Made by a program: the position numbers and the translations under genes. Positions 1-64,000 of a DNA stretch of 64,000 bases are shown here, in pieces. Below the pieces are notes generated by a model. The model was not told the DNA's origin and ran no database searches. It saw nothing but the letters and a program-made list of their open reading frames with translations. The stretch is from Catellatospora sp. KI3 (GTDB taxonomy: Bacteria > Actinomycetota > Actinomycetes > Mycobacteriales > Micromonosporaceae), in assembly GCF_029948125.1 (NCBI RefSeq), contig NZ_JASAMB010000005.1:1-64000 (forward strand). The letters are read 5' to 3'. Each line of letters starts with the position of its first letter. The stretch's first letter is position 1.

Positions 1-759
1 CGTCGGAATCGTGCCGGGGCTGGACGAGGGCGCCGGGCCGGACGGGCTCGGGCCCGCCGTACGCGTCGGCGACGGGGCGCCGCTGCTCGGCACCGGACCG
101 GCCGAGTCGGAGACCACCACGTCGTCGAATCGGGCCGAGGCGTACGAGGTGACCAGCACGATCCGGCCCGAGCCGAACGCCGAGCTGCTGCCCGAGGCGA
201 CCTGCTGCCCGTTGACCCGCCCGGTCAGCGTCGAACCGCTGACGGACAGCTCGAGGGTGTACCAGGTGCCCGTGCTGACGGCCAGGTTCGCCCCGCCGAC
301 CACGGTCACCGTGCTGCCGTTGACCACCTGCAGCTCGGCCCGCCCGCTGTTGAGCAGCGCGAGCTGGTAGCGGGTGGACGAGCCGGTGGACCGGGCGCCC
401 AGGGCGGCGTACCGGCCGGAGCCGTTGAAGCCGGTCGGCTTCACCCGGGCGCTGACGGTGTAGTTCGTCCACGAGCTGCTGCCCGCGAACTGGCGGGCCA
501 GCTCGCTGTCGAGCTTGGACTGCTGGAACGCCGACGTGCCGTCGGTGACCACCGTCCAGTCGCCGCCGGACTTGGACCAGCCCGACGCGTCGCCGTCGTT
601 GAAGTCGTCGGAGAACAGCGTCGCGGCCAGCGCGACGCCTCCGGTCAGGTTCATCAGCGCCGCCAGTACCAGCGACAGCAGTGCGGTGCCGCCCGCCGCG
701 GCCAGACCGAACCGTCTGGGGCGGCGGCGATGGCGCCCGGGTGTCGACCCGTGTTCCAT
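1..759 (-). CDS. Secreted LamG-like module protein, probable polysaccharide lyase (partial)
   Basis: The gene runs off the left edge, so only the first 253 codons are seen. A textbook ribosome binding site (AAGGAGGT) lies 3 bases before the ATG. Residues 1-45 are an Arg-rich head plus hydrophobic core ending in an Ala-X-Ala cleavage site. About 190 residues of a beta-sandwich module follow (starts LFSDDFNDGD), then a Ser/Pro/Thr linker that is still open at the window edge. In related actinomycetes this module and linker usually precede a pectate lyase or other lyase domain (family knowledge); the catalytic part is outside the window, so enzyme type is inferred. It lies directly downstream of the pectate lyase gene on the same strand, separated by a strong hairpin, and is probably co-transcribed or attenuated. 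Confidence 0.72.
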   Translation of the reverse strand, partial: MEHGSTPGRHRRRPRRFGLAAAGGTALLSLVLAALMNLTGGVALAATLFSDDFNDGDASGWSKSGGDWTVVTDGTSAFQQSKLDSELARQFAGSSSWTNYTVSARVKPTGFNGSGRYAALGARSTGSSTRYQLALLNSGRAELQVVNGSTVTVVGGANLAVSTGTWYTLELSVSGSTLTGRVNGQQVASGSSSAFGSGRIVLVTSYASARFDDVVVSDSAGPVPSSGAPSPTRTAGPSPSGPAPSSSPGTIPT

Positions 760-778
760 GGGACCTCCTTGTGGGTCC

Positions 779-827
779 GCAACCCGGTGGTCCGGCGCGG
801 GCGCGCCGGAGGGCGCCACCGGGTTGC
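779..827 (-). terminator. Nested hairpin between two secreted-enzyme genes
   Basis: A perfect 12-bp outer stem (779-790 with 816-827) encloses a second perfect stem of 9 bp (TCCGGCGCG / CGCGCCGGA). It sits 32 bases past the pectate lyase stop and just before the Shine-Dalgarno of the next gene. It has no T-run. Terminator or processing/attenuation site between two co-directional genes. Confidence 0.6.
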
Positions 828-859
828 GGTCGTGCGGGAGCGTATGTTGAAGTGCCAGG

Positions 860-2170
860 TCAGGGCAGCAGGCGCCCGGCGCCGGAGAGCAGGGTCAGCA
901 GCGGTACGACCGCCGCGGGCGCCGGCTTGTACGCGCGCAGCTCGGGCGTCCAGCCCGCGTCCGGGCCGAAGTCCGGGTCGTGCGCGCCGTTGTACGCCGC
1001 GAGCAGGCTCACCGGTCCGCCCAGGCCCGTACCGGTGCGCACCCAGCTGCCGAGCTCGGTGACCGCGGTGCCCTTCCAGTCCTTGAGCACCCGGTCGGCG
1101 GGGATGCCGTCGCCCAGGTCGAAGAAGTTGTTCTCCAGGTACACCGCGGACTGGATGCCCAGGCCGACGCTGTAGTCGTACGGCTCGCGGACGCGGAAGG
1201 TGTTGTTGTAGACGTCCACCTGGCCGAAGCGCACGCGCGGGGCGCGCTGGCCGACGCCGTCGAACACGTTGTGGCGCAGCGTGACGCGCAGCTTGCCGAC
1301 GTCCGGCCCGACGGTGTCGGACGAGCCGATCAGCATGGTCTTGTCGTGGTGGGTGAACACGTTGGCCGAGACGGTGACCAGGTCGGACGTGTGCGTGATG
1401 TCCAGGGCGCCGTCGTGCACCTGCCACGGGCGGCCGAAGTACACCGGCTGGGTGGAGTCGGGGTTGTCGCCGTCGCTGAACGTGTTGTGGTCGACCCACA
1501 CGTTGGTCGAGCGGCGCACCGAGACCAGGTCGTACTCGCTGTTCCAGTTGCCCTCGGCGCCGTCGGTGGGCCGCCAGCGCGGGAAGCAGTCGGCGGCGTC
1601 CTCGAAGGCCAGGTTGCGCACGATCACGTTCGGCGCGGTGTCGATCATCAGGGTGAGGTGGCGCAGGGTCGCCCCGGACAGGCCCAGCACCGTGGTGTTG
1701 GGGCCGACGCGCAGCTCGGTGCGGGCCCGCTGGGTGGCCACCGAGCGCACCCGGGCCTGCTCGATCGGGCCGGACGGGTCGGTGGCGCGACCCCATACCG
1801 CCGGGTCGTAGGCGGCCAGGTAGCTCTCCAGCGTGTAGCCCGGGTCGGCCAGGTCGGCACAGGTCAGGGGGCCGTCCGGCCCGGCCAGGCCGTCGATGGT
1901 CCCGGCCACGTAGACGATCTTCGGCTCGGCGCCGGCCAGCGCCGCCGCCAGCTCGTCCCGATCGTGTACGACGAAGACGTGCGTCGCGTCGGCCGCAGCT
2001 CCGCCGGTGGTGCCCGCTCCGGTCGCCGCCCAGCCGTCCCCGGCCGCCAGCGCCTGCCGGGCCACCTTCTGCGCCCACCAGCCCGGGGCGCTGTCGGGGG
2101 CCGCGGTCGCGGCCGACGCCGGCAGCAGGACCGCCAGCGCCGCGACCGCGGCCATTCCTCGCATTCGCAT
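860..2170 (-). CDS. Secreted pectate lyase, polysaccharide lyase family 1
   Basis: A 436-residue protein with a cleavable Sec signal (MRMRGMAAVAALAVLLPASA). The PL1 parallel beta-helix signatures are visible: the VWVDH motif, a run of Asp residues in SDGDNPD and the D-x-T-H stretch for calcium, and the RAPRVRFG segment carrying the catalytic arginine. PL1 enzymes cleave polygalacturonate outside the cell by beta-elimination, giving unsaturated oligogalacturonides. I chose the ATG at 2170 because the signal peptide starts there and TGGAG lies just upstream; longer in-frame options add non-signal residues. It stands next to uronate catabolic genes on the same strand, which fits pectin use. Confidence 0.9.
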   Translation of the reverse strand: MRMRGMAAVAALAVLLPASAATAAPDSAPGWWAQKVARQALAAGDGWAATGAGTTGGAAADATHVFVVHDRDELAAALAGAEPKIVYVAGTIDGLAGPDGPLTCADLADPGYTLESYLAAYDPAVWGRATDPSGPIEQARVRSVATQRARTELRVGPNTTVLGLSGATLRHLTLMIDTAPNVIVRNLAFEDAADCFPRWRPTDGAEGNWNSEYDLVSVRRSTNVWVDHNTFSDGDNPDSTQPVYFGRPWQVHDGALDITHTSDLVTVSANVFTHHDKTMLIGSSDTVGPDVGKLRVTLRHNVFDGVGQRAPRVRFGQVDVYNNTFRVREPYDYSVGLGIQSAVYLENNFFDLGDGIPADRVLKDWKGTAVTELGSWVRTGTGLGGPVSLLAAYNGAHDPDFGPDAGWTPELRAYKPAPAAVVPLLTLLSGAGRLLP

Positions 2171-2349
2171 CGCTGCTCCAGAATGTGTCCGATGTGTTAC
2201 GTCACCAGGCAACATAGGAACCGACGAATAGTGAAGTCAATAAGCGCGCGACGCAGGTTTGTTGCAGCTATTCAGGCACAGAATCGCCTGCTCCGACGGC
2301 CCTAAGTCGGATATCGAGCGACTATTCGAATGGATCACAACACGCAATC

Positions 2350-3462
2350 TCAGCCAGTTGCAGAAACGGCCCGGACAGTTGCAGTCCACGGGACCGCGAC
2401 CTCGTCCAGCAGCGCGCCCTCGGCCGCGCAGCGGCGCAGCGCGTCGTTGACGCCGCGCAGCACCCGGGTGCCGCCGTCGACCGCCACCGCGTCCCCGGCC
2501 ACCTCGACCGGGTCCGGTGCCGTCCGCAGCGCCTCGATGACGGCGGTGAACCCGGCCGTACGCTCGGGCGGCGCCAGCAGCGGCACCCCCGTCCGCCGGT
2601 GCTCGACCAGGTTCTCCAGCAGCGTGACCCGGCCCGGCACCGGCTCGGACCCGCCCCCCGGCAGCCGCAGCAGGTCGTCGCGGAAGGTCAGCTCCGCCCG
2701 GCCCGCGCTGCCCTCGACGATGAGGTCGCCGTCGACGAACTCCTCGCCCGCCAGCGTCACCGCGACCAGCACCCGTACCCCGTCGGCCAGGGTGACCCGC
2801 AGCGTCGCGGTGTCCTCGACCTCGATCGGGCGCACCCGCAGCCAGGACACCTCCACGCCGACCGGCTCGGCGTCGACCACGGCCAGCGCCTGCATGACCG
2901 CGTGCGCGAACGGGTTGGCCAGCGCCCCGTCCAGCGTCGGCCGCCCGCCGAGCCGCCGCCGCCCGGACCACGCCGACCGCCCCCAGTACGCGTCGTCGCG
3001 CTGCCAGGCGCCGACCACCGACACCTGCCGGACCGTGCCCAGCCCGCCGGACGCGATCGCCGTGCGCAGCCGCCCGAGCGCGGGCGAGGCCAGCGCCTGG
3101 AACCCGATCTGCACCGCCCGGCGCGCCGTGTCGCGGGCCGCGACCAGCGCGTCGTGCTCCTGCCGGTCCAGCACCGGCGGCTTCTCCAGCAGCAGGTCCG
3201 AGCCGGCCCGCAGCACGTCGCGGGCCAGGGCCAGGTGCGTGTGCGGGGGAGTGCACACGATCACCACGTCGGGCCGGATCCGCTCCAGCATCGCCCGGTG
3301 ATCGGTGAACACCGGCACGTCGGCCGGTGCGTCGACCACGGGCGCCGGATCGGCCAGCCCCACCAGCCGGGCCACCCCCTGCTCGGCCAGCCCCGCCAGC
3401 ACCTGCCGGTGGTGCAGCCCATGCCCGTTGGCCCCGACCAGGGCCACCGTCGCCGCCCTCAC
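2350..3462 (-). CDS. Gfo/Idh/MocA family NAD(P)-dependent oxidoreductase
   Basis: A 370-residue protein. The N-terminal Rossmann segment (TVALVGANGHGLHH) and the EKPP motif, equivalent to the EKP catalytic/cofactor signature of this family, are clear. The C-terminal half is the usual substrate-binding beta-sheet domain. These enzymes oxidise or reduce sugars, inositols or sugar acids; the substrate cannot be read from sequence. GTG at 3462 is preferred because GAGG lies 7 bases upstream and it begins just before the Rossmann strand. It sits between the pectate lyase and the uronate operon and is separated from the latter by dispersed palindrome copy 1, so it may have its own promoter. Confidence 0.85.
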   Translation of the reverse strand: MRAATVALVGANGHGLHHRQVLAGLAEQGVARLVGLADPAPVVDAPADVPVFTDHRAMLERIRPDVVIVCTPPHTHLALARDVLRAGSDLLLEKPPVLDRQEHDALVAARDTARRAVQIGFQALASPALGRLRTAIASGGLGTVRQVSVVGAWQRDDAYWGRSAWSGRRRLGGRPTLDGALANPFAHAVMQALAVVDAEPVGVEVSWLRVRPIEVEDTATLRVTLADGVRVLVAVTLAGEEFVDGDLIVEGSAGRAELTFRDDLLRLPGGGSEPVPGRVTLLENLVEHRRTGVPLLAPPERTAGFTAVIEALRTAPDPVEVAGDAVAVDGGTRVLRGVNDALRRCAAEGALLDEVAVPWTATVRAVSATG

Positions 3463-3527
3463 CACGCCACCTCGCCCTCCCGCGCCGCCCCGCCCACGCA
3501 CCTCGCGCCCCGTAGGGCGTGTAGGGC

Positions 3528-3589
3528 GTGCAGTTTCGGGGAAACTGCACGAATCTTGGTCCCGATTCCCGCAGTTTCCCCGAAACTGC
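3528..3589. repeat. Dispersed twin-palindrome element, copy 1
   Basis: Two short inverted repeats in a row: GCAGTTTC-GGG-GAAACTGC, a ~20-base spacer with GAATC...GATT, then GCAGTTTC-CCC-GAAACTGC. The two halves are also complementary to each other, so a single ~27-bp hairpin is possible. It lies 28 bases beyond the stop of the reductase gene. Three more copies are present in the window. REP-like intergenic repeat; may end transcription of the uronate operon. Confidence 0.85.
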
Positions 3590-3616
3590 CGCTCGCGGCG
3601 GGGCCCGTGGCGCGGC

Positions 3617-5029
3617 TCATGCGGGTGCCTCTGCCGCCACCAGGGCGGCGGCGCCGTGGCGGGCCAGGGCGCTGCGCCAGGTGTCGATCTGCGCGCGGTG
3701 GGCCGGGTCGGCCACCGGGAGCACGCCGCCGGGGCCGAACAGGCCCTCGGTGGTCAGGTCGGCCCGGACCGTCGCGGCCAGCGGGTCGTTCAGGTCCAGC
3801 GGGCTGCCGTCGTCGGCGGCGCCCTCGGCGAACCGGGCCCACGCGGCCAGGATCAGGCAGGCCAGCCGCGGGTCGGGCGCGGCCAGCATCGGCAGCACCC
3901 GCTGCGGCAGCTTCTGCGTGCCGTCCATCGCCACCTGCAGGCACCGGTGTCCGAGCGCGTGGTTGGCGAACCGCTCCAGCGCCTGGTCGCCGTACGCGAT
4001 GACGCTTACGCCGGGTGGGGGCGTCATCGACGCGGCGACCTCGGTGGACAGGTAGTGGCGCAGCAGTCCGGCCGCGCCGGGCATGGTCAGCGCGTCGGCG
4101 ATGGCCTCGCGGCCGGCCAGGGCGCCCAGGTAGGCCAGGGCGCTGTGCACGCCGTTGAGGGCGCGCAGTTTCAGGTGCTCCCAGGGGGTGACGTCGGCGG
4201 TGAAGACCGCGCCCGCCGCCGCCCAGTCAGGCCGTCCGGCGGCGAACCGGTCCTCGATCACCCATTGCGAGAACGGCTCGGCCGCGACGGCGGCCAGGTC
4301 GGATACGCCGAGGTCGGCGCGGGCCAGGTCGAGCGTCTGCGCGGTGGTGGCCGGGACGATCCGGTCGACCATGCTGGACGGGCAGGTGACGTTGGCGGCG
4401 TACCAGTCGCGCAGGTCGTCGGGGACCATGCCGGTCAGCAGCCGGTCCAGGGTGCGCCCGTTGGAGGGCAGGTTGTCGCAGCTGAGCAGGCTGATCGGCC
4501 CGGCGTCGGCGCGGGCGCGGGCGGCCAGCCCGGCGATCAGCAGGCGCGGCACGGCCGCCTCGGGACGGTAGGCCTTCTCGGTGACCGTCAGCGTCACCAC
4601 CCGTACCCCCGGATCTGCCAGCAGCGCGACCACCGCCTGCGGATCCTCGGCCGCCAGCACGCTGCCCGCGATCGCCCCGACAACCCGCGTCGGTCCAGCG
4701 GCCACGCCTCCTATGGTGTGGCCACACCGTATCTGGTGTGGGCTGTCGCCCGCAGATGTCCTGCCGGCGCCCAGGGTGACCACGCTGAAGAGGTGGTCCT
4801 GGGCGCGCAGCGGGTCCAGGACGGTGCGGGAACTCGGGGCCACGGCGGTCACGGCCCAGTCGCCGCCGCTGTGCGCCATCGCCGCCTCGGTGTAGGCGGC
4901 CTGGTGCGCGCGGAAGAACGCGCCCAGGCCGAAGTGCACCATGCCGGTACCGGCCGCGCCCGGCTCGACCAGCGGCCGCGCCGAGGCGGGCAGCCGCGAC
5001 AGCGCGGCCCGGCTGAGCTGCCCGGTCAC
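3617..5029 (-). CDS. Mannitol dehydrogenase-family fructuronate/tagaturonate reductase
   Basis: A 470-residue member of the long-chain mannitol dehydrogenase family. The cofactor-binding start (MVHFGLGAFFRAHQ) and the catalytic helix pattern K-x4-N-x2-H (KLRALNGVHSAL) are present. Family members in uronate pathways reduce D-fructuronate to D-mannonate or D-tagaturonate to D-altronate with NADH in the cytoplasm. The GTG start overlaps the stop of the dehydratase gene as GTGA, implying translational coupling. It is the last gene of a four-gene overlapping operon. UxuB-like versus UxaB-like specificity cannot be settled by eye; the pectic context favours tagaturonate. Confidence 0.85.
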   Translation of the reverse strand: MTGQLSRAALSRLPASARPLVEPGAAGTGMVHFGLGAFFRAHQAAYTEAAMAHSGGDWAVTAVAPSSRTVLDPLRAQDHLFSVVTLGAGRTSAGDSPHQIRCGHTIGGVAAGPTRVVGAIAGSVLAAEDPQAVVALLADPGVRVVTLTVTEKAYRPEAAVPRLLIAGLAARARADAGPISLLSCDNLPSNGRTLDRLLTGMVPDDLRDWYAANVTCPSSMVDRIVPATTAQTLDLARADLGVSDLAAVAAEPFSQWVIEDRFAAGRPDWAAAGAVFTADVTPWEHLKLRALNGVHSALAYLGALAGREAIADALTMPGAAGLLRHYLSTEVAASMTPPPGVSVIAYGDQALERFANHALGHRCLQVAMDGTQKLPQRVLPMLAAPDPRLACLILAAWARFAEGAADDGSPLDLNDPLAATVRADLTTEGLFGPGGVLPVADPAHRAQIDTWRSALARHGAAALVAAEAPA

Positions 5030-6306
5030 CGCCACACCGGCCCGTCGGGGAACGAGAACTCCGCGATCGACTCCGGCTTGAACGTCACCGAGTAGCCGGG
5101 CTGCGTCGGCAGCCGGTAGCGGCCCTCGACGACGGTGATCGGGTCCTCGAAGTGCTCGTGCAGGTGGTCCACGTACTCCACCATGCGCCCGTCCAGCGAG
5201 CGGCCCAGCCGCAGATAGTCGAAGATCGACAGGTGCTGCACGTACTCGCACAGGCCGACGCCGCCCGCGTGCGGGCACACCGGCACGCCGAACTTGGCCG
5301 CCAGCAGCAGGATCGACAGCACCTCGTTGACGCCGCCGACGCGGCAGGCGTCCACCTGGCACACCTGGATCGCCCCGGCCTGCATGAGCTGCTTGAAGAT
5401 GACCCGGTTGGCGGCCACCTCACCGGTGGCGACCCGGATCGGCGCGACCGCCTGCTGCACGGCCGCGTGGCCGAGCACGTCGTCGGCGTGGGTCGGCTCC
5501 TCGATCCAGTACGGGTCCACCTCGGCCAGCACCGCCATGTTGGCGACCGCCTCGTCCACGTCCCAGACCTGGTTGGCGTCCATCATCAGCAGCGCGTCCG
5601 GACCGATCTCGGCGCGGATCAGCCGCGCCCGGCGCAGGTCGTCCTCGATCGGCCCGCCGACCTTCATCTTCATCGCCCGCCAGCCCTGCGCGTACGCCGC
5701 CCGGGTGAGCTCCCGCACCTGCTCGTCCGGGTACCCGAGCCACCCCACCGACGTGGTGTACGACGGGAACCCGTCGCGCTCCAGCACCGCCAGCCGCTGC
5801 GCGTACCCGTCGTCGACCCGCAGCAGCTCCAGCGCCTCCGCCGGGGTGATCGCGTCGGAGATGTGGTGGAAGTCGACGCTGGCGACCAGCTCCTCCGGGC
5901 TCAGCTCGGCCAGCAGCCGCCACATCGGCTTGCCCTCGGCCTTGGCCCGCAGGTCCCACACCGCGTTGACCAGCGCGCCGGTCGCCATGTGGATGACGCC
6001 CTTCTCCGGGCCCAGCCAGCGCAGCTGCACGTCGGCCGAGAGCGACCGCCAGAACGCCACCGGCTCGGCGAAGATCTCGTCGAGGGTCCGGCCGACCACG
6101 TGGTGCGCCAGCGCCCGGATCGCCGCGCAGGCGATCTCGTTGCCGCGCCCGTTGGTGAAGGTGAACCCGGTGCCGACCGGGCCGCCGTCGGTGTGCAGCT
6201 CGACGTAGGCGGCCGAGTAGTCGCCGCGGTTGATGGCGTCGGAGCCGTCGCCGGCGGCGGCGGTGGGGAAGCGTACGTCGTGCACGACGGCTTCGGTGAT
6301 CTTCAT
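5026..6306 (-). CDS. Enolase-superfamily dehydratase, L-fuconate dehydratase-like
   Basis: A 426-residue mandelate-racemase-subgroup enzyme very close in pattern to L-fuconate dehydratase. Active-site residues are all in place: K213-x-K215 (MKMKVG), metal ligands D243 (MMDANQ), E269 (WIEEP) and E296 (ATGEV), and H346 (CPHAGG). These enzymes remove water from sugar acids to give 2-keto-3-deoxy acids, with Mg2+. It sits between uronate isomerase and a fructuronate/tagaturonate reductase, so in this operon it most likely dehydrates an aldonate from galacturonate or glucuronate rather than fuconate; that is inference from context. Start and stop overlap both neighbours (ATGA, GTGA). Confidence 0.88.
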   Translation of the reverse strand: MKITEAVVHDVRFPTAAAGDGSDAINRGDYSAAYVELHTDGGPVGTGFTFTNGRGNEIACAAIRALAHHVVGRTLDEIFAEPVAFWRSLSADVQLRWLGPEKGVIHMATGALVNAVWDLRAKAEGKPMWRLLAELSPEELVASVDFHHISDAITPAEALELLRVDDGYAQRLAVLERDGFPSYTTSVGWLGYPDEQVRELTRAAYAQGWRAMKMKVGGPIEDDLRRARLIRAEIGPDALLMMDANQVWDVDEAVANMAVLAEVDPYWIEEPTHADDVLGHAAVQQAVAPIRVATGEVAANRVIFKQLMQAGAIQVCQVDACRVGGVNEVLSILLLAAKFGVPVCPHAGGVGLCEYVQHLSIFDYLRLGRSLDGRMVEYVDHLHEHFEDPITVVEGRYRLPTQPGYSVTFKPESIAEFSFPDGPVWR

Positions 6307-7766
6307 GCGCGCGGTCCAATCTTGAAGATCTTCTTGGGCAGGTGGTAGGCCAGGTCGGCGATGGTCTCGACCGCCTCGTCGAGACCCAGGCGGTGCTCGG
6401 CGACGAGCCGGGCCAGGAACCCGGCGTCCACGCGCCGGGCCACGTCGTGGCGTACCGGGATGGAGCAGTAGGCGCGGGTGTCGTCGACGAACCCGGCCGT
6501 GTTGTAGAACCCGGCCGTCTCGGTCACCGCCTCCCGCCAGCGGCGCAGCGCCTCAGGCGCGTCCAGGAACCACCACGGCGCCCCGACGAACATGGCCGGG
6601 TAGCCGCCGGCCAGCGGCCCGAGCTCGCGGCTGAACGTGTGCTCGTCCAGCGTGTACACCACGACCCGGAAGTCCGGGTGGTGCCCGAACCGCTCCAGCA
6701 GCGGCCGCAGCGCGTGCGTGTACTCGGTGGCCTGCGGGATGTCGCCGCCCACGTCGCGCCCGTGCATGCCGTGCAGGGTCCGGTTGTGGTTGCGCACCGC
6801 ACCCGGGTGCAGCTGCATCACCAGGCCGTCGTCGACCGACATCGCGGCGAACTCCAGCAGCATCCGGGCCCGGAACGCCTCGGCCTCGGCGGCGCTCGCC
6901 GTGCCGGTGCGCAGCGCCCGGTCGAAGATCGCGGCGGCCTCGGCCGGGTCGGCACCGCCGGTCGCGGCGGTCAGGTGCCCGTGGTCGGTGCAGGTCGCGC
7001 CCGCCGCGATGAAGTCCAGCCGCCGCTGCCGCAGCGCCTCCAGGAACCCGGCGTACGTGCCGGTGTCCACCCCGGTCATCGCCCCCAGCCGGGCCACCCG
7101 CTCGGCCCAGCCGGCCCACTCGATGTCCACCATGTCGTCGGGCCGGAACGTGGTGATCACGCGCCCGCCCGGCCCGCCCCAGCCGTCGGCGGCCAGCCGC
7201 GCGTGCCGGGACAGGTCGTCCAGCGGCGACTCGGTGGTGGCCAGCACCTCCAGGTTGAACCGGGTGAACAGCGCCCGGGGCCGGAAGTCCGGCTCGGCCA
7301 GGCGCGCGGCCAGCTCGTCGTACACCCGGTCGGCGGTCTGCGGGCTCAGCGGCGTGTGCACGTCGAAGACGGTGCGGAAGGTCTGCTCCAGCCACAGCCG
7401 CGACGGGGTGCCCCGGAACAGGTGCCAGTGCCGGGCGAACAGCCGCCACACCTGCCGCGGGTCCGCCTCCGAGGCGCCGCCGTCCACCCGGGGCACGCCC
7501 AGCTCGGCCGGGCCGATGCCCTGGCTGAGCAGCATCCGGGTCACGTAGTGGTCCGGCACGATGATCAGCCGGGCCGGGTCCGGGAACGGGGCGTCGTCGG
7601 CCAGCAGGCCCGGGTCGACGTGCCCGTGCGGGCTGATCAGCGGCAGGCCGCGGACGTGGGCGTACAGCTCGCGGGCGATGGCGCGGGTGCGCGGCTCGGC
7701 GGGCAGCAGCAGGTCGGCGCCGGTGTCGGGGGCGGCGTCGAGATCGGGCAGCAGCAGCTCAGCCAT
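6303..7766 (-). CDS. uxaC: Uronate (glucuronate/galacturonate) isomerase
   Basis: A 487-residue protein of the amidohydrolase-fold uronate isomerases. The H-x-H metal motif (LISPHGHVDP), the conserved TTESPLDDL segment, FRPDD and the late hydrophobic VGAPWWFLDAPE region match the family, and the length is normal (~470). UxaC interconverts D-galacturonate/D-tagaturonate and D-glucuronate/D-fructuronate, the entry step of bacterial uronate catabolism. It overlaps the upstream oxidoreductase by 8 bases and the downstream dehydratase by ATGA. With the pectate lyase nearby, pectin-derived galacturonate is the probable substrate. Confidence 0.92.
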   Translation of the reverse strand: MAELLLPDLDAAPDTGADLLLPAEPRTRAIARELYAHVRGLPLISPHGHVDPGLLADDAPFPDPARLIIVPDHYVTRMLLSQGIGPAELGVPRVDGGASEADPRQVWRLFARHWHLFRGTPSRLWLEQTFRTVFDVHTPLSPQTADRVYDELAARLAEPDFRPRALFTRFNLEVLATTESPLDDLSRHARLAADGWGGPGGRVITTFRPDDMVDIEWAGWAERVARLGAMTGVDTGTYAGFLEALRQRRLDFIAAGATCTDHGHLTAATGGADPAEAAAIFDRALRTGTASAAEAEAFRARMLLEFAAMSVDDGLVMQLHPGAVRNHNRTLHGMHGRDVGGDIPQATEYTHALRPLLERFGHHPDFRVVVYTLDEHTFSRELGPLAGGYPAMFVGAPWWFLDAPEALRRWREAVTETAGFYNTAGFVDDTRAYCSIPVRHDVARRVDAGFLARLVAEHRLGLDEAVETIADLAYHLPKKIFKIGPRA

Positions 7767-9084
7767 GTTGTGGTTCCCATTCGTCGAGGTCGAGCAGGTC
7801 GGCGACGTCCACGCGCCGGCCGGTGGCGATCGATTCGTTGGCGGACAGCCCGGTCAGCAGCGAGCGGGCGCCGTCGAGCTGGGTCGCGGAGCGGGCCAGG
7901 GGGTCTTCGGCCCCGCCGAACAGCACCGCGGTCATCCGGGCGTCGGCGCCGCCGTGGCCGGCGCGGTCGTACGCGGGCACCGGCACCTCCACCGGCTTCT
8001 CCCAGTACCGCCGCAGCCGCAGCGACACCCCGCCGGACTCGGCGGCCGCCTCGGCCCCGTGCAGCGCGGCGCTGTGGCCCTTGACCGCCCCGGCCACCCC
8101 GGGCGCGACGTGGTCGGACTCGACCACGTCCAGCTCCAGCCGCCCCCGGCTGCCGTTGAACGCGATCCGGTAGCCCTCCCAGGGCGCGTACGCGTTGAGG
8201 TGGTACGACATCGTCGCGCCGCTGCGGTAGCGGACCAGCACCGCCATGTCGTCCTCGATGGACACCCCGGGGGCGAACACGTTGACGTCGCGGTGGTAGC
8301 CGTCGTGCGCCTCGGCGTCGAGGTACAGCTCGGCCAGCGCCGGGTTGTCGGCCAGGTGCAGCGCGAACGGGTCGCCGACGGCCGCGTCCGAGCCGTGGGC
8401 GCGGGCGTAGTCGCGGGCGTAGCCGTGGCGGGCGCCGTCCTGCCCGTACAGGAACAGCCGCCCCTCGGCGGTGACCCGCTCCGGCGAGCTGTCCAGCCAC
8501 CAGTTGACCAGGTCGAAGTGGTGGGTGGCCTTGTGCACCAGCAGCCCGCCGGAGTTGGCCTTGTCGCGGTGCCAGCGGCGGAAGTAGTCCGCGCCGTGGC
8601 GCACGTCGAGCAGCCACTCGAAGTGGACCGAGCCGATCTCGCCGATCTCGCCCGCGGCCAGCAGCCCGCGCACCTGCTCGTGCACCGGGTGGAAGCGGTA
8701 GTTGAAGGCGACCTGGACGCGGCCGCCGGTGCGCTTGGCCGCGTCCAGGATGCGGCGGCACTTCGGCACGTCCACGGTCATCGGCTTCTCGGTCACCACC
8801 GAGCACCCGGCCTCCAGCGCGGCCACCACGTACGTGTCGTGCGTGGCGTCGACAGAGCACACCACCAGGGTGTCCACCCGCTCCTTGACCAGCATCGCGG
8901 GCACGTCGCCGGCGTGGTACGCCGCGGCGGGCGGGGCACCGGCGGATGACAGCCGCCGCTGCTGCGCCTCGATGCGCGCCGGGTTGACGTCGGCGAGTGC
9001 GACGAGCTCCCCGTACCGGGACAGGGCCTGGGCGAACATCTGCGCTCTCGCGCCGGTGCCGACGATCGCGTACCGCTGGGACAT
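7759..9084 (-). CDS. Gfo/Idh/MocA family oxidoreductase, first gene of uronate operon
   Basis: A 441-residue oxidoreductase. The Rossmann motif (YAIVGTGARAQMF), the TEKPMT catalytic signature and a D-x4-H-x3-D type helix (HKATHHFDLVNWW) are clear. It is longer than typical (~340 residues) through a large insert in the C-terminal domain. The start is fixed by GGGGAGG 5 bases before the ATG. It is the first gene of the overlapping operon and carries a perfect LacI-type palindrome 26 bases upstream of its start. It may feed an oligouronide or methylated/oxidised sugar into the pathway; the substrate is unknown. Confidence 0.87.
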   Translation of the reverse strand: MSQRYAIVGTGARAQMFAQALSRYGELVALADVNPARIEAQQRRLSSAGAPPAAAYHAGDVPAMLVKERVDTLVVCSVDATHDTYVVAALEAGCSVVTEKPMTVDVPKCRRILDAAKRTGGRVQVAFNYRFHPVHEQVRGLLAAGEIGEIGSVHFEWLLDVRHGADYFRRWHRDKANSGGLLVHKATHHFDLVNWWLDSSPERVTAEGRLFLYGQDGARHGYARDYARAHGSDAAVGDPFALHLADNPALAELYLDAEAHDGYHRDVNVFAPGVSIEDDMAVLVRYRSGATMSYHLNAYAPWEGYRIAFNGSRGRLELDVVESDHVAPGVAGAVKGHSAALHGAEAAAESGGVSLRLRRYWEKPVEVPVPAYDRAGHGGADARMTAVLFGGAEDPLARSATQLDGARSLLTGLSANESIATGRRVDVADLLDLDEWEPQHG

Positions 9085-9109
9085 CCGGCCTCCCCGTCGT
9101 GGACGGCTA

Positions 9110-9119
9110 CAAACGTTTG
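9110..9119. promoter_or_regulatory. LacI-type operator in front of the uronate operon
   Basis: Perfect palindrome CAAACGTTTG with the central CG step typical of LacI/GalR operators, 26 bases upstream of the first ATG of the uronate operon. The same 10-mer occurs before the DUF6807 gene at 22,296, and a related site lies before the divergent lacI gene. Confidence 0.75.
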
Positions 9120-9260
9120 CAGCAGAACCAACCACCACGCCCGCGAACCTGTCAATGCCCGGCGGCGAATCAGTCCTATTTACGCGCTTTAGTCCCGACC
9201 TAAGTGCGCTGAAGGTCCACTGCCGCAACGGGATTGACATCTTCGACCGTTGACACGGGA

Positions 9261-9272
9261 GCAACCGTTTGC
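9261..9272. promoter_or_regulatory. Probable autoregulatory LacI operator
   Basis: GCAACCGTTTGC, an imperfect version of the CAAACGTTTG operator with CG near the centre, 37 bases before the lacI start. It probably lets the repressor control its own gene and the ABC transporter behind it. Confidence 0.6.
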
Positions 9273-9308
9273 AACATTAGGGCACCCACCGAGAGCGAAG
9301 GAGCCCCA

Positions 9309-10355
9309 GTGCCGGTCACGATCCGCGACGTCGCCCGAGCCAGCGGGGTGCACGTCTCCACCGTGTCGCGGTCGTTCTCCGCTCCGCACCTGGTCAATCC
9401 GGAGACCCGCACGCACGTGCTGGCCGTGGCCGAGGAGCTCGGCTACCGTCCGAACCGGGCGGCCCGCGCGCTGATCACGGGCCGGACGCACAACATCGGC
9501 CTGATCGTGGCCGACATCGCCAACCCGTTCTTCCCCCCGCTGATCAAAGCGGCGGAGAGCCACGCCCGCAGCCGCGACTACCACGTCTTCGTCGCCGACA
9601 CCAGCGAGGACGCGGGCGTCGAGGAGGAGCTGGTGCTGGCGCTGGCCAAGCAGGTCGACGGCATCCTGCTGTGCAGCCCGCGCATGAGCAACACCCAGAT
9701 CGAGCAGCTGTCGCGCGAGGTCCCGCTGGTCGTGGTCAACCGCCCGGTGCCGGGCCTGCCCGCCGTGGTGATGGACCTCGGCCAGGGCGCCCGGCTGGCG
9801 GTCGAGCACCTGGTGGCCCTGGGCCACCGGAGCATCGCGCTGCTGGGCGGCCCGCGCGGCTCGTGGACCAACCGCGAGATCCGCCGCGCCGCGACCCTGG
9901 CCGCCCGCACCGCGGGCGCCGAGCTGACCGTGTTCGGGCCCAACCCGCCCACCGAGGAGGGCGGCGCGGCCCAGGCCGACGCGATCGCGCGGGCCGGGGC
10001 CACGGCGGTGCTCGCCTACAACGACCTCATGGCGGTGGGCCTCATCGACGCCCTCGACCACAACGGGGTGAAGGTGCCCGACCAGATCAGTGTCGTCGGC
10101 ATAGACGACACCGCGCTGAGCCGCCGCATCCGCCCCATGCTGACGACGGTGGCCACCCCCACGGCGGCCGCCGGACGGGCGGCCGTCGACATGCTGCTCC
10201 AGCATGGCGACGACCGCCGCACCACCGCACTGGTAACGCTGCAGACCGAATTGGTCATCCGCGATTCGTCAGGCCCGGGCCCGCATCGCACTGCGGGCCC
10301 GGGTCGGCGGCAGGGGCCGCCACCTGACGGTGTCGCCCTGACAAGCAGGGAGTGA
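9309..10355 (+). CDS. LacI family regulator of the uronate/ABC transporter locus
   Basis: A 348-residue LacI/GalR repressor. The N-terminal helix-turn-helix (VTIRDVARASGVHVSTVSRS) and the hinge helix (RPNRAARAL) are followed by a periplasmic-binding-protein-like effector domain (IGLIVADIANPFF; GIDDT). GTG at 9309 is chosen because AAGGAG lies 5 bases upstream and the DNA-binding helix begins immediately. It is divergent from the uronate operon and 6 bases upstream of the transporter lipoprotein gene, so it probably represses both until a uronate or oligouronide binds. The last ~30 residues are low-complexity Gly/Pro/Arg and include a perfect 12-bp hairpin, suggesting a late-drifted tail. Confidence 0.9.
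   Translation: MPVTIRDVARASGVHVSTVSRSFSAPHLVNPETRTHVLAVAEELGYRPNRAARALITGRTHNIGLIVADIANPFFPPLIKAAESHARSRDYHVFVADTSEDAGVEEELVLALAKQVDGILLCSPRMSNTQIEQLSREVPLVVVNRPVPGLPAVVMDLGQGARLAVEHLVALGHRSIALLGGPRGSWTNREIRRAATLAARTAGAELTVFGPNPPTEEGGAAQADAIARAGATAVLAYNDLMAVGLIDALDHNGVKVPDQISVVGIDDTALSRRIRPMLTTVATPTAAAGRAAVDMLLQHGDDRRTTALVTLQTELVIRDSSGPGPHRTAGPGRRQGPPPDGVALTSRE
10274..10303 (+). terminator. Hairpin inside the lacI 3' coding end
   Basis: Perfect 12-bp stem CCCGGGCCCGCA / TGCGGGCCCGGG with a 6-base loop, 50 bases before the lacI stop. It could reduce read-through into the transporter genes or protect an upstream mRNA end. Confidence 0.5.
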
Positions 10356-10361
10356 CAGCTA

Positions 10362-11720
10362 ATGCACCCAGCGACACCCGCGCCGGCCGGTACGCCGGCG
10401 CAGCACCACGGTAGCCTGCCCGCGGGCGGATGGAATCGCCGCCACCTGCTGCGTACGCTCGCCGGCGCGGCTCTGGCCGTCCCGGCGGCGGGGCTGCTGG
10501 CCGCGTGCGGCGACGACGAGCCCGCCACGGACCCGAACGCCCCCGTCAACATCTCTTTCTTCTGGTGGGGCGGCGAGTCCCGGGCCAAGCTCACCGAGCA
10601 GGCGCTCAAGCTCTACACCGCCAAGAACCCGCGGGTGACCATCACCCCGACCTGGCAGGCCTTCACCGGCTACTACGACAAGCTGGCCACGATCGCGGCG
10701 GGCGGCAACGCCCCCGACATCTTCCAGCTCGACGACAACGGCCTGGCCGAGTACGCGGGCCGCAACGTCACCCTGGACCTGTCGAAGTACACCGGCAACG
10801 GCAAGATCGACGTGTCCAAGCACCCCGAGAGCCTGACCAAGTACGGCCAGCTCGGCGGCAAGCAGGTCGCCATCGCCACCGGCGAGAACACCCCGGCGAT
10901 CGTCTACGACAAGACGGCCCTGACCGCGCTCGGCCTGGAGCTGCCGCAGATCGGCTGGACCTACGAGCAGACCATCACCTGGGCGGCGGGCGTCAGCGCC
11001 AAGAAGCCCGGCTACTACGGGATGATGGACCCCAGCTCCGACTACAAGGCGCTGTGGCTGTGGCTGCGCTCGCAGGGCAAGGAGTTCTACGACGGCCCGA
11101 AGCTCGCCTTCACCGAGGCGGACCTGACCGGCTGGTTCAAGCTGTGGGTGGACGCCCGGGCCAAGGGCGCGACCCCGCCGGCCGACATCGTGCACGAGGC
11201 CGTCGACGGCAGCGTGACCAAGCAGCTCGTGGTCACGGGCAAGGCGGCGGTGTCGTTCATGTGGTCCAACCAGCTGTCGGAGATGCAGAAGGCCACCAAG
11301 GCCGACCTGGGCATGACGGCGTACCCGGGTGACCCGAAGGGGCAGTGGGCGCGCGCGTCGACGTACTGGGCGGGCTCGCGCACCACCAAGTCGCCCGACG
11401 TGGTGGCCGACATCATCAACTTCCTGGTCAACGACGTCGAGGCGGGCAAGGTCCTCGGCGTGGACCGCGGTCTGCCCAACAACCTGGACGTGCGCAAGGC
11501 CGTCTCGGACGGGCTGACCGACCAGAAGATGAAGGACACGGTCGCGTTCGAGAACGAGATCACGCCCAAGTTCGGCCCGGCCCCCGCGCCGCCGCCGAAG
11601 GGCCACAGCGGTCTGCGCAACACGCTGCGCGACATCGCCGAGACGGTGACGTACGCCAAGCAGACCCCCGAGGCCGCTGCGAAGCAGTTCTTCACCGAGG
11701 CCGCCGCGAAGCTGGCCTGA
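10362..11720 (+). CDS. Sugar ABC transporter substrate-binding lipoprotein (CUT1)
   Basis: A 452-residue solute-binding protein. A twin-arginine-like motif (NRRHLL) precedes a hydrophobic stretch ending in the lipobox LLAAC, so it is probably exported folded and anchored outside the membrane. The mature part is a family 1 extracellular binding protein (FFWWGGESRAKLTEQALKLY; PDIFQLDD). AGGGAG lies 9 bases upstream of the ATG. It sits directly after lacI and before two permeases. No ATPase gene accompanies it, as is usual for actinobacterial CUT1 systems that share one MsiK-type ATPase. Substrate is probably a pectin-derived sugar acid or oligomer (inference). Confidence 0.9.
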   Translation: MHPATPAPAGTPAQHHGSLPAGGWNRRHLLRTLAGAALAVPAAGLLAACGDDEPATDPNAPVNISFFWWGGESRAKLTEQALKLYTAKNPRVTITPTWQAFTGYYDKLATIAAGGNAPDIFQLDDNGLAEYAGRNVTLDLSKYTGNGKIDVSKHPESLTKYGQLGGKQVAIATGENTPAIVYDKTALTALGLELPQIGWTYEQTITWAAGVSAKKPGYYGMMDPSSDYKALWLWLRSQGKEFYDGPKLAFTEADLTGWFKLWVDARAKGATPPADIVHEAVDGSVTKQLVVTGKAAVSFMWSNQLSEMQKATKADLGMTAYPGDPKGQWARASTYWAGSRTTKSPDVVADIINFLVNDVEAGKVLGVDRGLPNNLDVRKAVSDGLTDQKMKDTVAFENEITPKFGPAPAPPPKGHSGLRNTLRDIAETVTYAKQTPEAAAKQFFTEAAAKLA

Positions 11721-11727
11721 GCCGCCA

Positions 11728-11773
11728 CCCTGGTCGGCCACGACCCCTCCCTACGGGCCGTGGCCGACCAGGG
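11728..11773 (+). terminator. Intercistronic hairpin between binding protein and permeases
   Basis: Perfect 15-bp stem (11728-11742 with 11759-11773) 8 bases after the binding-protein stop. Such hairpins often lower expression of permeases relative to the binding protein. Confidence 0.7.
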
Positions 11774-11811
11774 GATTCCGCTGTCCCATGTTCCTAGGAA
11801 GGAGAGGCGAC

Positions 11812-12792
11812 GTGGTTCTCGCCACGGCGACGCGGCCGCAGGCCGCTTCGACCCCGCCCGCGCCGCCCCGCCGGCGATCGCGCCGCAGCCCGGGCCGGCG
11901 CCAGGAGGGCCTGGCCGGGTACGTGTTCCTGTCCCCGTGGCTGATCGGCCTCATGGCGGTCACCGCGTTCCCGGTGCTGTTCTCGCTGTACCTGAGCTTC
12001 ACCAACTACGACATCCTGTCCAGCTGGGACATGCTGGAGTGGGTGGGCACCGCCAACTACGAGAAGATCTTCACCACCGACCCGATCTTCTGGAAGTCGG
12101 TGCGGGTCACCCTCACGTACGCCCTGATCGCCATCCCGCTCAAGCTCACCGCCTCGCTCGGCGTCGCGCTGCTGCTCAACCGGGAGCGCCGGGGGATCGG
12201 CCTGTTCCGCAGCGCCTTCTACCTGCCGTCGCTGCTCGGCGGCTCGGTCGCGCTGGCCCTGGTCTGGGTCGCCATCTTCAACGGCGAGGGCTCGTTCAAC
12301 AGCTTCCTGTCCCTGTTCGGGATCCAGGGCGAGCCGTGGATCAACGACCCGGACTGGGCCCTGGGCACCCTGATGGTGCTGTCCGTCTGGCAGTTCGGCG
12401 GCCCGATGGTCATCTTCCTGGCCGGCCTCAAGCAGGTCCCGACCGAGCTGTACGAGGCCGCCTCCGTCGACGGCGCCAGCCGCGTACGCCAGTTCTTCCA
12501 CGTCACGCTGCCGATGCTGTCCCCGGTGATCTTCTTTAACCTGGTCCTGGAGACGATCCACGGCTTCCAGGGGTTCACCTCGGCTTACGTCATCAGCAAC
12601 GGCAGCGGCGGCCCGGTCTACTCCACCAAGATCTACACGCTGATGATCTACGACAAGGGCTTCACCGACTTCCAGATGGGCTACGCCTCCGCGCTGGCCT
12701 GGATCTTCCTGATCGCGATCGGCCTGATCACGGTGGTCTTCTTCAGCACCGGCCGGTTCTGGGTGCACTACTCCGACGGAGGCGACTCATGA
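11812..12792 (+). CDS. Sugar ABC transporter permease (MalF-type)
   Basis: A 326-residue inner-membrane permease with six predicted membrane spans after a basic Pro-rich N-terminus. The EAA loop that docks the ATPase is present (YEAASVDGASRVRQFFHVTLPMLSP, partly quoted as EAASVDGA). GTG at 11812 is preferred because AGGAAGGAGAGG lies 4-5 bases upstream; an ATG 24 bases earlier lies within or before that site. It overlaps the next permease by ATGA. Confidence 0.88.
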   Translation: MVLATATRPQAASTPPAPPRRRSRRSPGRRQEGLAGYVFLSPWLIGLMAVTAFPVLFSLYLSFTNYDILSSWDMLEWVGTANYEKIFTTDPIFWKSVRVTLTYALIAIPLKLTASLGVALLLNRERRGIGLFRSAFYLPSLLGGSVALALVWVAIFNGEGSFNSFLSLFGIQGEPWINDPDWALGTLMVLSVWQFGGPMVIFLAGLKQVPTELYEAASVDGASRVRQFFHVTLPMLSPVIFFNLVLETIHGFQGFTSAYVISNGSGGPVYSTKIYTLMIYDKGFTDFQMGYASALAWIFLIAIGLITVVFFSTGRFWVHYSDGGDS

Positions 12793-13622
12793 CCCGCGCG
12801 CGCAGCCTGAGCCGGGTGGCGATGCTGCTGCTCGTGCTCGCCGTGGTGCTGTACCCGCTGGTGTGGGTGCTCGGCTCGGCACTCAAGTCGCCGACCGAGA
12901 TCACCAGCAACCAGGGGATCTGGCCGCAGGACGTGACCTGGTCCAACTTCACCGTCGGCTGGAGCTACATCCCCGGCGTCAGCTTCAGCCGCTTCTTCTG
13001 GAACAGCTTCCTCATCGCGGGGGCGTCCGTTCTGGCCAACTGCGTGTCGTGCCTGCTGACGGCGTACGCGTTCGCGCGGTTGAAGTTCTTCGGCCGCAAG
13101 GGCTGGTTCGCTCTCATGATCGTGACCCTGCTGCTGCCCGGCCACGTCCTGATCATCCCGCAGTACGTGCTGTTCCACGAGTTCGGCTGGGTCGACACCC
13201 CGCTGCCGCTCATCGTGCCCAAGCTGCTGGCGACCGAGGCGTTCTTCGTGTTCCTCATGGTCCAGTTCATGCGGGGCATCCCGCGCGAACTCGACGACGC
13301 GGCGAAGATCGACGGCAGCGGCCCGTACCGCATCTTCTGGCACGTCATCGCGCCGCTGGCCCGCCCGGCCCTGATCACGACGGCGATCTTCTCGTTCATC
13401 TGGACCTGGAACGACTTCTTCGCCCAGCTGGTCTACCTGCCCAGCGTGCCCAGCTACACCGTGCCGATCGCGCTGCGACTGTTCGTCGACTCCAGCGGCC
13501 AGACCTCGCTCGGCCCGATGCTGGCCATGTCCGTACTGTCCCTGCTCCCGGTGTTCCTGTTCTTCCTGGCCTTCCAGCGGTTCCTGGTCCAGGGCATCAG
13601 CACCAGCGGGCTCAAGGGCTGA
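12789..13622 (+). CDS. Sugar ABC transporter permease (MalG-type)
   Basis: A 277-residue permease with six membrane spans and the EAA-like loop (DDAAKIDGSGPYRIFWHV). MalG-type CUT1 subunit that pairs with the preceding permease to form the channel. Its ATG overlaps the previous stop as ATGA, so the two are translationally coupled. A third membrane protein gene follows 2 bases later. Confidence 0.9.
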   Translation: MTRARSLSRVAMLLLVLAVVLYPLVWVLGSALKSPTEITSNQGIWPQDVTWSNFTVGWSYIPGVSFSRFFWNSFLIAGASVLANCVSCLLTAYAFARLKFFGRKGWFALMIVTLLLPGHVLIIPQYVLFHEFGWVDTPLPLIVPKLLATEAFFVFLMVQFMRGIPRELDDAAKIDGSGPYRIFWHVIAPLARPALITTAIFSFIWTWNDFFAQLVYLPSVPSYTVPIALRLFVDSSGQTSLGPMLAMSVLSLLPVFLFFLAFQRFLVQGISTSGLKG

Positions 13623-13624
13623 CC

Positions 13625-14200
13625 ATGGACACCACCGGCACCGACTGGCGCGACACCCTGCGCGACGCCGCCGACCTGGCCCTGGCCGGGATCGTCGTCA
13701 CCGTCGCGGCACTGCCCGTGCTCACCGCCGGGGCCGCGCTGGCCACCGGTGCCGAGGCTGTACACCTGCGATTCGCCGAGGGCCGCTGGCCGGCCCTCGG
13801 CGACCTGGTGCGCACCTTCAGCCGGCGCCTGCTCCCCGGCGCCGCCGCCGTGCTCGCGGTCCTCGCGACCGCGTCGCTCCTGGCCCTGAACGCGTGGTGG
13901 CTGCGCTCCGGCGCGGTGCCCGGCGGCGGGCCGCTGCTGGTCGCGACCTGCGCCGTCGGGGTCGCCCTGACCGGCGCCGTCGGCCTGACCGTCCCCCTAC
14001 TCGGCCGAGGGTACGGCTACCGCCAGGCCTTCCGCACCGCCCTCACCCGCCCACCGCTGCTCGCCGCCTCGGCTGGCATCGTCCTGCTCGCGACCCTGCT
14101 CGGCAGCCTCCTCCCGGTGACCGCCCCGCTGCTACTCGGCTACGTCCTCCTCGCCCTCCACGCCCTGACCACCCGCACCCACCCCCGCCACCCAGCCTGA
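13625..14200 (+). CDS. Small membrane protein, YesL/DUF624-like
   Basis: A 191-residue protein with about four to five hydrophobic segments and little else. Its length, its place straight after a CUT1 permease pair (2-base gap) and the alternating membrane spans resemble YesL (DUF624) proteins that accompany sugar transporters. The match is by architecture and context only, so the family assignment is tentative. It is the last gene of the lacI-transporter operon; downstream is repeat-rich DNA. Confidence 0.6.
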   Translation: MDTTGTDWRDTLRDAADLALAGIVVTVAALPVLTAGAALATGAEAVHLRFAEGRWPALGDLVRTFSRRLLPGAAAVLAVLATASLLALNAWWLRSGAVPGGGPLLVATCAVGVALTGAVGLTVPLLGRGYGYRQAFRTALTRPPLLAASAGIVLLATLLGSLLPVTAPLLLGYVLLALHALTTRTHPRHPA

Positions 14201-14401
14201 TCCCACCCCGGTGACTTCGCCCCGTGCGACTCGCCCTGCATGATTCCGCCCCGGCCGCGTGACGCCGCCCCGGGAAACCGCACTCTGGGAGACTCCGTCC
14301 CGGAAACCCTGCAGTGCGTGACTCCGCATCCACCGGTAAACCGGCGCCGTGCCAGCCCGGTGAGTGACCGCAGGCGGCGATCTTGCGCTTCTCGCCTTCG
14401 G

Positions 14402-14462
14402 CATGATTGCAACTGGCGGTCGGAAGGTCGGGTTCGGTCCATACCGGCGCCCGGAAACTGAC
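14402..14462 (+). repeat. Repeat family 2, direct copy A (degenerate)
   Basis: About 60 bases beginning CATGATTGCAACTGGCGGTC and continuing with TTCGGTCCAT and GCGCCCGGA. It aligns with 14577-14637 over its whole length. Confidence 0.7.
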
Positions 14463-14495
14463 CTATAGACGTGATCTTCGGACACTTACCGCGCC

Positions 14496-14560
14496 ATGAT
14501 CGCCGCTAGCGGTCAGAACAGCGGGCTATGGACGAGGTCCTGACCGCCAGCGGCGATCAT
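14496..14560. repeat. Repeat family 2, inverted pair
   Basis: ATGATCGCCGCTAGCGGTCA (14496-14515, extended by one G) faces its near-perfect reverse complement at 14540-14560 across a 23-base loop. It can form a ~21-bp hairpin. Confidence 0.8.
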
Positions 14561-14576
14561 GCACTTCCTGCCTTGA

Positions 14577-14637
14577 CGTGATCGCCGCTGGCGGTCAAAA
14601 ACTCTGTTTCGGTCTATGGCAGCGCCCGGAGATCGGC
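14577..14637 (+). repeat. Repeat family 2, direct copy B
   Basis: Begins CGTGATCGCCGCTGGCGGTC, continues TTTCGGTCTAT and GCGCCCGGA. Pairs with copy A; related pieces occur near 34.05-34.11, 36.0-36.13 and 39.67-39.78 kb. Confidence 0.75.
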
Positions 14638-14718
14638 GACCGCGCTGGGTCCCGGGGTCTTGGCTGCGAGCTGCGCTGGACGCTGGCGCCGCGGCCTCGA
14701 ATGGAGTCACGTGTGCCG

Positions 14719-14931
14719 TCAGGCTGGCTTGTCCTCCTGGAGGGTGTGGGCGACCAGGGCGTTGGCGTGCCCGTGGCCGAGTCCGTGCTCGGCCTTGAGC
14801 CAGCTGACCAGCTCCATGTGCCTGGTCAGGTCGGACGAGCGGATGAGGTCCTGCCACTCGCTGATCGGCCGCCCGTACTTCTTCTCGATGGAGGGGAAGT
14901 AGGAGGCGGGACCCTTCTCCGGGCTGGTCAT
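14719..14931 (-). CDS. DUF4287 small protein
   Basis: A 70-residue cytoplasmic protein matching the DUF4287 pattern (SYFPSIEKKYGRPISEW ... HMELVSWLKAEHGLGHGHANA). AAGGAG lies 7 bases before the ATG. DUF4287 proteins are small, common in actinobacteria and of unknown function, with a predicted helical fold. Divergent from the DUF429 gene. Confidence 0.82.
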   Translation of the reverse strand: MTSPEKGPASYFPSIEKKYGRPISEWQDLIRSSDLTRHMELVSWLKAEHGLGHGHANALVAHTLQEDKPA

Positions 14932-15018
14932 GCGATGCTCCTTCAGCTTGTTGTGCTGCCGCGATGCTACTGGTGCGCACCGACAGCCGGATCCGCCGAC
15001 AGCGGTATCGTCGCCAGG

Positions 15019-15720
15019 ATGACGGTGCGTGTGCTCGGCGCCGATGCCTGCAAGCGCGGTTGGGTCGGCATCGTGCTCGACGGTGACCGGGTGGAGGCGT
15101 ACTTCGGTGCGACGATCGCCGATCTCATGGCGGCGGCCGAAGCGGCCGGTGCGGTGGCCGTCGTCGGGATCGACATACCCATCGGCCTGCCGGATAAGGG
15201 TTCCCGCGCTGCTGACAGGCAAGCATGGGCCGAGGCAGGGGTGCGGCGGGCGTCGGTGTTCATGACGCCGGTGCGGAACGCGCTGCTCGCCGCCGACCAT
15301 GCCGGGGCGGTGCGGCTCAACCGTGTCGAAGCGGGCATGGGCGTCTCAGCGCAGGCCTACGGGCTGCGTACGAAGATTCTCGAGGTGGACGGCTGGGTGC
15401 GGGGTCAGGATCACCGCGTGGGCCGCCGCGTTGTCGAGGTTCATCCAGAGCTGTCGTTCGCGATGATGGCGGGGGCGCCGCTGCGTGCCGGAAAGACGTC
15501 CTGGGCGGGGACGGAGTCGCGCCGCGCGCTGCTGGCGGATGCTGGGATCACCCTGGTCGGAGACCTGGGCGCGGCTGGCCGGATGGCCCGCGTCGACGAC
15601 GTGCTCGACGCCGGGGCGGCGGCCTGGTCGGCCAGGCGTGTCGCCGCGGGCGCCGCCAGGTGCCTACCCGCCGAGCCGGAGTTCTTCGAGGACGGCCTAC
15701 CTGCAGCGATCTGGACCTGA
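15019..15720 (+). CDS. DUF429 family protein (predicted RNase-H-like nuclease fold)
   Basis: A 233-residue protein of the DUF429 family. Conserved marks are the initial VLGADACKRGWVG strand with an acidic residue, GIDIPIGLPD, and EVHPELSF. DUF429 is predicted to have an RNase-H-like fold with acidic residues in the active site, but its role is not established. The ATG follows CCAGG. No functional partner is obvious; it is divergent from the DUF4287 gene. Confidence 0.82.
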   Translation: MTVRVLGADACKRGWVGIVLDGDRVEAYFGATIADLMAAAEAAGAVAVVGIDIPIGLPDKGSRAADRQAWAEAGVRRASVFMTPVRNALLAADHAGAVRLNRVEAGMGVSAQAYGLRTKILEVDGWVRGQDHRVGRRVVEVHPELSFAMMAGAPLRAGKTSWAGTESRRALLADAGITLVGDLGAAGRMARVDDVLDAGAAAWSARRVAAGAARCLPAEPEFFEDGLPAAIWT

Positions 15721-15753
15721 GCTGTTCCGGACCGAGGCCGACCTGGACCTGGG

Positions 15754-16302
15754 TCAGAGTTCGGGTAGCAGTTCACCGGGCTGCGGCACGCGCCGGTTGT
15801 CCAGCCAGTACGCGTATCCGAGCAGGTAGGAGTGCAGTCCGTCGGCCAGGTGCGCGGCGTATTCGTCGTGGCCCGCGCGCGTCTGCTGGCGTCCGTCGAC
15901 CGGCTCGTGCCACTGGCCGCGCGCGGCGGCGATCCACTCGGCTGTCCGGCTGCGGTCGCGCCACCAGGCCCGGACCGCGTCCGCCGTCCAGTGCTCGTCG
16001 CCGTCGACCGCGTACCCCTGGAACGGGTCCTCCTCGGCGGCGGTGAGCAGGGCGTGCACCTCGGCGGCCGTGGTCGGCTGGCGGTAGACGAACTCCTGCC
16101 CGCCCTCGTCGTAGAGCACCTGCCGGGGTGCGTGCAGCCGGCCGGTGAGGCAGGTGTCGGTCTCACCGGTGTAGATCGGGCCGGGGACGTTGCGCCGGTT
16201 CCGGTCCTCCCACCGGCCGTGCAGGTAGCCGGTGGCACCGGGCCGGAAGGGGTCGGGCAGGTCCGTGCGCGGCTGGGCGAGGACCGCGCGCACGGTCGGC
16301 AT
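15754..16302 (-). CDS. Conserved hypothetical protein
   Basis: About 182 residues rich in Trp and Tyr, with VPGPIYTGETDTCLTGRLHA near the start and YAVDGDEHWT in the middle. I do not recognise a characterised family, although similar proteins occur in actinomycetes. The start is uncertain: ATG at 16302 has no clear ribosome binding site, GTG at 16329 is in frame, and the frame stays open further upstream with a Cys-rich stretch (HCRACRPKFRHC) that may or may not be translated. It is divergent from the membrane protein gene at 16450. Confidence 0.6.
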   Translation of the reverse strand: MPTVRAVLAQPRTDLPDPFRPGATGYLHGRWEDRNRRNVPGPIYTGETDTCLTGRLHAPRQVLYDEGGQEFVYRQPTTAAEVHALLTAAEEDPFQGYAVDGDEHWTADAVRAWWRDRSRTAEWIAAARGQWHEPVDGRQQTRAGHDEYAAHLADGLHSYLLGYAYWLDNRRVPQPGELLPEL

Positions 16303-16449
16303 CGGATCCCAGTACAACGGGGCCTCCACGGTCTGGCCGGCGGTCGGGCGGCGTACGCGACCGTAACAGTGCCTGAACTTCGGCCGGCAAGCCCGGCAGT
16401 GCGCACGTTTGCGGGAGACAGCCTCGCCATCAGCTAAAACAATCCATCC

Positions 16450-17382
16450 ATGGCTATCATTGAAGAAAGATCGCTGGTAGCGCCGCCGGACTCCGCACGT
16501 CCGAAGCGGCGGGGCGCGCTCATCGCCGGCAGCGTGGCGGCCGGGCTGGCGCTGGCGGTGCTGTGGTCGTTCGAGTTCGTCGACCACGTCATCGGCGACA
16601 ACGTCGCCAACACCCTGCTGGGCCGCGACGCCAAGGCGACCGCGATCGGCGGTACCGTCGCCGGCCTGGTCTTCGCGTTCGTCTCCGGGCTGGCGGGCAC
16701 GTTCACCGCGTGCAACATCGCCATGGCCGCCTCGATCGGTCCGATGGGCCAGGCCGGGGGCGCGAGCGCCACCCGGACCGGCCTGCGCGGGCTGCTGCGG
16801 CCGATCGGCTGGCTCACGCTGGGCATGGTGACGGTCTCCGCCGTGTACGGCTTCGTCGGCGTGCTCCTCGGCGACCGCCTGCCGCAGCTGTCCACCGAGG
16901 TCGTCGGCGGCCTGCCGGTACGCCTGATCCAGTCGATGGTGGTGTTCGGCCTGATCGGCCTGGTCTTCGTCTACCTGGGCCTGGCCGCGATCGGGGTGCT
17001 GCCGGACCCGTTCGCGAACCGGCCGGTCGGCCGGGTGGTGACCCTCGGGGCGCTCGTCGGCGGCTTCCTCATCGGACGGCCGTATCCGCTGTTCAACAAG
17101 CTGTTCCACTGGGCGGTCGACACGGGCAACCCGCTCTACGGCGCGGGCGCGTTCGTGCTGCAGTCGCTGGGCAACATCCTGATCGTGGCGGTGCTGTTCG
17201 CGGTGGTGGTGCTGGTCACCCGCGGCGGCTTCGTACGCTGGCTCACGGCCCGGCCCGCCCGCACGGCGGCGGTCACCGGCGCGCTGCTGATCGCCCTGGG
17301 CGTGTTCACCTTCGTGTACTGGGACATCCGCCTGCCGGCGATGTTCGACTACGGCTGGTTCCCCCGCATGCCCTACCGCTGA
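16450..17382 (+). CDS. Polytopic membrane protein, possibly CcdA/DsbD-like
   Basis: A 310-residue integral membrane protein with roughly seven to eight hydrophobic segments. The segment FVSGLAGTFTACNIAMAASI resembles the first CcdA/DsbD helix (Gly-rich, Cys after a Thr/Ser-Pro-like turn) but only one cysteine is present, so a thiol-disulfide transfer role is uncertain. No clear ribosome binding site precedes the ATG, so the transcript may be leaderless. Repeat copy 2 follows 28 bases after the stop. Confidence 0.65.
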   Translation: MAIIEERSLVAPPDSARPKRRGALIAGSVAAGLALAVLWSFEFVDHVIGDNVANTLLGRDAKATAIGGTVAGLVFAFVSGLAGTFTACNIAMAASIGPMGQAGGASATRTGLRGLLRPIGWLTLGMVTVSAVYGFVGVLLGDRLPQLSTEVVGGLPVRLIQSMVVFGLIGLVFVYLGLAAIGVLPDPFANRPVGRVVTLGALVGGFLIGRPYPLFNKLFHWAVDTGNPLYGAGAFVLQSLGNILIVAVLFAVVVLVTRGGFVRWLTARPARTAAVTGALLIALGVFTFVYWDIRLPAMFDYGWFPRMPYR

Positions 17383-17410
17383 CCCTGACGGGTGCCACGT
17401 GCGCGGGGCT

Positions 17411-17470
17411 GCAGTTTCGGGGAAACAGCACGAATCGAGTCCAAGATTGCTGCAGTTTCCCCGAAACTGC
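17411..17470. repeat. Dispersed twin-palindrome element, copy 2
   Basis: GCAGTTTC-GGG-GAAACAGC, spacer with GAATC and GATT, then GCAGTTTC-CCC-GAAACTGC. One mismatch in the left arm. It starts 28 bases after the preceding stop codon, the same spacing as copy 1. Confidence 0.85.
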
Positions 17471-17515
17471 CGAACGACCCCGGGCCCGGTGGACGCGGAG
17501 TGGCATGATCGCCGG

Positions 17516-17809
17516 GTGGAGCGGGATGAGGTCGAGGTGCTGTCGCGGAAGGGCGACCGTGCGGTGACGCAGCGGCCGGATCGCCGCTATCCGAGTCTGC
17601 AGGTGCCGGGGGACACGTTCGCGGAGCTGCGCGGGCTGTTCCTGCGGGCGGCGCGCACGCTGCGGGAGCGGCCCGGTGATCCGGACGCGCTCGACGACCT
17701 GGACTACGGCGTGCGTGAGATGACCGAGATGCTGGAGTTCTACGAGCGGGTGCTGGCAGAACGCGGCATCGACCGGCCGTACTTCCCCTCGGTGGTGCAG
17801 GAGCGGTGA
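17516..17809 (+). CDS. Small conserved hypothetical protein
   Basis: A 97-residue acidic/basic mixed protein with no membrane segment (LRGLFLRAARTLRERPGDPD ... MLEFYERVLAERGIDRPYF). I do not recognise the family. GTG at 17516 follows a weak ribosome binding site; the frame is open upstream into the repeat, which is unlikely to be coding. Its TGA overlaps the next GTG (GTGA), so the two genes are coupled. Confidence 0.62.
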   Translation: MERDEVEVLSRKGDRAVTQRPDRRYPSLQVPGDTFAELRGLFLRAARTLRERPGDPDALDDLDYGVREMTEMLEFYERVLAERGIDRPYFPSVVQER

Positions 17810-18294
17810 GCGGGCTGGGCAGTGTCGTCCTGGTCGCCGCCACGGTGGCGACGGGCATGATGGCCGGGGTGTTCGGACTGTACGCGCACACGGTCATGCC
17901 CGGCCTGCGCCGTACCGACGACCGCACTTTCGTGGGCGCGTTCCAGGCGATCGACCGGGCGATCATCAACGGCTGGTTCCTGGGCGCCGGATTCCTCGGT
18001 GCCCCGGTGCTCACCGGCGCGGCCGCGCTGCTGCACCTCGGTGCCCCGGACCGGGCGGCTCTGCGGTGGATCGTGGCCGCGTTCGCGCTGTACCTGGTGA
18101 CGTTCTTCATCACCGCCGCGGTCCACGTGCCGCTCAACAACGAGCTCAAGGCCGCGGGCGAACCTGACGACATCGCGGATCTCGCGGCGGTGCGGGCCCG
18201 CTTCGCCGAGGCGCGCTGGGCGCGCTGGAACACGGTACGCGCGATCGCCACGACCGCCGCCGCCTTCTGCCTGGCCGCAGCCCTGACCTCCTGA
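17806..18294 (+). CDS. DUF1772 (anthrone oxygenase-like) membrane protein
   Basis: A 162-residue protein with four membrane spans and the family pattern MAGVFGLYAHTVMPGLRR, FLGAPVLTGAAA and HVPLNNELKAAG. DUF1772 members are often annotated as anthrone oxygenase-like because a few act in polyketide tailoring; most have no known role. GTG start overlaps the upstream stop. Repeat copy 3 lies 37 bases after its stop. Confidence 0.82.
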   Translation: MSGLGSVVLVAATVATGMMAGVFGLYAHTVMPGLRRTDDRTFVGAFQAIDRAIINGWFLGAGFLGAPVLTGAAALLHLGAPDRAALRWIVAAFALYLVTFFITAAVHVPLNNELKAAGEPDDIADLAAVRARFAEARWARWNTVRAIATTAAAFCLAAALTS

Positions 18295-18330
18295 CCAGCC
18301 CAGTCGCCCACCCACCCCACGCGCTCAGTC

Positions 18331-18392
18331 GTGCAGTTTCGGGGAAACTGCACGAATCTCGGGCGCGATTGCTGCAGTTTCCCCGAAACTGC
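18331..18392. repeat. Dispersed twin-palindrome element, copy 3
   Basis: GTGCAGTTTC-GGG-GAAACTGCAC, GAATC...GATT spacer, GCAGTTTC-CCC-GAAACTGC. Sits 37 bases downstream of a stop codon, between co-directional genes. Confidence 0.85.
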
Positions 18393-18463
18393 GGGCGGGC
18401 CCCGCCCGGAAGGCGGGTGGCCCGCGTGAAAGGCGGGTGGGCGCTCGTCTCTGGTACAAGGGG

Positions 18464-18973
18464 ATGGTGGATCTGAGCGGGGTGGAGCGGGCGGTCGCGG
18501 AGCTGGACGCCGTGTACCGGCCGGTGGCGACCATGCCCGTGGACCTGGACATGCTCCCGGACCTGGGTGCGCACACGGCGGCCGCACTGGCGGAGCTCGG
18601 CGTCGACGAGCGGGCCGAGGCGGTCCTGCGCGACCTCGTCGAGCTTTACGCGGCAGGGGAGCCGGACGTCCGCGCGGCGATCCGGCGGCTGTTCGACCGG
18701 TACACCTCGTTCCGGTGGGCCGCCCGGTTGCCGCGCGGCGAGGAGGTCACCGAAGCCGGGCTGCGGGCTGAGCTGATCCTGTTCTCCGCCCGCGACCAGG
18801 GCAGCGATCCCCGGGACGAGGTGCTGGGCCTGCGGGACCTGTGCGCCCGCGCGCGCCGGGCCGGGCTGGACGCCGATCCGCTGCTGGCGGAGGCGGCCGG
18901 GCTGTCCAGCGACGTCGACCGGTACGGCATGGGCTCCACCCGCACCATCCTGCTCGGACACCTCGGCAGGTGA
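18464..18973 (+). CDS. Conserved hypothetical protein
   Basis: A 169-residue soluble, helical, Arg/Leu-rich protein (start MVDLSGVERAVAELDAVY). It contains DVRAAIRRLFDRYTSFRWA and a C-terminal DRYGMGSTRTIL. No family recognised. ATG at 18464 or GTG at 18467 are both possible since AAGGGG lies directly upstream; GTG at 18437 is less likely. It is monocistronic and follows repeat copy 3. Confidence 0.6.
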   Translation: MVDLSGVERAVAELDAVYRPVATMPVDLDMLPDLGAHTAAALAELGVDERAEAVLRDLVELYAAGEPDVRAAIRRLFDRYTSFRWAARLPRGEEVTEAGLRAELILFSARDQGSDPRDEVLGLRDLCARARRAGLDADPLLAEAAGLSSDVDRYGMGSTRTILLGHLGR

Positions 18974-19040
18974 GCGCTCGACGCGCTGTCCGGCGTAGAC
19001 TTCCGGCCACGTCGAGGCGGCTGGCGAGGGGTGTGAAGCG

Positions 19041-19595
19041 GTGGCGGTGCCGGTCTGGCTGCTCGACATCGACGGCGTGATCAACGCGGTCACCGACGAT
19101 CCGGATCTGCGGGTGTGGCCGCGGGGCCAGTGGGTGCGGGCTTCGGCGGCCAGCGCGCACGGGATCGAGTGGCCGCTGCTGGCCGCGCGGCCGGTGCTGG
19201 ACTTCCTGCGGCGGGTGCACGACGAGGGCCGGGCGGAGATCCGCTGGCACAGCACGTGGCAGTCGTACGCGGTGAACGTCGGCGTGGCGCTGGGCCTGCC
19301 GGACTGGCCGGTGGCCGAGTGCCCGGAGTTCGCCGAGAGCGACGACACCGAGATCGCGTCACCGCTGATCGTGGTACGGCATCACTGGTGGAAGCTGCCC
19401 ACCGCGCAGCGGGTCATCGACGGCGGCCGTCCGCTGCTCTGGACCGACGACGACGCCCGGCACCAGCTGCGCGCGCAGGACCGGGCGGGCTGGGACGCCT
19501 GGGCGCTGGTCGTGGCGCCGCCGGTCGAGTCCGGCCTCACGCCGCGCCAGCTGCGCCGCATCGACACCTGGCTCACCGAGCGGGAGTCCTGGTAG
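19041..19595 (+). CDS. HAD-like hydrolase-fold protein
   Basis: A 184-residue protein beginning with WLLDIDGVIN, the DxD nucleophile motif of HAD-type hydrolases, and carrying WTDDDA near the end as the second acidic motif. The middle has a WHSTWQSYA segment seen in related actinobacterial proteins. It probably acts as a small phosphatase on an unknown substrate; a single clear Lys motif is not visible, so activity is uncertain. GTG start with GAGGGG upstream. Confidence 0.72.
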   Translation: MAVPVWLLDIDGVINAVTDDPDLRVWPRGQWVRASAASAHGIEWPLLAARPVLDFLRRVHDEGRAEIRWHSTWQSYAVNVGVALGLPDWPVAECPEFAESDDTEIASPLIVVRHHWWKLPTAQRVIDGGRPLLWTDDDARHQLRAQDRAGWDAWALVVAPPVESGLTPRQLRRIDTWLTERESW

Positions 19596-19611
19596 ACCCG
19601 GTCGCGGGCGG

Positions 19612-19917
19612 TCAGTCGCGTTCGGGTTCGCCGGTGGCATCCGGCTCGGGTGGCGCACCGGGTGCCGTGGCCGAGTCGGGTGGCGTGGTGTCGGCGGGCA
19701 CGGCCGTCGCGGCGGTGACTGCTCGGGCGCGTCCGCGCTTCGACCTGCTCCATTCGATCTGGGTGGCGACGGCCGCGCCGATGGCCATCACCGAGCCGAC
19801 GGCGCAGCCGATGCCGTCCGCGACCCGCCAGTCGAGATCGGGGGCCAGCTGCAGGTAGAGCAGGACGAGGAAGCCGAGGGCGGACAGCCCGGCGAAGACG
19901 CGCGAGCGCAGGCTCAC
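19612..19917 (-). CDS. Small two-span membrane protein
   Basis: A 101-residue protein with two hydrophobic segments (residues ~5-25 and ~33-52) followed by a charged Ala/Pro/Glu-rich cytoplasmic or external tail. GTG start; GGAAGG lies about 8 bases upstream. No family recognised. Convergent with the HAD-like gene. Confidence 0.55.
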   Translation of the reverse strand: MSLRSRVFAGLSALGFLVLLYLQLAPDLDWRVADGIGCAVGSVMAIGAAVATQIEWSRSKRGRARAVTAATAVPADTTPPDSATAPGAPPEPDATGEPERD

Positions 19918-20098
19918 AGGGTCATCCTTCCGCAGGTGCTACCGGAGGTGCGGTGACGTCATCGTGGCAGGTCGAGGCAAGGCGGCGCCGTTTCGTGTCA
20001 CCCGTTCGGGTCCGGCACCCGCCAGCGGCCGCCGGCGTACGCGTCGGTGACGATGCGGCGGTGCTGCCCGGTGTCGCGGTGGTCGAACCCGGGGACCC

Positions 20099-20441
20099 GA
20101 CGACGGCCCGGTGGACGTGCTGCTGCGGGCGCTGGGGCAGACCGCGCGCGACAGCGACGACCTGGTCGGCCCGCTCGCCGCGCTGCGGCTGCGCCTGATC
20201 CGGACCGTGCCCGCGGTGCGCGGCCGGGGCCTGCAGCGCCGGCTCGACGCGCAGCGGGAGATCTCGCGACACCTGGCCGAGGCCTTCGGCGACCGGCTGG
20301 ACATGGTGAGCGCGGCCGCCCTGACCGGCGCCTTCGTGGGCGCGATCAACGGCGCCCTGCAGGTGCTGCTGGACGACGCCGACAGGCTGGGCGACCGACT
20401 TCGCGCTGGCGCCCTGGCTCGGGCGCGCAGAACGCGCCTGA
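20099..20441 (+). pseudogene. TetR family regulator remnant
   Basis: About 100 residues of a TetR/MftR-like C-terminal ligand domain are readable (PVDVLLRALGQTARDSDD ... QREISRHLAEAFGDRLD ... GAFVGAIN). There is no N-terminal helix-turn-helix upstream. The natural ending (ATDFALAPWLGRAERA, stop at 20,439-20,441) lies in a different frame, so there is also a frameshift near 20,390. This is a decayed gene, not a working regulator. Confidence 0.72.
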
Positions 20442-20453
20442 CCCTCGACCGGG

Positions 20454-20702
20454 TCAGGCGGCGACGGCGAGCTGCTCGGCCAGCGTGTTCAGGTCGAGGT
20501 CGAGCACCCTGGCCAGGGCGGCCACGGTGAAGAACGCGGGTGTCGCGATGACGCCCTGCTCGATCTTGCGCAGGGTGTCCAGCGAGATCCCGGCCAGGGC
20601 GGCCACCTCGGCGGCGCTGCGCTCGCCGCGGGCACGCTGCAGTGTGCGGCCCAGCTCCGCGCCGCGGCGGCGCTCGTCTTCGGTCAACGGGGTACGCACC
20701 AT
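20454..20702 (-). CDS. XRE family helix-turn-helix regulator
   Basis: An 82-residue protein that is almost only a HTH_3 domain: RSAAEVAALAGISLDTLRKI is the DNA-binding helix pair. It has a short or no leader, since TATTAT lies about 10 bases before the ATG. It is divergent from the methionine aminopeptidase gene across only 36 bases that contain a perfect palindrome, so it probably controls itself and that gene. Confidence 0.85.
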   Translation of the reverse strand: MVRTPLTEDERRRGAELGRTLQRARGERSAAEVAALAGISLDTLRKIEQGVIATPAFFTVAALARVLDLDLNTLAEQLAVAA

Positions 20703-20719
20703 GGTGTCGATGATAATAC

Positions 20720-20735
20720 TGGTATTAAAATACCA
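20720..20735. promoter_or_regulatory. Palindromic operator between XRE and map
   Basis: TGGTATT-AA-AATACCA, a perfect 7-bp inverted repeat in a 36-base divergent gap, overlapping AT-rich promoter-like sequence (GATAATACT). Strong candidate operator for the XRE protein. Confidence 0.75.
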
Positions 20736-20738
20736 ACC

Positions 20739-21496
20739 ATGGTCACCTTGAGAACCCCTGCCGAGATCGAAGCCATCCGTGTGTCGGGCCGGGTCGTCGC
20801 CCGCGTCCTGGCCGCCGTGTCCGCCGCGGCGTACGCCTCGACGAGCTGGACGCGCTGGCCGTGGACCTGATCGCCGCCGAGGGGGCGAAACCGTCGTTCC
20901 TCGGCTACCACCCGGGCTGGGCGCCCGTGCCGTACCCGGCGGTGCTCTGCCTGTCGGTCGACGACGCGATCGTGCACGGCATCCCCGACCGGCGCGTGCT
21001 GCGCGAGGGTGACCTGCTCAGCATCGACTGCGCCGTACACGTCGACGGCTACCACGCCGACGCGGCCGTCACCGTCGGCGTCGGCGCGCTCGACCCGGCC
21101 GCGACCCGGCTGGCCCGCACCGCCGAGCAGGCGCTGGCCGCGGGCATCGCCGCCGCCCGCCCGGGGGCGCGGCTGGGCGACGTCGCGCACGCGATCGAAT
21201 CGGTGGCCCGCGGCGCGGGCTACGGCCTGCTCGAAGGCTGCGGCGGGCACGGCATCGGCACCGAGATGCACGAGGACCCGCATGTGTCCAACACCGGCCG
21301 CCCCGGCCGGGGCCTGGTGCTGCGCGAAGGCCTGGTCATCGCGATCGAGCCGATGCTGCTGGCGGGCGGCCGCGACGGCAGCCGCACCGGCGCCGACGGC
21401 TGGACCATCCTGACCAGCGACGGCAGCCGGGCCGCGCACGCCGAGCACACCATCGCCGTCACCGCCGCCGGTCCGGTCGTGCTCACCGCGCCGTAG
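20739..21496 (+). pseudogene. map: Methionine aminopeptidase type I, frameshifted
   Basis: The protein is a type I methionine aminopeptidase, which trims the initiator Met. The metal ligands are all present: His in AIVHG, Asp in SIDCAVHVDGYHAD (two), His in GGHGIG, Glu in IAIEPM, Glu in HAEHT. The reading frame from ATG 20739 (MVTLRTPAEIEAIRVSGR) hits TGA at 20868. The rest is in another frame from about 20831 (VRLDELDALAVDL). The two halves join if one base (or 3n+1) was lost around 20829-20830. Either the N-terminal ~35 residues are disabled or the base call is wrong; a GTG at 20861 could start a shortened protein. Probably a paralogue of the housekeeping enzyme. Confidence 0.8.
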
Positions 21497-21500
21497 CGGC

Positions 21501-22256
21501 CTAGATGTCGGCGAACTCGGCCGCGAACCGGCCGCGCCACGGCACCCCGGGCTCGATGACCTGCACCTTGTCGTACGCCCAGGCGGCGCAGACGCCCGGG
21601 TAGATGCCGGTGCGAACGAACCAGCGCGACGCCCCGGTCAGGGTGGCCCGCCAGCCCGGCACGGCCCACTCCACCCGCTCGCGGGTGCAGCCGTTGACCT
21701 GCTTCTCGCCGCGCAGCTCACCCGCGCTGACCTTCGGGTCGGGCACCGGCGCGAACCGCAGGAAGCACCCGCCGTAGCCGGCGCCGTCCGGGCGGCCGTT
21801 GGTGGCCGGGCTGCCCAGCACCACCCGCTCGGCGGCGGTCAGCTCCCAGGCCAGGCTCAGCCGCCAGGCCTCGCTGTGCACCAGCGTCGCGGTGATCTCG
21901 CGGCGCTCGTGCAGCAGCACCTCGCCCTTGTGGTCGCGCCAGGCCAGGCGCTGCACCAGCCGGTCGTCGGCGGCCTCGTCGAAGCCCTCGTCCGTGATCG
22001 TCCCGTGGTCGTCGAGCCAGGTGTAGCCCTGGTCGCGCACGTACGTGCGGCCGCCCCACAGGTTGGTGCCGTTGACGTCCTGCACCGCCAGCGACAGGCC
22101 CAGGTGCCAGCGGTGGTCCTCCGGCAGGGCGTCGGTCACCACCTTCCCGGCCAGCGTGCGCACCGGATGCAGGTACGGCCGCGGCGAGAGGGTCGGATCG
22201 AGGTCGGGCGCGACGACGTACTCGGCGACGGTCACGCCGCCGACCTTCAGCCTCAT
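21501..22256 (-). CDS. DUF6807 (PmoA-like) family protein
   Basis: A 251-residue beta-rich protein of the DUF6807/PmoA-like family (HPVRTLAGKVVTDALPEDHRWH, quoted in part as RTLAGKVVTDALPEDHRWH; GYGGCFLRFAP). Despite the PmoA name these soluble proteins are usually found with Gfo/Idh oxidoreductases and sugar catabolism genes; biochemical role unknown. AAGGGA precedes the ATG. The perfect operator CAAACGTTTG is 40 bases upstream, identical to that of the uronate operon 13 kb away, so it probably belongs to the same LacI regulon. Confidence 0.8.
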   Translation of the reverse strand: MRLKVGGVTVAEYVVAPDLDPTLSPRPYLHPVRTLAGKVVTDALPEDHRWHLGLSLAVQDVNGTNLWGGRTYVRDQGYTWLDDHGTITDEGFDEAADDRLVQRLAWRDHKGEVLLHERREITATLVHSEAWRLSLAWELTAAERVVLGSPATNGRPDGAGYGGCFLRFAPVPDPKVSAGELRGEKQVNGCTRERVEWAVPGWRATLTGASRWFVRTGIYPGVCAAWAYDKVQVIEPGVPWRGRFAAEFADI

Positions 22257-22295
22257 GACGTCCCTTCACCCGGGGCATGCCACCGCACCCCCCGA

Positions 22296-22305
22296 CAAAC
22301 GTTTG
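22296..22305. promoter_or_regulatory. LacI-type operator before the DUF6807 gene
   Basis: CAAACGTTTG, identical to 9110-9119, flanked on both sides by matching bases (ACAAACGTTTGC). Links this gene to the regulator at 9309. Confidence 0.75.
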
Positions 22306-22401
22306 CCGCAACGCTAATAGGCCCTCGATCACCCGTCAACGCTGTCCCGGAGGTAAGGAAAGGCCCGTCCCGCGCTCACGCGACCCTCTAACCTGGACGC
22401 C

Positions 22402-22854
22402 GTGAACATCCGGCGGCGCAAGAAGCTCACCAGGCGGCTGATTGAGGCCGTGTTCCGGGAGGACGCCGCGGCCGTGCGGGCCCTGCTGCGCGCCGGTGCC
22501 GAACCCGGCGCACCCGACCGGGCGGGCACCACCCCGCTGTACCAGGCCTGCGTGCACGGCTCGACCGAGGCCGCGCGGGTGCTGCTGGCCGCCGGTGCGG
22601 CGCCCGACGCCGAGAGCGGGCGCGGCCAGGAGGGCACCCCGCTGTGCGCCGCTTCGATCTGGGGCCACGACGACGTGGTACGGCTGCTGCTGGCCCACGG
22701 GGCCGACCCGAACCTGCGCGAGGACCAGGGCACCGGCTGGGCACCGCTGGACTACGCGCTGCAGTACGACCAGCCCGCGACGGCCGAGCTGCTCACCGCG
22801 GCCGGAGCCCGGCCCACCCGGCAGCCGGTGCCGCGAGCGCCCGAGGCCGGTTAG
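22402..22854 (+). CDS. Ankyrin repeat protein
   Basis: A 150-residue protein made of about four ankyrin repeats: VRALLRAGAEP, GTTPLYQACVHGS...LLAAGAAPD, GTPLCAASIWGH...LLLAHGADPN, and WAPLDYALQYDQP...LLTAAGA. It has a basic N-terminus (MNIRRRKKLTRRL) and no signal peptide, so it should act in the cytoplasm as a protein-binding scaffold; partner unknown. GTG start. Its stop overlaps the PHP remnant on the other strand. Confidence 0.85.
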   Translation: MNIRRRKKLTRRLIEAVFREDAAAVRALLRAGAEPGAPDRAGTTPLYQACVHGSTEAARVLLAAGAAPDAESGRGQEGTPLCAASIWGHDDVVRLLLAHGADPNLREDQGTGWAPLDYALQYDQPATAELLTAAGARPTRQPVPRAPEAG

Positions 22855-23045
22855 CGCCCGGGGCGGGTCCAGAAGTCCTGCGGATGCCTTCCCGGCCAGA
22901 AGCCGTACGCTTCCACCATCGCCACCGCCCCGGCGAACCCGCGCGCTAGCACCGCCGGCACATGCGCGTCACTTGTTGACCTCCAGCGCCCGCCCGCTGC
23001 CCGCCAGCAGCCGCAGCGCGTGCCGGAACTCCGCAACCCCGTATT
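22851..23045 (-). pseudogene. PHP-domain hydrolase remnant
   Basis: Two pieces of a PHP-type phosphoesterase C-terminus are readable in different frames: ALRLLAGSGRALEVN, then SDAH...GFAGAVAMVEAYGFWPG and PQDFWTR. They match the order EVN ... SDAH ... GF-PGR-P--HW at the end of the intact gene at 44,924. The segment between EVN and SDAH is deleted and the whole N-terminus is missing, cut off exactly at repeat copy 4. Confidence 0.7.
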
Positions 23046-23051
23046 GCGCGG

Positions 23052-23114
23052 GTGCAGTTTCGGGGAAAGTGCAGGAATCTTGGCCGGGATTCGTGCACTT
23101 TCCCCGAAACTGCA
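23052..23114. repeat. Dispersed twin-palindrome element, copy 4 (covarying)
   Basis: Left arm GTGCAGTTTCGGGGAAAGTG and right arm CACTTTCCCCGAAACTGCAC are exact reverse complements, and GAATC/GATTC extends the stem. The change from ACTG to AGTG in the left arm is matched in the right arm, which supports one long hairpin. Lies 57 bases beyond the LacI stop. Confidence 0.88.
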
Positions 23115-23171
23115 CCCGAACGACGGCGCGCGCCCCCGCGCGCCCCCGCGGGGCGGGGCGCGGGGCGTGGG

Positions 23172-24197
23172 TCAGGGTTGCTGGGCGGGGCCGGTGGATT
23201 CGCGGACGACCAGGCGGCAGGGCTGGCGGATGACGCCGGAGGAGGCGGTCCCGTCCAGGGCCGCGAACAGGTGCATCACCGCGGTGGCGCCGAGCTGCTC
23301 CAGGTTCAGGTCGACCGTGGTCAGCGGCGGGCGGCAGTCGGCGGCCATCTCCTCCCAGTTGTCGTAGCCCACGACGGCCACGTCGTCGGGGATGCGGCAG
23401 CCGTGGTCGAGCAGCGCCTGCGCCACCCCGGCCGCGATCTGGTCGTTGCCGCAGAAGATGGCGTCCACCTCGGGATGGGCGTTGATGAGGGTACGGGCCG
23501 CGTGCCGCCCCCACCGCTGCGACCATTCGCCGTACTGCGGCTCGCCGCCGACCAGGGTCAGGCCGGACTCGGCCAGCACCGCCTTGAGTCCGGTGACCCG
23601 GTCGCGGGCGGCCCGGTAGCTCTGCGGGCCGGTGATGTGGGCGATGTTGCGCCGCCGCAGCGACACCAGGTGCTCCCCGGCCAGCCGGGCGCCGCCCTCG
23701 TCGTCGGCGAGCACGGACAGGTCGCCGGGGTCGGTGGACTGGCCGTAGACGTACACGACGGGCACCGGGATGTCGCGGCTGAGCGAGGGGCGCAGGTCGT
23801 TGCTGTCGCCGAGGATGATGAACCCGTCGACCTGGCGGGCGAGCAGGGTGCGGATGTAGTGCTGGCGCCGGATCGCGTCGCCGCGGGCGTCGCACAGCAG
23901 CACCGACATCTGCTCGTTGCCCAGCGCGTTCTCGGCGCCGAGCAGGATCGGGATGGAGAAGCGGCCGCCGAGTTCGTCGGTGAGCAGCCCGATGGTGCGG
24001 GTGCGCCCGGAGATGAGGCCGCGGGCGAGCACGTTGGGCTGGAACGACAGCTGGTTGGCGGCCTGCAGCACGCGCAGCCTGGTGTCGGCGGCGACCTCAG
24101 CGCGCGCGTTGAGCGCCTTGGACGCCGTGGCCACCGATACGCCGGCCAGTCTGGCCACATCGGTGAGGGTGACCGACTGGGATCGCCGCCTGCCCAA
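23172..24197 (-). CDS. LacI family regulator, arabinofuranosidase locus
   Basis: A 341-residue LacI/GalR repressor. Helix-turn-helix VTLTDVARLAGVSVATASKA, hinge FQPNVLARGL, effector domain with IGLLTDELGGRFS and VGYDNWEEMA. It is divergent from the GH127 gene, with two strong palindromes in the 184-base gap. It probably represses the GH127-transporter genes and itself until a beta-L-arabinose sugar binds (inference from neighbours). Confidence 0.9.
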   Translation of the reverse strand: MGRRRSQSVTLTDVARLAGVSVATASKALNARAEVAADTRLRVLQAANQLSFQPNVLARGLISGRTRTIGLLTDELGGRFSIPILLGAENALGNEQMSVLLCDARGDAIRRQHYIRTLLARQVDGFIILGDSNDLRPSLSRDIPVPVVYVYGQSTDPGDLSVLADDEGGARLAGEHLVSLRRRNIAHITGPQSYRAARDRVTGLKAVLAESGLTLVGGEPQYGEWSQRWGRHAARTLINAHPEVDAIFCGNDQIAAGVAQALLDHGCRIPDDVAVVGYDNWEEMAADCRPPLTTVDLNLEQLGATAVMHLFAALDGTASSGVIRQPCRLVVRESTGPAQQP

Positions 24198-24218
24198 CTG
24201 AAAGCCTTTCGATCGTTT

Positions 24219-24235
24219 TTCGACAGTGTGTCGAA
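24219..24235. promoter_or_regulatory. Palindrome in the lacI-GH127 gap
   Basis: TTCGACA-GTG-TGTCGAA, perfect 7-bp arms, 22 bases upstream of the lacI ATG. Possible second operator or autoregulatory site. Confidence 0.55.
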
Positions 24236-24304
24236 GAGTAGCGGTGCGCAGCAGACTTGGCTAGCGTCGATTCACGTTATCGAGATGTAACGCAGATTGC
24301 ATCT

Positions 24305-24324
24305 TGCCGAAAAGGTTTTCGGCA
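24305..24324. promoter_or_regulatory. Operator-like perfect palindrome before GH127
   Basis: TGCCGAAAAGGTTTTCGGCA: 9-bp perfect arms around GG, 58 bases before the GH127 ATG. The left half recurs before the second arabinofuranosidase gene (36,922). Confidence 0.75.
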
Positions 24325-24381
24325 TCCACAGTGGCTCCAACGTTCAAGTGACCGCGGTCACGGAAGTTGTTGGAGGCGGAG

Positions 24382-26283
24382 ATGACGGTGACGGCGCGGA
24401 CCGCCGACCTCACCGGAGGTCGGCCCGTGGTGCCGTCGCGGGGAGTCCTGCGACCGCTGGGCCTGGGAGAGGTTCGCATCACGGGGGGCTTCTGGGCGCA
24501 GCGTCAGCAGGTGAACGGCCGCCACACCCTGGAGCACCACCGGGAGTGGCTCGACAAGCTCGGCTGGACCGGCAACTTCACCGCTGAAGCGGGCCAGGGC
24601 AGCCGGGAGCGTCGCGGCCGGGAGTTCTCCGACTCGGAGGTCTACAAGCTGGTCGAGGCGATGTCGTGGGAGGCCGGCCGGACGGCCGACGCCGCGCTCG
24701 GCACGCAGCTCGACGAGCTGACCGCGATGATCGCCGGGGCGCAGGCGCCCGACGGCTACCTGCACACCGCGTTCGGCGGGCCGGGGCAGCGGGCCCGCTA
24801 CGAGGACCTGGCCTGGGGGCACGAGCTCTACTGCGCCGGGCACCTGCTGCAGGCGGCCGTGGCGCGGGCCCGTACGGGCGGGGGAGAGGCACTGCTGGAC
24901 GTGGCGCGCCGGGTGGCCGACCACGTGTGCGAGGAGTTCGGTCCGAACGGGCGCGACGCGGTCTGCGGGCACCCGGAGATCGAGCCCGCGCTGGTGGAGC
25001 TGTACCGGGTGACCGGCGAGCGCCGCTACCTGGACCAGGCGGCCCTGTTCGTGGACCGGCGCGGGCAGCGCAGCCTGCCGCCGCACGAGTTCGGCTGGTC
25101 GTACTTCAGCGACGACATCCCGGTGCGCGAGGCGCAGGTGCTGCGCGGGCACGCCGTGCGGGCGCTCTACCTGGCGGCCGGCGCGATCGACGTGGCGGTG
25201 GAGACCGGCGACGACGAGCTGCTGGAGACGGTGGCGGCGCAGTTCGACCGGACCCTGGCCCGGCGCACGTACCTGACCGGCGGGATGGGCTCGCGGCACC
25301 TGGACGAGGCGTTCAGCGACGACTTCGTGCTGCCGGCCGACCGGGCCTACTCGGAGACCTGCGCGGGGATCGCGGCGATCATGGTCGCCTGGCGGCTGAT
25401 GCTGGCCACCGGGCGCGAACGGTACGCCGACGTGATCGAACGGATCATGTTCAACGTGGTCGCCACCGCGATCGGCGACGACGGCCGCTCCTTCTTCTAC
25501 GCGCACACGCTGCACCAGCGCACGCCCACCCGGATCCTGCCGACCGACGTCGAGCAGCTCGGGTTCGGCGGCGGGCCGCGGGCGCCGTGGTTCGAGGTGT
25601 CCTGCTGCCTGGCCAACATCGGCCGGATGCTGGCCAGCCTGTCCACGTACGTGGCCAGTGTCGAGGGCGACACGCTGCGGGTGCACCAGTTCGCCGACGC
25701 CGAGATCGACACGGTGCTCGGCGACGGGCGGCGGGTCGCGCTGCGGATGGCCACGAGCTACCCGGACGCCGGCGCGGTGCGGCTGGACGTGCTGGCCGCG
25801 CCCGGCGGCGCGTGGACCCTGGCTCTGCGGCTGCCCGCCTGGGCGGCCGGGGCGGGCGTGACCGTGAACGGGCAGCCGCGGCCGGTCGCGGGCGACCGGG
25901 TGCTGCTGACCGGTGACTTCGCCGCCGGGGACGTGATCGTGCTGGAGCTGCCGATGCGGCCCCGGTTCACCCGCCCCGACCCGCGCATCGACGCGGTGCG
26001 CGGCTGCGTCGCCGTCGAGCAGGGCCCGCTGGTGCTGTGCGCCGAGTCGCCGCGCGGCGAGCTGGACCTGGACTCGATCCGGGTCGACACCGACACCGCC
26101 CCGGCCGGCGGTGCCGCCGTGACGGTGCGCGGGCACACCGAGAACCTGCCCGAGCAGCCGTGGCCGTACGCCGACGCGGGGCCGGTGGGGCGGCGCGATC
26201 CGCTGGCGGTGCCGCTGGTGCCGTACCACCGCTGGGCCCGCTCCGGGCCGTCCACCATGCGGATCTGGCTGCCGGAAGCCTGA
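24382..26283 (+). CDS. GH127 beta-L-arabinofuranosidase, cytoplasmic
   Basis: A 633-residue GH127 enzyme (former DUF1680). The zinc/catalytic set known from the Bifidobacterium enzyme HypBA1 is conserved: E325-x-C327 (SETCA) and C408-C409 (VSCCLA). No signal peptide, so it acts on imported sugars, releasing L-arabinofuranose from beta-linked oligomers such as those on plant hydroxyproline-rich glycoproteins. GGAGG lies 5 bases before ATG 24382. It is followed by an ABC transporter and a large secreted glycosidase, and preceded by a divergent LacI gene, an arrangement like the bifidobacterial beta-L-arabinooligosaccharide locus. Confidence 0.92.
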   Translation: MTVTARTADLTGGRPVVPSRGVLRPLGLGEVRITGGFWAQRQQVNGRHTLEHHREWLDKLGWTGNFTAEAGQGSRERRGREFSDSEVYKLVEAMSWEAGRTADAALGTQLDELTAMIAGAQAPDGYLHTAFGGPGQRARYEDLAWGHELYCAGHLLQAAVARARTGGGEALLDVARRVADHVCEEFGPNGRDAVCGHPEIEPALVELYRVTGERRYLDQAALFVDRRGQRSLPPHEFGWSYFSDDIPVREAQVLRGHAVRALYLAAGAIDVAVETGDDELLETVAAQFDRTLARRTYLTGGMGSRHLDEAFSDDFVLPADRAYSETCAGIAAIMVAWRLMLATGRERYADVIERIMFNVVATAIGDDGRSFFYAHTLHQRTPTRILPTDVEQLGFGGGPRAPWFEVSCCLANIGRMLASLSTYVASVEGDTLRVHQFADAEIDTVLGDGRRVALRMATSYPDAGAVRLDVLAAPGGAWTLALRLPAWAAGAGVTVNGQPRPVAGDRVLLTGDFAAGDVIVLELPMRPRFTRPDPRIDAVRGCVAVEQGPLVLCAESPRGELDLDSIRVDTDTAPAGGAAVTVRGHTENLPEQPWPYADAGPVGRRDPLAVPLVPYHRWARSGPSTMRIWLPEA

Positions 26284-26356
26284 TCCCCCCGAACGCACCA
26301 CCTGACGCACCACTGCACCATCTGAAATCCGCTCAAATGACCCATTAGGAGTGATC

Positions 26357-27646
26357 ATGAGAGTTAGGAAGCTGCGTGGCCTCGCCCTCGGTGCGGCCGC
26401 GCTGCTGCTGGCGTCGATGACGGCCTGCGGCGCCGACGACCCGGCGGCGCCGGGCGCGTCGGGCACCGACGGGGTCGACGACGGCGCCCAGCTCACGCTG
26501 TGGACCCGGGCGGCGACCGAGTCGGTGTCCAAGGCGTACGCGGAGGCCTACAACGCCACCCACAAGAACAAGGTGACCGTCACCTCGTACCCGAACGAGG
26601 AGTACCCGGCGAAGCTGGCCTCGGCCGCGGGCGCCAAGGCGCTGCCGGACCTGTTCGGCTCCGACGTGGTATTCGCCCCGCAGTACGCCTCGCAGGGCCT
26701 GTGGGCCGACATCACCGACAAGTTCGCCGCCAGCGGGCTCAAGGACAAGGTGTCGCCCGGGCACGTGCGGGCCGGCACCTGGGAGGGCAAGAACTACGCC
26801 GTCCCGCACACCGTCGACATGTCGGTGCTGCTCTACAACAAGGACCTGTACGCCAAGGCCGGCCTGGACCCCGAGAAGGGCCCCAAGTCGCTGAAGGAGT
26901 TCGCCGAGCACGCCCGTGCCATCAACAAGCTCGGCGGCGACGTGCACGGCACCTACTTCGGCGGCAACTGCGGCGGCTGCGTCGAGTTCACCTTCTGGCC
27001 CTCGGTCTGGGGCGCGGGCGGCAACGTGCTCGACACCGACGGCAAGAACGCCAAGATCGACTCCAAGGAGATGGCCGACGTCTTCGCCGTCTACCGCGCG
27101 CTCTACGAAGAGGGCGTGGCCGCGCCGGCCTCCAAGGACGAGGCCGGTCCGACCTGGCTCGGCGCGCTGCAGAGTGGCAAGATCGGCATCGCCCCCGGCC
27201 CGTCGGTGTGGCTCGGCCTCATCGAGGAGAAGGGCGTGAAGATGGGCGTCGCCCCGATCAGCGGCCCGGACGGCGGCGACTCCACCTTCATCGGCGGTGA
27301 CTCGATCGGCATCGGCGCCACCAGCACCAAGGCGGCCCAGGCGTGGGACTTCCTCAAGTGGACCATGTCCGAGGAGGCCCAGGTCGAGGTCATCGCCAAG
27401 AACAAGGGCGTGCCGGTCCGCACGGACCTCGCCTCGAACAAGTACTCCTCGGCCGACCCCCGCATCGTGACCATCAACAGCCTGGTCGCCAAGGGCGTCA
27501 CGCCGTACGCGAAGAACTTCAACGCCTCGTTCAACGACCCGCAGAGCCCCTGGCTGCAGACGGTCCGCGGCGCCCTGTTCGGTGACGCCGCCAAGGCGCT
27601 GGCCGAGGGCAACACCGCCATCACCAAGTCCCTCCAGCAGGGCTGA
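26357..27646 (+). CDS. Sugar ABC transporter substrate-binding lipoprotein
   Basis: A 429-residue family 1 solute-binding protein. Signal MRVRKLRGLALGAAALLL with a lipobox ending SMTAC, so it is lipid-anchored outside the membrane. Mature domain LTLWTRAATESVSKAYAEAY and FLKWTMSEEAQ are typical. ATG 26357 is chosen over GTG 26351 because AGGAG lies 7 bases upstream. It follows GH127 by 73 bases and precedes two permeases; the substrate is probably a beta-L-arabino-oligosaccharide (inference). Confidence 0.9.
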   Translation: MRVRKLRGLALGAAALLLASMTACGADDPAAPGASGTDGVDDGAQLTLWTRAATESVSKAYAEAYNATHKNKVTVTSYPNEEYPAKLASAAGAKALPDLFGSDVVFAPQYASQGLWADITDKFAASGLKDKVSPGHVRAGTWEGKNYAVPHTVDMSVLLYNKDLYAKAGLDPEKGPKSLKEFAEHARAINKLGGDVHGTYFGGNCGGCVEFTFWPSVWGAGGNVLDTDGKNAKIDSKEMADVFAVYRALYEEGVAAPASKDEAGPTWLGALQSGKIGIAPGPSVWLGLIEEKGVKMGVAPISGPDGGDSTFIGGDSIGIGATSTKAAQAWDFLKWTMSEEAQVEVIAKNKGVPVRTDLASNKYSSADPRIVTINSLVAKGVTPYAKNFNASFNDPQSPWLQTVRGALFGDAAKALAEGNTAITKSLQQG

Positions 27647-27655
27647 TCCCACCCC

Positions 27656-27685
27656 GGCCCGGCCGCCGCCCCCGGCGGCCGGGCC
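27656..27685 (+). terminator. Intercistronic hairpin after the binding protein
   Basis: Perfect 12-bp stem GGCCCGGCCGCC / GGCGGCCGGGCC, 9 bases after the stop and before the permease genes. Same position as the hairpin at 11,728. Confidence 0.7.
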
Positions 27686-27709
27686 ACCACCCCCCGATCC
27701 GGAGAGTCG

Positions 27710-28603
27710 ATGTCCCCGAAGGCAAGCCGCAGTCGCAGCCGGGCGCGGGCGCTGACCGGCGCCGCGTACGCCGCCCCGACCGCGGTCATGGTCGCGGTGT
27801 TCTTCCTCGCCCCACTGCTGCTGGTGGGCTGGATGTCGCTGCACAAGTGGCCGCTGCTGGGCGCGCCCACCATGAACGCCCCCGACAACTACACCCGCAT
27901 CGCCGACAACGACCTGGTCGGCTCGGCAGTGTGGTTCACGCTGCGCTACACGGTCGTGATGACGGTGCTGCTGTTCGTGGTCGCGTTCGGACTGGCGCTG
28001 CTGGTGCAGCACCGGCGGCCAGGCGTGGGCTTCCTGCGCACGTCGTTCCTGCTGCCGATGGCGGTCGGCTTCGCCAGCGCCTCGCTGCTGTTCCTGGGCC
28101 TGCTCTCGGACGAGATCGGCCCGGTCAGCGACCTGCTGCGCAAGCTGGGCATCATCGAGGGCTACGTCTCGTGGACCAGCGGCAGCTCGACCTCGGCGCT
28201 GAGCTCGACCGTCGCCCTGGTGCTGTGGCGCTTCGCCGGGTTCAACATGCTGATCATCCTCACCGGGCTGCAGGCCATCCCGCTCGAGGTGTACGAGGCC
28301 GCCCGCATCGACGGCGCCACCCGCTGGCAGACCTTCCGCCGGGTGACCATCCCGCTGATGCGGCCCACCATCGCGCTGGTGCTGACCATGATGGTGACCG
28401 GCTCGCTGCTGGCCTTCGACCAGTTCTGGATCCTCACCCGGGGCGGCCCGGACAACAGCACCACCTCGCTGGTGATGCTGATCTACCGCGAGGCGTTCAT
28501 CCGCCTCGACCTCGGCTCCGCCTCGGCGATCTCGGTGGCCCTGCTGGCCGTGCTGATCGTGTTCAACGTCGTCCAGCTCGGCGTCCTGCGCCGGCGCGGG
28601 TAA
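27710..28603 (+). CDS. Sugar ABC transporter permease (MalF-type)
   Basis: A 297-residue permease with six membrane spans and an EAA loop (YEAARIDGATRWQTFRRV). GGAGAG precedes the ATG. It pairs with the next gene, 12 bases downstream. No local ATPase gene, so a shared MsiK-type ATPase is expected. Confidence 0.9.
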   Translation: MSPKASRSRSRARALTGAAYAAPTAVMVAVFFLAPLLLVGWMSLHKWPLLGAPTMNAPDNYTRIADNDLVGSAVWFTLRYTVVMTVLLFVVAFGLALLVQHRRPGVGFLRTSFLLPMAVGFASASLLFLGLLSDEIGPVSDLLRKLGIIEGYVSWTSGSSTSALSSTVALVLWRFAGFNMLIILTGLQAIPLEVYEAARIDGATRWQTFRRVTIPLMRPTIALVLTMMVTGSLLAFDQFWILTRGGPDNSTTSLVMLIYREAFIRLDLGSASAISVALLAVLIVFNVVQLGVLRRRG

Positions 28604-28615
28604 GGAAGGCCCTGC

Positions 28616-29425
28616 ATGAACTCGTCGAACGCCGTGAGCCGGTGGGGCTTCTACGTCACCGGCATCGCGCTGGCGATCCTGTTCCTGTCGCCGCTGCTCT
28701 GGAGCGGCTGGGCCTCGCTGCGCACCCCGAGCGGCTTCGGGCTGGAGAACTACGACCGGTTGTTCACCTCGGACAACGGCATCCGCCTGGAGCACATCGT
28801 CAACAGCGTCACGGTCAGCGCGCTGACCGTCGGCGGCACCCTGCTGGTCTCCACCCTCGGCGGGTACGCCTTCGGCCGGTTCCAGTTCCCCGGCCGCGAC
28901 GCGCTGTTCCTGCTCACCCTGGCGATCCTGATGGTGCCCTACGCGACCATCCTGATCGCGCTCTACGTGCTGCTGGGCTGGATCGGCCTGCAGGACAGCC
29001 TGGTCGGGCTGAGCCTGGTGCTGATCATGTTCCAGCTGCCGTTCTCGATCTTCATGATGCGCAACTCGTTCGAGGCGGTGCCGCGCGAACTGGAGGAGTC
29101 GGCCCAGGTCGACGGCTGCACCACCTTCACCGCGCTGCTGCGGATCATGCTCCCGGCGGTCAAGCCGGGGCTGGTCACCGTCGGACTGTTCGCGTTCCTG
29201 ACCTCGTGGAGCGAGTTCTTCGCCCCGCTGATCCTGCTCAACTCGACCGACAAGTTCACCACCACGCTCGCGGTGGTGAACATGCGCACGGCCAGTCACG
29301 GCTCCATCGACTACGCCGCCCTGGAGGCGGGCGTGGTGTTCATGGCGGTGCCGTGCCTGCTGCTGTTCGCGTTCATGCAGCGCAGCTACGTCCGCGGGTT
29401 CACCTCCGGTGCGCTGAAGGGATGA
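28616..29425 (+). CDS. Sugar ABC transporter permease (MalG-type)
   Basis: A 269-residue permease with six membrane spans; EAA-like loop EESAQVDGCTTFTALLRI. AAGGAAGG lies upstream of ATG 28616. MalG-type subunit of the beta-L-arabinoside transporter; followed by a terminator-like hairpin. Confidence 0.9.
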   Translation: MNSSNAVSRWGFYVTGIALAILFLSPLLWSGWASLRTPSGFGLENYDRLFTSDNGIRLEHIVNSVTVSALTVGGTLLVSTLGGYAFGRFQFPGRDALFLLTLAILMVPYATILIALYVLLGWIGLQDSLVGLSLVLIMFQLPFSIFMMRNSFEAVPRELEESAQVDGCTTFTALLRIMLPAVKPGLVTVGLFAFLTSWSEFFAPLILLNSTDKFTTTLAVVNMRTASHGSIDYAALEAGVVFMAVPCLLLFAFMQRSYVRGFTSGALKG

Positions 29426-29448
29426 CCGCTTCGTAGCCGTACCAGCTC

Positions 29449-29490
29449 CCGGCCGTGCCTGCGACCGCCTACCCGCGCGGGCACGGCCGG
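29449..29490 (+). terminator. Hairpin after the transporter genes
   Basis: Perfect 11-bp stem CCGGCCGTGCC / GGCACGGCCGG with a 20-base loop, 24 bases after the permease stop. Confidence 0.6.
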
Positions 29491-29555
29491 GCCCACAGAC
29501 CTCTCACCGCAGCCCTGTTCCTCACCCCCGTCCCCCACTAGTGGAGGTGAACCAC

Positions 29556-32500
29556 ATGCCAACCATCTCGCGCACCCGGCGCAGATCGCTGGCAGTCGGG
29601 CTCTGCGCCGTGCTCGCCGCCGGAGTCGGTGCCGTCCAGGCACAGTCCCCGGCCATGGCGGCCCAGACCATCGGCTATCCCACGTTCAGCGGGCCGGCCG
29701 TCCCGGCGGCGCCGGTCGGCTACTCGACCGGCAACATGATGCAGGCCGTCTACAACGCCGAGAGCTCCGGCACCGACTTCTGGCTGGACCGGATGCTCGG
29801 CCGGTCCGGCGGCAGCGACCCGTCCGACGCCGACGGGGGCATCCTGATGACCCGCGGCCGTGCCCTGTTCATGAAGGTGCACACCCCGGGCACGCTCGGC
29901 TTCGCCGGCCGCGTCGCGTACTGGGAGAGCATCAGCGACAACAACGCCTACACGATCACCGCCAGCCCGGGTACGTTCACCGAGCAGACCTCGCAGCGCT
30001 GGCAGGGGCCGAGCTACTACAAGAGCGTGCACACCAGCGGCTCGGTCTCGATCACGCAGCAGAAGTTCATCACCAACAACAACGTCGCGGTGACGAACCT
30101 GTCGATCACCAACAGCGGCACGGCGTCGACCACGATCACGCTGCGCGCGGTGTCGCCGTACGCGACCAGCGGCAGCGGCAGCGAGCTGACCGGCACGGCG
30201 GGCACGAAGAACAGCCTGACCTCGATCACCACGAAGCTCACCGGTGACGGCTTCGCCGCCACCAGCGGCGGGCTGAACCGGTCGATCACCATCGCCGCCG
30301 GCGCCACGGCGACGGCGAAGGTGGTCATGGGCTTCACCACCGCCGAGATCCCGGAGTCGTCGACGGAGTACACGGCGTACGCGGGCTACTCCAACGCGAC
30401 CGCGTTCGCGACCCACGTGCGGGCCTACAACCTGTGGTGGGCGCAGAACGTGCCGTACTTCAACTCGCCCGAGCCGGCGATCAACAAGAACTACTACTAC
30501 CGCTGGTGGCTGATGAGGTTCAACAACCTCGACGCCAACATCCCGGGGCAGACGTTCCAGTTCCCGACCTCGGTCGAGGGCGCGCTCGGCTACAACAACG
30601 CGATCGCGCTGACCCAGCCGATGCACATCGACGACCTGAAGTACCTGCGCACGCCGCTGTACGCGTACGGCGACTGGCTCAGCGTCGGGCAGACCTCCAA
30701 GGGCGGCCGGTTCGTCGACAACCCGGGCGACCCGGAGAACTGGTCCAACAGCTACACCCAGTACATCGCCGAGGCGGCGTGGAAGAGCTACCAGATCCAC
30801 GGCGGCCAGCCCGCGATCGCGGCCAACCTGGCCAAGTACGCCGAGGGTGACGTCAAGGGCCAGCTGTCCTTCTACGACACCAACAACAACAAGCTGCTGG
30901 AGTACGACTGGGGCGCGCTGACCGGAAACGACGCCGACGCGGTGTCCTTCCACTGGCGCGCGGGCAACATGGACCGGGGCGAGGCCGCCTACCAGTACAG
31001 CGGCGCCCGCGCCGCGGCCCAGGCCTACGCCGCGATCGGCAACACGGCCAAGGCCAACGAGATGAACACCCTGGCCGACCAGATCCAGGCCGCGCTGGTC
31101 AACGTGCTGTGGAACCCCAGCACCCAGCTCTTCCAGAACCGGATGGCCTCCGACGGGGCGTTCAACCCCTGGAAAGAGATCAACATCTACTACCCGTTCG
31201 CGGTCAACGCGATCCCGAACACCACCACGTACAAGCAGGCGCTGCGGCTGTTCGACGACCCGGCGCAGTACCCGATCTTCCCGTTCTACACGGCCAACCA
31301 GGCCGACAAGGCGGCGTCGGGCACCGGCAGCAACAACTTCTCGACCATCAACTCCACGGTGCAGTTCCGGCTCATCGGCTCGGTGCTGCGCAACTACCCC
31401 AACTCGTGGATCACCACCGACTGGTACAAGAAGCTGCTGTACTGGAACGTCTGGGCGCAGTACGTCAACGGCAACACCTCCTGGCCCGACGCCAACGAGT
31501 TCTGGGCCAACTGGAACGGGTCGTCGATCACGTACCGCTCCTGGATCCACCACAACATCCTCGGCAGCAGCAACTGGACCCTGATCGAGGACGTCGCGGG
31601 CCTGCGCCCGCGCAGTGACGCGAAGGTCGAGCTCAGCCCGATCAACATCGGCTGGTCGCACTTCGCCGTCAACAACATCCGCTACCGCAACACCGACCTC
31701 AGCATCATCTGGGACGACCCGTCCGACGGCGTGGTCCGCTACGCCGGGGTGCCCGAGGGCTACTCGATCTACATCAACGGCAGCCGCGCGGCGACCGTCA
31801 GCTCGCTGACGCCCTTCACCTGGGACCCGGCGACCGGCGCGGTCACCACCAGCGGCACGGTCACGTACAACACCGCGGTGTCCGGCGTGCAGGCCCCGAA
31901 CCAGGTCGTGCAGTCCGACGCCCGGGTCGTGGACGCGCTGGCCAAGGCCGGTATCGACACCACCCTGCCGGCCCTGACCAACCTCGCCACCGGCGCGACC
32001 GTCACCGCCTCCTACACCGGGTCGGGCACCAGCACCGGCAGCGCGGTCGACGGGTTCCCCACCAACGAACCGTTCTGGGGCGCGGGCGGCTCGGCCAACA
32101 GCCAGGACTGGCTGGAGCTGAACATGGGCACCGCCAAGACGTTCAACGAGGTGCGGCTCTACTTCAAGGACAGCCGTCCGGCGTCGGCCACCTACCGGGC
32201 GCCGTCGTCGTACGACGTCCAGTACTACAACGGCAGCGCGTGGGTGAGCGTGGCCGGCCAGGCCAAGACGCCCAGCACGCCGAAGGGCAACTACAACCTG
32301 GTCACGTTCCCGGCGGTCACCGCCCAGCGGGTGCGGGTGCTGGCCACCAACGCCTCGGGCGCCAAGACCGGCCTCACCGAGATCAAGATATTCAACCGCG
32401 GGGGCGTACAGCCGCCGGTCTCCACCAACCTCGCCCTCACGGCGACGCCGAGCTGCTCGTACACGTCCGCCTGGGAAGCCTGCGCGGCGATCAACAACGG

Positions 32501-32858
32501 GGACGAGCCGACCAGCTCGAACTGGGGCGCCACCAACGCGGGCAACCGCTGGGGCACCTGGCCCAACAGCGGCGCCCAGTGGGCGGAGCTGCAGTGGTCC
32601 TCGGCGCAGTCGCTGACCAAGGCCGAGGTGTACTTCTTCGACGACGAGGGCGGGATCGACATGCCGGCCTCGTGGAAACTGCAGTACTGGAACGGCACCG
32701 CGTACGTCGACGTGCCCGGCGCGAGCGCGTACACGCTGACGAAGAACGCGTACAACACGATCACCTTCACCGGGGTCAGCACGACCCGGCTGCGGACGGC
32801 GCTGACCAGCAACGGCACCAGTTCCGTGGGGCTGCTGGAGGTGAAGGCGTTCGCCTGA
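29556..32858 (+). CDS. Secreted (alpha/alpha)6-barrel glycosidase with two discoidin domains
   Basis: A 1100-residue exported enzyme. GGAGGTG lies 6 bases before ATG 29556. The signal (TRRRSLAVGLCAVLAAGVGA) ends near residue 36. A beta-sandwich region (~40-290) precedes an (alpha/alpha)6 barrel of the MGH1/GH63-like type (~300-720; WWLMRFNNLDANIPGQTF, WHWRAGNMDRGEAAYQ-like segment, NPWKEINIYYPF). Two F5/8-type (discoidin/CBM32-like) domains close the protein (~805-955 and ~960-1100). The exact GH family is not clear by eye. Its position beside GH127, a transporter and a LacI gene parallels HypBA2 (GH121 beta-L-arabinobiosidase), so release of arabinose disaccharides from plant glycoproteins is a reasonable hypothesis. 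Confidence 0.75.
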   Translation: MPTISRTRRRSLAVGLCAVLAAGVGAVQAQSPAMAAQTIGYPTFSGPAVPAAPVGYSTGNMMQAVYNAESSGTDFWLDRMLGRSGGSDPSDADGGILMTRGRALFMKVHTPGTLGFAGRVAYWESISDNNAYTITASPGTFTEQTSQRWQGPSYYKSVHTSGSVSITQQKFITNNNVAVTNLSITNSGTASTTITLRAVSPYATSGSGSELTGTAGTKNSLTSITTKLTGDGFAATSGGLNRSITIAAGATATAKVVMGFTTAEIPESSTEYTAYAGYSNATAFATHVRAYNLWWAQNVPYFNSPEPAINKNYYYRWWLMRFNNLDANIPGQTFQFPTSVEGALGYNNAIALTQPMHIDDLKYLRTPLYAYGDWLSVGQTSKGGRFVDNPGDPENWSNSYTQYIAEAAWKSYQIHGGQPAIAANLAKYAEGDVKGQLSFYDTNNNKLLEYDWGALTGNDADAVSFHWRAGNMDRGEAAYQYSGARAAAQAYAAIGNTAKANEMNTLADQIQAALVNVLWNPSTQLFQNRMASDGAFNPWKEINIYYPFAVNAIPNTTTYKQALRLFDDPAQYPIFPFYTANQADKAASGTGSNNFSTINSTVQFRLIGSVLRNYPNSWITTDWYKKLLYWNVWAQYVNGNTSWPDANEFWANWNGSSITYRSWIHHNILGSSNWTLIEDVAGLRPRSDAKVELSPINIGWSHFAVNNIRYRNTDLSIIWDDPSDGVVRYAGVPEGYSIYINGSRAATVSSLTPFTWDPATGAVTTSGTVTYNTAVSGVQAPNQVVQSDARVVDALAKAGIDTTLPALTNLATGATVTASYTGSGTSTGSAVDGFPTNEPFWGAGGSANSQDWLELNMGTAKTFNEVRLYFKDSRPASATYRAPSSYDVQYYNGSAWVSVAGQAKTPSTPKGNYNLVTFPAVTAQRVRVLATNASGAKTGLTEIKIFNRGGVQPPVSTNLALTATPSCSYTSAWEACAAINNGDEPTSSNWGATNAGNRWGTWPNSGAQWAELQWSSAQSLTKAEVYFFDDEGGIDMPASWKLQYWNGTAYVDVPGASAYTLTKNAYNTITFTGVSTTRLRTALTSNGTSSVGLLEVKAFA

Positions 32859-32866
32859 TCCGCTGA

Positions 32867-32917
32867 CCGGCGGGGCCGGGGCGCTCGGTGAGTCCGTGAG
32901 CGCCCCGGCCCCGCCGG
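32867..32917. terminator. Strong bidirectional terminator
   Basis: Perfect 20-bp stem (32867-32886 with 32898-32917) with an 11-base loop, between convergent genes ending at 32858 and 32922. Confidence 0.85.
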
Positions 32918-32921
32918 TGTG

Positions 32922-33617
32922 TCACCTGGGTGTGCAGACCCGCTCGACCGGCACCGTGTACAGGTCGGTGGCACCGGCGGGCGCGGCCTTCAACGCGCGG
33001 TAGTCCTTGCCGAGGTCGTCGGCGAGAGCCTTGCTCCTGGCGGCGTCCATCAGCATCACGTGCACGGTGCGCACCCCGACGTTGGCGTCCTCCGGGTGGT
33101 CCGCGCGGCCCAGCGGAATCCCGCCGACCCAGAAGCCGCCCTTGTTGCGATCGATCTTGGCCAGCCAGGCGTACCAGTCGCCGTTGCCCTCCTCGGCGAA
33201 GACCCACATCACCCGGCCGTCGCCCTGAGCGGGGTCCGGCCCGGTCAGCGCGATGGTCGCCCCGACCCGCAGCGCCGGTCCGGCGGCCACGAGCCGGTCG
33301 ACGTGGATCTCCACCATGCCGCAGTCGGGTCCGACCGACTGCTGAGGGCTCGGGGCCGGGCTGGGGCTCGGGCTGGGGCTCGGGCCGGCAGATGCGCTGG
33401 AGGTGGAGCCTGCCTGCTTCTTGTCCTCGCCGGGAACCTCCTGCCGGGGCATCACGAAGAGGTAGACGCCCGCGGCGATCAGCGCGACGCCGAGGATGGC
33501 GGCCGTGATCTGTCGTGCCTTGGATTCGATCAGAAATTTGATTCCCAGTGCGGCGGCCAGAAAGACGGCTCCGGCGGCAATGAGAATCACGGGTACGGTG
33601 ACACCGTCGAGGGACAC
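32922..33617 (-). CDS. Membrane-anchored protein with Ser-Pro linker
   Basis: A 231-residue protein. Two membrane spans (residues ~6-28 and ~37-57), then a flexible linker of SerPro repeats (GPSPSPSPSPAPSPQQ), then a ~140-residue beta-rich domain starting DCGMVEIHVDRL with two cysteines that could pair. The tail domain is probably outside the cell. No family recognised. GTG start at 33617. Convergent with the glycosidase gene; no functional link evident. Confidence 0.7.
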   Translation of the reverse strand: MSLDGVTVPVILIAAGAVFLAAALGIKFLIESKARQITAAILGVALIAAGVYLFVMPRQEVPGEDKKQAGSTSSASAGPSPSPSPSPAPSPQQSVGPDCGMVEIHVDRLVAAGPALRVGATIALTGPDPAQGDGRVMWVFAEEGNGDWYAWLAKIDRNKGGFWVGGIPLGRADHPEDANVGVRTVHVMLMDAARSKALADDLGKDYRALKAAPAGATDLYTVPVERVCTPR

Positions 33618-34205
33618 GCTGAGCCCTTCTCTTTGTTCGGCTGACGTTCCTGATCCTTGTTTCCGTTCCCCCGTGGCGGTACTCGTCGATTCCGCCGATC
33701 CGGTGACCGATCGATCACCGGTTCTGCCTGCACGGACGACGCCCTGCTCAGTCGATTGGGCTCACTCATGCTAGGAAGCGCCGTCAACCCGTCGCGACTA
33801 ACTGAGCCGATCATCAGCATGTCGCTGCGGAACGATACGGAATCGCATGACGAATGCCACTCGGACAGATGTCGAAAGATGTTCACGTAGGCATCTCGAT
33901 CGGCTCTCCGGTCATCGGAAACAGCGCCGGAAAGCGATTCGCAGTGATGGCGCCATGGTCTTCGCCGGGCGGGAGGAGGCGAGCCGGGACGAACGCGTGC
34001 CGGCGGGGAAGATCGCGATGCGCGGTGAGGAAGGAGTCGTCGGGGCGCTTCGCGACCTCGGATGCCGATCATGTCGCGAGGGTTGCGGGTTCGGACCGCA
34101 GACGGCGATCATGCAGCGGCGGTCGCCGGAATCGGGCGCACACCGCCTCGCCCGCGGTTTCCGGCCGGGTGGCGGGCGGATCTAGGATGGCGGCGAGGAG
34201 GGCGG
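33618..34205. other. Gene-free interval with a palindrome and a repeat fragment
   Basis: 588 bases, less G+C-rich than the flanks. No reading frame here has a plausible start, ribosome site and protein-like composition. It contains a near-perfect 22-base palindrome at 33700-33721 (CCGGTGA ... TCACCGG around CGATCG) and a family-2 repeat fragment (ACCGCAGACGGCGATCATG) near 34,090-34,115. Confidence 0.55.
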
Positions 34206-35231
34206 ATGAGCCAGCAGCCGACCGCACGCGCCGCGGTCATGATCGACGTGGCCCGCCTGGCGGGCGTGTCGCACCAGACGGTGTCCCGGGTGCTCAACAA
34301 CCACCCGAGTGTGCGCGAGGAGACCCGCGAGCGCGTGCTGCGCGCCGTCGCCCAGCTCAACTACCGGCCCAACGCGCTGGCGCGCGGCCTGGCCGGGCGG
34401 CGCTCGCGCGTCATCGGCGTGGTCAGCTTCGACACCATCCTGTACGGCCCCGCCGCGACCCTGCTCGGCGTCGAACGGGCGGCCCGGCAGGCCGGATACG
34501 GCATCAGCATCGTGACCCTGGAGCAGCTCGACCGGGCCGGGGTCGCCGCGGCGGTGGACGCGCTCACCGACCAGTCCGTGGCCGGCGTCGTGCTCATCGC
34601 GCCCCTGATGACGGCGGCCGCCGCCGTGAACAGCCTGCCCACGGGCGTGCCCGCGATCGTGGTCGAGGCCGACGCCGCGGGCGAGCTGCCCACCGTCTCG
34701 GTGGACCAGGTCGCCGGCGCCCGGCTGGCCGTCCAGCACCTGCTCGACCTGGGACACGAGACGGTCTGGCACCTGTCCGGCCCCCGGGACTGGGTCGAGG
34801 CCCGCGACCGCGTCGACGGCTGGCGCCAGACCCTCGAGGCCGCCGACCGGCGGGTGCCGCCGGTGATCACCGGCGACTGGAGCCCGCGCTCGGGGTACGA
34901 GGCGGGCCGGCAGCTCGCCGCGCGCCCCGACGTCACCGCGGTCTTCTGCGCCAACGACCAGCAGGCGCTGGGTCTGCTCCGCGCCCTGCACGAGCACGGC
35001 ATCCGGGTGCCGGAGGACGTCAGCGTCGTCGGCTTCGACGACATCCCCGAGGCCGAGTACCTCTCCCCGCCGCTGACCACGGTCCGCCAGGACTTCGACG
35101 AGGTCGGCCGCCGCTGCATGGCGGCGCTGCTGGCGCTGCTCGACGCCGACGAGCCGGTCGCGGCCGGCCACCCGCGGGTCGCGCCGACCCTGGTCGTACG
35201 AGCGAGCAGCGCGGCCCCGCCTCGTCGCTGA
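34206..35231 (+). CDS. LacI family regulator
   Basis: A 341-residue LacI/GalR repressor: HTH VMIDVARLAGVSHQTVSRVL, hinge YRPNALARGL, effector domain with IGVVSFDTILYG and VGFDDIPEAEY. GAGGAGGGCGG lies before the ATG. No enzyme gene is directly divergent or co-transcribed, so its target is not obvious; the secreted GH127/GH146 gene 2.8 kb on or the glycosidase at 29,556 are candidates. Confidence 0.9.
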   Translation: MSQQPTARAAVMIDVARLAGVSHQTVSRVLNNHPSVREETRERVLRAVAQLNYRPNALARGLAGRRSRVIGVVSFDTILYGPAATLLGVERAARQAGYGISIVTLEQLDRAGVAAAVDALTDQSVAGVVLIAPLMTAAAAVNSLPTGVPAIVVEADAAGELPTVSVDQVAGARLAVQHLLDLGHETVWHLSGPRDWVEARDRVDGWRQTLEAADRRVPPVITGDWSPRSGYEAGRQLAARPDVTAVFCANDQQALGLLRALHEHGIRVPEDVSVVGFDDIPEAEYLSPPLTTVRQDFDEVGRRCMAALLALLDADEPVAAGHPRVAPTLVVRASSAAPPRR

Positions 35232-35367
35232 GTCCCCGGCGCCCACCTGCTCCGGCGGGAGGAGATCGCCTACGACCCGCAGACGCGCGTTGGAAGGCCC
35301 AGTCGGCCCGCCGTCGAGCACACGCGGCGGCCCAGGCCGAGCTGGACTGAGCGGCCGGTCGGACCGC

Positions 35368-35868
35368 TCAGCGGGTGTCGCGGGCCGCCTGGCGCCGGGC
35401 GCCCACCGCGCGGGTGGCGGCGTGCCGCTTGCGCGCCGAGGGTGCGGAGGCGGGTGCGGGCTGCGACCGCTGAGACTTGCGCGGGGTCGCGGCGGGTTTG
35501 CGGGCGGCCGAAGGCGGTGCGGTGTTGCGGGCGGCACGGGCGGTCTCCAGCCGCTCGGCCTTGAGCGCCTGGGCGCTCTCGCGCGCCACCACCGCCAGGC
35601 GGCGGCTCACCCGGGCCAGCGCGTCCTCGAACACCTCGGCCTTGTCGCGGTTGCGGGTGTTCTTCTCGCCCGCCTTGCCCCGGCCGCCGACCGTGGCCAC
35701 CTTCGCGGCGCCCTGCCGCCGGTAGAGGCCGGTGTACTTGTTGCGGGCCCGCCGCACCCGCGCGTGCAGGTCCAGCAGCTCGTCCTCGTCCAGCCGCGCC
35801 AACTGGTCCACTCCGGTATCGCGTACCAGCAGGAGCTCTGCCTCTGTCAGGGTGTTCTCCACGGCCAT
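35368..35868 (-). CDS. Conserved basic protein
   Basis: A 166-residue protein: a helical N-terminal domain (LTEAELLLVRDTGVDQLARL ... DLHARVRRARNKYTGLYRRQ) followed by a very basic Ala/Pro/Arg/Lys-rich tail reminiscent of histone-H1-like tails. Nucleic-acid binding is plausible from charge alone. GGAGGAGG precedes the ATG. Similar proteins occur in actinomycetes but I know no function. Confidence 0.68.
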   Translation of the reverse strand: MAVENTLTEAELLLVRDTGVDQLARLDEDELLDLHARVRRARNKYTGLYRRQGAAKVATVGGRGKAGEKNTRNRDKAEVFEDALARVSRRLAVVARESAQALKAERLETARAARNTAPPSAARKPAATPRKSQRSQPAPASAPSARKRHAATRAVGARRQAARDTR

Positions 35869-35959
35869 GACGACCTCCTCCGCCAGCCGAAGGCCGCCCG
35901 CCCGGTCGGAGCCGCCGCGGCCATGTCACCCCGCATTCTCCGGCAACCGACACGTCGCC

Positions 35960-36130
35960 CACAGGGAAAGCGGCGATCACGGATCGTCGCCACCCGCCGG
36001 GCCCCGTCCGTGAGAAATAGCCAGCCGGAGCGATCACTCCTCGACGATCGCGGATCGCGGTCGAAACCTGCGCGCCGGGCACCCGATCCGACCCCGATTG
36101 GCGATCATCACCGCAAAGATCGCCGTTCAA
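35960..36130. repeat. Repeat family 2 fragments
   Basis: Several scrambled pieces of the GATCGC / GCGGTC motif: GGCGATCACGGATCG, GACGATCGCGGATCGCGGTC and GGCGATCATCACCGCAAAG. They fill the 290-base gap between two genes; nothing else is seen there. Confidence 0.5.
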
Positions 36131-36158
36131 GGACCGAGGTGGACCTCCGGCGGCGTCG

Positions 36159-36797
36159 TCACGAGCGCAGCCAGGCGCGCCAGGAGGCGGGGGTGACCGG
36201 GGCGGCGGGGTGGTCCAGGGCCCAGGCGAGGTATCCGGCGCGCAGGCCGGTCAGCGGGTCGGGGTGGCCGAGCGCGGCCTCGATGAGCCAGCGCACCGAC
36301 GGCTCGTGCAGCGTACGGGCGACCTTGACGTAGCCGAGGTCCTCGCAGCGGTGCTCGCGCCGTACGGCCGCGTCGACCAGGGCCAGCAGGTCGCCGTGGG
36401 TCTGCGGGGTGGGACCGTGCGCCGCCAGCGCGCGCAGGATCAGTCGCTTGGCGGTCCAGCTCTTGGCGTGCTCGGCCCACTCGTCCGGGAACTCGGTCTC
36501 CCAGCGCAGGTAGAGCACCGCGTGCCGGGCGAACGGCGCCAGCTCCGCCGGGGTCGCGTCACTGGTCATGTAGTGCCAGATCGGGGCGGCGAACATGAGG
36601 TCGTACGCGTCGCGCATGGCCGCCGACAGCTGGTCGTGCTCGGCCACGCGCTGGTGTACGACACGGGCCTGCGAGCTCAGCCGGGACCACTCCGCCTGGT
36701 ACATCCGCTCGGTCTCCAGCGCGGTCTGGCGCCGCTCCGGATCCGGGTGCACCACGTCGAAGGTCCACGCGAACCCTGTCAGCTGCTCTGCCTGCAT
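36159..36797 (-). CDS. Conserved hypothetical protein
   Basis: About 212 residues, soluble, with HPDPERRQTALETERMYQA, WHYMTSDATPAELAPFARHA and LRAGYLAWALDHP. No family recognised. ATG at 36797 is taken; a TTG 36 bases upstream is also in frame and neither has a strong ribosome site. Divergent from the secreted GH127/GH146 gene. Confidence 0.6.
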   Translation of the reverse strand: MQAEQLTGFAWTFDVVHPDPERRQTALETERMYQAEWSRLSSQARVVHQRVAEHDQLSAAMRDAYDLMFAAPIWHYMTSDATPAELAPFARHAVLYLRWETEFPDEWAEHAKSWTAKRLILRALAAHGPTPQTHGDLLALVDAAVRREHRCEDLGYVKVARTLHEPSVRWLIEAALGHPDPLTGLRAGYLAWALDHPAAPVTPASWRAWLRS

Positions 36798-36921
36798 GGC
36801 GGCAAAGATGCCAGCCGCCGGGACGACCGACAACGTAGTCCGCTTTGCCCGTGTTGCGTACCACGCCTGTCATTACGCAGAGAAGTCATGACATTACCGT
36901 GAGTGCTTGTTTCGATAGTGT

Positions 36922-36941
36922 TGCCGAAAAGGATTTCATAG
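36922..36941. promoter_or_regulatory. Candidate operator before the second arabinofuranosidase
   Basis: TGCCGAAAAGGATTTCATAG: the first 11 bases equal the left half of the perfect palindrome at 24305, and TTTC is kept in the right half. 61 bases before the ATG. Suggests shared control by the LacI protein at 23172. Confidence 0.55.
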
Positions 36942-37002
36942 ACAACCATCAGCGATTACGGACTCCGCTCTCGCCGCACCCATCCCCGAGAAGGGTGAGA
37001 AC

Positions 37003-39477
37003 ATGTCCGCAATCTCCCGCCGTGCCGTGCTGCGGGCCGGCGCCGTCGGCGCCGCCGCGTCGGCCGTCGGCGGCCTGTCCGCCGGGCAGGCGGCGTACGC
37101 CGCGCGCACCGACATCGGTGTCTCGGTGTACCCGTTCCCGCTGTCGGCGGTCACGCTGCTGGCCGGGCCGTTCCTGAGCAACGCCGGGCGCACCCAGAGC
37201 TACCTCGGCTTCCTGGACGCCGACCGGCTGCTGCACACGTTCCGGCTGAACTACGGCCTCAGCTCCTCGGCCGCCGCCTGCGGCGGCTGGGAGTCGCCCA
37301 CCACCGAACTGCGCGGGCACTCGATGGGCCACGTGCTGACGGCGCTGGCCCAGGCGTACGCCAACACCGGCACCACCAGCTACAAGACCAAGGGCGACTA
37401 CCTGGTGGCCCAGCTGGCGACCTGCCAGGCCCGCGCCACCACGGTCGGCTTCAACACCGGCTACCTGTCGGCGTTCCCGGAGAGCTTCATCGACCGGGTG
37501 GAGGCGCGCCAGTCGGTGTGGGCGCCGTACTACACGCTCCACAAGATCATGGCCGGGCTGCTGGACATGCACCTGCTCACCGGCAACGCCCAGGCGCTGA
37601 CGGTGCTCACCGCGATGGCGTCGTGGGTGAAGTTCCGCAACGACCGGCTCACCCTCACCCAGCGCCAGAACATGATGGACACCGAGTTCGGCGGCATGAA
37701 CGAGGTGCTGGCCAACCTGTACCAGCTCACCGGCAACGCGGCCCACCTGGCGGCGGCGCAGCAGTTCGACCACGCGGAGGTGTTCGACCCGCTGGCGGCC
37801 AACACCGACGCGCTGAACAACTACCACGCCAACACGCAGATCCCGAAGGCGATCGGCGCGATCCGGGAGTACCACGCCACCGGCACCACGCGGTACCTCG
37901 ACATCGCCCGCAACTTCTGGGACATCGTGGTCGGGCACCACACGTACGCGATCGGCGGCAACTCCAACGGCGAGTACTTCAAGGCCCCCGACCGGATCGC
38001 CTCGGAGCTGTCGGACAGCACCGCCGAGTGCTGCAACGTGTACAACATGCTCAAGCTGTCCCGGCAGCTGTTCTTCACCAACCCCAACCGCGCCGACTAC
38101 ATGGACTACTACGAGAAGGCGCTGTACAACCAGCTGCTCGGGGCGCAGAACCCGAACTCCTCGCACGGGTTCCACAGCTACTACATCCCGCTGCGGGCCG
38201 GCGGCATCAAGACCTACAGCAACGACTACGACAACTTCACCTGCTGCCACGGCACCGGGATGGAGACCAACACGAAGTACGTCGACAGCATCTACTTCAA
38301 CTCCGGCGACAGCCTCTACGTGAACCTGTTCATCGCCTCGCAGCTCAACTGGGCCGCCAAGGGGATCACGGTGCGGCAGGACACCACGTTCCCGGAGGCG
38401 CCGTCGAGCAAGCTGACCATCACCGGTGCGGGCACGTTCACCCTGAAGGTGCGGGTGCCGGCGTGGGCCGCCGGCGCGACGGTCAAGGTCAACGGGACCA
38501 CGCAGAGCGGGGTCACGCCCGGGTCGTACACGTCGATCAACCGGGTCTGGGCCTCGGGCGACGTCGTCGACATCAGCCTGCCGATGACGCTGACCCGCGA
38601 GTCCACCCCCGACAGCAGCACCACCCAGGCGGTCAAGTACGGCCCGATCGTGCTGGCCGGGGCGTACGGCACCACCAACCTGACCGCCCTGCCCACGCTG
38701 ACCGCGTCGTCGCTGGCCGCGACCTCCACGCCGCTGCAGTTCACCGCGACCGCCTCCACCGGCGCGGTCACCCTCTTCCCGTTCTACAAGATGCACGGCC
38801 AGCGCTACACCGTGTACTGGAACGTCACCACGACCACGCCGCTGCCGCAGTTCGTGGCGCACTACAAGTTCGACGAGACCGCCGGTACCAGCGCCGCCGA
38901 CGCCACCGGCAACGGCAAGACCGCCACGGTGGCCGGGGGAGCGACCTGGGTCGCCGGGCGCACCGGCAACGCGGTCAACCTCAGCGGCTCCTCGCAGTAC
39001 GTCTCGCTGCCCGCGGGCATCCTCGCCGGGGCGAGCGCCTTCACCGCCGCGACCTGGGTCCGGCTGGACGCGGTCACGAACTGGGCGCGGCTGTTCGACT
39101 TCGGCACCGGCACCACCGCCAATATGTTCCTGGTGCCCAGCAGCAGCTCCGGCACGGCCCGGTTCGCGATCACCACGTCGGGTTCCGGTGGGGAGCAGCG
39201 CATCAACGCCCCGTCGGCACTGCCCACGGGGGTGTGGACGCACGTCGCGGTCACCATCGGGGGCGGCGTGGGCATCCTCTACGTCAACGGTGCCGAGGTG
39301 GCCCGCAACTCGGCGATGACACTGACGCCGGGGTCGCTGGGCAGCACCACGCAGAACTGGATCGGGCGCTCGCAGTACAGCGACCCGTACCTGGACGGGG
39401 CGGTGGACTCGTTCCGGCTGTACAGCCGGGCGCTGACGGCCGGCGAGGTCGCCAACCTGTACTCCACCGGCCAGTGA
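37003..39477 (+). CDS. Tat-exported GH127/GH146 beta-L-arabinofuranosidase with LamG domain
   Basis: An 824-residue exported enzyme. Twin-arginine signal SRRAVLRAGAVGAAASAVGG with Ala-X-Ala cleavage near residue 34. The GH127/GH146 barrel (~45-600) keeps the zinc-site residues: E-C-C (STAECCN) and C-C (FTCCHGTGMETN). The CCHGTGxE signature points to the GH146 branch, whose members cut beta-L-arabinofuranosyl ends of arabinans and complex pectin. A LamG/concanavalin-like domain (~625-824; HYKFDETAGTSAADATGNGK) probably binds sugar. GAAGGG precedes the ATG. Works outside the cell, complementing the cytoplasmic GH127. Confidence 0.88.
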   Translation: MSAISRRAVLRAGAVGAAASAVGGLSAGQAAYAARTDIGVSVYPFPLSAVTLLAGPFLSNAGRTQSYLGFLDADRLLHTFRLNYGLSSSAAACGGWESPTTELRGHSMGHVLTALAQAYANTGTTSYKTKGDYLVAQLATCQARATTVGFNTGYLSAFPESFIDRVEARQSVWAPYYTLHKIMAGLLDMHLLTGNAQALTVLTAMASWVKFRNDRLTLTQRQNMMDTEFGGMNEVLANLYQLTGNAAHLAAAQQFDHAEVFDPLAANTDALNNYHANTQIPKAIGAIREYHATGTTRYLDIARNFWDIVVGHHTYAIGGNSNGEYFKAPDRIASELSDSTAECCNVYNMLKLSRQLFFTNPNRADYMDYYEKALYNQLLGAQNPNSSHGFHSYYIPLRAGGIKTYSNDYDNFTCCHGTGMETNTKYVDSIYFNSGDSLYVNLFIASQLNWAAKGITVRQDTTFPEAPSSKLTITGAGTFTLKVRVPAWAAGATVKVNGTTQSGVTPGSYTSINRVWASGDVVDISLPMTLTRESTPDSSTTQAVKYGPIVLAGAYGTTNLTALPTLTASSLAATSTPLQFTATASTGAVTLFPFYKMHGQRYTVYWNVTTTTPLPQFVAHYKFDETAGTSAADATGNGKTATVAGGATWVAGRTGNAVNLSGSSQYVSLPAGILAGASAFTAATWVRLDAVTNWARLFDFGTGTTANMFLVPSSSSGTARFAITTSGSGGEQRINAPSALPTGVWTHVAVTIGGGVGILYVNGAEVARNSAMTLTPGSLGSTTQNWIGRSQYSDPYLDGAVDSFRLYSRALTAGEVANLYSTGQ

Positions 39478-39492
39478 CCCGTCCCTGAACCG

Positions 39493-39527
39493 CGCGGGGT
39501 GGCCGCCTCACTCCCGGCCACCCCGCG
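39493..39527 (+). terminator. Terminator hairpin
   Basis: Perfect 13-bp stem CGCGGGGTGGCCG / CGGCCACCCCGCG with a 9-base loop, 16 bases after the GH127/GH146 stop. Confidence 0.85.
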
Positions 39528-39924
39528 CCCCCAGCCCGCCCGCCTGCCCCAGCCCGCCGCCTTCCAGCCTGTCCGTCTCCTGGCCCGCCCTTGGGCCCGC
39601 CGCCTCCCGGCCCGCTCGCCTCCTGGCCCGCCTCCCGCCTCCCGCCCGCCGCCTCCGGCCCTGCGCTGTAGATCGTTGTCTGCGGTCGCGACATGCCGCT
39701 GAGCCGCAGGGTTCGACCGCGGACCGCGATCATCGACCTGTGATCGCCGTCTGCGGCCACTTCCTGCGCCCAGCGGCGGCTCGAGCCGGCCCGGCCGAGA
39801 GTCGATCACGGCGCCAGGGTGGTGACACGCCGTCGAACACGTCCATAAGTTCATGATCAACGGGGCGGAGGTGGGGAGGGGGGTGGGGGTGTTTCAGATG
39901 TGGGATAGTGTCTCTGTTGTGGGA
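39528..39924. other. Gene-free interval with low-complexity and family-2 repeats
   Basis: First ~130 bases are a C-rich tract of repeated CCCGCC/CTCCCGGCC units. From ~39,670 to 39,780 there are two to three family-2 repeat fragments (GATCGTTGTCTGCGGTCGC, GACCGCGATCATCG, GATCGCCGTCTGCGGCC). No gene seen. Confidence 0.6.
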
Positions 39925-40497
39925 ATGGTTGACGGGGCAGCGGATTTGTTGGAAGTGCAGCTGGCGGCGCGGTTGTCGGAGCTGCGGGCGGAGCGCGGGT
40001 GGTCGCTCGATCAGCTGGCGCGCAGGACCGGGGTGAGCCGGTCGACGCTGTCGCGGCTGGAGCGGGCGGAGATCAGTCCGACCGCGTCGCTGCTCGGCAA
40101 GCTGTGTACCGCGTACGGGCGGACGATGTCGCGGCTGCTCGCCGAGGTCGAGGCGGAGCCGTCGCCGGTGGTGCGGGCGGCCGACCAGCCGGTGTGGCAC
40201 GACGACGAGTCGGGGTTCGTGCGGCGGTCGGTGTCCCCGCCGCATGCGGGGCTGCGCGGCGAGGTCATCGAGGGCACGCTGCGGCCCGGCGCCGACATCC
40301 CGTACGACGCACCGCCGGTCAGCGGGCTGGAGCAGCACGTCTGGGTCCTCGACGGCGCGGTCGAGATCACCGTCAACGGGCAGGCGCACGAGCTGGCCAC
40401 GGGCGACTGCCTGCGGTTCCGGCTGTGGGGCGGCTCCCGGTTCCGCAACCTCGGCGACCGTCCCGCCCGCTATGTCATCCTCTTCGTCGCGCCCTGA
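39925..40497 (+). CDS. XRE family regulator with cupin domain
   Basis: A 190-residue regulator: HTH (LDQLARRTGVSRSTLSRLER) at ~25-65 and a small cupin domain at ~110-185 (LEQHVWVLDGAVEITVNGQ). Such proteins repress genes near them in response to a small ligand. ATG 39925 is taken; an in-frame ATG at 39898 would add residues over two direct TGTGGGA repeats that look regulatory. The GNAT gene follows after 11 bases, so it is probably co-transcribed and controlled by this protein. Confidence 0.85.
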   Translation: MVDGAADLLEVQLAARLSELRAERGWSLDQLARRTGVSRSTLSRLERAEISPTASLLGKLCTAYGRTMSRLLAEVEAEPSPVVRAADQPVWHDDESGFVRRSVSPPHAGLRGEVIEGTLRPGADIPYDAPPVSGLEQHVWVLDGAVEITVNGQAHELATGDCLRFRLWGGSRFRNLGDRPARYVILFVAP

Positions 40498-40508
40498 GGG
40501 AGCCTCCC

Positions 40509-41036
40509 GTGCACACGATCACGATCAGCCGGCTGTCGGCGGCCACGTTCGAGGCGGACCTGACCGGGCTGGCCGAGCTGCTGGCCGACGCCGTCGACGG
40601 CGGCGCCTCGCTCGGCTTCCTCGCCCCGTACCCGGCGCCGGTGGCGGTCGAATGGTGGCGGTCGCTGGCCGCCGCGGTCGCCGAGGGCGGGCACCTGGTC
40701 TGGGCCGCGTACGACGGTGACCGGGTCGTCGGCACGGTCAGCCTGGTGCCGGGGCGCAAGGACAACGGCCGCCACCGGGCCGAACTGGTCAAGCTGATGG
40801 TGCACCGGCAGGCCCGGGGCCGGGGGCTGGCCAGGCGGCTGATGGCGGCGGTCGAGCAGGAGGCGCGGGCGCGCGGCATCGACCTGCTGCTGCTGGACAC
40901 CGAGACCGGCAGCGACGCCGAGCACCTCTACCGCGCCGCGGGCTGGACGGCGTACGGCGTGGTGCCCGACTATGCGGCCGACCCCGGCGGCACCCTGCGC
41001 GCCTGCACCTTCTTCTTCAAGCGGCTGGCCGGCTAG
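40509..41036 (+). CDS. GNAT family N-acetyltransferase
   Basis: A 175-residue acetyltransferase. The acetyl-CoA binding motif is ELVKLMVHRQARGRGLARRL (R/Q-x2-G-x-G/A); the C-terminal strand LLLLDTETGSDAEHLYRAAG follows. GTG start with GAGGGAG upstream. Acceptor unknown. Its stop overlaps the ureohydrolase-like gene by 4 bases tail to tail. Confidence 0.88.
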   Translation: MHTITISRLSAATFEADLTGLAELLADAVDGGASLGFLAPYPAPVAVEWWRSLAAAVAEGGHLVWAAYDGDRVVGTVSLVPGRKDNGRHRAELVKLMVHRQARGRGLARRLMAAVEQEARARGIDLLLLDTETGSDAEHLYRAAGWTAYGVVPDYAADPGGTLRACTFFFKRLAG

Positions 41037-41779
41037 CCGAGAGACGTGAGCCTGGCCAGCAGCTCGGTGCGGGCCGCGCGGTCGGCGTCGGTCGTGGGCC
41101 GCCACGGGCAGGCGAGGTGCAGCGCGGCGACCCGGCCGGTGGCCAGCACGCGGCGCAGGGCGGCCAGGACGGTGCCGCCGTCGGGGCCGCCGGGCACGGG
41201 AAAGCGCAGGCCCGGCACTTCGGCGCTGTCGATGACGTCCACGTCGACGTGCAGCAGCAGCGGGCCGGTGGGCAGGTCGGCGGCGTCGAGGCCGGCGACC
41301 TGGCGGTGGGTGACGGCGGCGGTACGCAGGTAGTCGTGCTCGGCCGGGTCCAGGTCGCGGGCGTCGACGAGCACGGCCCGGTCCTCGGCCAGCGGCCGCA
41401 GCCCCAGCGGGCCGGTGACCAGCTCGGGGTCGCCGCCGACGAGCCAGCGCAGCGCCATCCCGCCGAGGTAGCCGGAGGTGGACGAGGCCATGGTGTGCAC
41501 GTCGCCGTGGGCGTCGAACCAGACCACGCCCGGGTCGAGCCCGGCCCGCTGCAGTCCGGCGGTCACGCCGATCGCGACCAGGCAGTCTCCGGACACGACG
41601 GTCGGCGGCACCGGGCTGCCCGCCACGGCCGCCGCGACCGTGTCGTGCACCTGGACCAGGCGCTGCCAGCGGTCGGCACCGGGGGCGAACCGGGCCTCCA
41701 CGGTGGTGTCCGCGGCGATCGGCAGGTCGGCGGGGTCGAGCTGTTCGTCCTGGTGGTACGGGATCGCGATGATCGTCAT
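41033..41779 (-). CDS. Ureohydrolase (arginase/agmatinase) family protein
   Basis: A 248-residue member of the arginase fold. Metal motifs: DAHGD (WFDAHGDVHT) and DVDVID are intact, but the first ligand motif reads SGDC where arginases have GGDH. Such Cys variants exist in actinobacterial relatives; whether they still bind two Mn ions is not known to me. Shorter than arginase (~300). Could hydrolyse a guanidino compound, or may have a different activity. Confidence 0.8.
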   Translation of the reverse strand: MTIIAIPYHQDEQLDPADLPIAADTTVEARFAPGADRWQRLVQVHDTVAAAVAGSPVPPTVVSGDCLVAIGVTAGLQRAGLDPGVVWFDAHGDVHTMASSTSGYLGGMALRWLVGGDPELVTGPLGLRPLAEDRAVLVDARDLDPAEHDYLRTAAVTHRQVAGLDAADLPTGPLLLHVDVDVIDSAEVPGLRFPVPGGPDGGTVLAALRRVLATGRVAALHLACPWRPTTDADRAARTELLARLTSLG

Positions 41780-41816
41780 TTCATGATCCTAATCGGCCCG
41801 GTGGTCGGGACGCCCG

Positions 41817-42398
41817 TCAGTTCTCAGCGTGCTCATCCTCGGTGAACTCCCAGTGCGACCAGTTCTGCATGATCGCCACGGCGGCGTCGAGCAGCAGCCG
41901 GTCGGCGCGGTGGCGGGGCAGGAACGTCTTGCGTACGACCAGGTGGGCGTCCTCGGGTGCGGCGCCGAGCAGCGGCAGGAGCAGCAGGAGGCGGCGCAGC
42001 GGGTGGAGCACCCCGGACCGGCGCGGCGCGGTGGCGGCGATCTCCAGCAGGTCGTCCCACTCCAGCAGTCCGACCGGGCGGCCGTCGGCGAGGTCGGCGA
42101 CGCGGGTGAGCGCCCGGCCCGCGCTGAGCCGCTCGATGTCCACGCCGAGGTCACCGGGGATGTTGCGCCAGTACACGGCGTAGTGGCCGCCCTCGGCCAG
42201 GGCGACCCGCAGCACCGGCCACTGCTCGGGGTCGCGCAGCCGTTCCCACATCGCGTCGGAGTCGGCGCCGTCCACCTCCAGCATGGACATGAGCTGCCGC
42301 TCGTCGTGGGCCCAGCCCAGGTAGTGGGGCCAGAACCCGGGTTCGTCGGCCAGGTCGTCGCTGCGGACGAGGGGGAAGTCGGCGCGCCGGAACAGCAT
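41817..42398 (-). CDS. Conserved hypothetical protein
   Basis: A 193-residue soluble protein (FRRADFPLVRSDDLADEPGF, YLGWAHDERQLMSMLEVDG). No family recognised. ATG 42398 has only a weak AGG upstream; GTG 42473 in frame would add 25 residues. It may belong to a small actinobacterial family of unknown role. Convergent with nothing; upstream gap faces the 42,554 gene. Confidence 0.6.
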   Translation of the reverse strand: MLFRRADFPLVRSDDLADEPGFWPHYLGWAHDERQLMSMLEVDGADSDAMWERLRDPEQWPVLRVALAEGGHYAVYWRNIPGDLGVDIERLSAGRALTRVADLADGRPVGLLEWDDLLEIAATAPRRSGVLHPLRRLLLLLPLLGAAPEDAHLVVRKTFLPRHRADRLLLDAAVAIMQNWSHWEFTEDEHAEN

Positions 42399-42553
42399 GC
42401 GGTGAGCCTGCCATGTGGACGTTGCCGGCGGGTGACCCGGCCGGGGGTGCCCGGTACGGGCCAGGTCAGTCACTCGTTCAGGGCACAGTCACCCGAAATT
42501 TCGCCTGATACCGTTCATTTCGGACCTCTTCCCTTCCCCCGGAAAGGTACGCG

Positions 42554-42898
42554 ATGACCGATCCCATGCTGCGCGACCTCAAGGAGGTCAGCGATGAGAC
42601 CCTGTACGTCCGGCTGATCCGAATCCGCCAGCGGTTCCCGACCGACTACTCGGCGGAGGACTACGAGTTCCGCCGCGACACCTGGGAACGCGCCAACCGG
42701 GCCGTACGCGAGGAGATCACCCGGCGTGACGCCAAGCCGCCGCCGTGGCTGCCGCTGCCCGCCCCGACCTCCACCGACCAGCTGCGGGAGCACGTGCGCG
42801 GCGACGGCCGGGGCTGGTTCGTCGTCGGCGTGCTCGCCGGCGTGGTTTTGCTGGTGCTGGCGATCGGCCGCGCCTTCGCCGCGCTCACCGTCTCCTGA
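42554..42898 (+). CDS. Small tail-anchored membrane protein
   Basis: A 114-residue protein: charged helical N-terminal part (LYVRLIRIRQRFPTDY ... WERANRAVREEITRRD) and one C-terminal membrane span (WFVVGVLAGVVLLVLAIG). No family recognised. Upstream GGAAAGG supports the ATG. Confidence 0.65.
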   Translation: MTDPMLRDLKEVSDETLYVRLIRIRQRFPTDYSAEDYEFRRDTWERANRAVREEITRRDAKPPPWLPLPAPTSTDQLREHVRGDGRGWFVVGVLAGVVLLVLAIGRAFAALTVS

Positions 42899-42909
42899 GC
42901 CCGCGAGAC

Positions 42910-42950
42910 GGCGCCGTCCCCGGCCGGCGCACCGGGCCGGGGGCGGCGCC
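42910..42950. terminator. Bidirectional terminator
   Basis: 16-bp stem GGCGCCGTCCCCGGCC / GGCCGGGGGCGGCGCC with one G-T pair, between convergent genes. Confidence 0.82.
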
Positions 42951-42959
42951 GCGGTCAGG

Positions 42960-44876
42960 TCACTGGAAACGGGTGCCGGCGGCCGGGTAGGACTCCGGGG
43001 CGTACACGGTGGCCGGGGTGGAGGCGCTGAAGCCGGTCAGGGCGCCGACCGGGGCGATCGGGAGCTGCAGCACGCACGCGGTCTGGTCGACGGTGACCGT
43101 GGCGCCGGTGGAGTGCGAGGAGACGAACTCCGCGTCGCTGAGCGTCAGCACCAGCCCGAGCCGGTGCCCGGCCGGGATGACCTGGTCGAGCGGGCGCAGC
43201 TTCCAGGTGATGGTGTAGTAGGTGCTGGTGGACATGTTGGTGGGGCTGGTCAGCGAGTCGCGGTGCGCCCCGTCCATCCAGCCGCGCGCCAGCACCTGGT
43301 AGCTGGCCGAGGCCACCGTCTTGGCGGTGTCCTTGTAGCAGGCGTCGTCCGTGCTCGACGACGATCCCCAGCAGGTCTGCGTGGTCAGCGTGCTGATGCC
43401 CTCGCCGGAGCTGCGGTAGTTGACCCGGGTGGCGGTGCCGTAGTCGACCAGGCGCGCCGACAGGGTCGTGGTGGCCTTGCTGGACTTCACCCGCAGGGTG
43501 ATCGTCGGCGTACCGGAGATGCGCAGGTCCGAGGCGAGCACCGCGGTCTGGAACACCTTGCGGCCGGTGCGGGCGGTGGTGGGGGAGCTGACCGCGTTGG
43601 CCTCGGTCAGCGACGCCGAGTCGGTCAGCGACAGCGAACCGGAACCGGTGCCGGTGGCCAGCGTCGCCGGGTTCGCGGTGCCCTGGAGCACGTAGTTCAC
43701 CGTCGAGGTGCCCGCCGGCGGCCACTGGGCGCTGGTCTGCCACACGTCGGCCGCGCGCTCGACGTCGGCCTGCGGCTCGCTCATGATGCCGTTGTCGATG
43801 CCCAGCAGCCAGTAGTCGAACCAGCGGTGCAGGGTGTCGACCCAGACCGAGCGGCGCGAGTCGAACGGGTCGACGTGCCCCTCCTGCGACAGCCAGATCT
43901 TGCGCGGCACGTTGTTGGCCGCCAGCGCGCTCCACCACTGCCCGAAGTGCACGCCCTGCACGTTCAGGTCGTTCTGCCCGTGTACGACGAAGACGCTGGC
44001 GCGGACCCGGCTCGCGTTGGTGACGAAGTTGCGGGCGGCCCAGAACGAGTTGTAGTTGCCCGTGGTCGCGTCGGCGCCGCTGCTCAGCGCGTTGGCGACG
44101 CTGGTGCAGGTGCCCGACGGGCGCGAGTTGACCAGCGAGTGCAGGCTCGGCACCGAGCTGACCTTCGGGTTGACCAGGCCGTTGGCCCGGTTGTAGTCGT
44201 ACCAGCTGGAGATGGCCGAGATGGGCACGATGGTGGCCAGGCCGTCGACGCCGGTGGCGGCCACGCCGTTGGCGATGGTGCCGTCCCACGACTTGCCGAT
44301 CATGCCCACCTTGCCGGTGCTCCAGCCCGCGGTGACCACGGCACCCGCGGCGGTACGCCCGGTGGCGCGGCCGTTGAGCCAGTCGATGACCGCCTTGGCG
44401 CCCGCGACCTCCTCGGCGCCGCCGACGTCCTCGCAGCCCTTGGACTTGCTGGTGCCCGGCAGGTCGGCGGCGATGAACGCGTAGCCGCGCGGCACGAAGT
44501 AGTTGTCGTAGTACAGCGGGAACTTGGTGACCAGGCCGTCGGTGCCGTAGACCTTCTTCTCCGACTCGTTGCCGCGGCCGCAGCACTGGTAGTACGGCGA
44601 GGCGTCCATGATGACGGGGATCCGGATCCCGGCGGCGGCCGCCTCGCGGGGGCGGATGATGTCGGCGACGACCTTGTCGAGCACGCCGTCGCCGTCGTTG
44701 TCCAGCGGGGTGTCGATGTAGACGGCTTCCCGGATGGCGTTGCTGTAGTCGTACACCGGGTCGCTGAGCAGGGCGGCCGCGGCGGTGGGGGCGGCGGCGG
44801 AGGCGGGCGGGGCGGCCAGGGTGGCGGCGGCGATCGCCAGCGCCAGCCCGGCCGTCAGGCGGCTTCTGAGTGACAT
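42960..44876 (-). CDS. Secreted X-Pro dipeptidyl-peptidase (S15 family)
   Basis: A 638-residue exported serine peptidase of the X-Pro dipeptidyl-peptidase S15/CocE-like group. Signal RSRLTAGLALAIAAATLAAP with Ala-X-Ala cleavage. The alpha/beta-hydrolase nucleophile motif is GKSWDGT (G-x-S-x-x-G), the acid is in VHGQNDLNV and the His in SQEGHVDPF. The C-terminal ~230 residues form the X-Pro type jelly-roll domain. It removes X-Pro dipeptides from peptide N-termini outside the cell. Start chosen at the signal peptide; the ribosome site is weak. Confidence 0.88.
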   Translation of the reverse strand: MSLRSRLTAGLALAIAAATLAAPPASAAAPTAAAALLSDPVYDYSNAIREAVYIDTPLDNDGDGVLDKVVADIIRPREAAAAGIRIPVIMDASPYYQCCGRGNESEKKVYGTDGLVTKFPLYYDNYFVPRGYAFIAADLPGTSKSKGCEDVGGAEEVAGAKAVIDWLNGRATGRTAAGAVVTAGWSTGKVGMIGKSWDGTIANGVAATGVDGLATIVPISAISSWYDYNRANGLVNPKVSSVPSLHSLVNSRPSGTCTSVANALSSGADATTGNYNSFWAARNFVTNASRVRASVFVVHGQNDLNVQGVHFGQWWSALAANNVPRKIWLSQEGHVDPFDSRRSVWVDTLHRWFDYWLLGIDNGIMSEPQADVERAADVWQTSAQWPPAGTSTVNYVLQGTANPATLATGTGSGSLSLTDSASLTEANAVSSPTTARTGRKVFQTAVLASDLRISGTPTITLRVKSSKATTTLSARLVDYGTATRVNYRSSGEGISTLTTQTCWGSSSSTDDACYKDTAKTVASASYQVLARGWMDGAHRDSLTSPTNMSTSTYYTITWKLRPLDQVIPAGHRLGLVLTLSDAEFVSSHSTGATVTVDQTACVLQLPIAPVGALTGFSASTPATVYAPESYPAAGTRFQ

Positions 44877-44923
44877 GGCGCATCGTGGCATGGCGAAGCG
44901 TCGATGTAAATAGGATGATCTCG

Positions 44924-45757
44924 ATGGAGAGCACAGGTGCGGAACCGGTCCCGGCCGACGGCCACGTACACACCGAATGGTCCTGGGACGCCCCGACCGG
45001 GTCGATGCGGCGGTCCTGCGCGCGGGCCCGGGAGCTGGGCCTGCCCGCCGTGGTCTTCTCCGACCACGCCGACTTCACGCCGTGGACGACCGCGCCGGAC
45101 GGCCGCCGCCGCGTGATCGGCGGCCACGCCGCGACCGGGCTGCTCGACGTCGCGGGCTACCTGGACGAGGTGCGGTGGTGCCGCGAGCGCTACCCCGACC
45201 TGCGCATCCTCACCGGGGTGGAGCTGGGCGAGCCGCACCTGTTCCCCGACGACACCGCGCGGGTGCTGCGCCAGGGCGGCTTCGACCGGATCGTCGGGTC
45301 GGTGCACTGCCTGCCCGTGGGCGGCGACCTGGTGTACTCCCCGCTGCTCATGGACAGCGACCCGCTCGACGTGGTACGCCGCCACCTGGCCGAGACCGCG
45401 CTGATGGTGACACGATGCGACGTCTTCGAGGTGCTGGCCCACCTCGACCTGCCGGTGCTGTTCTGGCCCGCCGACCGGCCGCCGTTCGACCCGCACGCCC
45501 TGCGCGACGAGTACGCGGCGGTCCTGGAGCCGCTGGCGGCCGGGGGCCGGGTGCTGGAGGTGAACACCGCCGGACCGTGGCCCTCGGCGCCGGTGCTGCG
45601 CTGGTGGCGCGAGCACGGCGGCACCGCCGTGAGCTTCGGCAGTGACGCACACGACCCCGCTGACCTGGGCCGGGGCTTCCCGGAGGCGATGGCCTGGGCG
45701 CGCGCGTCCGGCTTCCGCCCCGGCCGGACCCCGGCCGACCACTGGGTGCGGGACTGA
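44924..45757 (+). CDS. PHP-domain phosphoesterase (histidinol-phosphatase-like)
   Basis: A 277-residue PHP metallohydrolase. Metal motifs: DGHVHTEWSW (H-x-H), FSDHADF, GVELGEPH, GSVHCLP, EVLAHLDL, GSDAHDP. Similar to HisK-type histidinol-phosphatases but the general PHP family is broad. AGGA lies 8 bases before ATG 44924. A broken relative of this gene is at 22,851-23,045. Divergent from the S15 peptidase. Confidence 0.82.
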   Translation: MESTGAEPVPADGHVHTEWSWDAPTGSMRRSCARARELGLPAVVFSDHADFTPWTTAPDGRRRVIGGHAATGLLDVAGYLDEVRWCRERYPDLRILTGVELGEPHLFPDDTARVLRQGGFDRIVGSVHCLPVGGDLVYSPLLMDSDPLDVVRRHLAETALMVTRCDVFEVLAHLDLPVLFWPADRPPFDPHALRDEYAAVLEPLAAGGRVLEVNTAGPWPSAPVLRWWREHGGTAVSFGSDAHDPADLGRGFPEAMAWARASGFRPGRTPADHWVRD

Positions 45758-46040
45758 CCTGGCCCGGGGCGGCCCCGGAACCGATCCCGGGGCTGTGACC
45801 TGCGAATACGTGTCGTCCCTGATCGAGTTCGCGGCCAAAGTGCGTTCTACCTGCGGGTATGTGCCACGTACAAGATCGCGGGTATGCCTCCGGCGGTGCC
45901 CGAACGCGTTACCGGGCAGGTGGGGAGGCTTGCCCAGGTTGTGCAACCGGACTACGTGAGAAATGATCGGGAGCACCCTGCGACAATGCTTCCTCGTCCC
46001 CTTCACCTCGTCCCCGCCGCCGGAAGTAGGCCACCCCCCG

Positions 46041-47236
46041 ATGTTCACGGCTCCCCCCGCGCCGGTGCAGCCGCGTGGACCGGCGCGACTGGCCCGGCTG
46101 CGCGTCCTGCTGATCGAGGACGACGAGGGCGACGCGTTCCTGGTGGGCGAACTGCTCGACGAGCAGCAGGCCGCCATCCAGCTGACCGTGGCCAGCAGCC
46201 TCAACGAGGCCCGGCAGCTGTTCGACGCGACCGACTGCATCCTGCTCGACCTGGGGCTGCCCGACGCGCAGGGCATGGAGGGGCTGCGCCGGGTGCTCGC
46301 CGAGGCGCCCGGGGTCGCCGTCTGCGTGCTCACCGGGCAGCAGGACGCGCACGTGGGCATCAGCGCCGTCGCCGAGGGCGCGCAGGACTACCTGGTCAAG
46401 GGCCAGGTCGACGGCGCACTGCTGGAGCGCTCCGTGCAGTACGCGGTCGAGCGCAAGCACGCCGAGGTCAGCGCCGGCAGGCTGCGCGAGGTCGAGCTGC
46501 GCCAGGCCGAGTCGGCCCGGCTGGAGCGCGGCCTGCTGCCGCAGCCGCTGATGAGCAGCGACCGGCTCGCCGTGCACACCTTCTACCGCCCCGGCCGCCA
46601 CGAGGCGCTGCTGGGCGGCGACTTCTTCGACGTGGTGCAGACCTCGCCGCGGCACGTGCACGCGGTGATCGGCGACGTCAGCGGCCATGACGTGGACGGC
46701 GCCGCGCTCGGCGTCGAGCTGCGGGTGGCCTGGCGGGCGCTCACCCTGGCCGGGGTGGCCCCCGAGCCGACGCTCGCCGCGATGGAGCAGGTGCTGGTCA
46801 GCGAGCGCAGCCATCCGGGCACGTTCGCGACGATGGCGGTGCTCCGCATCGACCTCGACACCGGCCGGGCCGCGTGCTGGCTGGCCGGGCACCCGCCGCC
46901 GCTGCTGCTGGCCGACGGCTCGGTCGCGCCGGTCGACGTGCCGTACGGGATGCTGCTCGGCCTGGGCGACGCGCCCCGCACCGGCACCGAGTTCGACCTG
47001 CCCGCCGGCCCGTGGTCGCTGCTGCTGTTCACCGACGGACTGGTCGAGGGGCGCACCGGCGACGGTCCGGAGCGGCTGGGCTACGACCGGCTCGACGAGC
47101 TGTGCCGGGCCCGGCTCGCGGCGGGCGTGCCGATGTCGGCGCTGCCCTCGGCCCTGGTCGAGGCGGCGGAGGCGCTCAACGGCGGCCCGCTGGCCGACGA
47201 CGTGGCGATCGTGCTGCTGAACAAGGAAACGGCATC

Positions 47237-47240
<4 letters not shown>
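46041..47240 (+). CDS. Response regulator receiver - PP2C (SpoIIE) phosphatase
   Basis: A 399-residue fusion. Residues ~20-140 are a receiver domain (VLLIEDDEGDAF; phospho-Asp in ILLDLGLPD; Lys in YLVKGQ). Residues ~175-395 are a PP2C/SpoIIE-type Ser/Thr phosphatase (GGDFFDVV, GDVSGHD, LLFTDGLVEG, DDVAIV). A phosphorelay probably switches phosphatase activity toward an anti-sigma antagonist, as in RsbU-like modules (family knowledge). ATG 46041 is taken; an upstream ATG at 45963 is possible. The GTGA overlap with the kinase gene shows coupling. Confidence 0.88.
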
Positions 47241-48852
<1,612 letters not shown>

Positions 48853-48856
<4 letters not shown>

Positions 48857-49305
48857 TCTCGATGCCCGAAGCCGAACGCCCCATCGTGGTGCTGCTCGTC
48901 GAGGACGATCCGGGCGACGTCCTGATGACCCGGGAGGCGTTCGAGGAGTACAAGATGCGCAACGTGCTCCAGGTCGTCACCGACGGCGTCGAGGCCCTGG
49001 CCTACCTGCGCCGGGAGGGGGAGTACACCGACGCGCCCGTGCCGGACCTGATCCTGCTCGACCTGAACCTGCCCCGCCGCGACGGCCGGGAGGTGCTCGC
49101 CGAGATCAAGAACGACCCGGAGCTGTGCCGCATCCCGGTCGTGGTGCTGACCACCTCGCAGGCCGAGGAGGACGTGCTGCGCAGCTACCAGCTGCACGCC
49201 AATGCGTACGTGGCCAAGCCGGTGGACTTCGAGCGATTCATCTCGGTGGTCAAGCAGATCGACGACTTCTTCGTCAGCGTCGTCCGCCTGCCCAACCGCG
49301 CGTGA
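48853..49305 (+). CDS. Single-domain response regulator (Rcp1-like)
   Basis: A 150-residue stand-alone receiver domain: acidic pocket VEDDPGD, phospho-Asp in [12 protein letters not shown], Lys in [11 protein letters not shown]. No output domain, like Rcp1/CheY-type regulators that pair with DLQEPLRKV-type kinases. ATGA overlap with the kinase gene. It may relay phosphate to the receiver-phosphatase or act as a sink. Confidence 0.92.
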
Positions 49306-49325
49306 CCGCCAGCGCAGATTCGAGT

Positions 49326-49356
49326 GGCGGGGGGATGCGGTCACTGCGTCCCCGCC
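49326..49356 (+). terminator. Terminator hairpin at the left edge of the island
   Basis: Stem GGCGGGG / CCCCGCC extended by GGATGC/GCGTCC (one G-T), 20 bases after the response regulator stop. Sequence becomes A/T-richer right after it. Confidence 0.65.
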
Positions 49357-49471
49357 CTCGCATGCAGAGGGGCAATTATCATTAACGCTCACCTGCCTGC
49401 GCTGGTCTTCCGTAGGGTCAGGTAACTCTTTAAGCTGTCTCCAGGGCTGGCCGCATCGATAGGAGCTGATC

Positions 49472-50089
49472 ATGGCGGCACACCTGGACGCAATGGCCGC
49501 CGCGCGAACGCGCCAGATCTTCGAACAGGAGGGAGGCGTTCGGTACGGCCATTTCCGGGTGCGTGCCGGGCACCATACGAACGAGTTCTGGGAGAAGTTT
49601 CCCGTCCTGCAGTCACCAGAATCAGCAGACGAGCTTTTCGGGTATCTGGCCGACCTACTCTCGAGTGCGCGGCCAACGATAGTCGCGGGTCCTACGCAGG
49701 GCGGCCTTGTTGTGGCCTGGGGAGTCGCACGGCGCCTTCGATGCCGCGCGCTATTTCTAGAGAGAGACAACTACGAGGCATTGACTGTGCGACGTGGGGT
49801 AAAAGTGTCGTCGGATGAACGAGTCGTGCTCGTCGATGATCTGATTTCTAGTGGAGAAACACTGGCTGAAGCCAAGAGCCTGATGGAAGGTAGGTTCGGC
49901 GTCCGGGTCGCCATGGCTGGAGTTCTCATCGACAGGCGCGGTGGGCTTCTGGTCAATCCCTCAACACTAGTCCCCGAGGTCGCCGCACTGTTGCGACTGG
50001 AGTCCCGGAGTTGGTTGCCGGCTGACTGCCCTTCATGCGCAAGAAATGAATCGCTTCTAGACCCGCGAACGCTACAACCCGTGGCTTGA
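49472..50089 (+). CDS. PyrE-like phosphoribosyltransferase in the low-G+C island
   Basis: A 205-residue type I PRTase. The PRPP loop is VVLVDDLISSGETL (D122-D123); the N-terminal pattern YGHFRVRAGHHTNEFWEKF and VAGPTQGGLVVAWGVARRL resembles orotate phosphoribosyltransferase. Such enzymes attach PRPP-ribose phosphate to a base. AGGAG precedes the ATG. Foreign codons are used (GCG CTA TTT CTA GAG AGA). A short Cys motif (CPSC) near the C-terminus is unusual for PyrE. It ends tail-to-tail with the radical SAM gene (18-base overlap), so it is probably an accessory enzyme of this island and not the housekeeping pyrE. Confidence 0.85.
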   Translation: MAAHLDAMAAARTRQIFEQEGGVRYGHFRVRAGHHTNEFWEKFPVLQSPESADELFGYLADLLSSARPTIVAGPTQGGLVVAWGVARRLRCRALFLERDNYEALTVRRGVKVSSDERVVLVDDLISSGETLAEAKSLMEGRFGVRVAMAGVLIDRRGGLLVNPSTLVPEVAALLRLESRSWLPADCPSCARNESLLDPRTLQPVA

Positions 50090-51262
50090 CTCCTCGCGCG
50101 AATTGGCGGCATTAGGCTCTGAGGTTGCCGGCTGGCCTTCGGGCACTGCCTCCGGGGTACTGAAAATCGATCCCCGGAACACTCGGAAGAAATTGACCGT
50201 GCTAGCTATCGGTACATTGAAGCGATGCAGTAAATAGCAGTAGTCCTCTTGACTGAGTGATCCGTCGATGTGAATGTGCTCGCCTTCCACGGTGGCGCTG
50301 TTTGTCAGGCCGATTCGGGCGAGGGAGGTTTCCACCTCGCTGGCGGTCGGAACTTTCCGCGAATCCGCACATCTCGCTCGCTGCAGTGAAGGGCAGCGGC
50401 TTGGTTTGCAGATCGACGGTCGATGAATCGTTGCCGTATAGTCGGCCTCGCCTAGTACATGGGACACAGCGCATGACGTATGCTCATACAAGGGATGTTC
50501 CGGACATATCTCCGCTGCGATTCTGCGTAGGTTTTGAACTGCCTCGGGAGGAGTCCAGGAGCCCTCATCGGACGGTCGGCCTGCGGCTGGCTTTAGAATC
50601 TCACTCTCGGTGTAGAAGCGCTGCAAGCCGTCGTTCAGCTTGATTCCGACGTGTACGGTCGCGCGTGACCACGTGGCGGCGGACGACAAAACTTCGCGCA
50701 GTGTCAACTCATCCGTGTTGGCAGGCAGCATGGGCCGGAAATAATGGATCACGGGCACTTGACGCTTGGTAAGTCGCCGCATCGTTGCCAGGGCCGACCC
50801 CTGTCGTATGCCCTTTTCGACATGACTTGGCAGCGCGGACCAGCTACATAGAAACACGACCCGGACATTCCGGAGGTTCGCAATTGTGTCTGCGGTCTCC
50901 TCGGAGATCTCCTTTTTGGAGATGAGGGCGACCGGGTTTCGTAGTCCGCGTTTCTCAAGCTCCGTCAGAAAGGCCGTCATGTGTGGGATGACTTCGGGCA
51001 TCAATACATCGGTTCGTGTGCCGTAGCACAACTTTGTCTCATTTGGAATGAAATATCGGTGACTGACGAGTTGCTCAACGATGTCAGTGGTTGATTCGAC
51101 GACCTCTGGGCGGACCCCAGTCCAACCTGCGAGTCTCAGAAGGCAGTACGAGCATGATGCCTTGCAGCCGATGACGGGATCGACCGCAAGCCAACTGTCG
51201 TGATATTGAATAGGTGAGTACGGGTAGTGGTCTCCGATTGTGGAGAGGAGCCCCTCAGACAT
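50072..51262 (-). CDS. Radical SAM protein with extra C-terminal Cys cluster
   Basis: A 396-residue radical SAM enzyme: the [4Fe-4S] motif is C33-x3-C37-x2-C40 (CKASCSYC), in a context (WLAVDPVIGC) like the spore-photoproduct-lyase/“DNA repair photolyase” branch. A second group of cysteines (CKPSRCPSLQRARC, ~310-325) could hold an auxiliary cluster. ATG 51262 begins 8 bases inside the end of the upstream kinase gene, so translation is coupled. Substrate unknown; neighbours suggest a nucleoside, nucleotide or small phosphorylated metabolite. Confidence 0.85.
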   Translation of the reverse strand: MSEGLLSTIGDHYPYSPIQYHDSWLAVDPVIGCKASCSYCLLRLAGWTGVRPEVVESTTDIVEQLVSHRYFIPNETKLCYGTRTDVLMPEVIPHMTAFLTELEKRGLRNPVALISKKEISEETADTIANLRNVRVVFLCSWSALPSHVEKGIRQGSALATMRRLTKRQVPVIHYFRPMLPANTDELTLREVLSSAATWSRATVHVGIKLNDGLQRFYTESEILKPAAGRPSDEGSWTPPEAVQNLRRIAAEICPEHPLYEHTSCAVSHVLGEADYTATIHRPSICKPSRCPSLQRARCADSRKVPTASEVETSLARIGLTNSATVEGEHIHIDGSLSQEDYCYLLHRFNVPIASTVNFFRVFRGSIFSTPEAVPEGQPATSEPNAANSREESSHGL

Positions 51263-53186
51263 CGGAGATCCCGGCGATAAGTGTCGCATGGCGCATCCCG
51301 ACCTCTTTGAGGGAAGCCTCGGCCGCATGGTAATCCTCAACGCTGAGAGAACGGTCCCAATACCAGTTGAGTTGCTCCAGCATCGATGCTAGATATGCCT
51401 TCGCTCCAGCTTCGTTGAACTCGAATTCTGGGAAAGCTTGCAGTCGAACATCTCGATGTGATGCCAAGCCGGCGTGATATGGCTCGTAGAACATCGAGGA
51501 GCCGGCAAGCAGCACCGAGCACCCGATCGAAAAGGGGGTAACCCTCACTTCTAGCGCGCGGTCCTCGCCTTCTGCCAGATGGAAAAGGCTCCGATAATCG
51601 TCAAGGCAACGCGAGAATCGGGTGAAGGTTCGTGTTCGCTCGAGGTCGGCGAAACGCTGGGCCCTTGGAGCTTGCTGAAGCGCGCGCAGTATGCCTTCCT
51701 CGGCGAACGGGCTCATCATCAGAATTTGTGTTCTCGCCCCGCCGCCGGCGCGCTGGCGGCGGATACGGTCGGAAAAGCTGGGGAACAGCGTGCCCTCGGG
51801 CGCCATATATGACCAACCCGAATGGGCGAGTAGCCAGAGATCTTGGTCGGATTCGAGCAGTTTGACCTTCGCTCTGTTTCGAGCGTTCCAGTCGTCGGAG
51901 TGATGTACCGCTACAATTCCTGTGTCGAAAGTCTGTCGCAATACCGGGCCGGGTGTGAGCGGCATTCTGCGAAGCTCACCCGAGTCGGGCGTCCGTGTGT
52001 CGGACAGATGTGCCGGATCCACCACACTGACAGTAGAGGCCACCCGGCGGGGGCCCTCAAGAACCATCCACAACAGATGGCGCCGAGCCTGCTCCGATGT
52101 TACAGACCGATCTGCCCACCGCAGCATTTTGGCGGCAGTGGATATGCGACAAGCATGAAAGAATCGTACTTCATCACCAGCGCGATTTGCGTCCATTCCC
52201 TGTTGGAGTGCTCGTTCGAATGCTTTTCTCAGCTGATATACGACTCGCAATATCGGCACAGGGCTTTCCAGCCACGCGTCATCGAGGTACGCGTCGAAAA
52301 GCATCCTGTGAACTATAGGGATTGTCTCATCGGTCAGTCCTCCAGCGCGGACCAAAAGGTCTATTTCAAGACGCGCCATATCCATGATCGGAGTGTTGAT
52401 CCCCACTCCGCCGAAGTCAATCAAAAAAGGGTGATAGGTCGACCCGTCTAATAGTACATTCGCGCCGCGGAGATCACCATGGCACACAGACGCCTTAACG
52501 TCACGGTTCAATCCGCTGATGTAGTGCTCCCAGTCGTTCATGGCGTCCAACACCTCGTGCCAACCACTGCCGACCCCGGCAGAGCTGGCACCGGCTATCG
52601 CGACGACTGATGAGAGAATTGCACGCAATTCTCTCGAGGGGATCGCCAGCACTCTTTTAGCCGGAATATTTTCGGTGTCGGTGGAGTAGGCTGAGGACAA
52701 TATTCTGGCAAGAGCGCTAAACGTAGAAGCCCAGCTCTGCTGGCGGTCGCGGCCGAGCGGCGACGAGACAAAACGAGCGACCGCCTCTTCCAGCGATATC
52801 AAGTCTTCTGCGGCGCCCGTGTTGCCGGCGAGCTGATACAGAATAGCGGACCACTGGTCGCCGTTCCGTTCAATCACCGGGTCCACCGTGGTTTGTGGAG
52901 GCGCGCCTTGCCACAGGGCGGTTCTGCCACTCCATCGGATGTGTGCGTTCCGCTCCTTTGCGATCGCCGTCGCCTCCCCGCATTTGAGGACGTATGAGAT
53001 CGGTGAGTGAGGCGCCTTGACAATTGCACGCAGTACGGCGCTGCCGCTCTCGCCACCGAAAAGTGGCAGCAGGCGGACGATCCGCGCGTTGAATCCCTGC
53101 TGTCCGCCGAAGAGCTCATCTATCAGATCCTGGATAGGGATCGTCGCGTCTGCGAAGTTTCCATCCCACTCGATCGTTACAGGCAT
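51255..53186 (-). CDS. APH-like phosphotransferase fused to PLD-like domain
   Basis: A 643-residue protein. Residues ~40-380 form an aminoglycoside-phosphotransferase/choline-kinase-like domain: ATP lysine near K68 (SYVLKCGEA), catalytic loop H236-G-D238 (VCHGDLRGANVLLD) and metal Asp in D257-F-G (LIDFGGVG). Residues ~400-640 look like a phospholipase-D-like fold (KVKLLESDQDLWLLAHSGW, TQILMMSPF, LEVRVTPFSIG) but no HxK catalytic motif is visible, so the domain may bind rather than cut. The fusion is unusual. It may resemble APH-like proteins from predicted conflict systems; that is a recollection to be tested. Foreign codon use; operon position three. Confidence 0.75.
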   Translation of the reverse strand: MPVTIEWDGNFADATIPIQDLIDELFGGQQGFNARIVRLLPLFGGESGSAVLRAIVKAPHSPISYVLKCGEATAIAKERNAHIRWSGRTALWQGAPPQTTVDPVIERNGDQWSAILYQLAGNTGAAEDLISLEEAVARFVSSPLGRDRQQSWASTFSALARILSSAYSTDTENIPAKRVLAIPSRELRAILSSVVAIAGASSAGVGSGWHEVLDAMNDWEHYISGLNRDVKASVCHGDLRGANVLLDGSTYHPFLIDFGGVGINTPIMDMARLEIDLLVRAGGLTDETIPIVHRMLFDAYLDDAWLESPVPILRVVYQLRKAFERALQQGMDANRAGDEVRFFHACRISTAAKMLRWADRSVTSEQARRHLLWMVLEGPRRVASTVSVVDPAHLSDTRTPDSGELRRMPLTPGPVLRQTFDTGIVAVHHSDDWNARNRAKVKLLESDQDLWLLAHSGWSYMAPEGTLFPSFSDRIRRQRAGGGARTQILMMSPFAEEGILRALQQAPRAQRFADLERTRTFTRFSRCLDDYRSLFHLAEGEDRALEVRVTPFSIGCSVLLAGSSMFYEPYHAGLASHRDVRLQAFPEFEFNEAGAKAYLASMLEQLNWYWDRSLSVEDYHAAEASLKEVGMRHATLIAGISDV

Positions 53187-53204
53187 CAGGAGGGCATCTT
53201 TTCT

Positions 53205-53993
53205 CTAGGCTTTGAATATGACGTCGAGTACGGGCAGGCATTCGCCACCGCGGCTGCGGCGCGCCGTCCGAGAAATCGAGAGCGTCTCCGTGAGGCGCCA
53301 TTCTTGGAAGAGCTCCGCCATGGTGGGATGACACGCTGTGAATGGAATAGATATCCGCCCATCATGAGCTGCGGAGCAGAAATCTTCTACGGAGTACCGA
53401 TGGGTACGGAATAACCCGGCGTCGTCGTCGACCACGTCAAATGCGGGAAAAGATCCGCGTGCTATATCCGCAGTGGAGGTCTTGAGTGCCCAGGCTGCCA
53501 ACTGGCGACCTATCCGGTAGCGGCGGCGCATGGCCTGCCAGTGCTGCAACGACATATCGGTACCGACTCGAACGTCTCTTCTAGTGGGCAATCTTTCAAA
53601 GTCCACGAGCCAGACGAGGCCGCCGGGACGCACGACCCGGCGCACCTCATGGATGGCTGATCGACGCGCCCTCCGAAGTGGGATCAGATTCGACACGAAT
53701 GATAGTACTGCTGCGTCTGCCGATGCCTCGGCCAAGGGTAGGCGGTTCGTGACATCACCGATTTCGACATTCCAAGATAGGTGTTTCGCGTGACTCACGC
53801 GATCTGGTGCGATATCAATCCCTATCCACGCGCCGCCAGCCGCGACAAGCGGTTCTCTGAGTCGACCGTTGCCGAAGCCGATGTCCAGCACGATCGGTTG
53901 CGTGCCGCAGTACGTCCGCAACACTTTTACGAATGCAGAAGCGTCAGGCGTAGGTCCGATACCGGTTGGCAAATTAACGGGAGCCGACATCAT
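53205..53993 (-). CDS. Class I SAM-dependent methyltransferase
   Basis: A 262-residue methyltransferase with motif I at ~35-43 (IVLDIGFGNGRL), acidic loop GIDIAPDR, motif at LPLAEASADAAVLSFVSNL and VRRVVRPGGLVWLVDF. Type 11-like fold; acceptor unknown. Its ATG overlaps the PfkB-like stop as ATGA and it ends 18 bases before the kinase-PLD gene, so it is in the same operon. G+C and codon use are lower than the genome. Confidence 0.85.
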   Translation of the reverse strand: MMSAPVNLPTGIGPTPDASAFVKVLRTYCGTQPIVLDIGFGNGRLREPLVAAGGAWIGIDIAPDRVSHAKHLSWNVEIGDVTNRLPLAEASADAAVLSFVSNLIPLRRARRSAIHEVRRVVRPGGLVWLVDFERLPTRRDVRVGTDMSLQHWQAMRRRYRIGRQLAAWALKTSTADIARGSFPAFDVVDDDAGLFRTHRYSVEDFCSAAHDGRISIPFTACHPTMAELFQEWRLTETLSISRTARRSRGGECLPVLDVIFKA

Positions 53994-54901
53994 TGAAGCC
54001 CAGTCAGGTAACGTAGAGAGCGTCGGTCGAGACTTCCGGGACGCTCCGCCGGAGTTAGCGCCTCGTATCCGGTATTCACCCAGCGCAGGTCATCGTGGCG
54101 AGAAACGAATAGTTCGACCTCATTGCTCGGGCGGAGCACTACCATCGCTTTATTTCGAAGCGCCCTTGTCGCCAGCTCTCGCAGTTCGTTGGGGGACGTC
54201 GGCACAGGTCCTACTCCGTACAAGCGCTGGATTGTAGCGGCCTCGCCGAAGATGACGTCGAACTCGCCAAGAACCCGCTCAAAATTGTCGACGTGATCTT
54301 CTAGTCGATGTGGAACGAGATCGAGTGCGATCGTCGCGCCGTTTCGCTTGGCTGCACTTACCAGCGTCATCACCTGCTCAGCCCTTGCTGAGTCGATCAA
54401 GGAATAGCCTGAGATGAAGAGGGCGTCAGAAGTCTGTGCGAAGTCCAGCACTGTCCGCGACGGACCTTCGCGGTCGACGAGTTGATTGGCACCTGGCTGG
54501 GCCAGTAATAAGCGTTCTTCCCCTTTAAAGTCGATGCACACAGCGGTACCCGTCGGTGCACGTTCCTCGCGACGTAACAGATCGTGGATCCGCTCTCGGG
54601 CAAGGATGGTAACAGCGGCGTCGCCCGCTGGATCAAGACGCTGTGACGGATCGCAGCCGACAGAGCCCCATAGTCCGACCTCAGGAATATTGATCTTCCG
54701 TGCCTCTAAGGCGACGACTAGCCCCGTTCCGCCCAAGCGCGTTCCGAGATCAGTGGCTACGTGCCCGGCTGCGCATGCCTCAGTGGCGGGCAGACCAATG
54801 TGGCCGACGACGTCAAGCATCACATCGCCTACGACTAGCAACCGGTTGATAGGTTTCTGGATGCCTGGGCCTGACCGCACAGTCGTGACCGGACCTCTCA
54901 C
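53990..54901 (-). CDS. PfkB-like protein lacking catalytic motifs
   Basis: About 303 residues with a ribokinase/PfkB fold start (LLVVGDVMLDVVGHIG), the GG motif region (LGGTGLVVALEA) and FISGYSLID. But the usual Asn of the GG-x3-N substrate motif is Val, the N-x-x-E metal motif reads FGEA, and the C-terminal GAGD catalytic motif is absent: the protein ends SLRYLTGLQ before or without it. So it is a degenerate or highly divergent PfkB, perhaps a nucleoside/sugar sensor. Start uncertain (GTG at 54901; others at 54883 and TTG 54934). First gene of the minus-strand operon. Confidence 0.78.
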   Translation of the reverse strand: MRGPVTTVRSGPGIQKPINRLLVVGDVMLDVVGHIGLPATEACAAGHVATDLGTRLGGTGLVVALEARKINIPEVGLWGSVGCDPSQRLDPAGDAAVTILARERIHDLLRREERAPTGTAVCIDFKGEERLLLAQPGANQLVDREGPSRTVLDFAQTSDALFISGYSLIDSARAEQVMTLVSAAKRNGATIALDLVPHRLEDHVDNFERVLGEFDVIFGEAATIQRLYGVGPVPTSPNELRELATRALRNKAMVVLRPSNEVELFVSRHDDLRWVNTGYEALTPAERPGSLDRRSLRYLTGLQ

Positions 54902-54922
54902 CTCGTCGGGATGTGAACCATT

Positions 54923-55384
54923 GTGACTGATCAAATCAGCCTGGTGCTAGCCAGCGCGGCGCTCGTCTTGTCATTGATCGTTTCGATCGATGCATATCGT
55001 GTTCGGGTGCAATCGGCCAGGTCAGCCGATGTCACTGTCTACTTTCATCGTGTGCGGAGCTTCGCTCGCGTTGTGATGGTCGACGGGGATGTGCGGTCAG
55101 CTGGCTATCATCTGGTGATCTGGAACAGAGGCCCATCAGTCGCACTCAATGTATCTGTAGAGATCCGGGATGCCATTGGCGAGGTGGTCGATCTTCGCAG
55201 CTTAGAGGAGAATGAGCTGCCGCTGAACAGGCTGGATTCCTCTGGCCGCTACCCGATCCCGTGGATTCCGGAGGGAGACATTTATCGTGGGCACAGGCGC
55301 TTCGTAGTTAAAGTCACCTGGTCGGACGGTAATGGAAGACACAGCCACACACTGCCACTGCGGCGAGGCGAGACCACCGTCTAG
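54923..55384 (+). CDS. Single-span membrane protein with beta-sandwich-like domain
   Basis: A 153-residue protein: one N-terminal membrane span (ISLVLASAALVLSLIVSIDA) followed by ~120 residues of predicted beta strands (HLVIWNRGPSVALNVSVEI, RFVVKVTWSDGNGRHSH). No family recognised. GTG start with GGGATGTGA upstream. It is divergent from the PfkB-like gene with only ~20 bases between starts and shares its low G+C, so it belongs to the island; could be its membrane-facing part. Confidence 0.68.
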   Translation: MTDQISLVLASAALVLSLIVSIDAYRVRVQSARSADVTVYFHRVRSFARVVMVDGDVRSAGYHLVIWNRGPSVALNVSVEIRDAIGEVVDLRSLEENELPLNRLDSSGRYPIPWIPEGDIYRGHRRFVVKVTWSDGNGRHSHTLPLRRGETTV

Positions 55385-55452
55385 CGGAATCTGATGCGGG
55401 AGCGCGGATGTGCCGTCCACCTTTTGCCGAATCGACGGCACGCCCCGGTTCG

Positions 55453-56832
55453 TCATGATGATGGATCCGGTAGTTTTCCCGGGTTCAGTAAACCGCGCGG
55501 GTCGGCCAAGACTGCTGATGCGCGAAGGGTGGCAAGAGCGGGGCCGCCGAGCAGCCAGGTGTGCGGGTCGACGACGTGCACGCCCAGTGCCCGCAGCCGT
55601 TCCACCCCGGCGTAGAGCGTGTCCGCGTCGCGGAACTCCGACAGCAGCAGGCCGCCGAAGCCGCGCCCGCGGGCCGGCTCGTCCGGGTCGAGGAACGTGC
55701 GCAGCCCGTCCAGGTGCAGCATCGCGCCCGGCAGGCAGGCGCGCACCGCGTCCGGCTCGGCGGTCAGCGGCTCGCCGCCGACCTGCAGGTGGCACAGGTC
55801 GGGCCGGGTCTTGCGGGCCCGCAGCGTGACGTGGTTGAACGACAGCGTCGACAGGTAGCCGACCGCCTCCGGCGTCACCGCCTCGACGTGCCCGCCGTGG
55901 CCGGTGACCGCCCGCATCGCCGCGTCGACGGTGCGCGCGTCGACGACCGCCCGCAGGCTGTGCCGCCCCGCGGGCATCGCCGGATCGGGCGGGTACGTCG
56001 CCACCAGCGCGGGCTCGTCCAGCGACACCAGCCGGGGCGCCGGGTCCAGGTGCAGCAGTTCCCGGGCGGCCGCGACCGCCGGTGCCCAGTCGGGGAACGA
56101 GGCGAGCAGCGCCGTCCAGTCCCGGGCGGGCGACAGCCCCACGGTGGCGGTGGCGATGACCCCGGTCACGCCGTACGCGTGCAGGTACGGCAGGCAGGCC
56201 GCGCCGGTGACCCGCCAGGGTTCGCGCGGCGGGCAGCCGAGCACGTCGAGGGCGTGCACGAACCCGTCCCACAGCCAGCCGTGCTCGATCGAGCCCAGCC
56301 CGCCCGCGCCGCCGGCCAGGAACCCGCCGATGGTGCTGCCCACGGTGCTGGGCAGCATCGCGATCTCCTGGCCGGTCGCCCGCGCGGCCGCCTCCAGCGC
56401 CACGAAGGTCGCCCCGGCCTGGGCGTGGACCCACCCGTCGCCGACCTCGACGACCCGGTCGGCCCGGGTCAGGTCGACGACCAGCCCGCCCGCCAGCGGC
56501 ACCGCCTGGCCGTAGTTGCCGGTGCCCCGGCCGCGCGGCACGACGGGCACGCCGTGGGTGTGCGCCAGGCGCAGCAGCGCGGCCAGCTCGTCGGTCGTGC
56601 CCGGCCGGGCCACCACGTCGGCCGGATGCTCCGGCAGCACCGCGGTGAGCACCGGGGAGAGGTGCGCGTAGTCGCGCGAGGCGGCGGTGCGGGCCGGCAG
56701 CGAGGTGGTGTACCGGTCGGGGGGCAGCACGGCGGGCAGGTCGGCCAGGAACGCGGACAGAGCCGCCGGGCCGGGTGCCCGGCGGCTCGTCTGCTGCACG
56801 ACCTGCGCCAACGGCGGTGTCGGCACGGTCAT
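55453..56832 (-). CDS. FAD-linked oxidase (GlcD/VAO-type)
   Basis: A 459-residue flavoprotein. The FAD_binding_4 domain is clear (DVVARPGTTDELAALLRLAH, PRGRGTGNYGQAVPLAGG, GSTIGGFLAGGAGG) and the C-terminal motif LLNPGKL closes the protein. Enzymes of this type oxidise alpha-hydroxy acids or related alcohols. It is the last gene of the six-gene amidohydrolase-transporter operon, 10 bases after the second binding protein. Odd: the last ~28 codons (below ~55,540) use TTA, CTA, GGA, AAA, TCA and similar codons, unlike the rest, matching the adjacent island. Confidence 0.87.
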   Translation of the reverse strand: MTVPTPPLAQVVQQTSRRAPGPAALSAFLADLPAVLPPDRYTTSLPARTAASRDYAHLSPVLTAVLPEHPADVVARPGTTDELAALLRLAHTHGVPVVPRGRGTGNYGQAVPLAGGLVVDLTRADRVVEVGDGWVHAQAGATFVALEAAARATGQEIAMLPSTVGSTIGGFLAGGAGGLGSIEHGWLWDGFVHALDVLGCPPREPWRVTGAACLPYLHAYGVTGVIATATVGLSPARDWTALLASFPDWAPAVAAARELLHLDPAPRLVSLDEPALVATYPPDPAMPAGRHSLRAVVDARTVDAAMRAVTGHGGHVEAVTPEAVGYLSTLSFNHVTLRARKTRPDLCHLQVGGEPLTAEPDAVRACLPGAMLHLDGLRTFLDPDEPARGRGFGGLLLSEFRDADTLYAGVERLRALGVHVVDPHTWLLGGPALATLRASAVLADPRGLLNPGKLPDPSS

Positions 56833-56842
56833 CGGAGGTTCC

Positions 56843-58018
56843 TCAGCTCAGCCCGATCGACGGGTCGATGAACTCGTTGGTGACCAGGTCCTGGGCGGTG
56901 AGCCCGGCCTTGATCTCCTTGCGCTGGCCGGTGTAGATCGGGCTCACGATCTCGATGACCCGCTTGACCCGGTCGACGTCGAAGTCGCCCAGCGTGGTGT
57001 TGCCGCCGTTGCTGACGATCTTCAGCTTGACCTGCTGCTCCACGCTGAACGCGGCCGCCTCCTTGGAGTACGGGAAGCCCTTGTACGCGTCGTTGAGCTT
57101 GATGATCAGGTCGTTGGTCGCGGCCGGGTCCTTGATGTAGTCGACCTGCGACTTCTGGATGATCGGGACCAGCTTCTTCAGGCAGGCGGCGTGCTCGCCC
57201 TTCTTGTCGGCGCGCACCACGATCGCCTCAGGGTAGATCGGGTAGCCGGTGTCGTGGATGAGCTGGAACTTGACCGGCTTCTTCCACTGCGGCAGGGCCT
57301 TCTCGTAGATGAACGGCTCGTTGGTGGCGAAGCCCTGCTGGGCGATCTTGCCCTTCTCGGCCAGGAACCGGGCGGGGCTGCCGTCGTACGCGCCGTCGAT
57401 CTGGTTGCGGCGCAGAATGCCCGAGCCGAGCAGGTAGTCCATGTACGTGGCGCCGTTGAAGTACAGCACCGGGGTGTCGGTCTTGCCGATGTCGACGATC
57501 GAGTTGAAAGTCGGGTTCGCCGCCGGGTCCCACATGATCATGTAGGGCGCGATGTCGAACGGGGCGACCACGCCGACCACGGGCTGCTTGTCCGACAGGC
57601 CGATCGCGTCGTCGGTGGCGACCTGGCCGAGCATGATGGTCGGGTCGGCGTACATCTGGGCGCCCGCGTTCTGGAAGCCGATCGCCGGACCGCCCGCGCG
57701 GATCTCGACGTTGACGCCGGTGCTCTGCCCGCCCGACAGCAGCGGCCCGGACACCTTCTTCTTGTCCGGGTCGATGGTGTTCGTGCTGCCCAGCAGGTGG
57801 TACAGGGCGCCGTGCTCGGCCTCGGGCGTCCACGCCGCCTGGATCACGACCGTGGCCGGGCAGACCGCGGCCAGGTCGAGGGCGCCGCTGCCCGCGCTGG
57901 GCGCGGCGGCGGGTTCGTCGGGTTCGGCCGTGCAGCCGCCCGCGAGCAGCAGCGCCGCGAGGGCGGCGACCGCGGTCGCGCGCCGTAACGGCAGCGCAGG
58001 GGCGTGATACAGCTTCAT
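56843..58018 (-). CDS. ABC transporter substrate-binding lipoprotein (NMT1/SsuA-like)
   Basis: A 391-residue binding protein with lipobox LLLAGGC near residue 28. The mature domain follows the NMT1/SsuA/ThiY style (VVIQAAWTPEAEHGALYHLL, VVAPFDIAPYMIMWDP, PYSKEAAAFSVEQQVKLKIV). AAGGAG is close to the ATG. Serves the permease and ATPase encoded just upstream; likely ligand is a pyrimidine or other small N-heterocycle because a cytosine-deaminase-like enzyme is in the operon. Confidence 0.87.
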   Translation of the reverse strand: MKLYHAPALPLRRATAVAALAALLLAGGCTAEPDEPAAAPSAGSGALDLAAVCPATVVIQAAWTPEAEHGALYHLLGSTNTIDPDKKKVSGPLLSGGQSTGVNVEIRAGGPAIGFQNAGAQMYADPTIMLGQVATDDAIGLSDKQPVVGVVAPFDIAPYMIMWDPAANPTFNSIVDIGKTDTPVLYFNGATYMDYLLGSGILRRNQIDGAYDGSPARFLAEKGKIAQQGFATNEPFIYEKALPQWKKPVKFQLIHDTGYPIYPEAIVVRADKKGEHAACLKKLVPIIQKSQVDYIKDPAATNDLIIKLNDAYKGFPYSKEAAAFSVEQQVKLKIVSNGGNTTLGDFDVDRVKRVIEIVSPIYTGQRKEIKAGLTAQDLVTNEFIDPSIGLS

Positions 58019-58077
58019 ATGTCTCCTTTTTGGACTGTTGTACGACGGTGGTGCGCGGCAGGTGGTGCGTGGGACGG

Positions 58078-58896
58078 TCAGCGGGCGGCGCCCTGGCCGG
58101 TCGAGGCCGGGCGCTGCTGCGAGTCGTGCCAGGCCGTGGCGTAGCGGGCCACGGTGCCGAACAGCCAGAAAACGACCAGGCCCAGCAGCGAGGCGAGGAT
58201 CACCGCGGCGAACAGCAGCTCCGACTGCAGGCGGCGCGGGTACAGGTAGATGAGCTGGCCGAGCCCCGGCTGCCCCTGCTGGAAGAAGAAGTCGCCGACG
58301 ATCGCGCCGATCACCGCGGCACCCGCGGAGATGCGCAGACCGGTGAGGATCGACGGCAGCGCCGCCGGCAGCTGCAGCTTCACCAGCCGGGTCCAGCGGC
58401 TCGCCCGGTGCAGCGTGAACAGGTCGTGCAGGGCCGGATCGGTGGAGCGCAGGCCGAACAGCGTGTTCGCGGTGATCGGGAACAGCGCGATCAGCACGCA
58501 CGTCAGCACCCGGCTGGGCAGGCCGAAGCCGAACCAGAAGCCGAACAGCGGGACCAGCGCCAGGATCGGCACCGTCTGCAGCAGCACCGCGTACGGGTAC
58601 ACCGCGCGCTCGATCCACCGGGCCTGGCTCATCAGCGCCGCCAGCAGCAGCCCGACCACCGCCGCGATGCCCAGCCCGAGCACCGCGACCTGCGCCGACA
58701 GGCCGAGTCCGGCCATCAGCTCGGCCAGGTTGGCCGGGTCCAGCGCCACCCGCACCACCTCGTGCGGCGGGGGCAGCAGGAACCGCCGGTCGGCGTCGAT
58801 GAGCACGTAGCTGCCCAGGTACCAGAGCACCAGCACCAGCCCGGACACCGCCAGCGGCGGCAGCGCGGTCCGCAGCCGCGTGTACGCCGCGCTCAT
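58078..58896 (-). CDS. ABC transporter permease (SsuC/ThiX-like)
   Basis: A 272-residue inner-membrane permease with five to six spans and a BPD-type loop (LHRASRWTRLVKLQLPAALPS). Belongs to the nitrate/sulfonate/taurine/pyrimidine uptake class. ATG overlaps the ATPase stop (ATGA). Confidence 0.9.
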   Translation of the reverse strand: MSAAYTRLRTALPPLAVSGLVLVLWYLGSYVLIDADRRFLLPPPHEVVRVALDPANLAELMAGLGLSAQVAVLGLGIAAVVGLLLAALMSQARWIERAVYPYAVLLQTVPILALVPLFGFWFGFGLPSRVLTCVLIALFPITANTLFGLRSTDPALHDLFTLHRASRWTRLVKLQLPAALPSILTGLRISAGAAVIGAIVGDFFFQQGQPGLGQLIYLYPRRLQSELLFAAVILASLLGLVVFWLFGTVARYATAWHDSQQRPASTGQGAAR

Positions 58897-59654
58897 CGGG
58901 CCACCGCCGCGGTGCGCTCGGCGCTGCTGCCGCGCAGCAGCTCGGTCACGTTCGCGGTCAGCGCGGTGAAGTCCGGCCAGAACCGGACCTGCGGCTCCCG
59001 CGGGTAGGGCAGCGGCACGGCCACCTCGCCGACGATGCGCCGGTCGGCCATCACCACGACCCGCTCGGCCAGGTACACCGCCTCGGCGACGGAGTGGGTG
59101 ACCAGCAGCCCGGCGAAGCCGTCGGCCACGAACAGCGACTGCAGCTCCTCCCCGAGCCGCTCGCGGGTGATCTCGTCCAGCGAGCCGAACGGCTCGTCGA
59201 ACAGCATCAGCTCAGGCTGCCCGGCCAGGGTCCGGGCCAGCGACACCCGCATCCGCATGCCGCCCGACAGCGTGCGCGGCAGCTGGTCGGCGGCCCCGGT
59301 CAGGCCCACCCGGGCCAGCGCCTGCTCGGCTCGCTCGCGGCGCTGCGCGGCCGGTTCCCGGCGCAGCTCACCGGCGAGCTCCACATTGCGGCGGACGCTG
59401 CGCCAGGGCAGCAGGGTCGGGTCCTGGAAGACGAACCCCAGCCGGGCGGCAGACCGCGCGACGGTGCCGCTGGTCGGGGTGAGCAGGCCCGCGGCCAGGC
59501 GCAGCAGGGTGCTCTTGCCGCAGCCGGAGGGACCGACCACGGCGACGAACTCGCCCGCCCCCACGTGCAGCGTCACGTCGTCCAGGGCGGTGGTTCCGGT
59601 GGGGTAGTGCATGCCGACCTGCTCGAAGGAGAGGGCCGGACCGTGGTCGGTCAC
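58893..59654 (-). CDS. ABC transporter ATPase (SsuB/ThiZ-like)
   Basis: A 253-residue ATPase: Walker A GPSGCGKST, signature LSGGMRMR, Walker B LMLFDEPFG, switch His in LLVTHSVAEA. Powers the adjacent permease. GTG start overlaps the amidohydrolase stop as GTGA, so it is translationally coupled. Confidence 0.93.
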   Translation of the reverse strand: MTDHGPALSFEQVGMHYPTGTTALDDVTLHVGAGEFVAVVGPSGCGKSTLLRLAAGLLTPTSGTVARSAARLGFVFQDPTLLPWRSVRRNVELAGELRREPAAQRRERAEQALARVGLTGAADQLPRTLSGGMRMRVSLARTLAGQPELMLFDEPFGSLDEITRERLGEELQSLFVADGFAGLLVTHSVAEAVYLAERVVVMADRRIVGEVAVPLPYPREPQVRFWPDFTALTANVTELLRGSSAERTAAVAR

Positions 59655-60913
59655 GCTGGAATTCCTGTCTGTGCGGGTACTGCGGTGAGGGTGCGGTGCA
59701 CCGAGGTGCGGGCGACGATCCGTCCCCCGTGGACGACGACGCGCTCGGCGCTGGCGGTGGCCAGGGCCTCGCGTAGGCCGCCGGCGCGGATGGCCAGCAG
59801 GTCGGCGGGGGCGCCGGGGCGGATGTCGACCGGGGGCAGGCCGGCCGCGCCGCGCGCGTCGGCGCTGACGGCGGCGTACGCCGAGTGCGGTTCGTCGTGT
59901 CCGGCCAGCACGAGCAGCGCCGCGGTCTCCAGTGGATCGGCGCGGCCGAGGCAGTTGAACGGATCCTGCAGGTTGTCGCCGCCCGCCGCGACGGTCACCC
60001 CGGCCGCGCGCAGCGCCGCCACCGCGGTGAGCCCGCGCGGCACCGCCCGGTCGTGGTCGCGTCCTTGCAGGTAGAGGTTGGTCTGCGGGAGCGCGGCGAC
60101 GGCGATGCCCGCGGCGGCCACCCGGTCGGCGATGGCGGCGGTCCGGGCCGGCTCCATCGCGCCGAGGCTGACGCAGTGCGAGGCGAGCACACCGTACGGG
60201 AAGCCGGTGGCCAGCACCGCGTCGGCGAGCATCGCCAGCGTGCACGGTTCGGGCCGCAGCCACTCGTCGACGTGCAGGTCGACCGGCACCCCGTGGTCGG
60301 CGGCCAGCTCAAGGCAGATCTCTACGCACTCGGCCGGGTCGGCGTCCAGCCCGGGGCAGGCGCCGACGGCGTCGGCCCCGGCCGCCAGCGCGTCGCGCAG
60401 CAGGGCGCGGTTGGCCGCCCCGGCGACGCCGGTCAGCGGGTTGGCGGCGAAGGCGACCAGCTGCACGTGGCACAGCCCGGCCGCCTCCTCGCGCAGCTCC
60501 AGCAGCGCCTCCAGCCCGCGCAGGCCGATGTCGGTGCCGAGGTCGACGTGGGTGCGCAGCGCGGTCACCCCGTTGCCGACGTACGCGTGCAGCGCGGTCC
60601 GGGCTGTGGCGAGGATGTCGTCCCGGTCGCGGCCGGGGCGGTAGGCCAGCCACGCGCCGACGGCGCCGAGCAGGTCGCCGGCCGGGTTGGCGACCCGGTC
60701 CGCGGTCAGCGCCTTGTCCAGGTGGGCGTGGATCTCCATCGGGGCGGGCAGCAGCAGGTAGCCGCCCAGCTCCTCGACCCGGTCGGGGCGGCCGTGCGGG
60801 TCGGTCGGGCCCGGCCGGTCGACCGAGGCGATGACGCCGCCGCGGACGGTGACGTCGGCGCGGGTGCCGTCGGCCAGCACGGCGCCGCGCAGCAGCAGCG
60901 CGTCGGCGCTCAC
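59651..60913 (-). CDS. Cytosine deaminase-like amidohydrolase
   Basis: A 420-residue metal-dependent hydrolase of the CodA type. Metal and catalytic motifs: HAHLDK, HVDEWL (His and Glu acid/base), SHC, and GGDNLQDPF. CodA deaminates cytosine to uracil; relatives act on other N-heterocycles such as isoguanine, creatinine-like or triazine compounds. GTG start overlaps the upstream stop. The presence of two binding proteins and an FAD oxidase in the operon suggests a different heterocycle from plain cytosine. Confidence 0.85.
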   Translation of the reverse strand: MSADALLLRGAVLADGTRADVTVRGGVIASVDRPGPTDPHGRPDRVEELGGYLLLPAPMEIHAHLDKALTADRVANPAGDLLGAVGAWLAYRPGRDRDDILATARTALHAYVGNGVTALRTHVDLGTDIGLRGLEALLELREEAAGLCHVQLVAFAANPLTGVAGAANRALLRDALAAGADAVGACPGLDADPAECVEICLELAADHGVPVDLHVDEWLRPEPCTLAMLADAVLATGFPYGVLASHCVSLGAMEPARTAAIADRVAAAGIAVAALPQTNLYLQGRDHDRAVPRGLTAVAALRAAGVTVAAGGDNLQDPFNCLGRADPLETAALLVLAGHDEPHSAYAAVSADARGAAGLPPVDIRPGAPADLLAIRAGGLREALATASAERVVVHGGRIVARTSVHRTLTAVPAQTGIPA

Positions 60914-62175
60914 CTGGCGTCCCGCCGGCCCCAGCGGGCGGCTGTGATGGCCAGCTCGACCGGATAGACCAGGCGGAAGTCGCGGAACTGCCACTGCTCG
61001 ACGACGGCCGCGGCCAGGATGTTCTGCCCGTCGGGGCCGAACCGCACCCCGTTCCACGGCATGATCATCGAAGTGGCGGGCAGGCTGGTCTGCCGCAGCG
61101 CGGTGCGGATCGCGGCCGGATCGCCGGACCGGGCCGCGTCGACGGCCCCGGCCAGCGTGATCATCGCGGTGAAGGCGTCGGCGGCCGCCGCGCTCATCGG
61201 CCGGTCGAAGCGCTGCTGGTACAGCCGGAGCACGTCGCGGGCGACCGGATTGCGCCCGGCGTAATCCTGCGACCAGGGCATCGCCCGCATCATGGTGGTC
61301 GCCTCCGGCAGCGGCCGGTCGAACTGGCGGAAGCCCTGGCCCAGGCCGTACAGCGGGATGCCGGAGCGGTCGGCGGCGGCGACGATGGCCGCGGCGCCGG
61401 CGGTGCTCCGCGCCCAGGCGAGCACCGCGTCCGGCTCGGCACCGGCGTCGCCGGAGTGGACGTCCGGGTCGAGCGTGTCGGGGGAGTCCGCGGCGGACAT
61501 CTGGACCTGCGCGGCGACGGCGGCCCCCGAGCGCGGCACGAGTTCACGCAGGCGCACCGCCGCGGCGGCGCCCTCGGCGCCGGCCTCGGTGACCAGCAGC
61601 ACCCGGTGCCCGCCGCCGCCCGGCCGCGCCGGCTGGCGGCCCAGCAGCGAGAAGGCGCTGTCGGCGAGCTGGCTGTCGCTGGGACCGGTGCGGAAGTACC
61701 AGTCCACCCCGAGCTCGGTCAGGTAGTCGGCGGTGGTTCGCGCGTCCAGCAGGGGCACCCGCAGCCGCTGCACCTCCGTACCCGCGGCCTCGGTGGATTC
61801 GGCGCTGTCGGCGGTGATCAGGCCGATCGCGTGGCGCTCGGTGACCAGCGCGGACACCTGCGCCGAGGCGGTGACGGGGTTGCCCGCCGTATCGGCGGTG
61901 ACCAGCTGCAGCGCCGCCCCGCCGAGTCCGGGCAGGCCGGTTCCCGCGGCCAGCGGCACCGCCAGCGTCGGGTGGGCCTGGTTGACGACCTCGACCGCCA
62001 GCTGCGCCCCGCGCACCGCGTCGGCGCCGGTCTCGGCGGCCGGGCCGGTCAGCGGTGCGAGCACCCCCACGACCAGCGGCCGCGCCGGCGGGGTGACGGA
62101 AGTGCATCCGCCGGTGGCAGCAGCGGCCGAGGCCAGGCACCAAACCAGGCACCAGGCCGGGCGCAGCCGAATCAT
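60910..62175 (-). CDS. LivK-like periplasmic binding lipoprotein
   Basis: A 421-residue type I periplasmic binding protein (branched-chain amino acid/amide/urea-type) with lipobox ATGGC. Signature VVGVLAPLTGPAAETGADAVRGAQLA with the typical Ser/Thr-rich pocket. No LivHMFG transporter is adjacent, so it may act as a sensor or supply the operon's ABC importer. First gene of the operon; overlap GTGA with the amidohydrolase. Divergent from a NIT-domain kinase. Confidence 0.84.
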   Translation of the reverse strand: MIRLRPAWCLVWCLASAAAATGGCTSVTPPARPLVVGVLAPLTGPAAETGADAVRGAQLAVEVVNQAHPTLAVPLAAGTGLPGLGGAALQLVTADTAGNPVTASAQVSALVTERHAIGLITADSAESTEAAGTEVQRLRVPLLDARTTADYLTELGVDWYFRTGPSDSQLADSAFSLLGRQPARPGGGGHRVLLVTEAGAEGAAAAVRLRELVPRSGAAVAAQVQMSAADSPDTLDPDVHSGDAGAEPDAVLAWARSTAGAAAIVAAADRSGIPLYGLGQGFRQFDRPLPEATTMMRAMPWSQDYAGRNPVARDVLRLYQQRFDRPMSAAAADAFTAMITLAGAVDAARSGDPAAIRTALRQTSLPATSMIMPWNGVRFGPDGQNILAAAVVEQWQFRDFRLVYPVELAITAARWGRRDAR

Positions 62176-62385
62176 GGACGTACACTCCGAATCGATGTTC
62201 TTGCACATGGACATCCGTCGCACGGACCGGGGTATCTTTTCGTGCTCGATCGAGAGTTTCAAGCCCCTGCGTCGGAAGTATTCGATTCGGTAAGTTGATC
62301 CGCCGGAGAGACTTGCTGCAACATTCGTGCTGCCGGTTAGATATGACCCGACGACCGGGTCGCTCCGGTTAGGACAGATTGCAAG
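62176..62385. promoter_or_regulatory. Divergent promoter region, binding protein and NIT kinase
   Basis: 210 bases between divergent starts; A/T-richer than the flanks. Contains the short palindrome CGACCGGGTCG (62,351-62,361). No clear operator identified. Confidence 0.45.
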
Positions 62386-64000
62386 ATGGAAGTGGTGACG
62401 CCGATGACGGCCGACGAGCCCGGCGAACGGCCCCCCAGCTGGCGGGCGGGCGGCGTCCATCGGCGACCCTCCCCCCTGCGTACGCCGCACTGGCGGGTGC
62501 CGACCAAGCTCGCCGCGGTGCTCACCGTGCCGCTGCTGGGCTTCCTCGTGGTCACCGGCGTCCAGATCACCGACTCGGTGCGCGCCGCGTCCGGCCTCAA
62601 CGGCTTCTCCCAGCAGGTCAAGCTGGGGGTCGAGGTGACCGGGCTGGTGCACGAGCTGCAGCGCGAGCGCGACCGCACCGTCGGCATGCTCGCCGCGCTG
62701 TCGGCGCGCCGATCGCAGCAGCGCGACGTGGGCAGCCTCGCCCCGGAGTGGACCGCCGTCGACCGGGCGGTGCAGCAGCTGCGGGCCCGGACCCGGCCGC
62801 TGCTGGGCAGCGACGAGGCGCTGGCCGAGGTGTTCGCGCGGGCCGACGTGCGGCTGACCGACCTGGCCCGGGTGCGCGAGGGCGTCACGCAGGGCTGGCT
62901 GCGTACGCAGGCGGTGTTCGACCTGTACAGCAGCACCATCGCCGACCTGCAGGCGCTGCTGCCCGCGGGCGACCCCGGCGGCGACGCCGAACTCGGGCGG
63001 CAGGTGCGCGGCTTCACCGACCTGGCCCGGGCCAAGGAGCTCGCCGCCCAGATCCGCGGCCAGCTCTACCTGCTGTGCCGCAGCTACGGCACGCCGACCG
63101 AGAACGGCTGGGACAGCCGCATCGCCGACCTGCGCGCCCAGCGTACCGCCGCGCTGGCGCGGTTCCGGGCCGACGCGGTGCCCGCACAGGTCGCCCGCTT
63201 CGACGACACCGTCGCCGGCCAGGCCGTGCGCAACGCCGACCGGCTGGAGCAGCTGATCGCGGAGGAGGGCGCGGCCGCCGAGCGCGGCGTCGACGCCCAG
63301 CAGTGGTGGATGGCCAGCACGACCGAGCTGCAGCTGCTGCGTACCGTGGAGCAGATCCTGGTCGACGACGCGGTCGCCGCCGTCGGCGGCGCCAGCGGCG
63401 ACCTGTGGCGCACCACCCTGATCCGGTCGCTCACCGCCATCGGCCTGCTGCTGGCGGCGCTGATGCTGTCCGTCGTGATCGGCCGGAACATGGCCTTCAC
63501 GCTGCGGTCGCTGCGGGAGCAGGCCCTGGTCGTGGCCGAGGTGCGGCTGCCGCGCGTGATCGAGCAGCTGCGCGCCTCCACGAGCGCGTCCGCGCCGATC
63601 CGGGTCGATCCGATCCGGGTGGGGTCGCGCGACGAGGTCGCCGAGGTGGCCGACGCGTTCACCGCCGTGCACCGCAGCGCGGTGCGGCTGGCCACCGAGC
63701 AGGCCGCGATGCGCCGCAACGTCAACGAGATCTTCATCAAGCTCGCGCTGCGCAGCCAGAGCCTGGTCGACCGGCAGCTGCAGCTGCTCGACGACATGGA
63801 GCACGCCGAGGTCGACCCGGACAAGCTGGGCAACCTGTTCCGGCTCGACCACCTCGCCGCGCGCCTGCGCCGCAACGACGAGAACCTGCTGGTGCTCGCG
63901 GGCGGCGACACCGCCCGGCACTGGAGCCGCCCCCGCGACCTCAACGAGATCGTGCTGGCCGCGGCGGGCGAGGTCGAGCACTACGAGCGCGTCGACCACG
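62386..64000 (+). CDS. Nitrate/nitrite-sensing-type histidine kinase (partial)
   Basis: 538 codons before the window edge cuts the gene. Two membrane spans (~40-60 and ~352-375) bracket a helical NIT domain (LVHELQRERDRTVGMLAALS ... TTELQLLRTVEQILVDDAVA), then HAMP-like, and a helical dimerisation part (INLALRSQSLVDRQL-like: FIKLALRSQSLVDRQLQLLD). The ATPase domain is beyond the edge. This architecture is the CvnA-type kinase of actinobacterial conservons, usually followed by roadblock, DUF742 and GTPase genes (not visible). ATG 62386 or 62404 are both possible. Confidence 0.85.
   Translation, partial: MEVVTPMTADEPGERPPSWRAGGVHRRPSPLRTPHWRVPTKLAAVLTVPLLGFLVVTGVQITDSVRAASGLNGFSQQVKLGVEVTGLVHELQRERDRTVGMLAALSARRSQQRDVGSLAPEWTAVDRAVQQLRARTRPLLGSDEALAEVFARADVRLTDLARVREGVTQGWLRTQAVFDLYSSTIADLQALLPAGDPGGDAELGRQVRGFTDLARAKELAAQIRGQLYLLCRSYGTPTENGWDSRIADLRAQRTAALARFRADAVPAQVARFDDTVAGQAVRNADRLEQLIAEEGAAAERGVDAQQWWMASTTELQLLRTVEQILVDDAVAAVGGASGDLWRTTLIRSLTAIGLLLAALMLSVVIGRNMAFTLRSLREQALVVAEVRLPRVIEQLRASTSASAPIRVDPIRVGSRDEVAEVADAFTAVHRSAVRLATEQAAMRRNVNEIFIKLALRSQSLVDRQLQLLDDMEHAEVDPDKLGNLFRLDHLAARLRRNDENLLVLAGGDTARHWSRPRDLNEIVLAAAGEVEHYERVDH

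Follow-up and report, generated by a model that had tools for sequence, protein, structure and literature searches.

An acquired six-gene island in Catellatospora sp. KI3 built around a kinase fusion gene and a radical-SAM gene

The nucleotide messengers known from bacterial immunity are made by cyclases, CD-NTases or TIR/PNP-like enzymes. In the relevant passages of the ternary-system paper (PMC7159879), cyclases, PNP and TIR are covered as messenger-related enzymes and PNP domains as possible messenger generators, APH-like kinases are rare effectors for which phosphorylation of small molecules is suggested, and a radical-SAM domain is thought to modify a peptide effector; the main text never uses the name TCAD. 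An HD enzyme and a radical-SAM enzyme, OxsA/OxsB, together make the nucleotide-derived product oxetanocin A, as set out in the part of PMC7074753 concerned with this pair.

An island of six genes in Catellatospora sp. KI3 was compared with these systems. Its conserved core was found to consist of a gene for an APH-like kinase fused to a C-terminal (CT) domain and a gene for a radical-SAM protein (rSAM), and the full set of six genes was not found elsewhere. The original prediction knew of no described system with this set, and in the literature searched (open-access papers and few subscription ones, bioRxiv aside) no account of a system combining rSAM, HD and APH/CT proteins was found.

Extent and gene content of the island

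The window (the whole stretch of DNA analysed, 64 kb) was compared at the site of the island with 10 relatives, 15 kb being taken from each. In two genomes of the same genus (L116 and L117) the site is empty and the two window flanks are separated by no more than 63 and 137 bp; the left flank is present up to 49308 and 49315, and the right flank from 55469 and 55463, respectively. The limits of the acquired island were therefore placed at about 49309–55468 (6.16 kb), so that the block originally predicted at 49380–55450 is real and slightly wider than was thought. In the other 8 of the 10 relatives the right flank alone aligned (at least 150 bases, within 15 kb), and these are silent on the left border. 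The genes bordering the island, which lies between their stop codons, encode a response regulator and what looks by eye like an oxidase.

The predicted sharp drop in G+C was borne out, as the island has a G+C content of 0.583 (58.3%) compared with 0.720 (72.0%) across the remainder of the window, and is the lowest-G+C 6.16-kb stretch in it (stretches sampled every 100 bases). The six island genes have GC3 values of 0.60–0.64, while 40 ORFs from elsewhere in the window, picked by a simple script, average 0.906 (sd 0.085, minimum 0.613). The codons CTA, AGA and AAA, which had been described as absent from neighbouring genes, are enriched in the island (13.1, 10.1 and 9.1 per 1000 codons) and rare rather than absent outside it (1.0, 0.6 and 1.0 per 1000). 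Horizontal acquisition, as originally proposed, is supported by composition together with the empty site in two relatives.

None of the six island proteins has an integrase-like Pfam match, no tRNA gene was found within the 64-kb window and no Rfam match in 47000–57500, and the borders carry no convincing terminal or direct repeat, the best being a weak 18-nt 83% repeat. Integration at an attachment site was set aside on the absence of an integrase and a tRNA and the weakness of this repeat. No defence gene was noticed outside the island when the ORF list of the window was read.

The features identified are as follows.

49309..55468, no strand: acquired island, from empty sites in two same-genus genomes and composition
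49472..50089, plus strand: PRT, OPRT-like phosphoribosyltransferase, 205 aa, accessory (Pfam Pribosyltran, 44.3 bits)
50072..51262, minus strand: rSAM, radical-SAM protein resembling spore photoproduct lyase (SPL), 396 aa, core gene (CxxxCxxC, four further conserved Cys, Foldseek)
51255..53186, minus strand: fusion of an APH/TCAD9-like kinase and the CT domain, 643 aa, core gene (TCAD9 72.7 bits, APH 30.1 bits)
51258..51974, minus strand: CT domain, start set by alignment (motifs RNxAK, GxS, FEPY and FE)
53205..53993, minus strand: MT, class I SAM-dependent methyltransferase, 262 aa, accessory (Methyltransf_11, 50.5 bits)
53990..54934, minus strand: PfkB-like protein, degenerate and truncated, 314 aa from TTG, accessory (Pfam PfkB 32.4 bits, cut-off 25.8)
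54923..55384, plus strand: MEM, small protein with a hydrophobic N-terminus, 153 aa, divergent (ORF; hydrophobic stretch by eye)

Gene order and junctions are as originally described: the PfkB and MT genes meet in an ATGA, 18 bases separate MT from the kinase gene, the kinase and rSAM genes overlap by 8 bases (rSAM being read from the ATG at 51262), the PRT and rSAM genes overlap tail to tail by 18 bases, and the membrane gene is divergent. No transporter or regulator was identified by Pfam among the six proteins.

PRT matched an orotate phosphoribosyltransferase in the PDB (4paw, E 3.4e-16) and scored 101.3 bits against TIGR01367, below the cut-off of 150.25, and is thus not assigned as a PyrE equivalog. 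Of 80 other related genomes, 6 had matches to it at E<=1e-8 (best 5.0e-10), and weak matches were present in 5 records of a plasmid collection. MT had no match at E<=1e-15 among 45 other genomes of the family. The prediction of a degenerate PfkB protein was confirmed, as GSLD replaces GAGD, the asparagine of GGxxxN is lost and an early stop truncates the protein, which is therefore not an intact PfkB kinase; we take GAGD and GGxxxN, seen also in aligned relatives, to be the canonical motifs. Weak matches to this protein were found in 9 of 197 other genomes of the phylum (best 2.0e-7). The hydrophobic N-terminus of MEM probably forms one TM helix. MEM, the window fusion, PfkB and MT had no match in the plasmid collection.

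A conserved pair of genes and its relatives

HGD..N and D are the catalytic residues of APH-like kinases, and K68, HGD 236–238, N243 and D257 were found to be invariant in the aligned relatives of the kinase half of the fusion; domain match and catalytic residues together place it among the TCAD9/APH-like kinases. Relatives with both halves are present in Phytohabitans, Glycomyces, Planotetraspora, Actinomadura and Streptomyces, and share only 23–27% identity with the window fusion. A role in aminoglycoside resistance was set aside, the kinase being TCAD9-like and fused. The C-terminal half had been predicted to be phospholipase D-like, and this label is not supported, as the CT domain (C-terminal ~240 residues) has no Pfam match at E<=5 in any of the 8 aligned sequences, PNP and DUF4062 fusions included. 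The sole match of a CT-domain profile to the PDB has an E value of 0.12. The AF2 model of the fusion (pLDDT 46) is too poor to judge the fold, and the Foldseek matches obtained with it (APH(9)-Ia and APH(3')-Ia, E>=1.5e-3) say little.

The rSAM protein is a member of the radical-SAM superfamily by its CxxxCxxC motif and fold, with a Pfam Radical_SAM score of 14.8 bits that lies under the 29.5 cut-off. The AlphaFold2 model (pLDDT 74, pTM 0.77) retrieved spore photoproduct lyase at the top of the Foldseek matches (E 8.9e-7; 15% identity, TM 0.45/0.52), followed by HydE (1.1e-6), with PFL-activase and biotin synthase close and BlsE at rank 48. Against PDB sequences rSAM had no match at E<=1, and its profile had none at E<=0.01. 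Seven Cys, those of CxxxCxxC and C264, C285, C290 and C298, are kept in 36 of 36 aligned rSAM rows, and the last four could possibly bind an auxiliary cluster.

When 300 genomes of the family, its own included, were searched with the fusion (up to 4 candidates scored per genome), 28 matched at E<=0.01, mostly over short pieces, and 7 besides its own matched in both halves or over most of the length. In 6 of these 7 an rSAM gene and then an HD relative directly follow the fusion gene (one rSAM being found by tblastn). The seventh (L063) carries the fusion without rSAM or HD. Of other loci, L068 has rSAM alone and L070–L072 have rSAM and HD without CT.

A scan of a genome contig collection with rSAM only produced 46 pattern matches, from which 14 loci were confirmed, 5 of them in genomes already among the 7 above. 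An HD gene adjoins rSAM at 13 of the 14 and the kinase-CT fusion is present at 8 (Planotetraspora, three Phytohabitans, two Glycomyces, Actinomadura and Streptomyces longisporoflavus), frequencies that are biased upward because the rSAMs behind the query came from loci with the fusion, and several of the loci are congeneric. The kinase-CT relatives beside an SPL-like rSAM span five actinobacterial families, with the HD-phosphohydrolase gene next. At one locus, in an Oscillibacter MAG, CT is instead fused to a nucleoside-phosphorylase domain (PNP_UDP_1), and at another, in a Phycisphaerales MAG, to DUF4062, in both cases with rSAM and HD adjacent, and the linkage thus spans Actinomycetota, Bacillota and Planctomycetota. 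As the constant CT domain carries variable catalytic N-termini, it looks like a sensor or adaptor for interchangeable catalytic domains. CT was not found at the remaining four loci (Mycobacterium simulans, Amycolatopsis, S. olivaceus and Acrocarpospora), the last three of which share a convergent gene for a protein of 415–458 aa; the single member scanned against Pfam matched nothing.

The core genes are co-directional, with spacings of -112 to +35 bases (overlaps of 4–112, gaps of 4–35); for two rSAM genes and one HD gene the start was set by alignment. H51, H81-D82 and D142, presumably the HD metal ligands, are invariant in 11 of 11 rows of the HD family. No HD match was found among the six island proteins, and the family is lacking genome-wide (best 17.3 bits over 49 positions). 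The copy in the window is a divergent one that lacks HD and is accompanied by an OPRT-like PRTase, a methyltransferase and a degenerate PfkB.

The proposal that all six genes form one system was not supported, as PRT, MT, PfkB and MEM were detected by tblastn neither at the 14 named rSAM loci nor at the 7 fusion loci nor at any other rSAM locus examined. Relatives of the kinase-CT and rSAM pair recur in other genomes, and the six-gene set was not found in any. The island is real and acquired and has a conserved pair at its centre, and the system as originally proposed is only partly supported.

Wider searches found the fusion in its own genome only, among 396 genomes of the phylum (profile, E<=1e-10) and 298 of the order (protein, E<=0.001), both being weak tests with 3–4 candidates scored per genome; the genome contig collection scanned with the fusion protein alone gave no match, and the Planotetraspora HD, the Actinomadura fusion and the Oscillibacter CT domain had none in the plasmid collection. 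Relatives of rSAM were present in 7 of 297 other genomes of the order (E<=0.001), in 8 of 324 others of the class by profile (E<=1e-15; most in other rSAM clades) and in 37 records of the plasmid collection, the neighbourhoods of 9 of these being read. The phage collection gave no rSAM match, and viral contigs scanned with rSAM, HD, the fusion and PRT no confirmed relative.

The 36 rows of the rSAM tree include an HD clade (14 rows), a murA clade (five Streptomyces plasmid rows and L091), in which the neighbours are murA-like/aldolase or uridylyltransferase genes, and an exo clade (15 rows), several rows of which, among those whose surroundings were read, have a gene for an exonuclease, an AAA ATPase or an aldo/keto reductase as neighbour. 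The window rSAM groups weakly with the exo clade (support 76/35.9), and positions in the HD clade (p 0.392) or in the murA clade (p 0.289) also withstand AU tests. Cys79 is common to the window rSAM and 13 of 14 HD-clade rows and occurs in 0 of the 21 others. The fusion gene and Cys79 therefore link the window with the HD clade. Overall similarity (up to 34%), on the other hand, favours the clade that looks biosynthetic, as the closest BLAST relatives (32–34%) are in biosynthetic-looking Streptomyces plasmid clusters. No CT or HD relative was found at the rSAM loci of the murA and exo clades. At L097, an rSAM locus outside the tree, one weak 32-bit HD piece was observed.

Possible functions

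Some proteins of the related loci matched defence models in PADLOC. The PNP part of the Oscillibacter fusion matched a CBASS PN-superfamily effector (5.9e-14), and the DUF4062 part of the Phycisphaerales fusion the candidate-defence model PDC-S60 (8.5e-24). Both Glycomyces loci have a NUDIX neighbour, and the one scanned matched a CBASS 2TM effector (2e-21) and a DRT NUDIX model (2.3e-19). In the island itself, rSAM, PfkB and MEM had no match at E<=1, the best values for PRT (0.0051) and the fusion (0.029) are not good matches, and that of MT to mad2 (2.3e-8) probably reflects generic methyltransferase likeness. Seven further proteins from the related loci (three rSAMs, two HD proteins, a kinase-CT fusion and a convergent protein) had none at E<=0.05.

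The linkage of the core genes, the interchange of the fused domain, the conserved active-site residues and the acquired, sporadic character of the locus are consistent with a nucleotide-centred conflict system, probably anti-phage, in which rSAM would modify a nucleotide and the CT fusion would respond; we give this reading a probability of roughly 0.4. The rSAM substrate would be a nucleotide or nucleoside, and the HD enzyme in relatives, or the PRTase and MTase here, may make or trim substrate or product. The CT domain would sense the rSAM product or infection and switch the fused catalytic domain, and the window kinase would then phosphorylate a small molecule or nucleotide, with harm to the invader or the infected cell. 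The original suggestion of a system centred on a nucleotide-like molecule, possibly for defence, is in this way backed indirectly, by the HD genes, the PNP and DUF4062 fusions and the Glycomyces NUDIX neighbour of the relatives. A bolder version, which we regard as unlikely, is that rSAM (with HD, or with the PRTase and MTase here) makes a modified nucleotide messenger whose receptor is CT, wired to a kinase, nucleoside phosphorylase or DUF4062, forming a new class of immune signalling. If true, a pair of rSAM and HD enzymes with a sensor-like domain and swappable effectors would add radical chemistry to immune messengers; the core is a small, testable three-gene set with a candidate ligand-binding domain that has no Pfam family.

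The main alternative, and a less likely one, is that the island is a small nucleoside-type natural-product cluster. A modified nucleoside would then be assembled by the PRTase, rSAM, MTase and kinases, with phosphorylation by the APH-like kinase serving to activate it or to protect the producer. The rSAM relatives on Streptomyces plasmids (30–34%) argue for this, some lying with murA-like and class II aldolase genes and others with dCTP deaminase, uridylyltransferase and methyltransferase genes, as do the MazG-, uridylyltransferase- and NUDIX-like neighbours seen by eye at L091 (33%), the oxetanocin A pathway and the presence of BlsE among the Foldseek matches. However, no transporter or regulator was identified among the six proteins, PfkB is degenerate, and relatives of the pair recur with defence-type domains in other phyla.

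It is rather improbable that only the kinase-CT and rSAM genes belong together, with PRT, MT, PfkB and the membrane gene as unrelated foreign passengers; these four lie near no other examined rSAM or fusion locus, and PfkB is degenerate and truncated, but the genes from PfkB to rSAM are co-directional and overlapping or closely spaced, and all six are alike in composition and, by comparison with the empty sites, lie in one block with a single pair of borders. Least to be expected is an SPL-like cassette for repair or RNA/DNA modification, with nucleic acid and not a free nucleotide as its substrate. Spore photoproduct lyase is the best structural neighbour of rSAM, and an exonuclease gene lies beside rSAM in exo-clade rows and in L036 of the murA clade, but HydE, PFL-activase and biotin synthase are close behind it in score, four further Cys are conserved among the aligned rSAM rows, and free nucleosides or nucleotides are suggested by the OPRT-like PRTase of the island and by the PNP fusion of a relative.

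Comparison with known systems

Among described enzymes, SplB shares with the island rSAM the CxxxCxxC radical-SAM fold and is its best Foldseek match, but similarity is low, HydE and PFL-activase are almost as good matches, and the operon partners differ, as may the four further conserved Cys. Prokaryotic viperins are antiviral radical-SAM enzymes that make modified nucleotides, and PADLOC includes viperin models; the island rSAM, however, has no PADLOC match at E<=1, is SPL-like and has other partners.

OxsA/OxsB resembles the island's relatives in pairing an HD phosphohydrolase with a radical-SAM enzyme that acts on a nucleotide. However, OxsB is cobalamin-dependent, whereas Pfam recognises no cobalamin domain in the SPL-like island rSAM, which has a kinase- or effector-CT fusion as its partner, with HD absent from the window.

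CBASS and the vWA-MoxR-VMAP ternary systems share with this family interchangeable effector-type domains, including PNP-superfamily domains and APH-like kinases, and a sporadic distribution. The CD-NTase (SMODS) gene of CBASS is missing among the six island proteins (Pfam, PADLOC), and of the ternary systems they have only TCAD9 (72.7 bits over a cut-off of 40), with no vWA, MoxR or VMAP. In contrast to both, the core of the island holds a radical-SAM enzyme, joined in its relatives by an HD enzyme.

Genes adjoining related radical-SAM loci

The pairs of radical-SAM and HD-phosphohydrolase genes in L070, L071 and L072, loci without the CT domain, were found to be adjoined by a conserved convergent gene with a product of 415-458 aa:

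12123-13370, convergent gene, L070
12133-13509, convergent gene, L071
12149-13492, convergent gene, L072

The L071 and L072 proteins share 74-76% identity with the L070 member, and Pfam and PADLOC scans, which covered the L070 member only, returned zero matches at E<=0.05.

Several loci combining the kinase-CT fusion gene with the radical-SAM and HD genes encode, nearby, small proteins that each include a single hydrophobic stretch:

7417-7956, small protein, L075
7522-8052, small protein, L076
7449-7997, small protein, L078
12233-12727, small protein, L080

Those of Phytohabitans and S. longisporoflavus resemble one another, judged by eye only.

Additional sequence in an empty-site relative

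One of the two same-genus genomes with the empty site (G602; L116) includes a 2.4-kb high-G+C stretch (3726-6107), bounded by matches to window positions 42899 and 42918, that is absent from the corresponding place in the window and contains an ORF that by eye is sigma-factor-like.

Plasmid-borne radical-SAM relatives

On the Rhizobium sp. plasmid NZ_CP072166.1 (L039; 7923-10227), a related radical-SAM gene forms a module with 3'-5' exonuclease and AAA ATPase genes, flanked by Shedu and ABC-three-component genes, and a similar trio is found on Mesorhizobium and Streptomyces plasmids. A repeated block of class II aldolase, murA-like and radical-SAM genes in four Streptomyces plasmid loci (L014, L016, L036 and L037), three of which include a glycosyltransferase gene within it, looks like a biosynthesis cluster.
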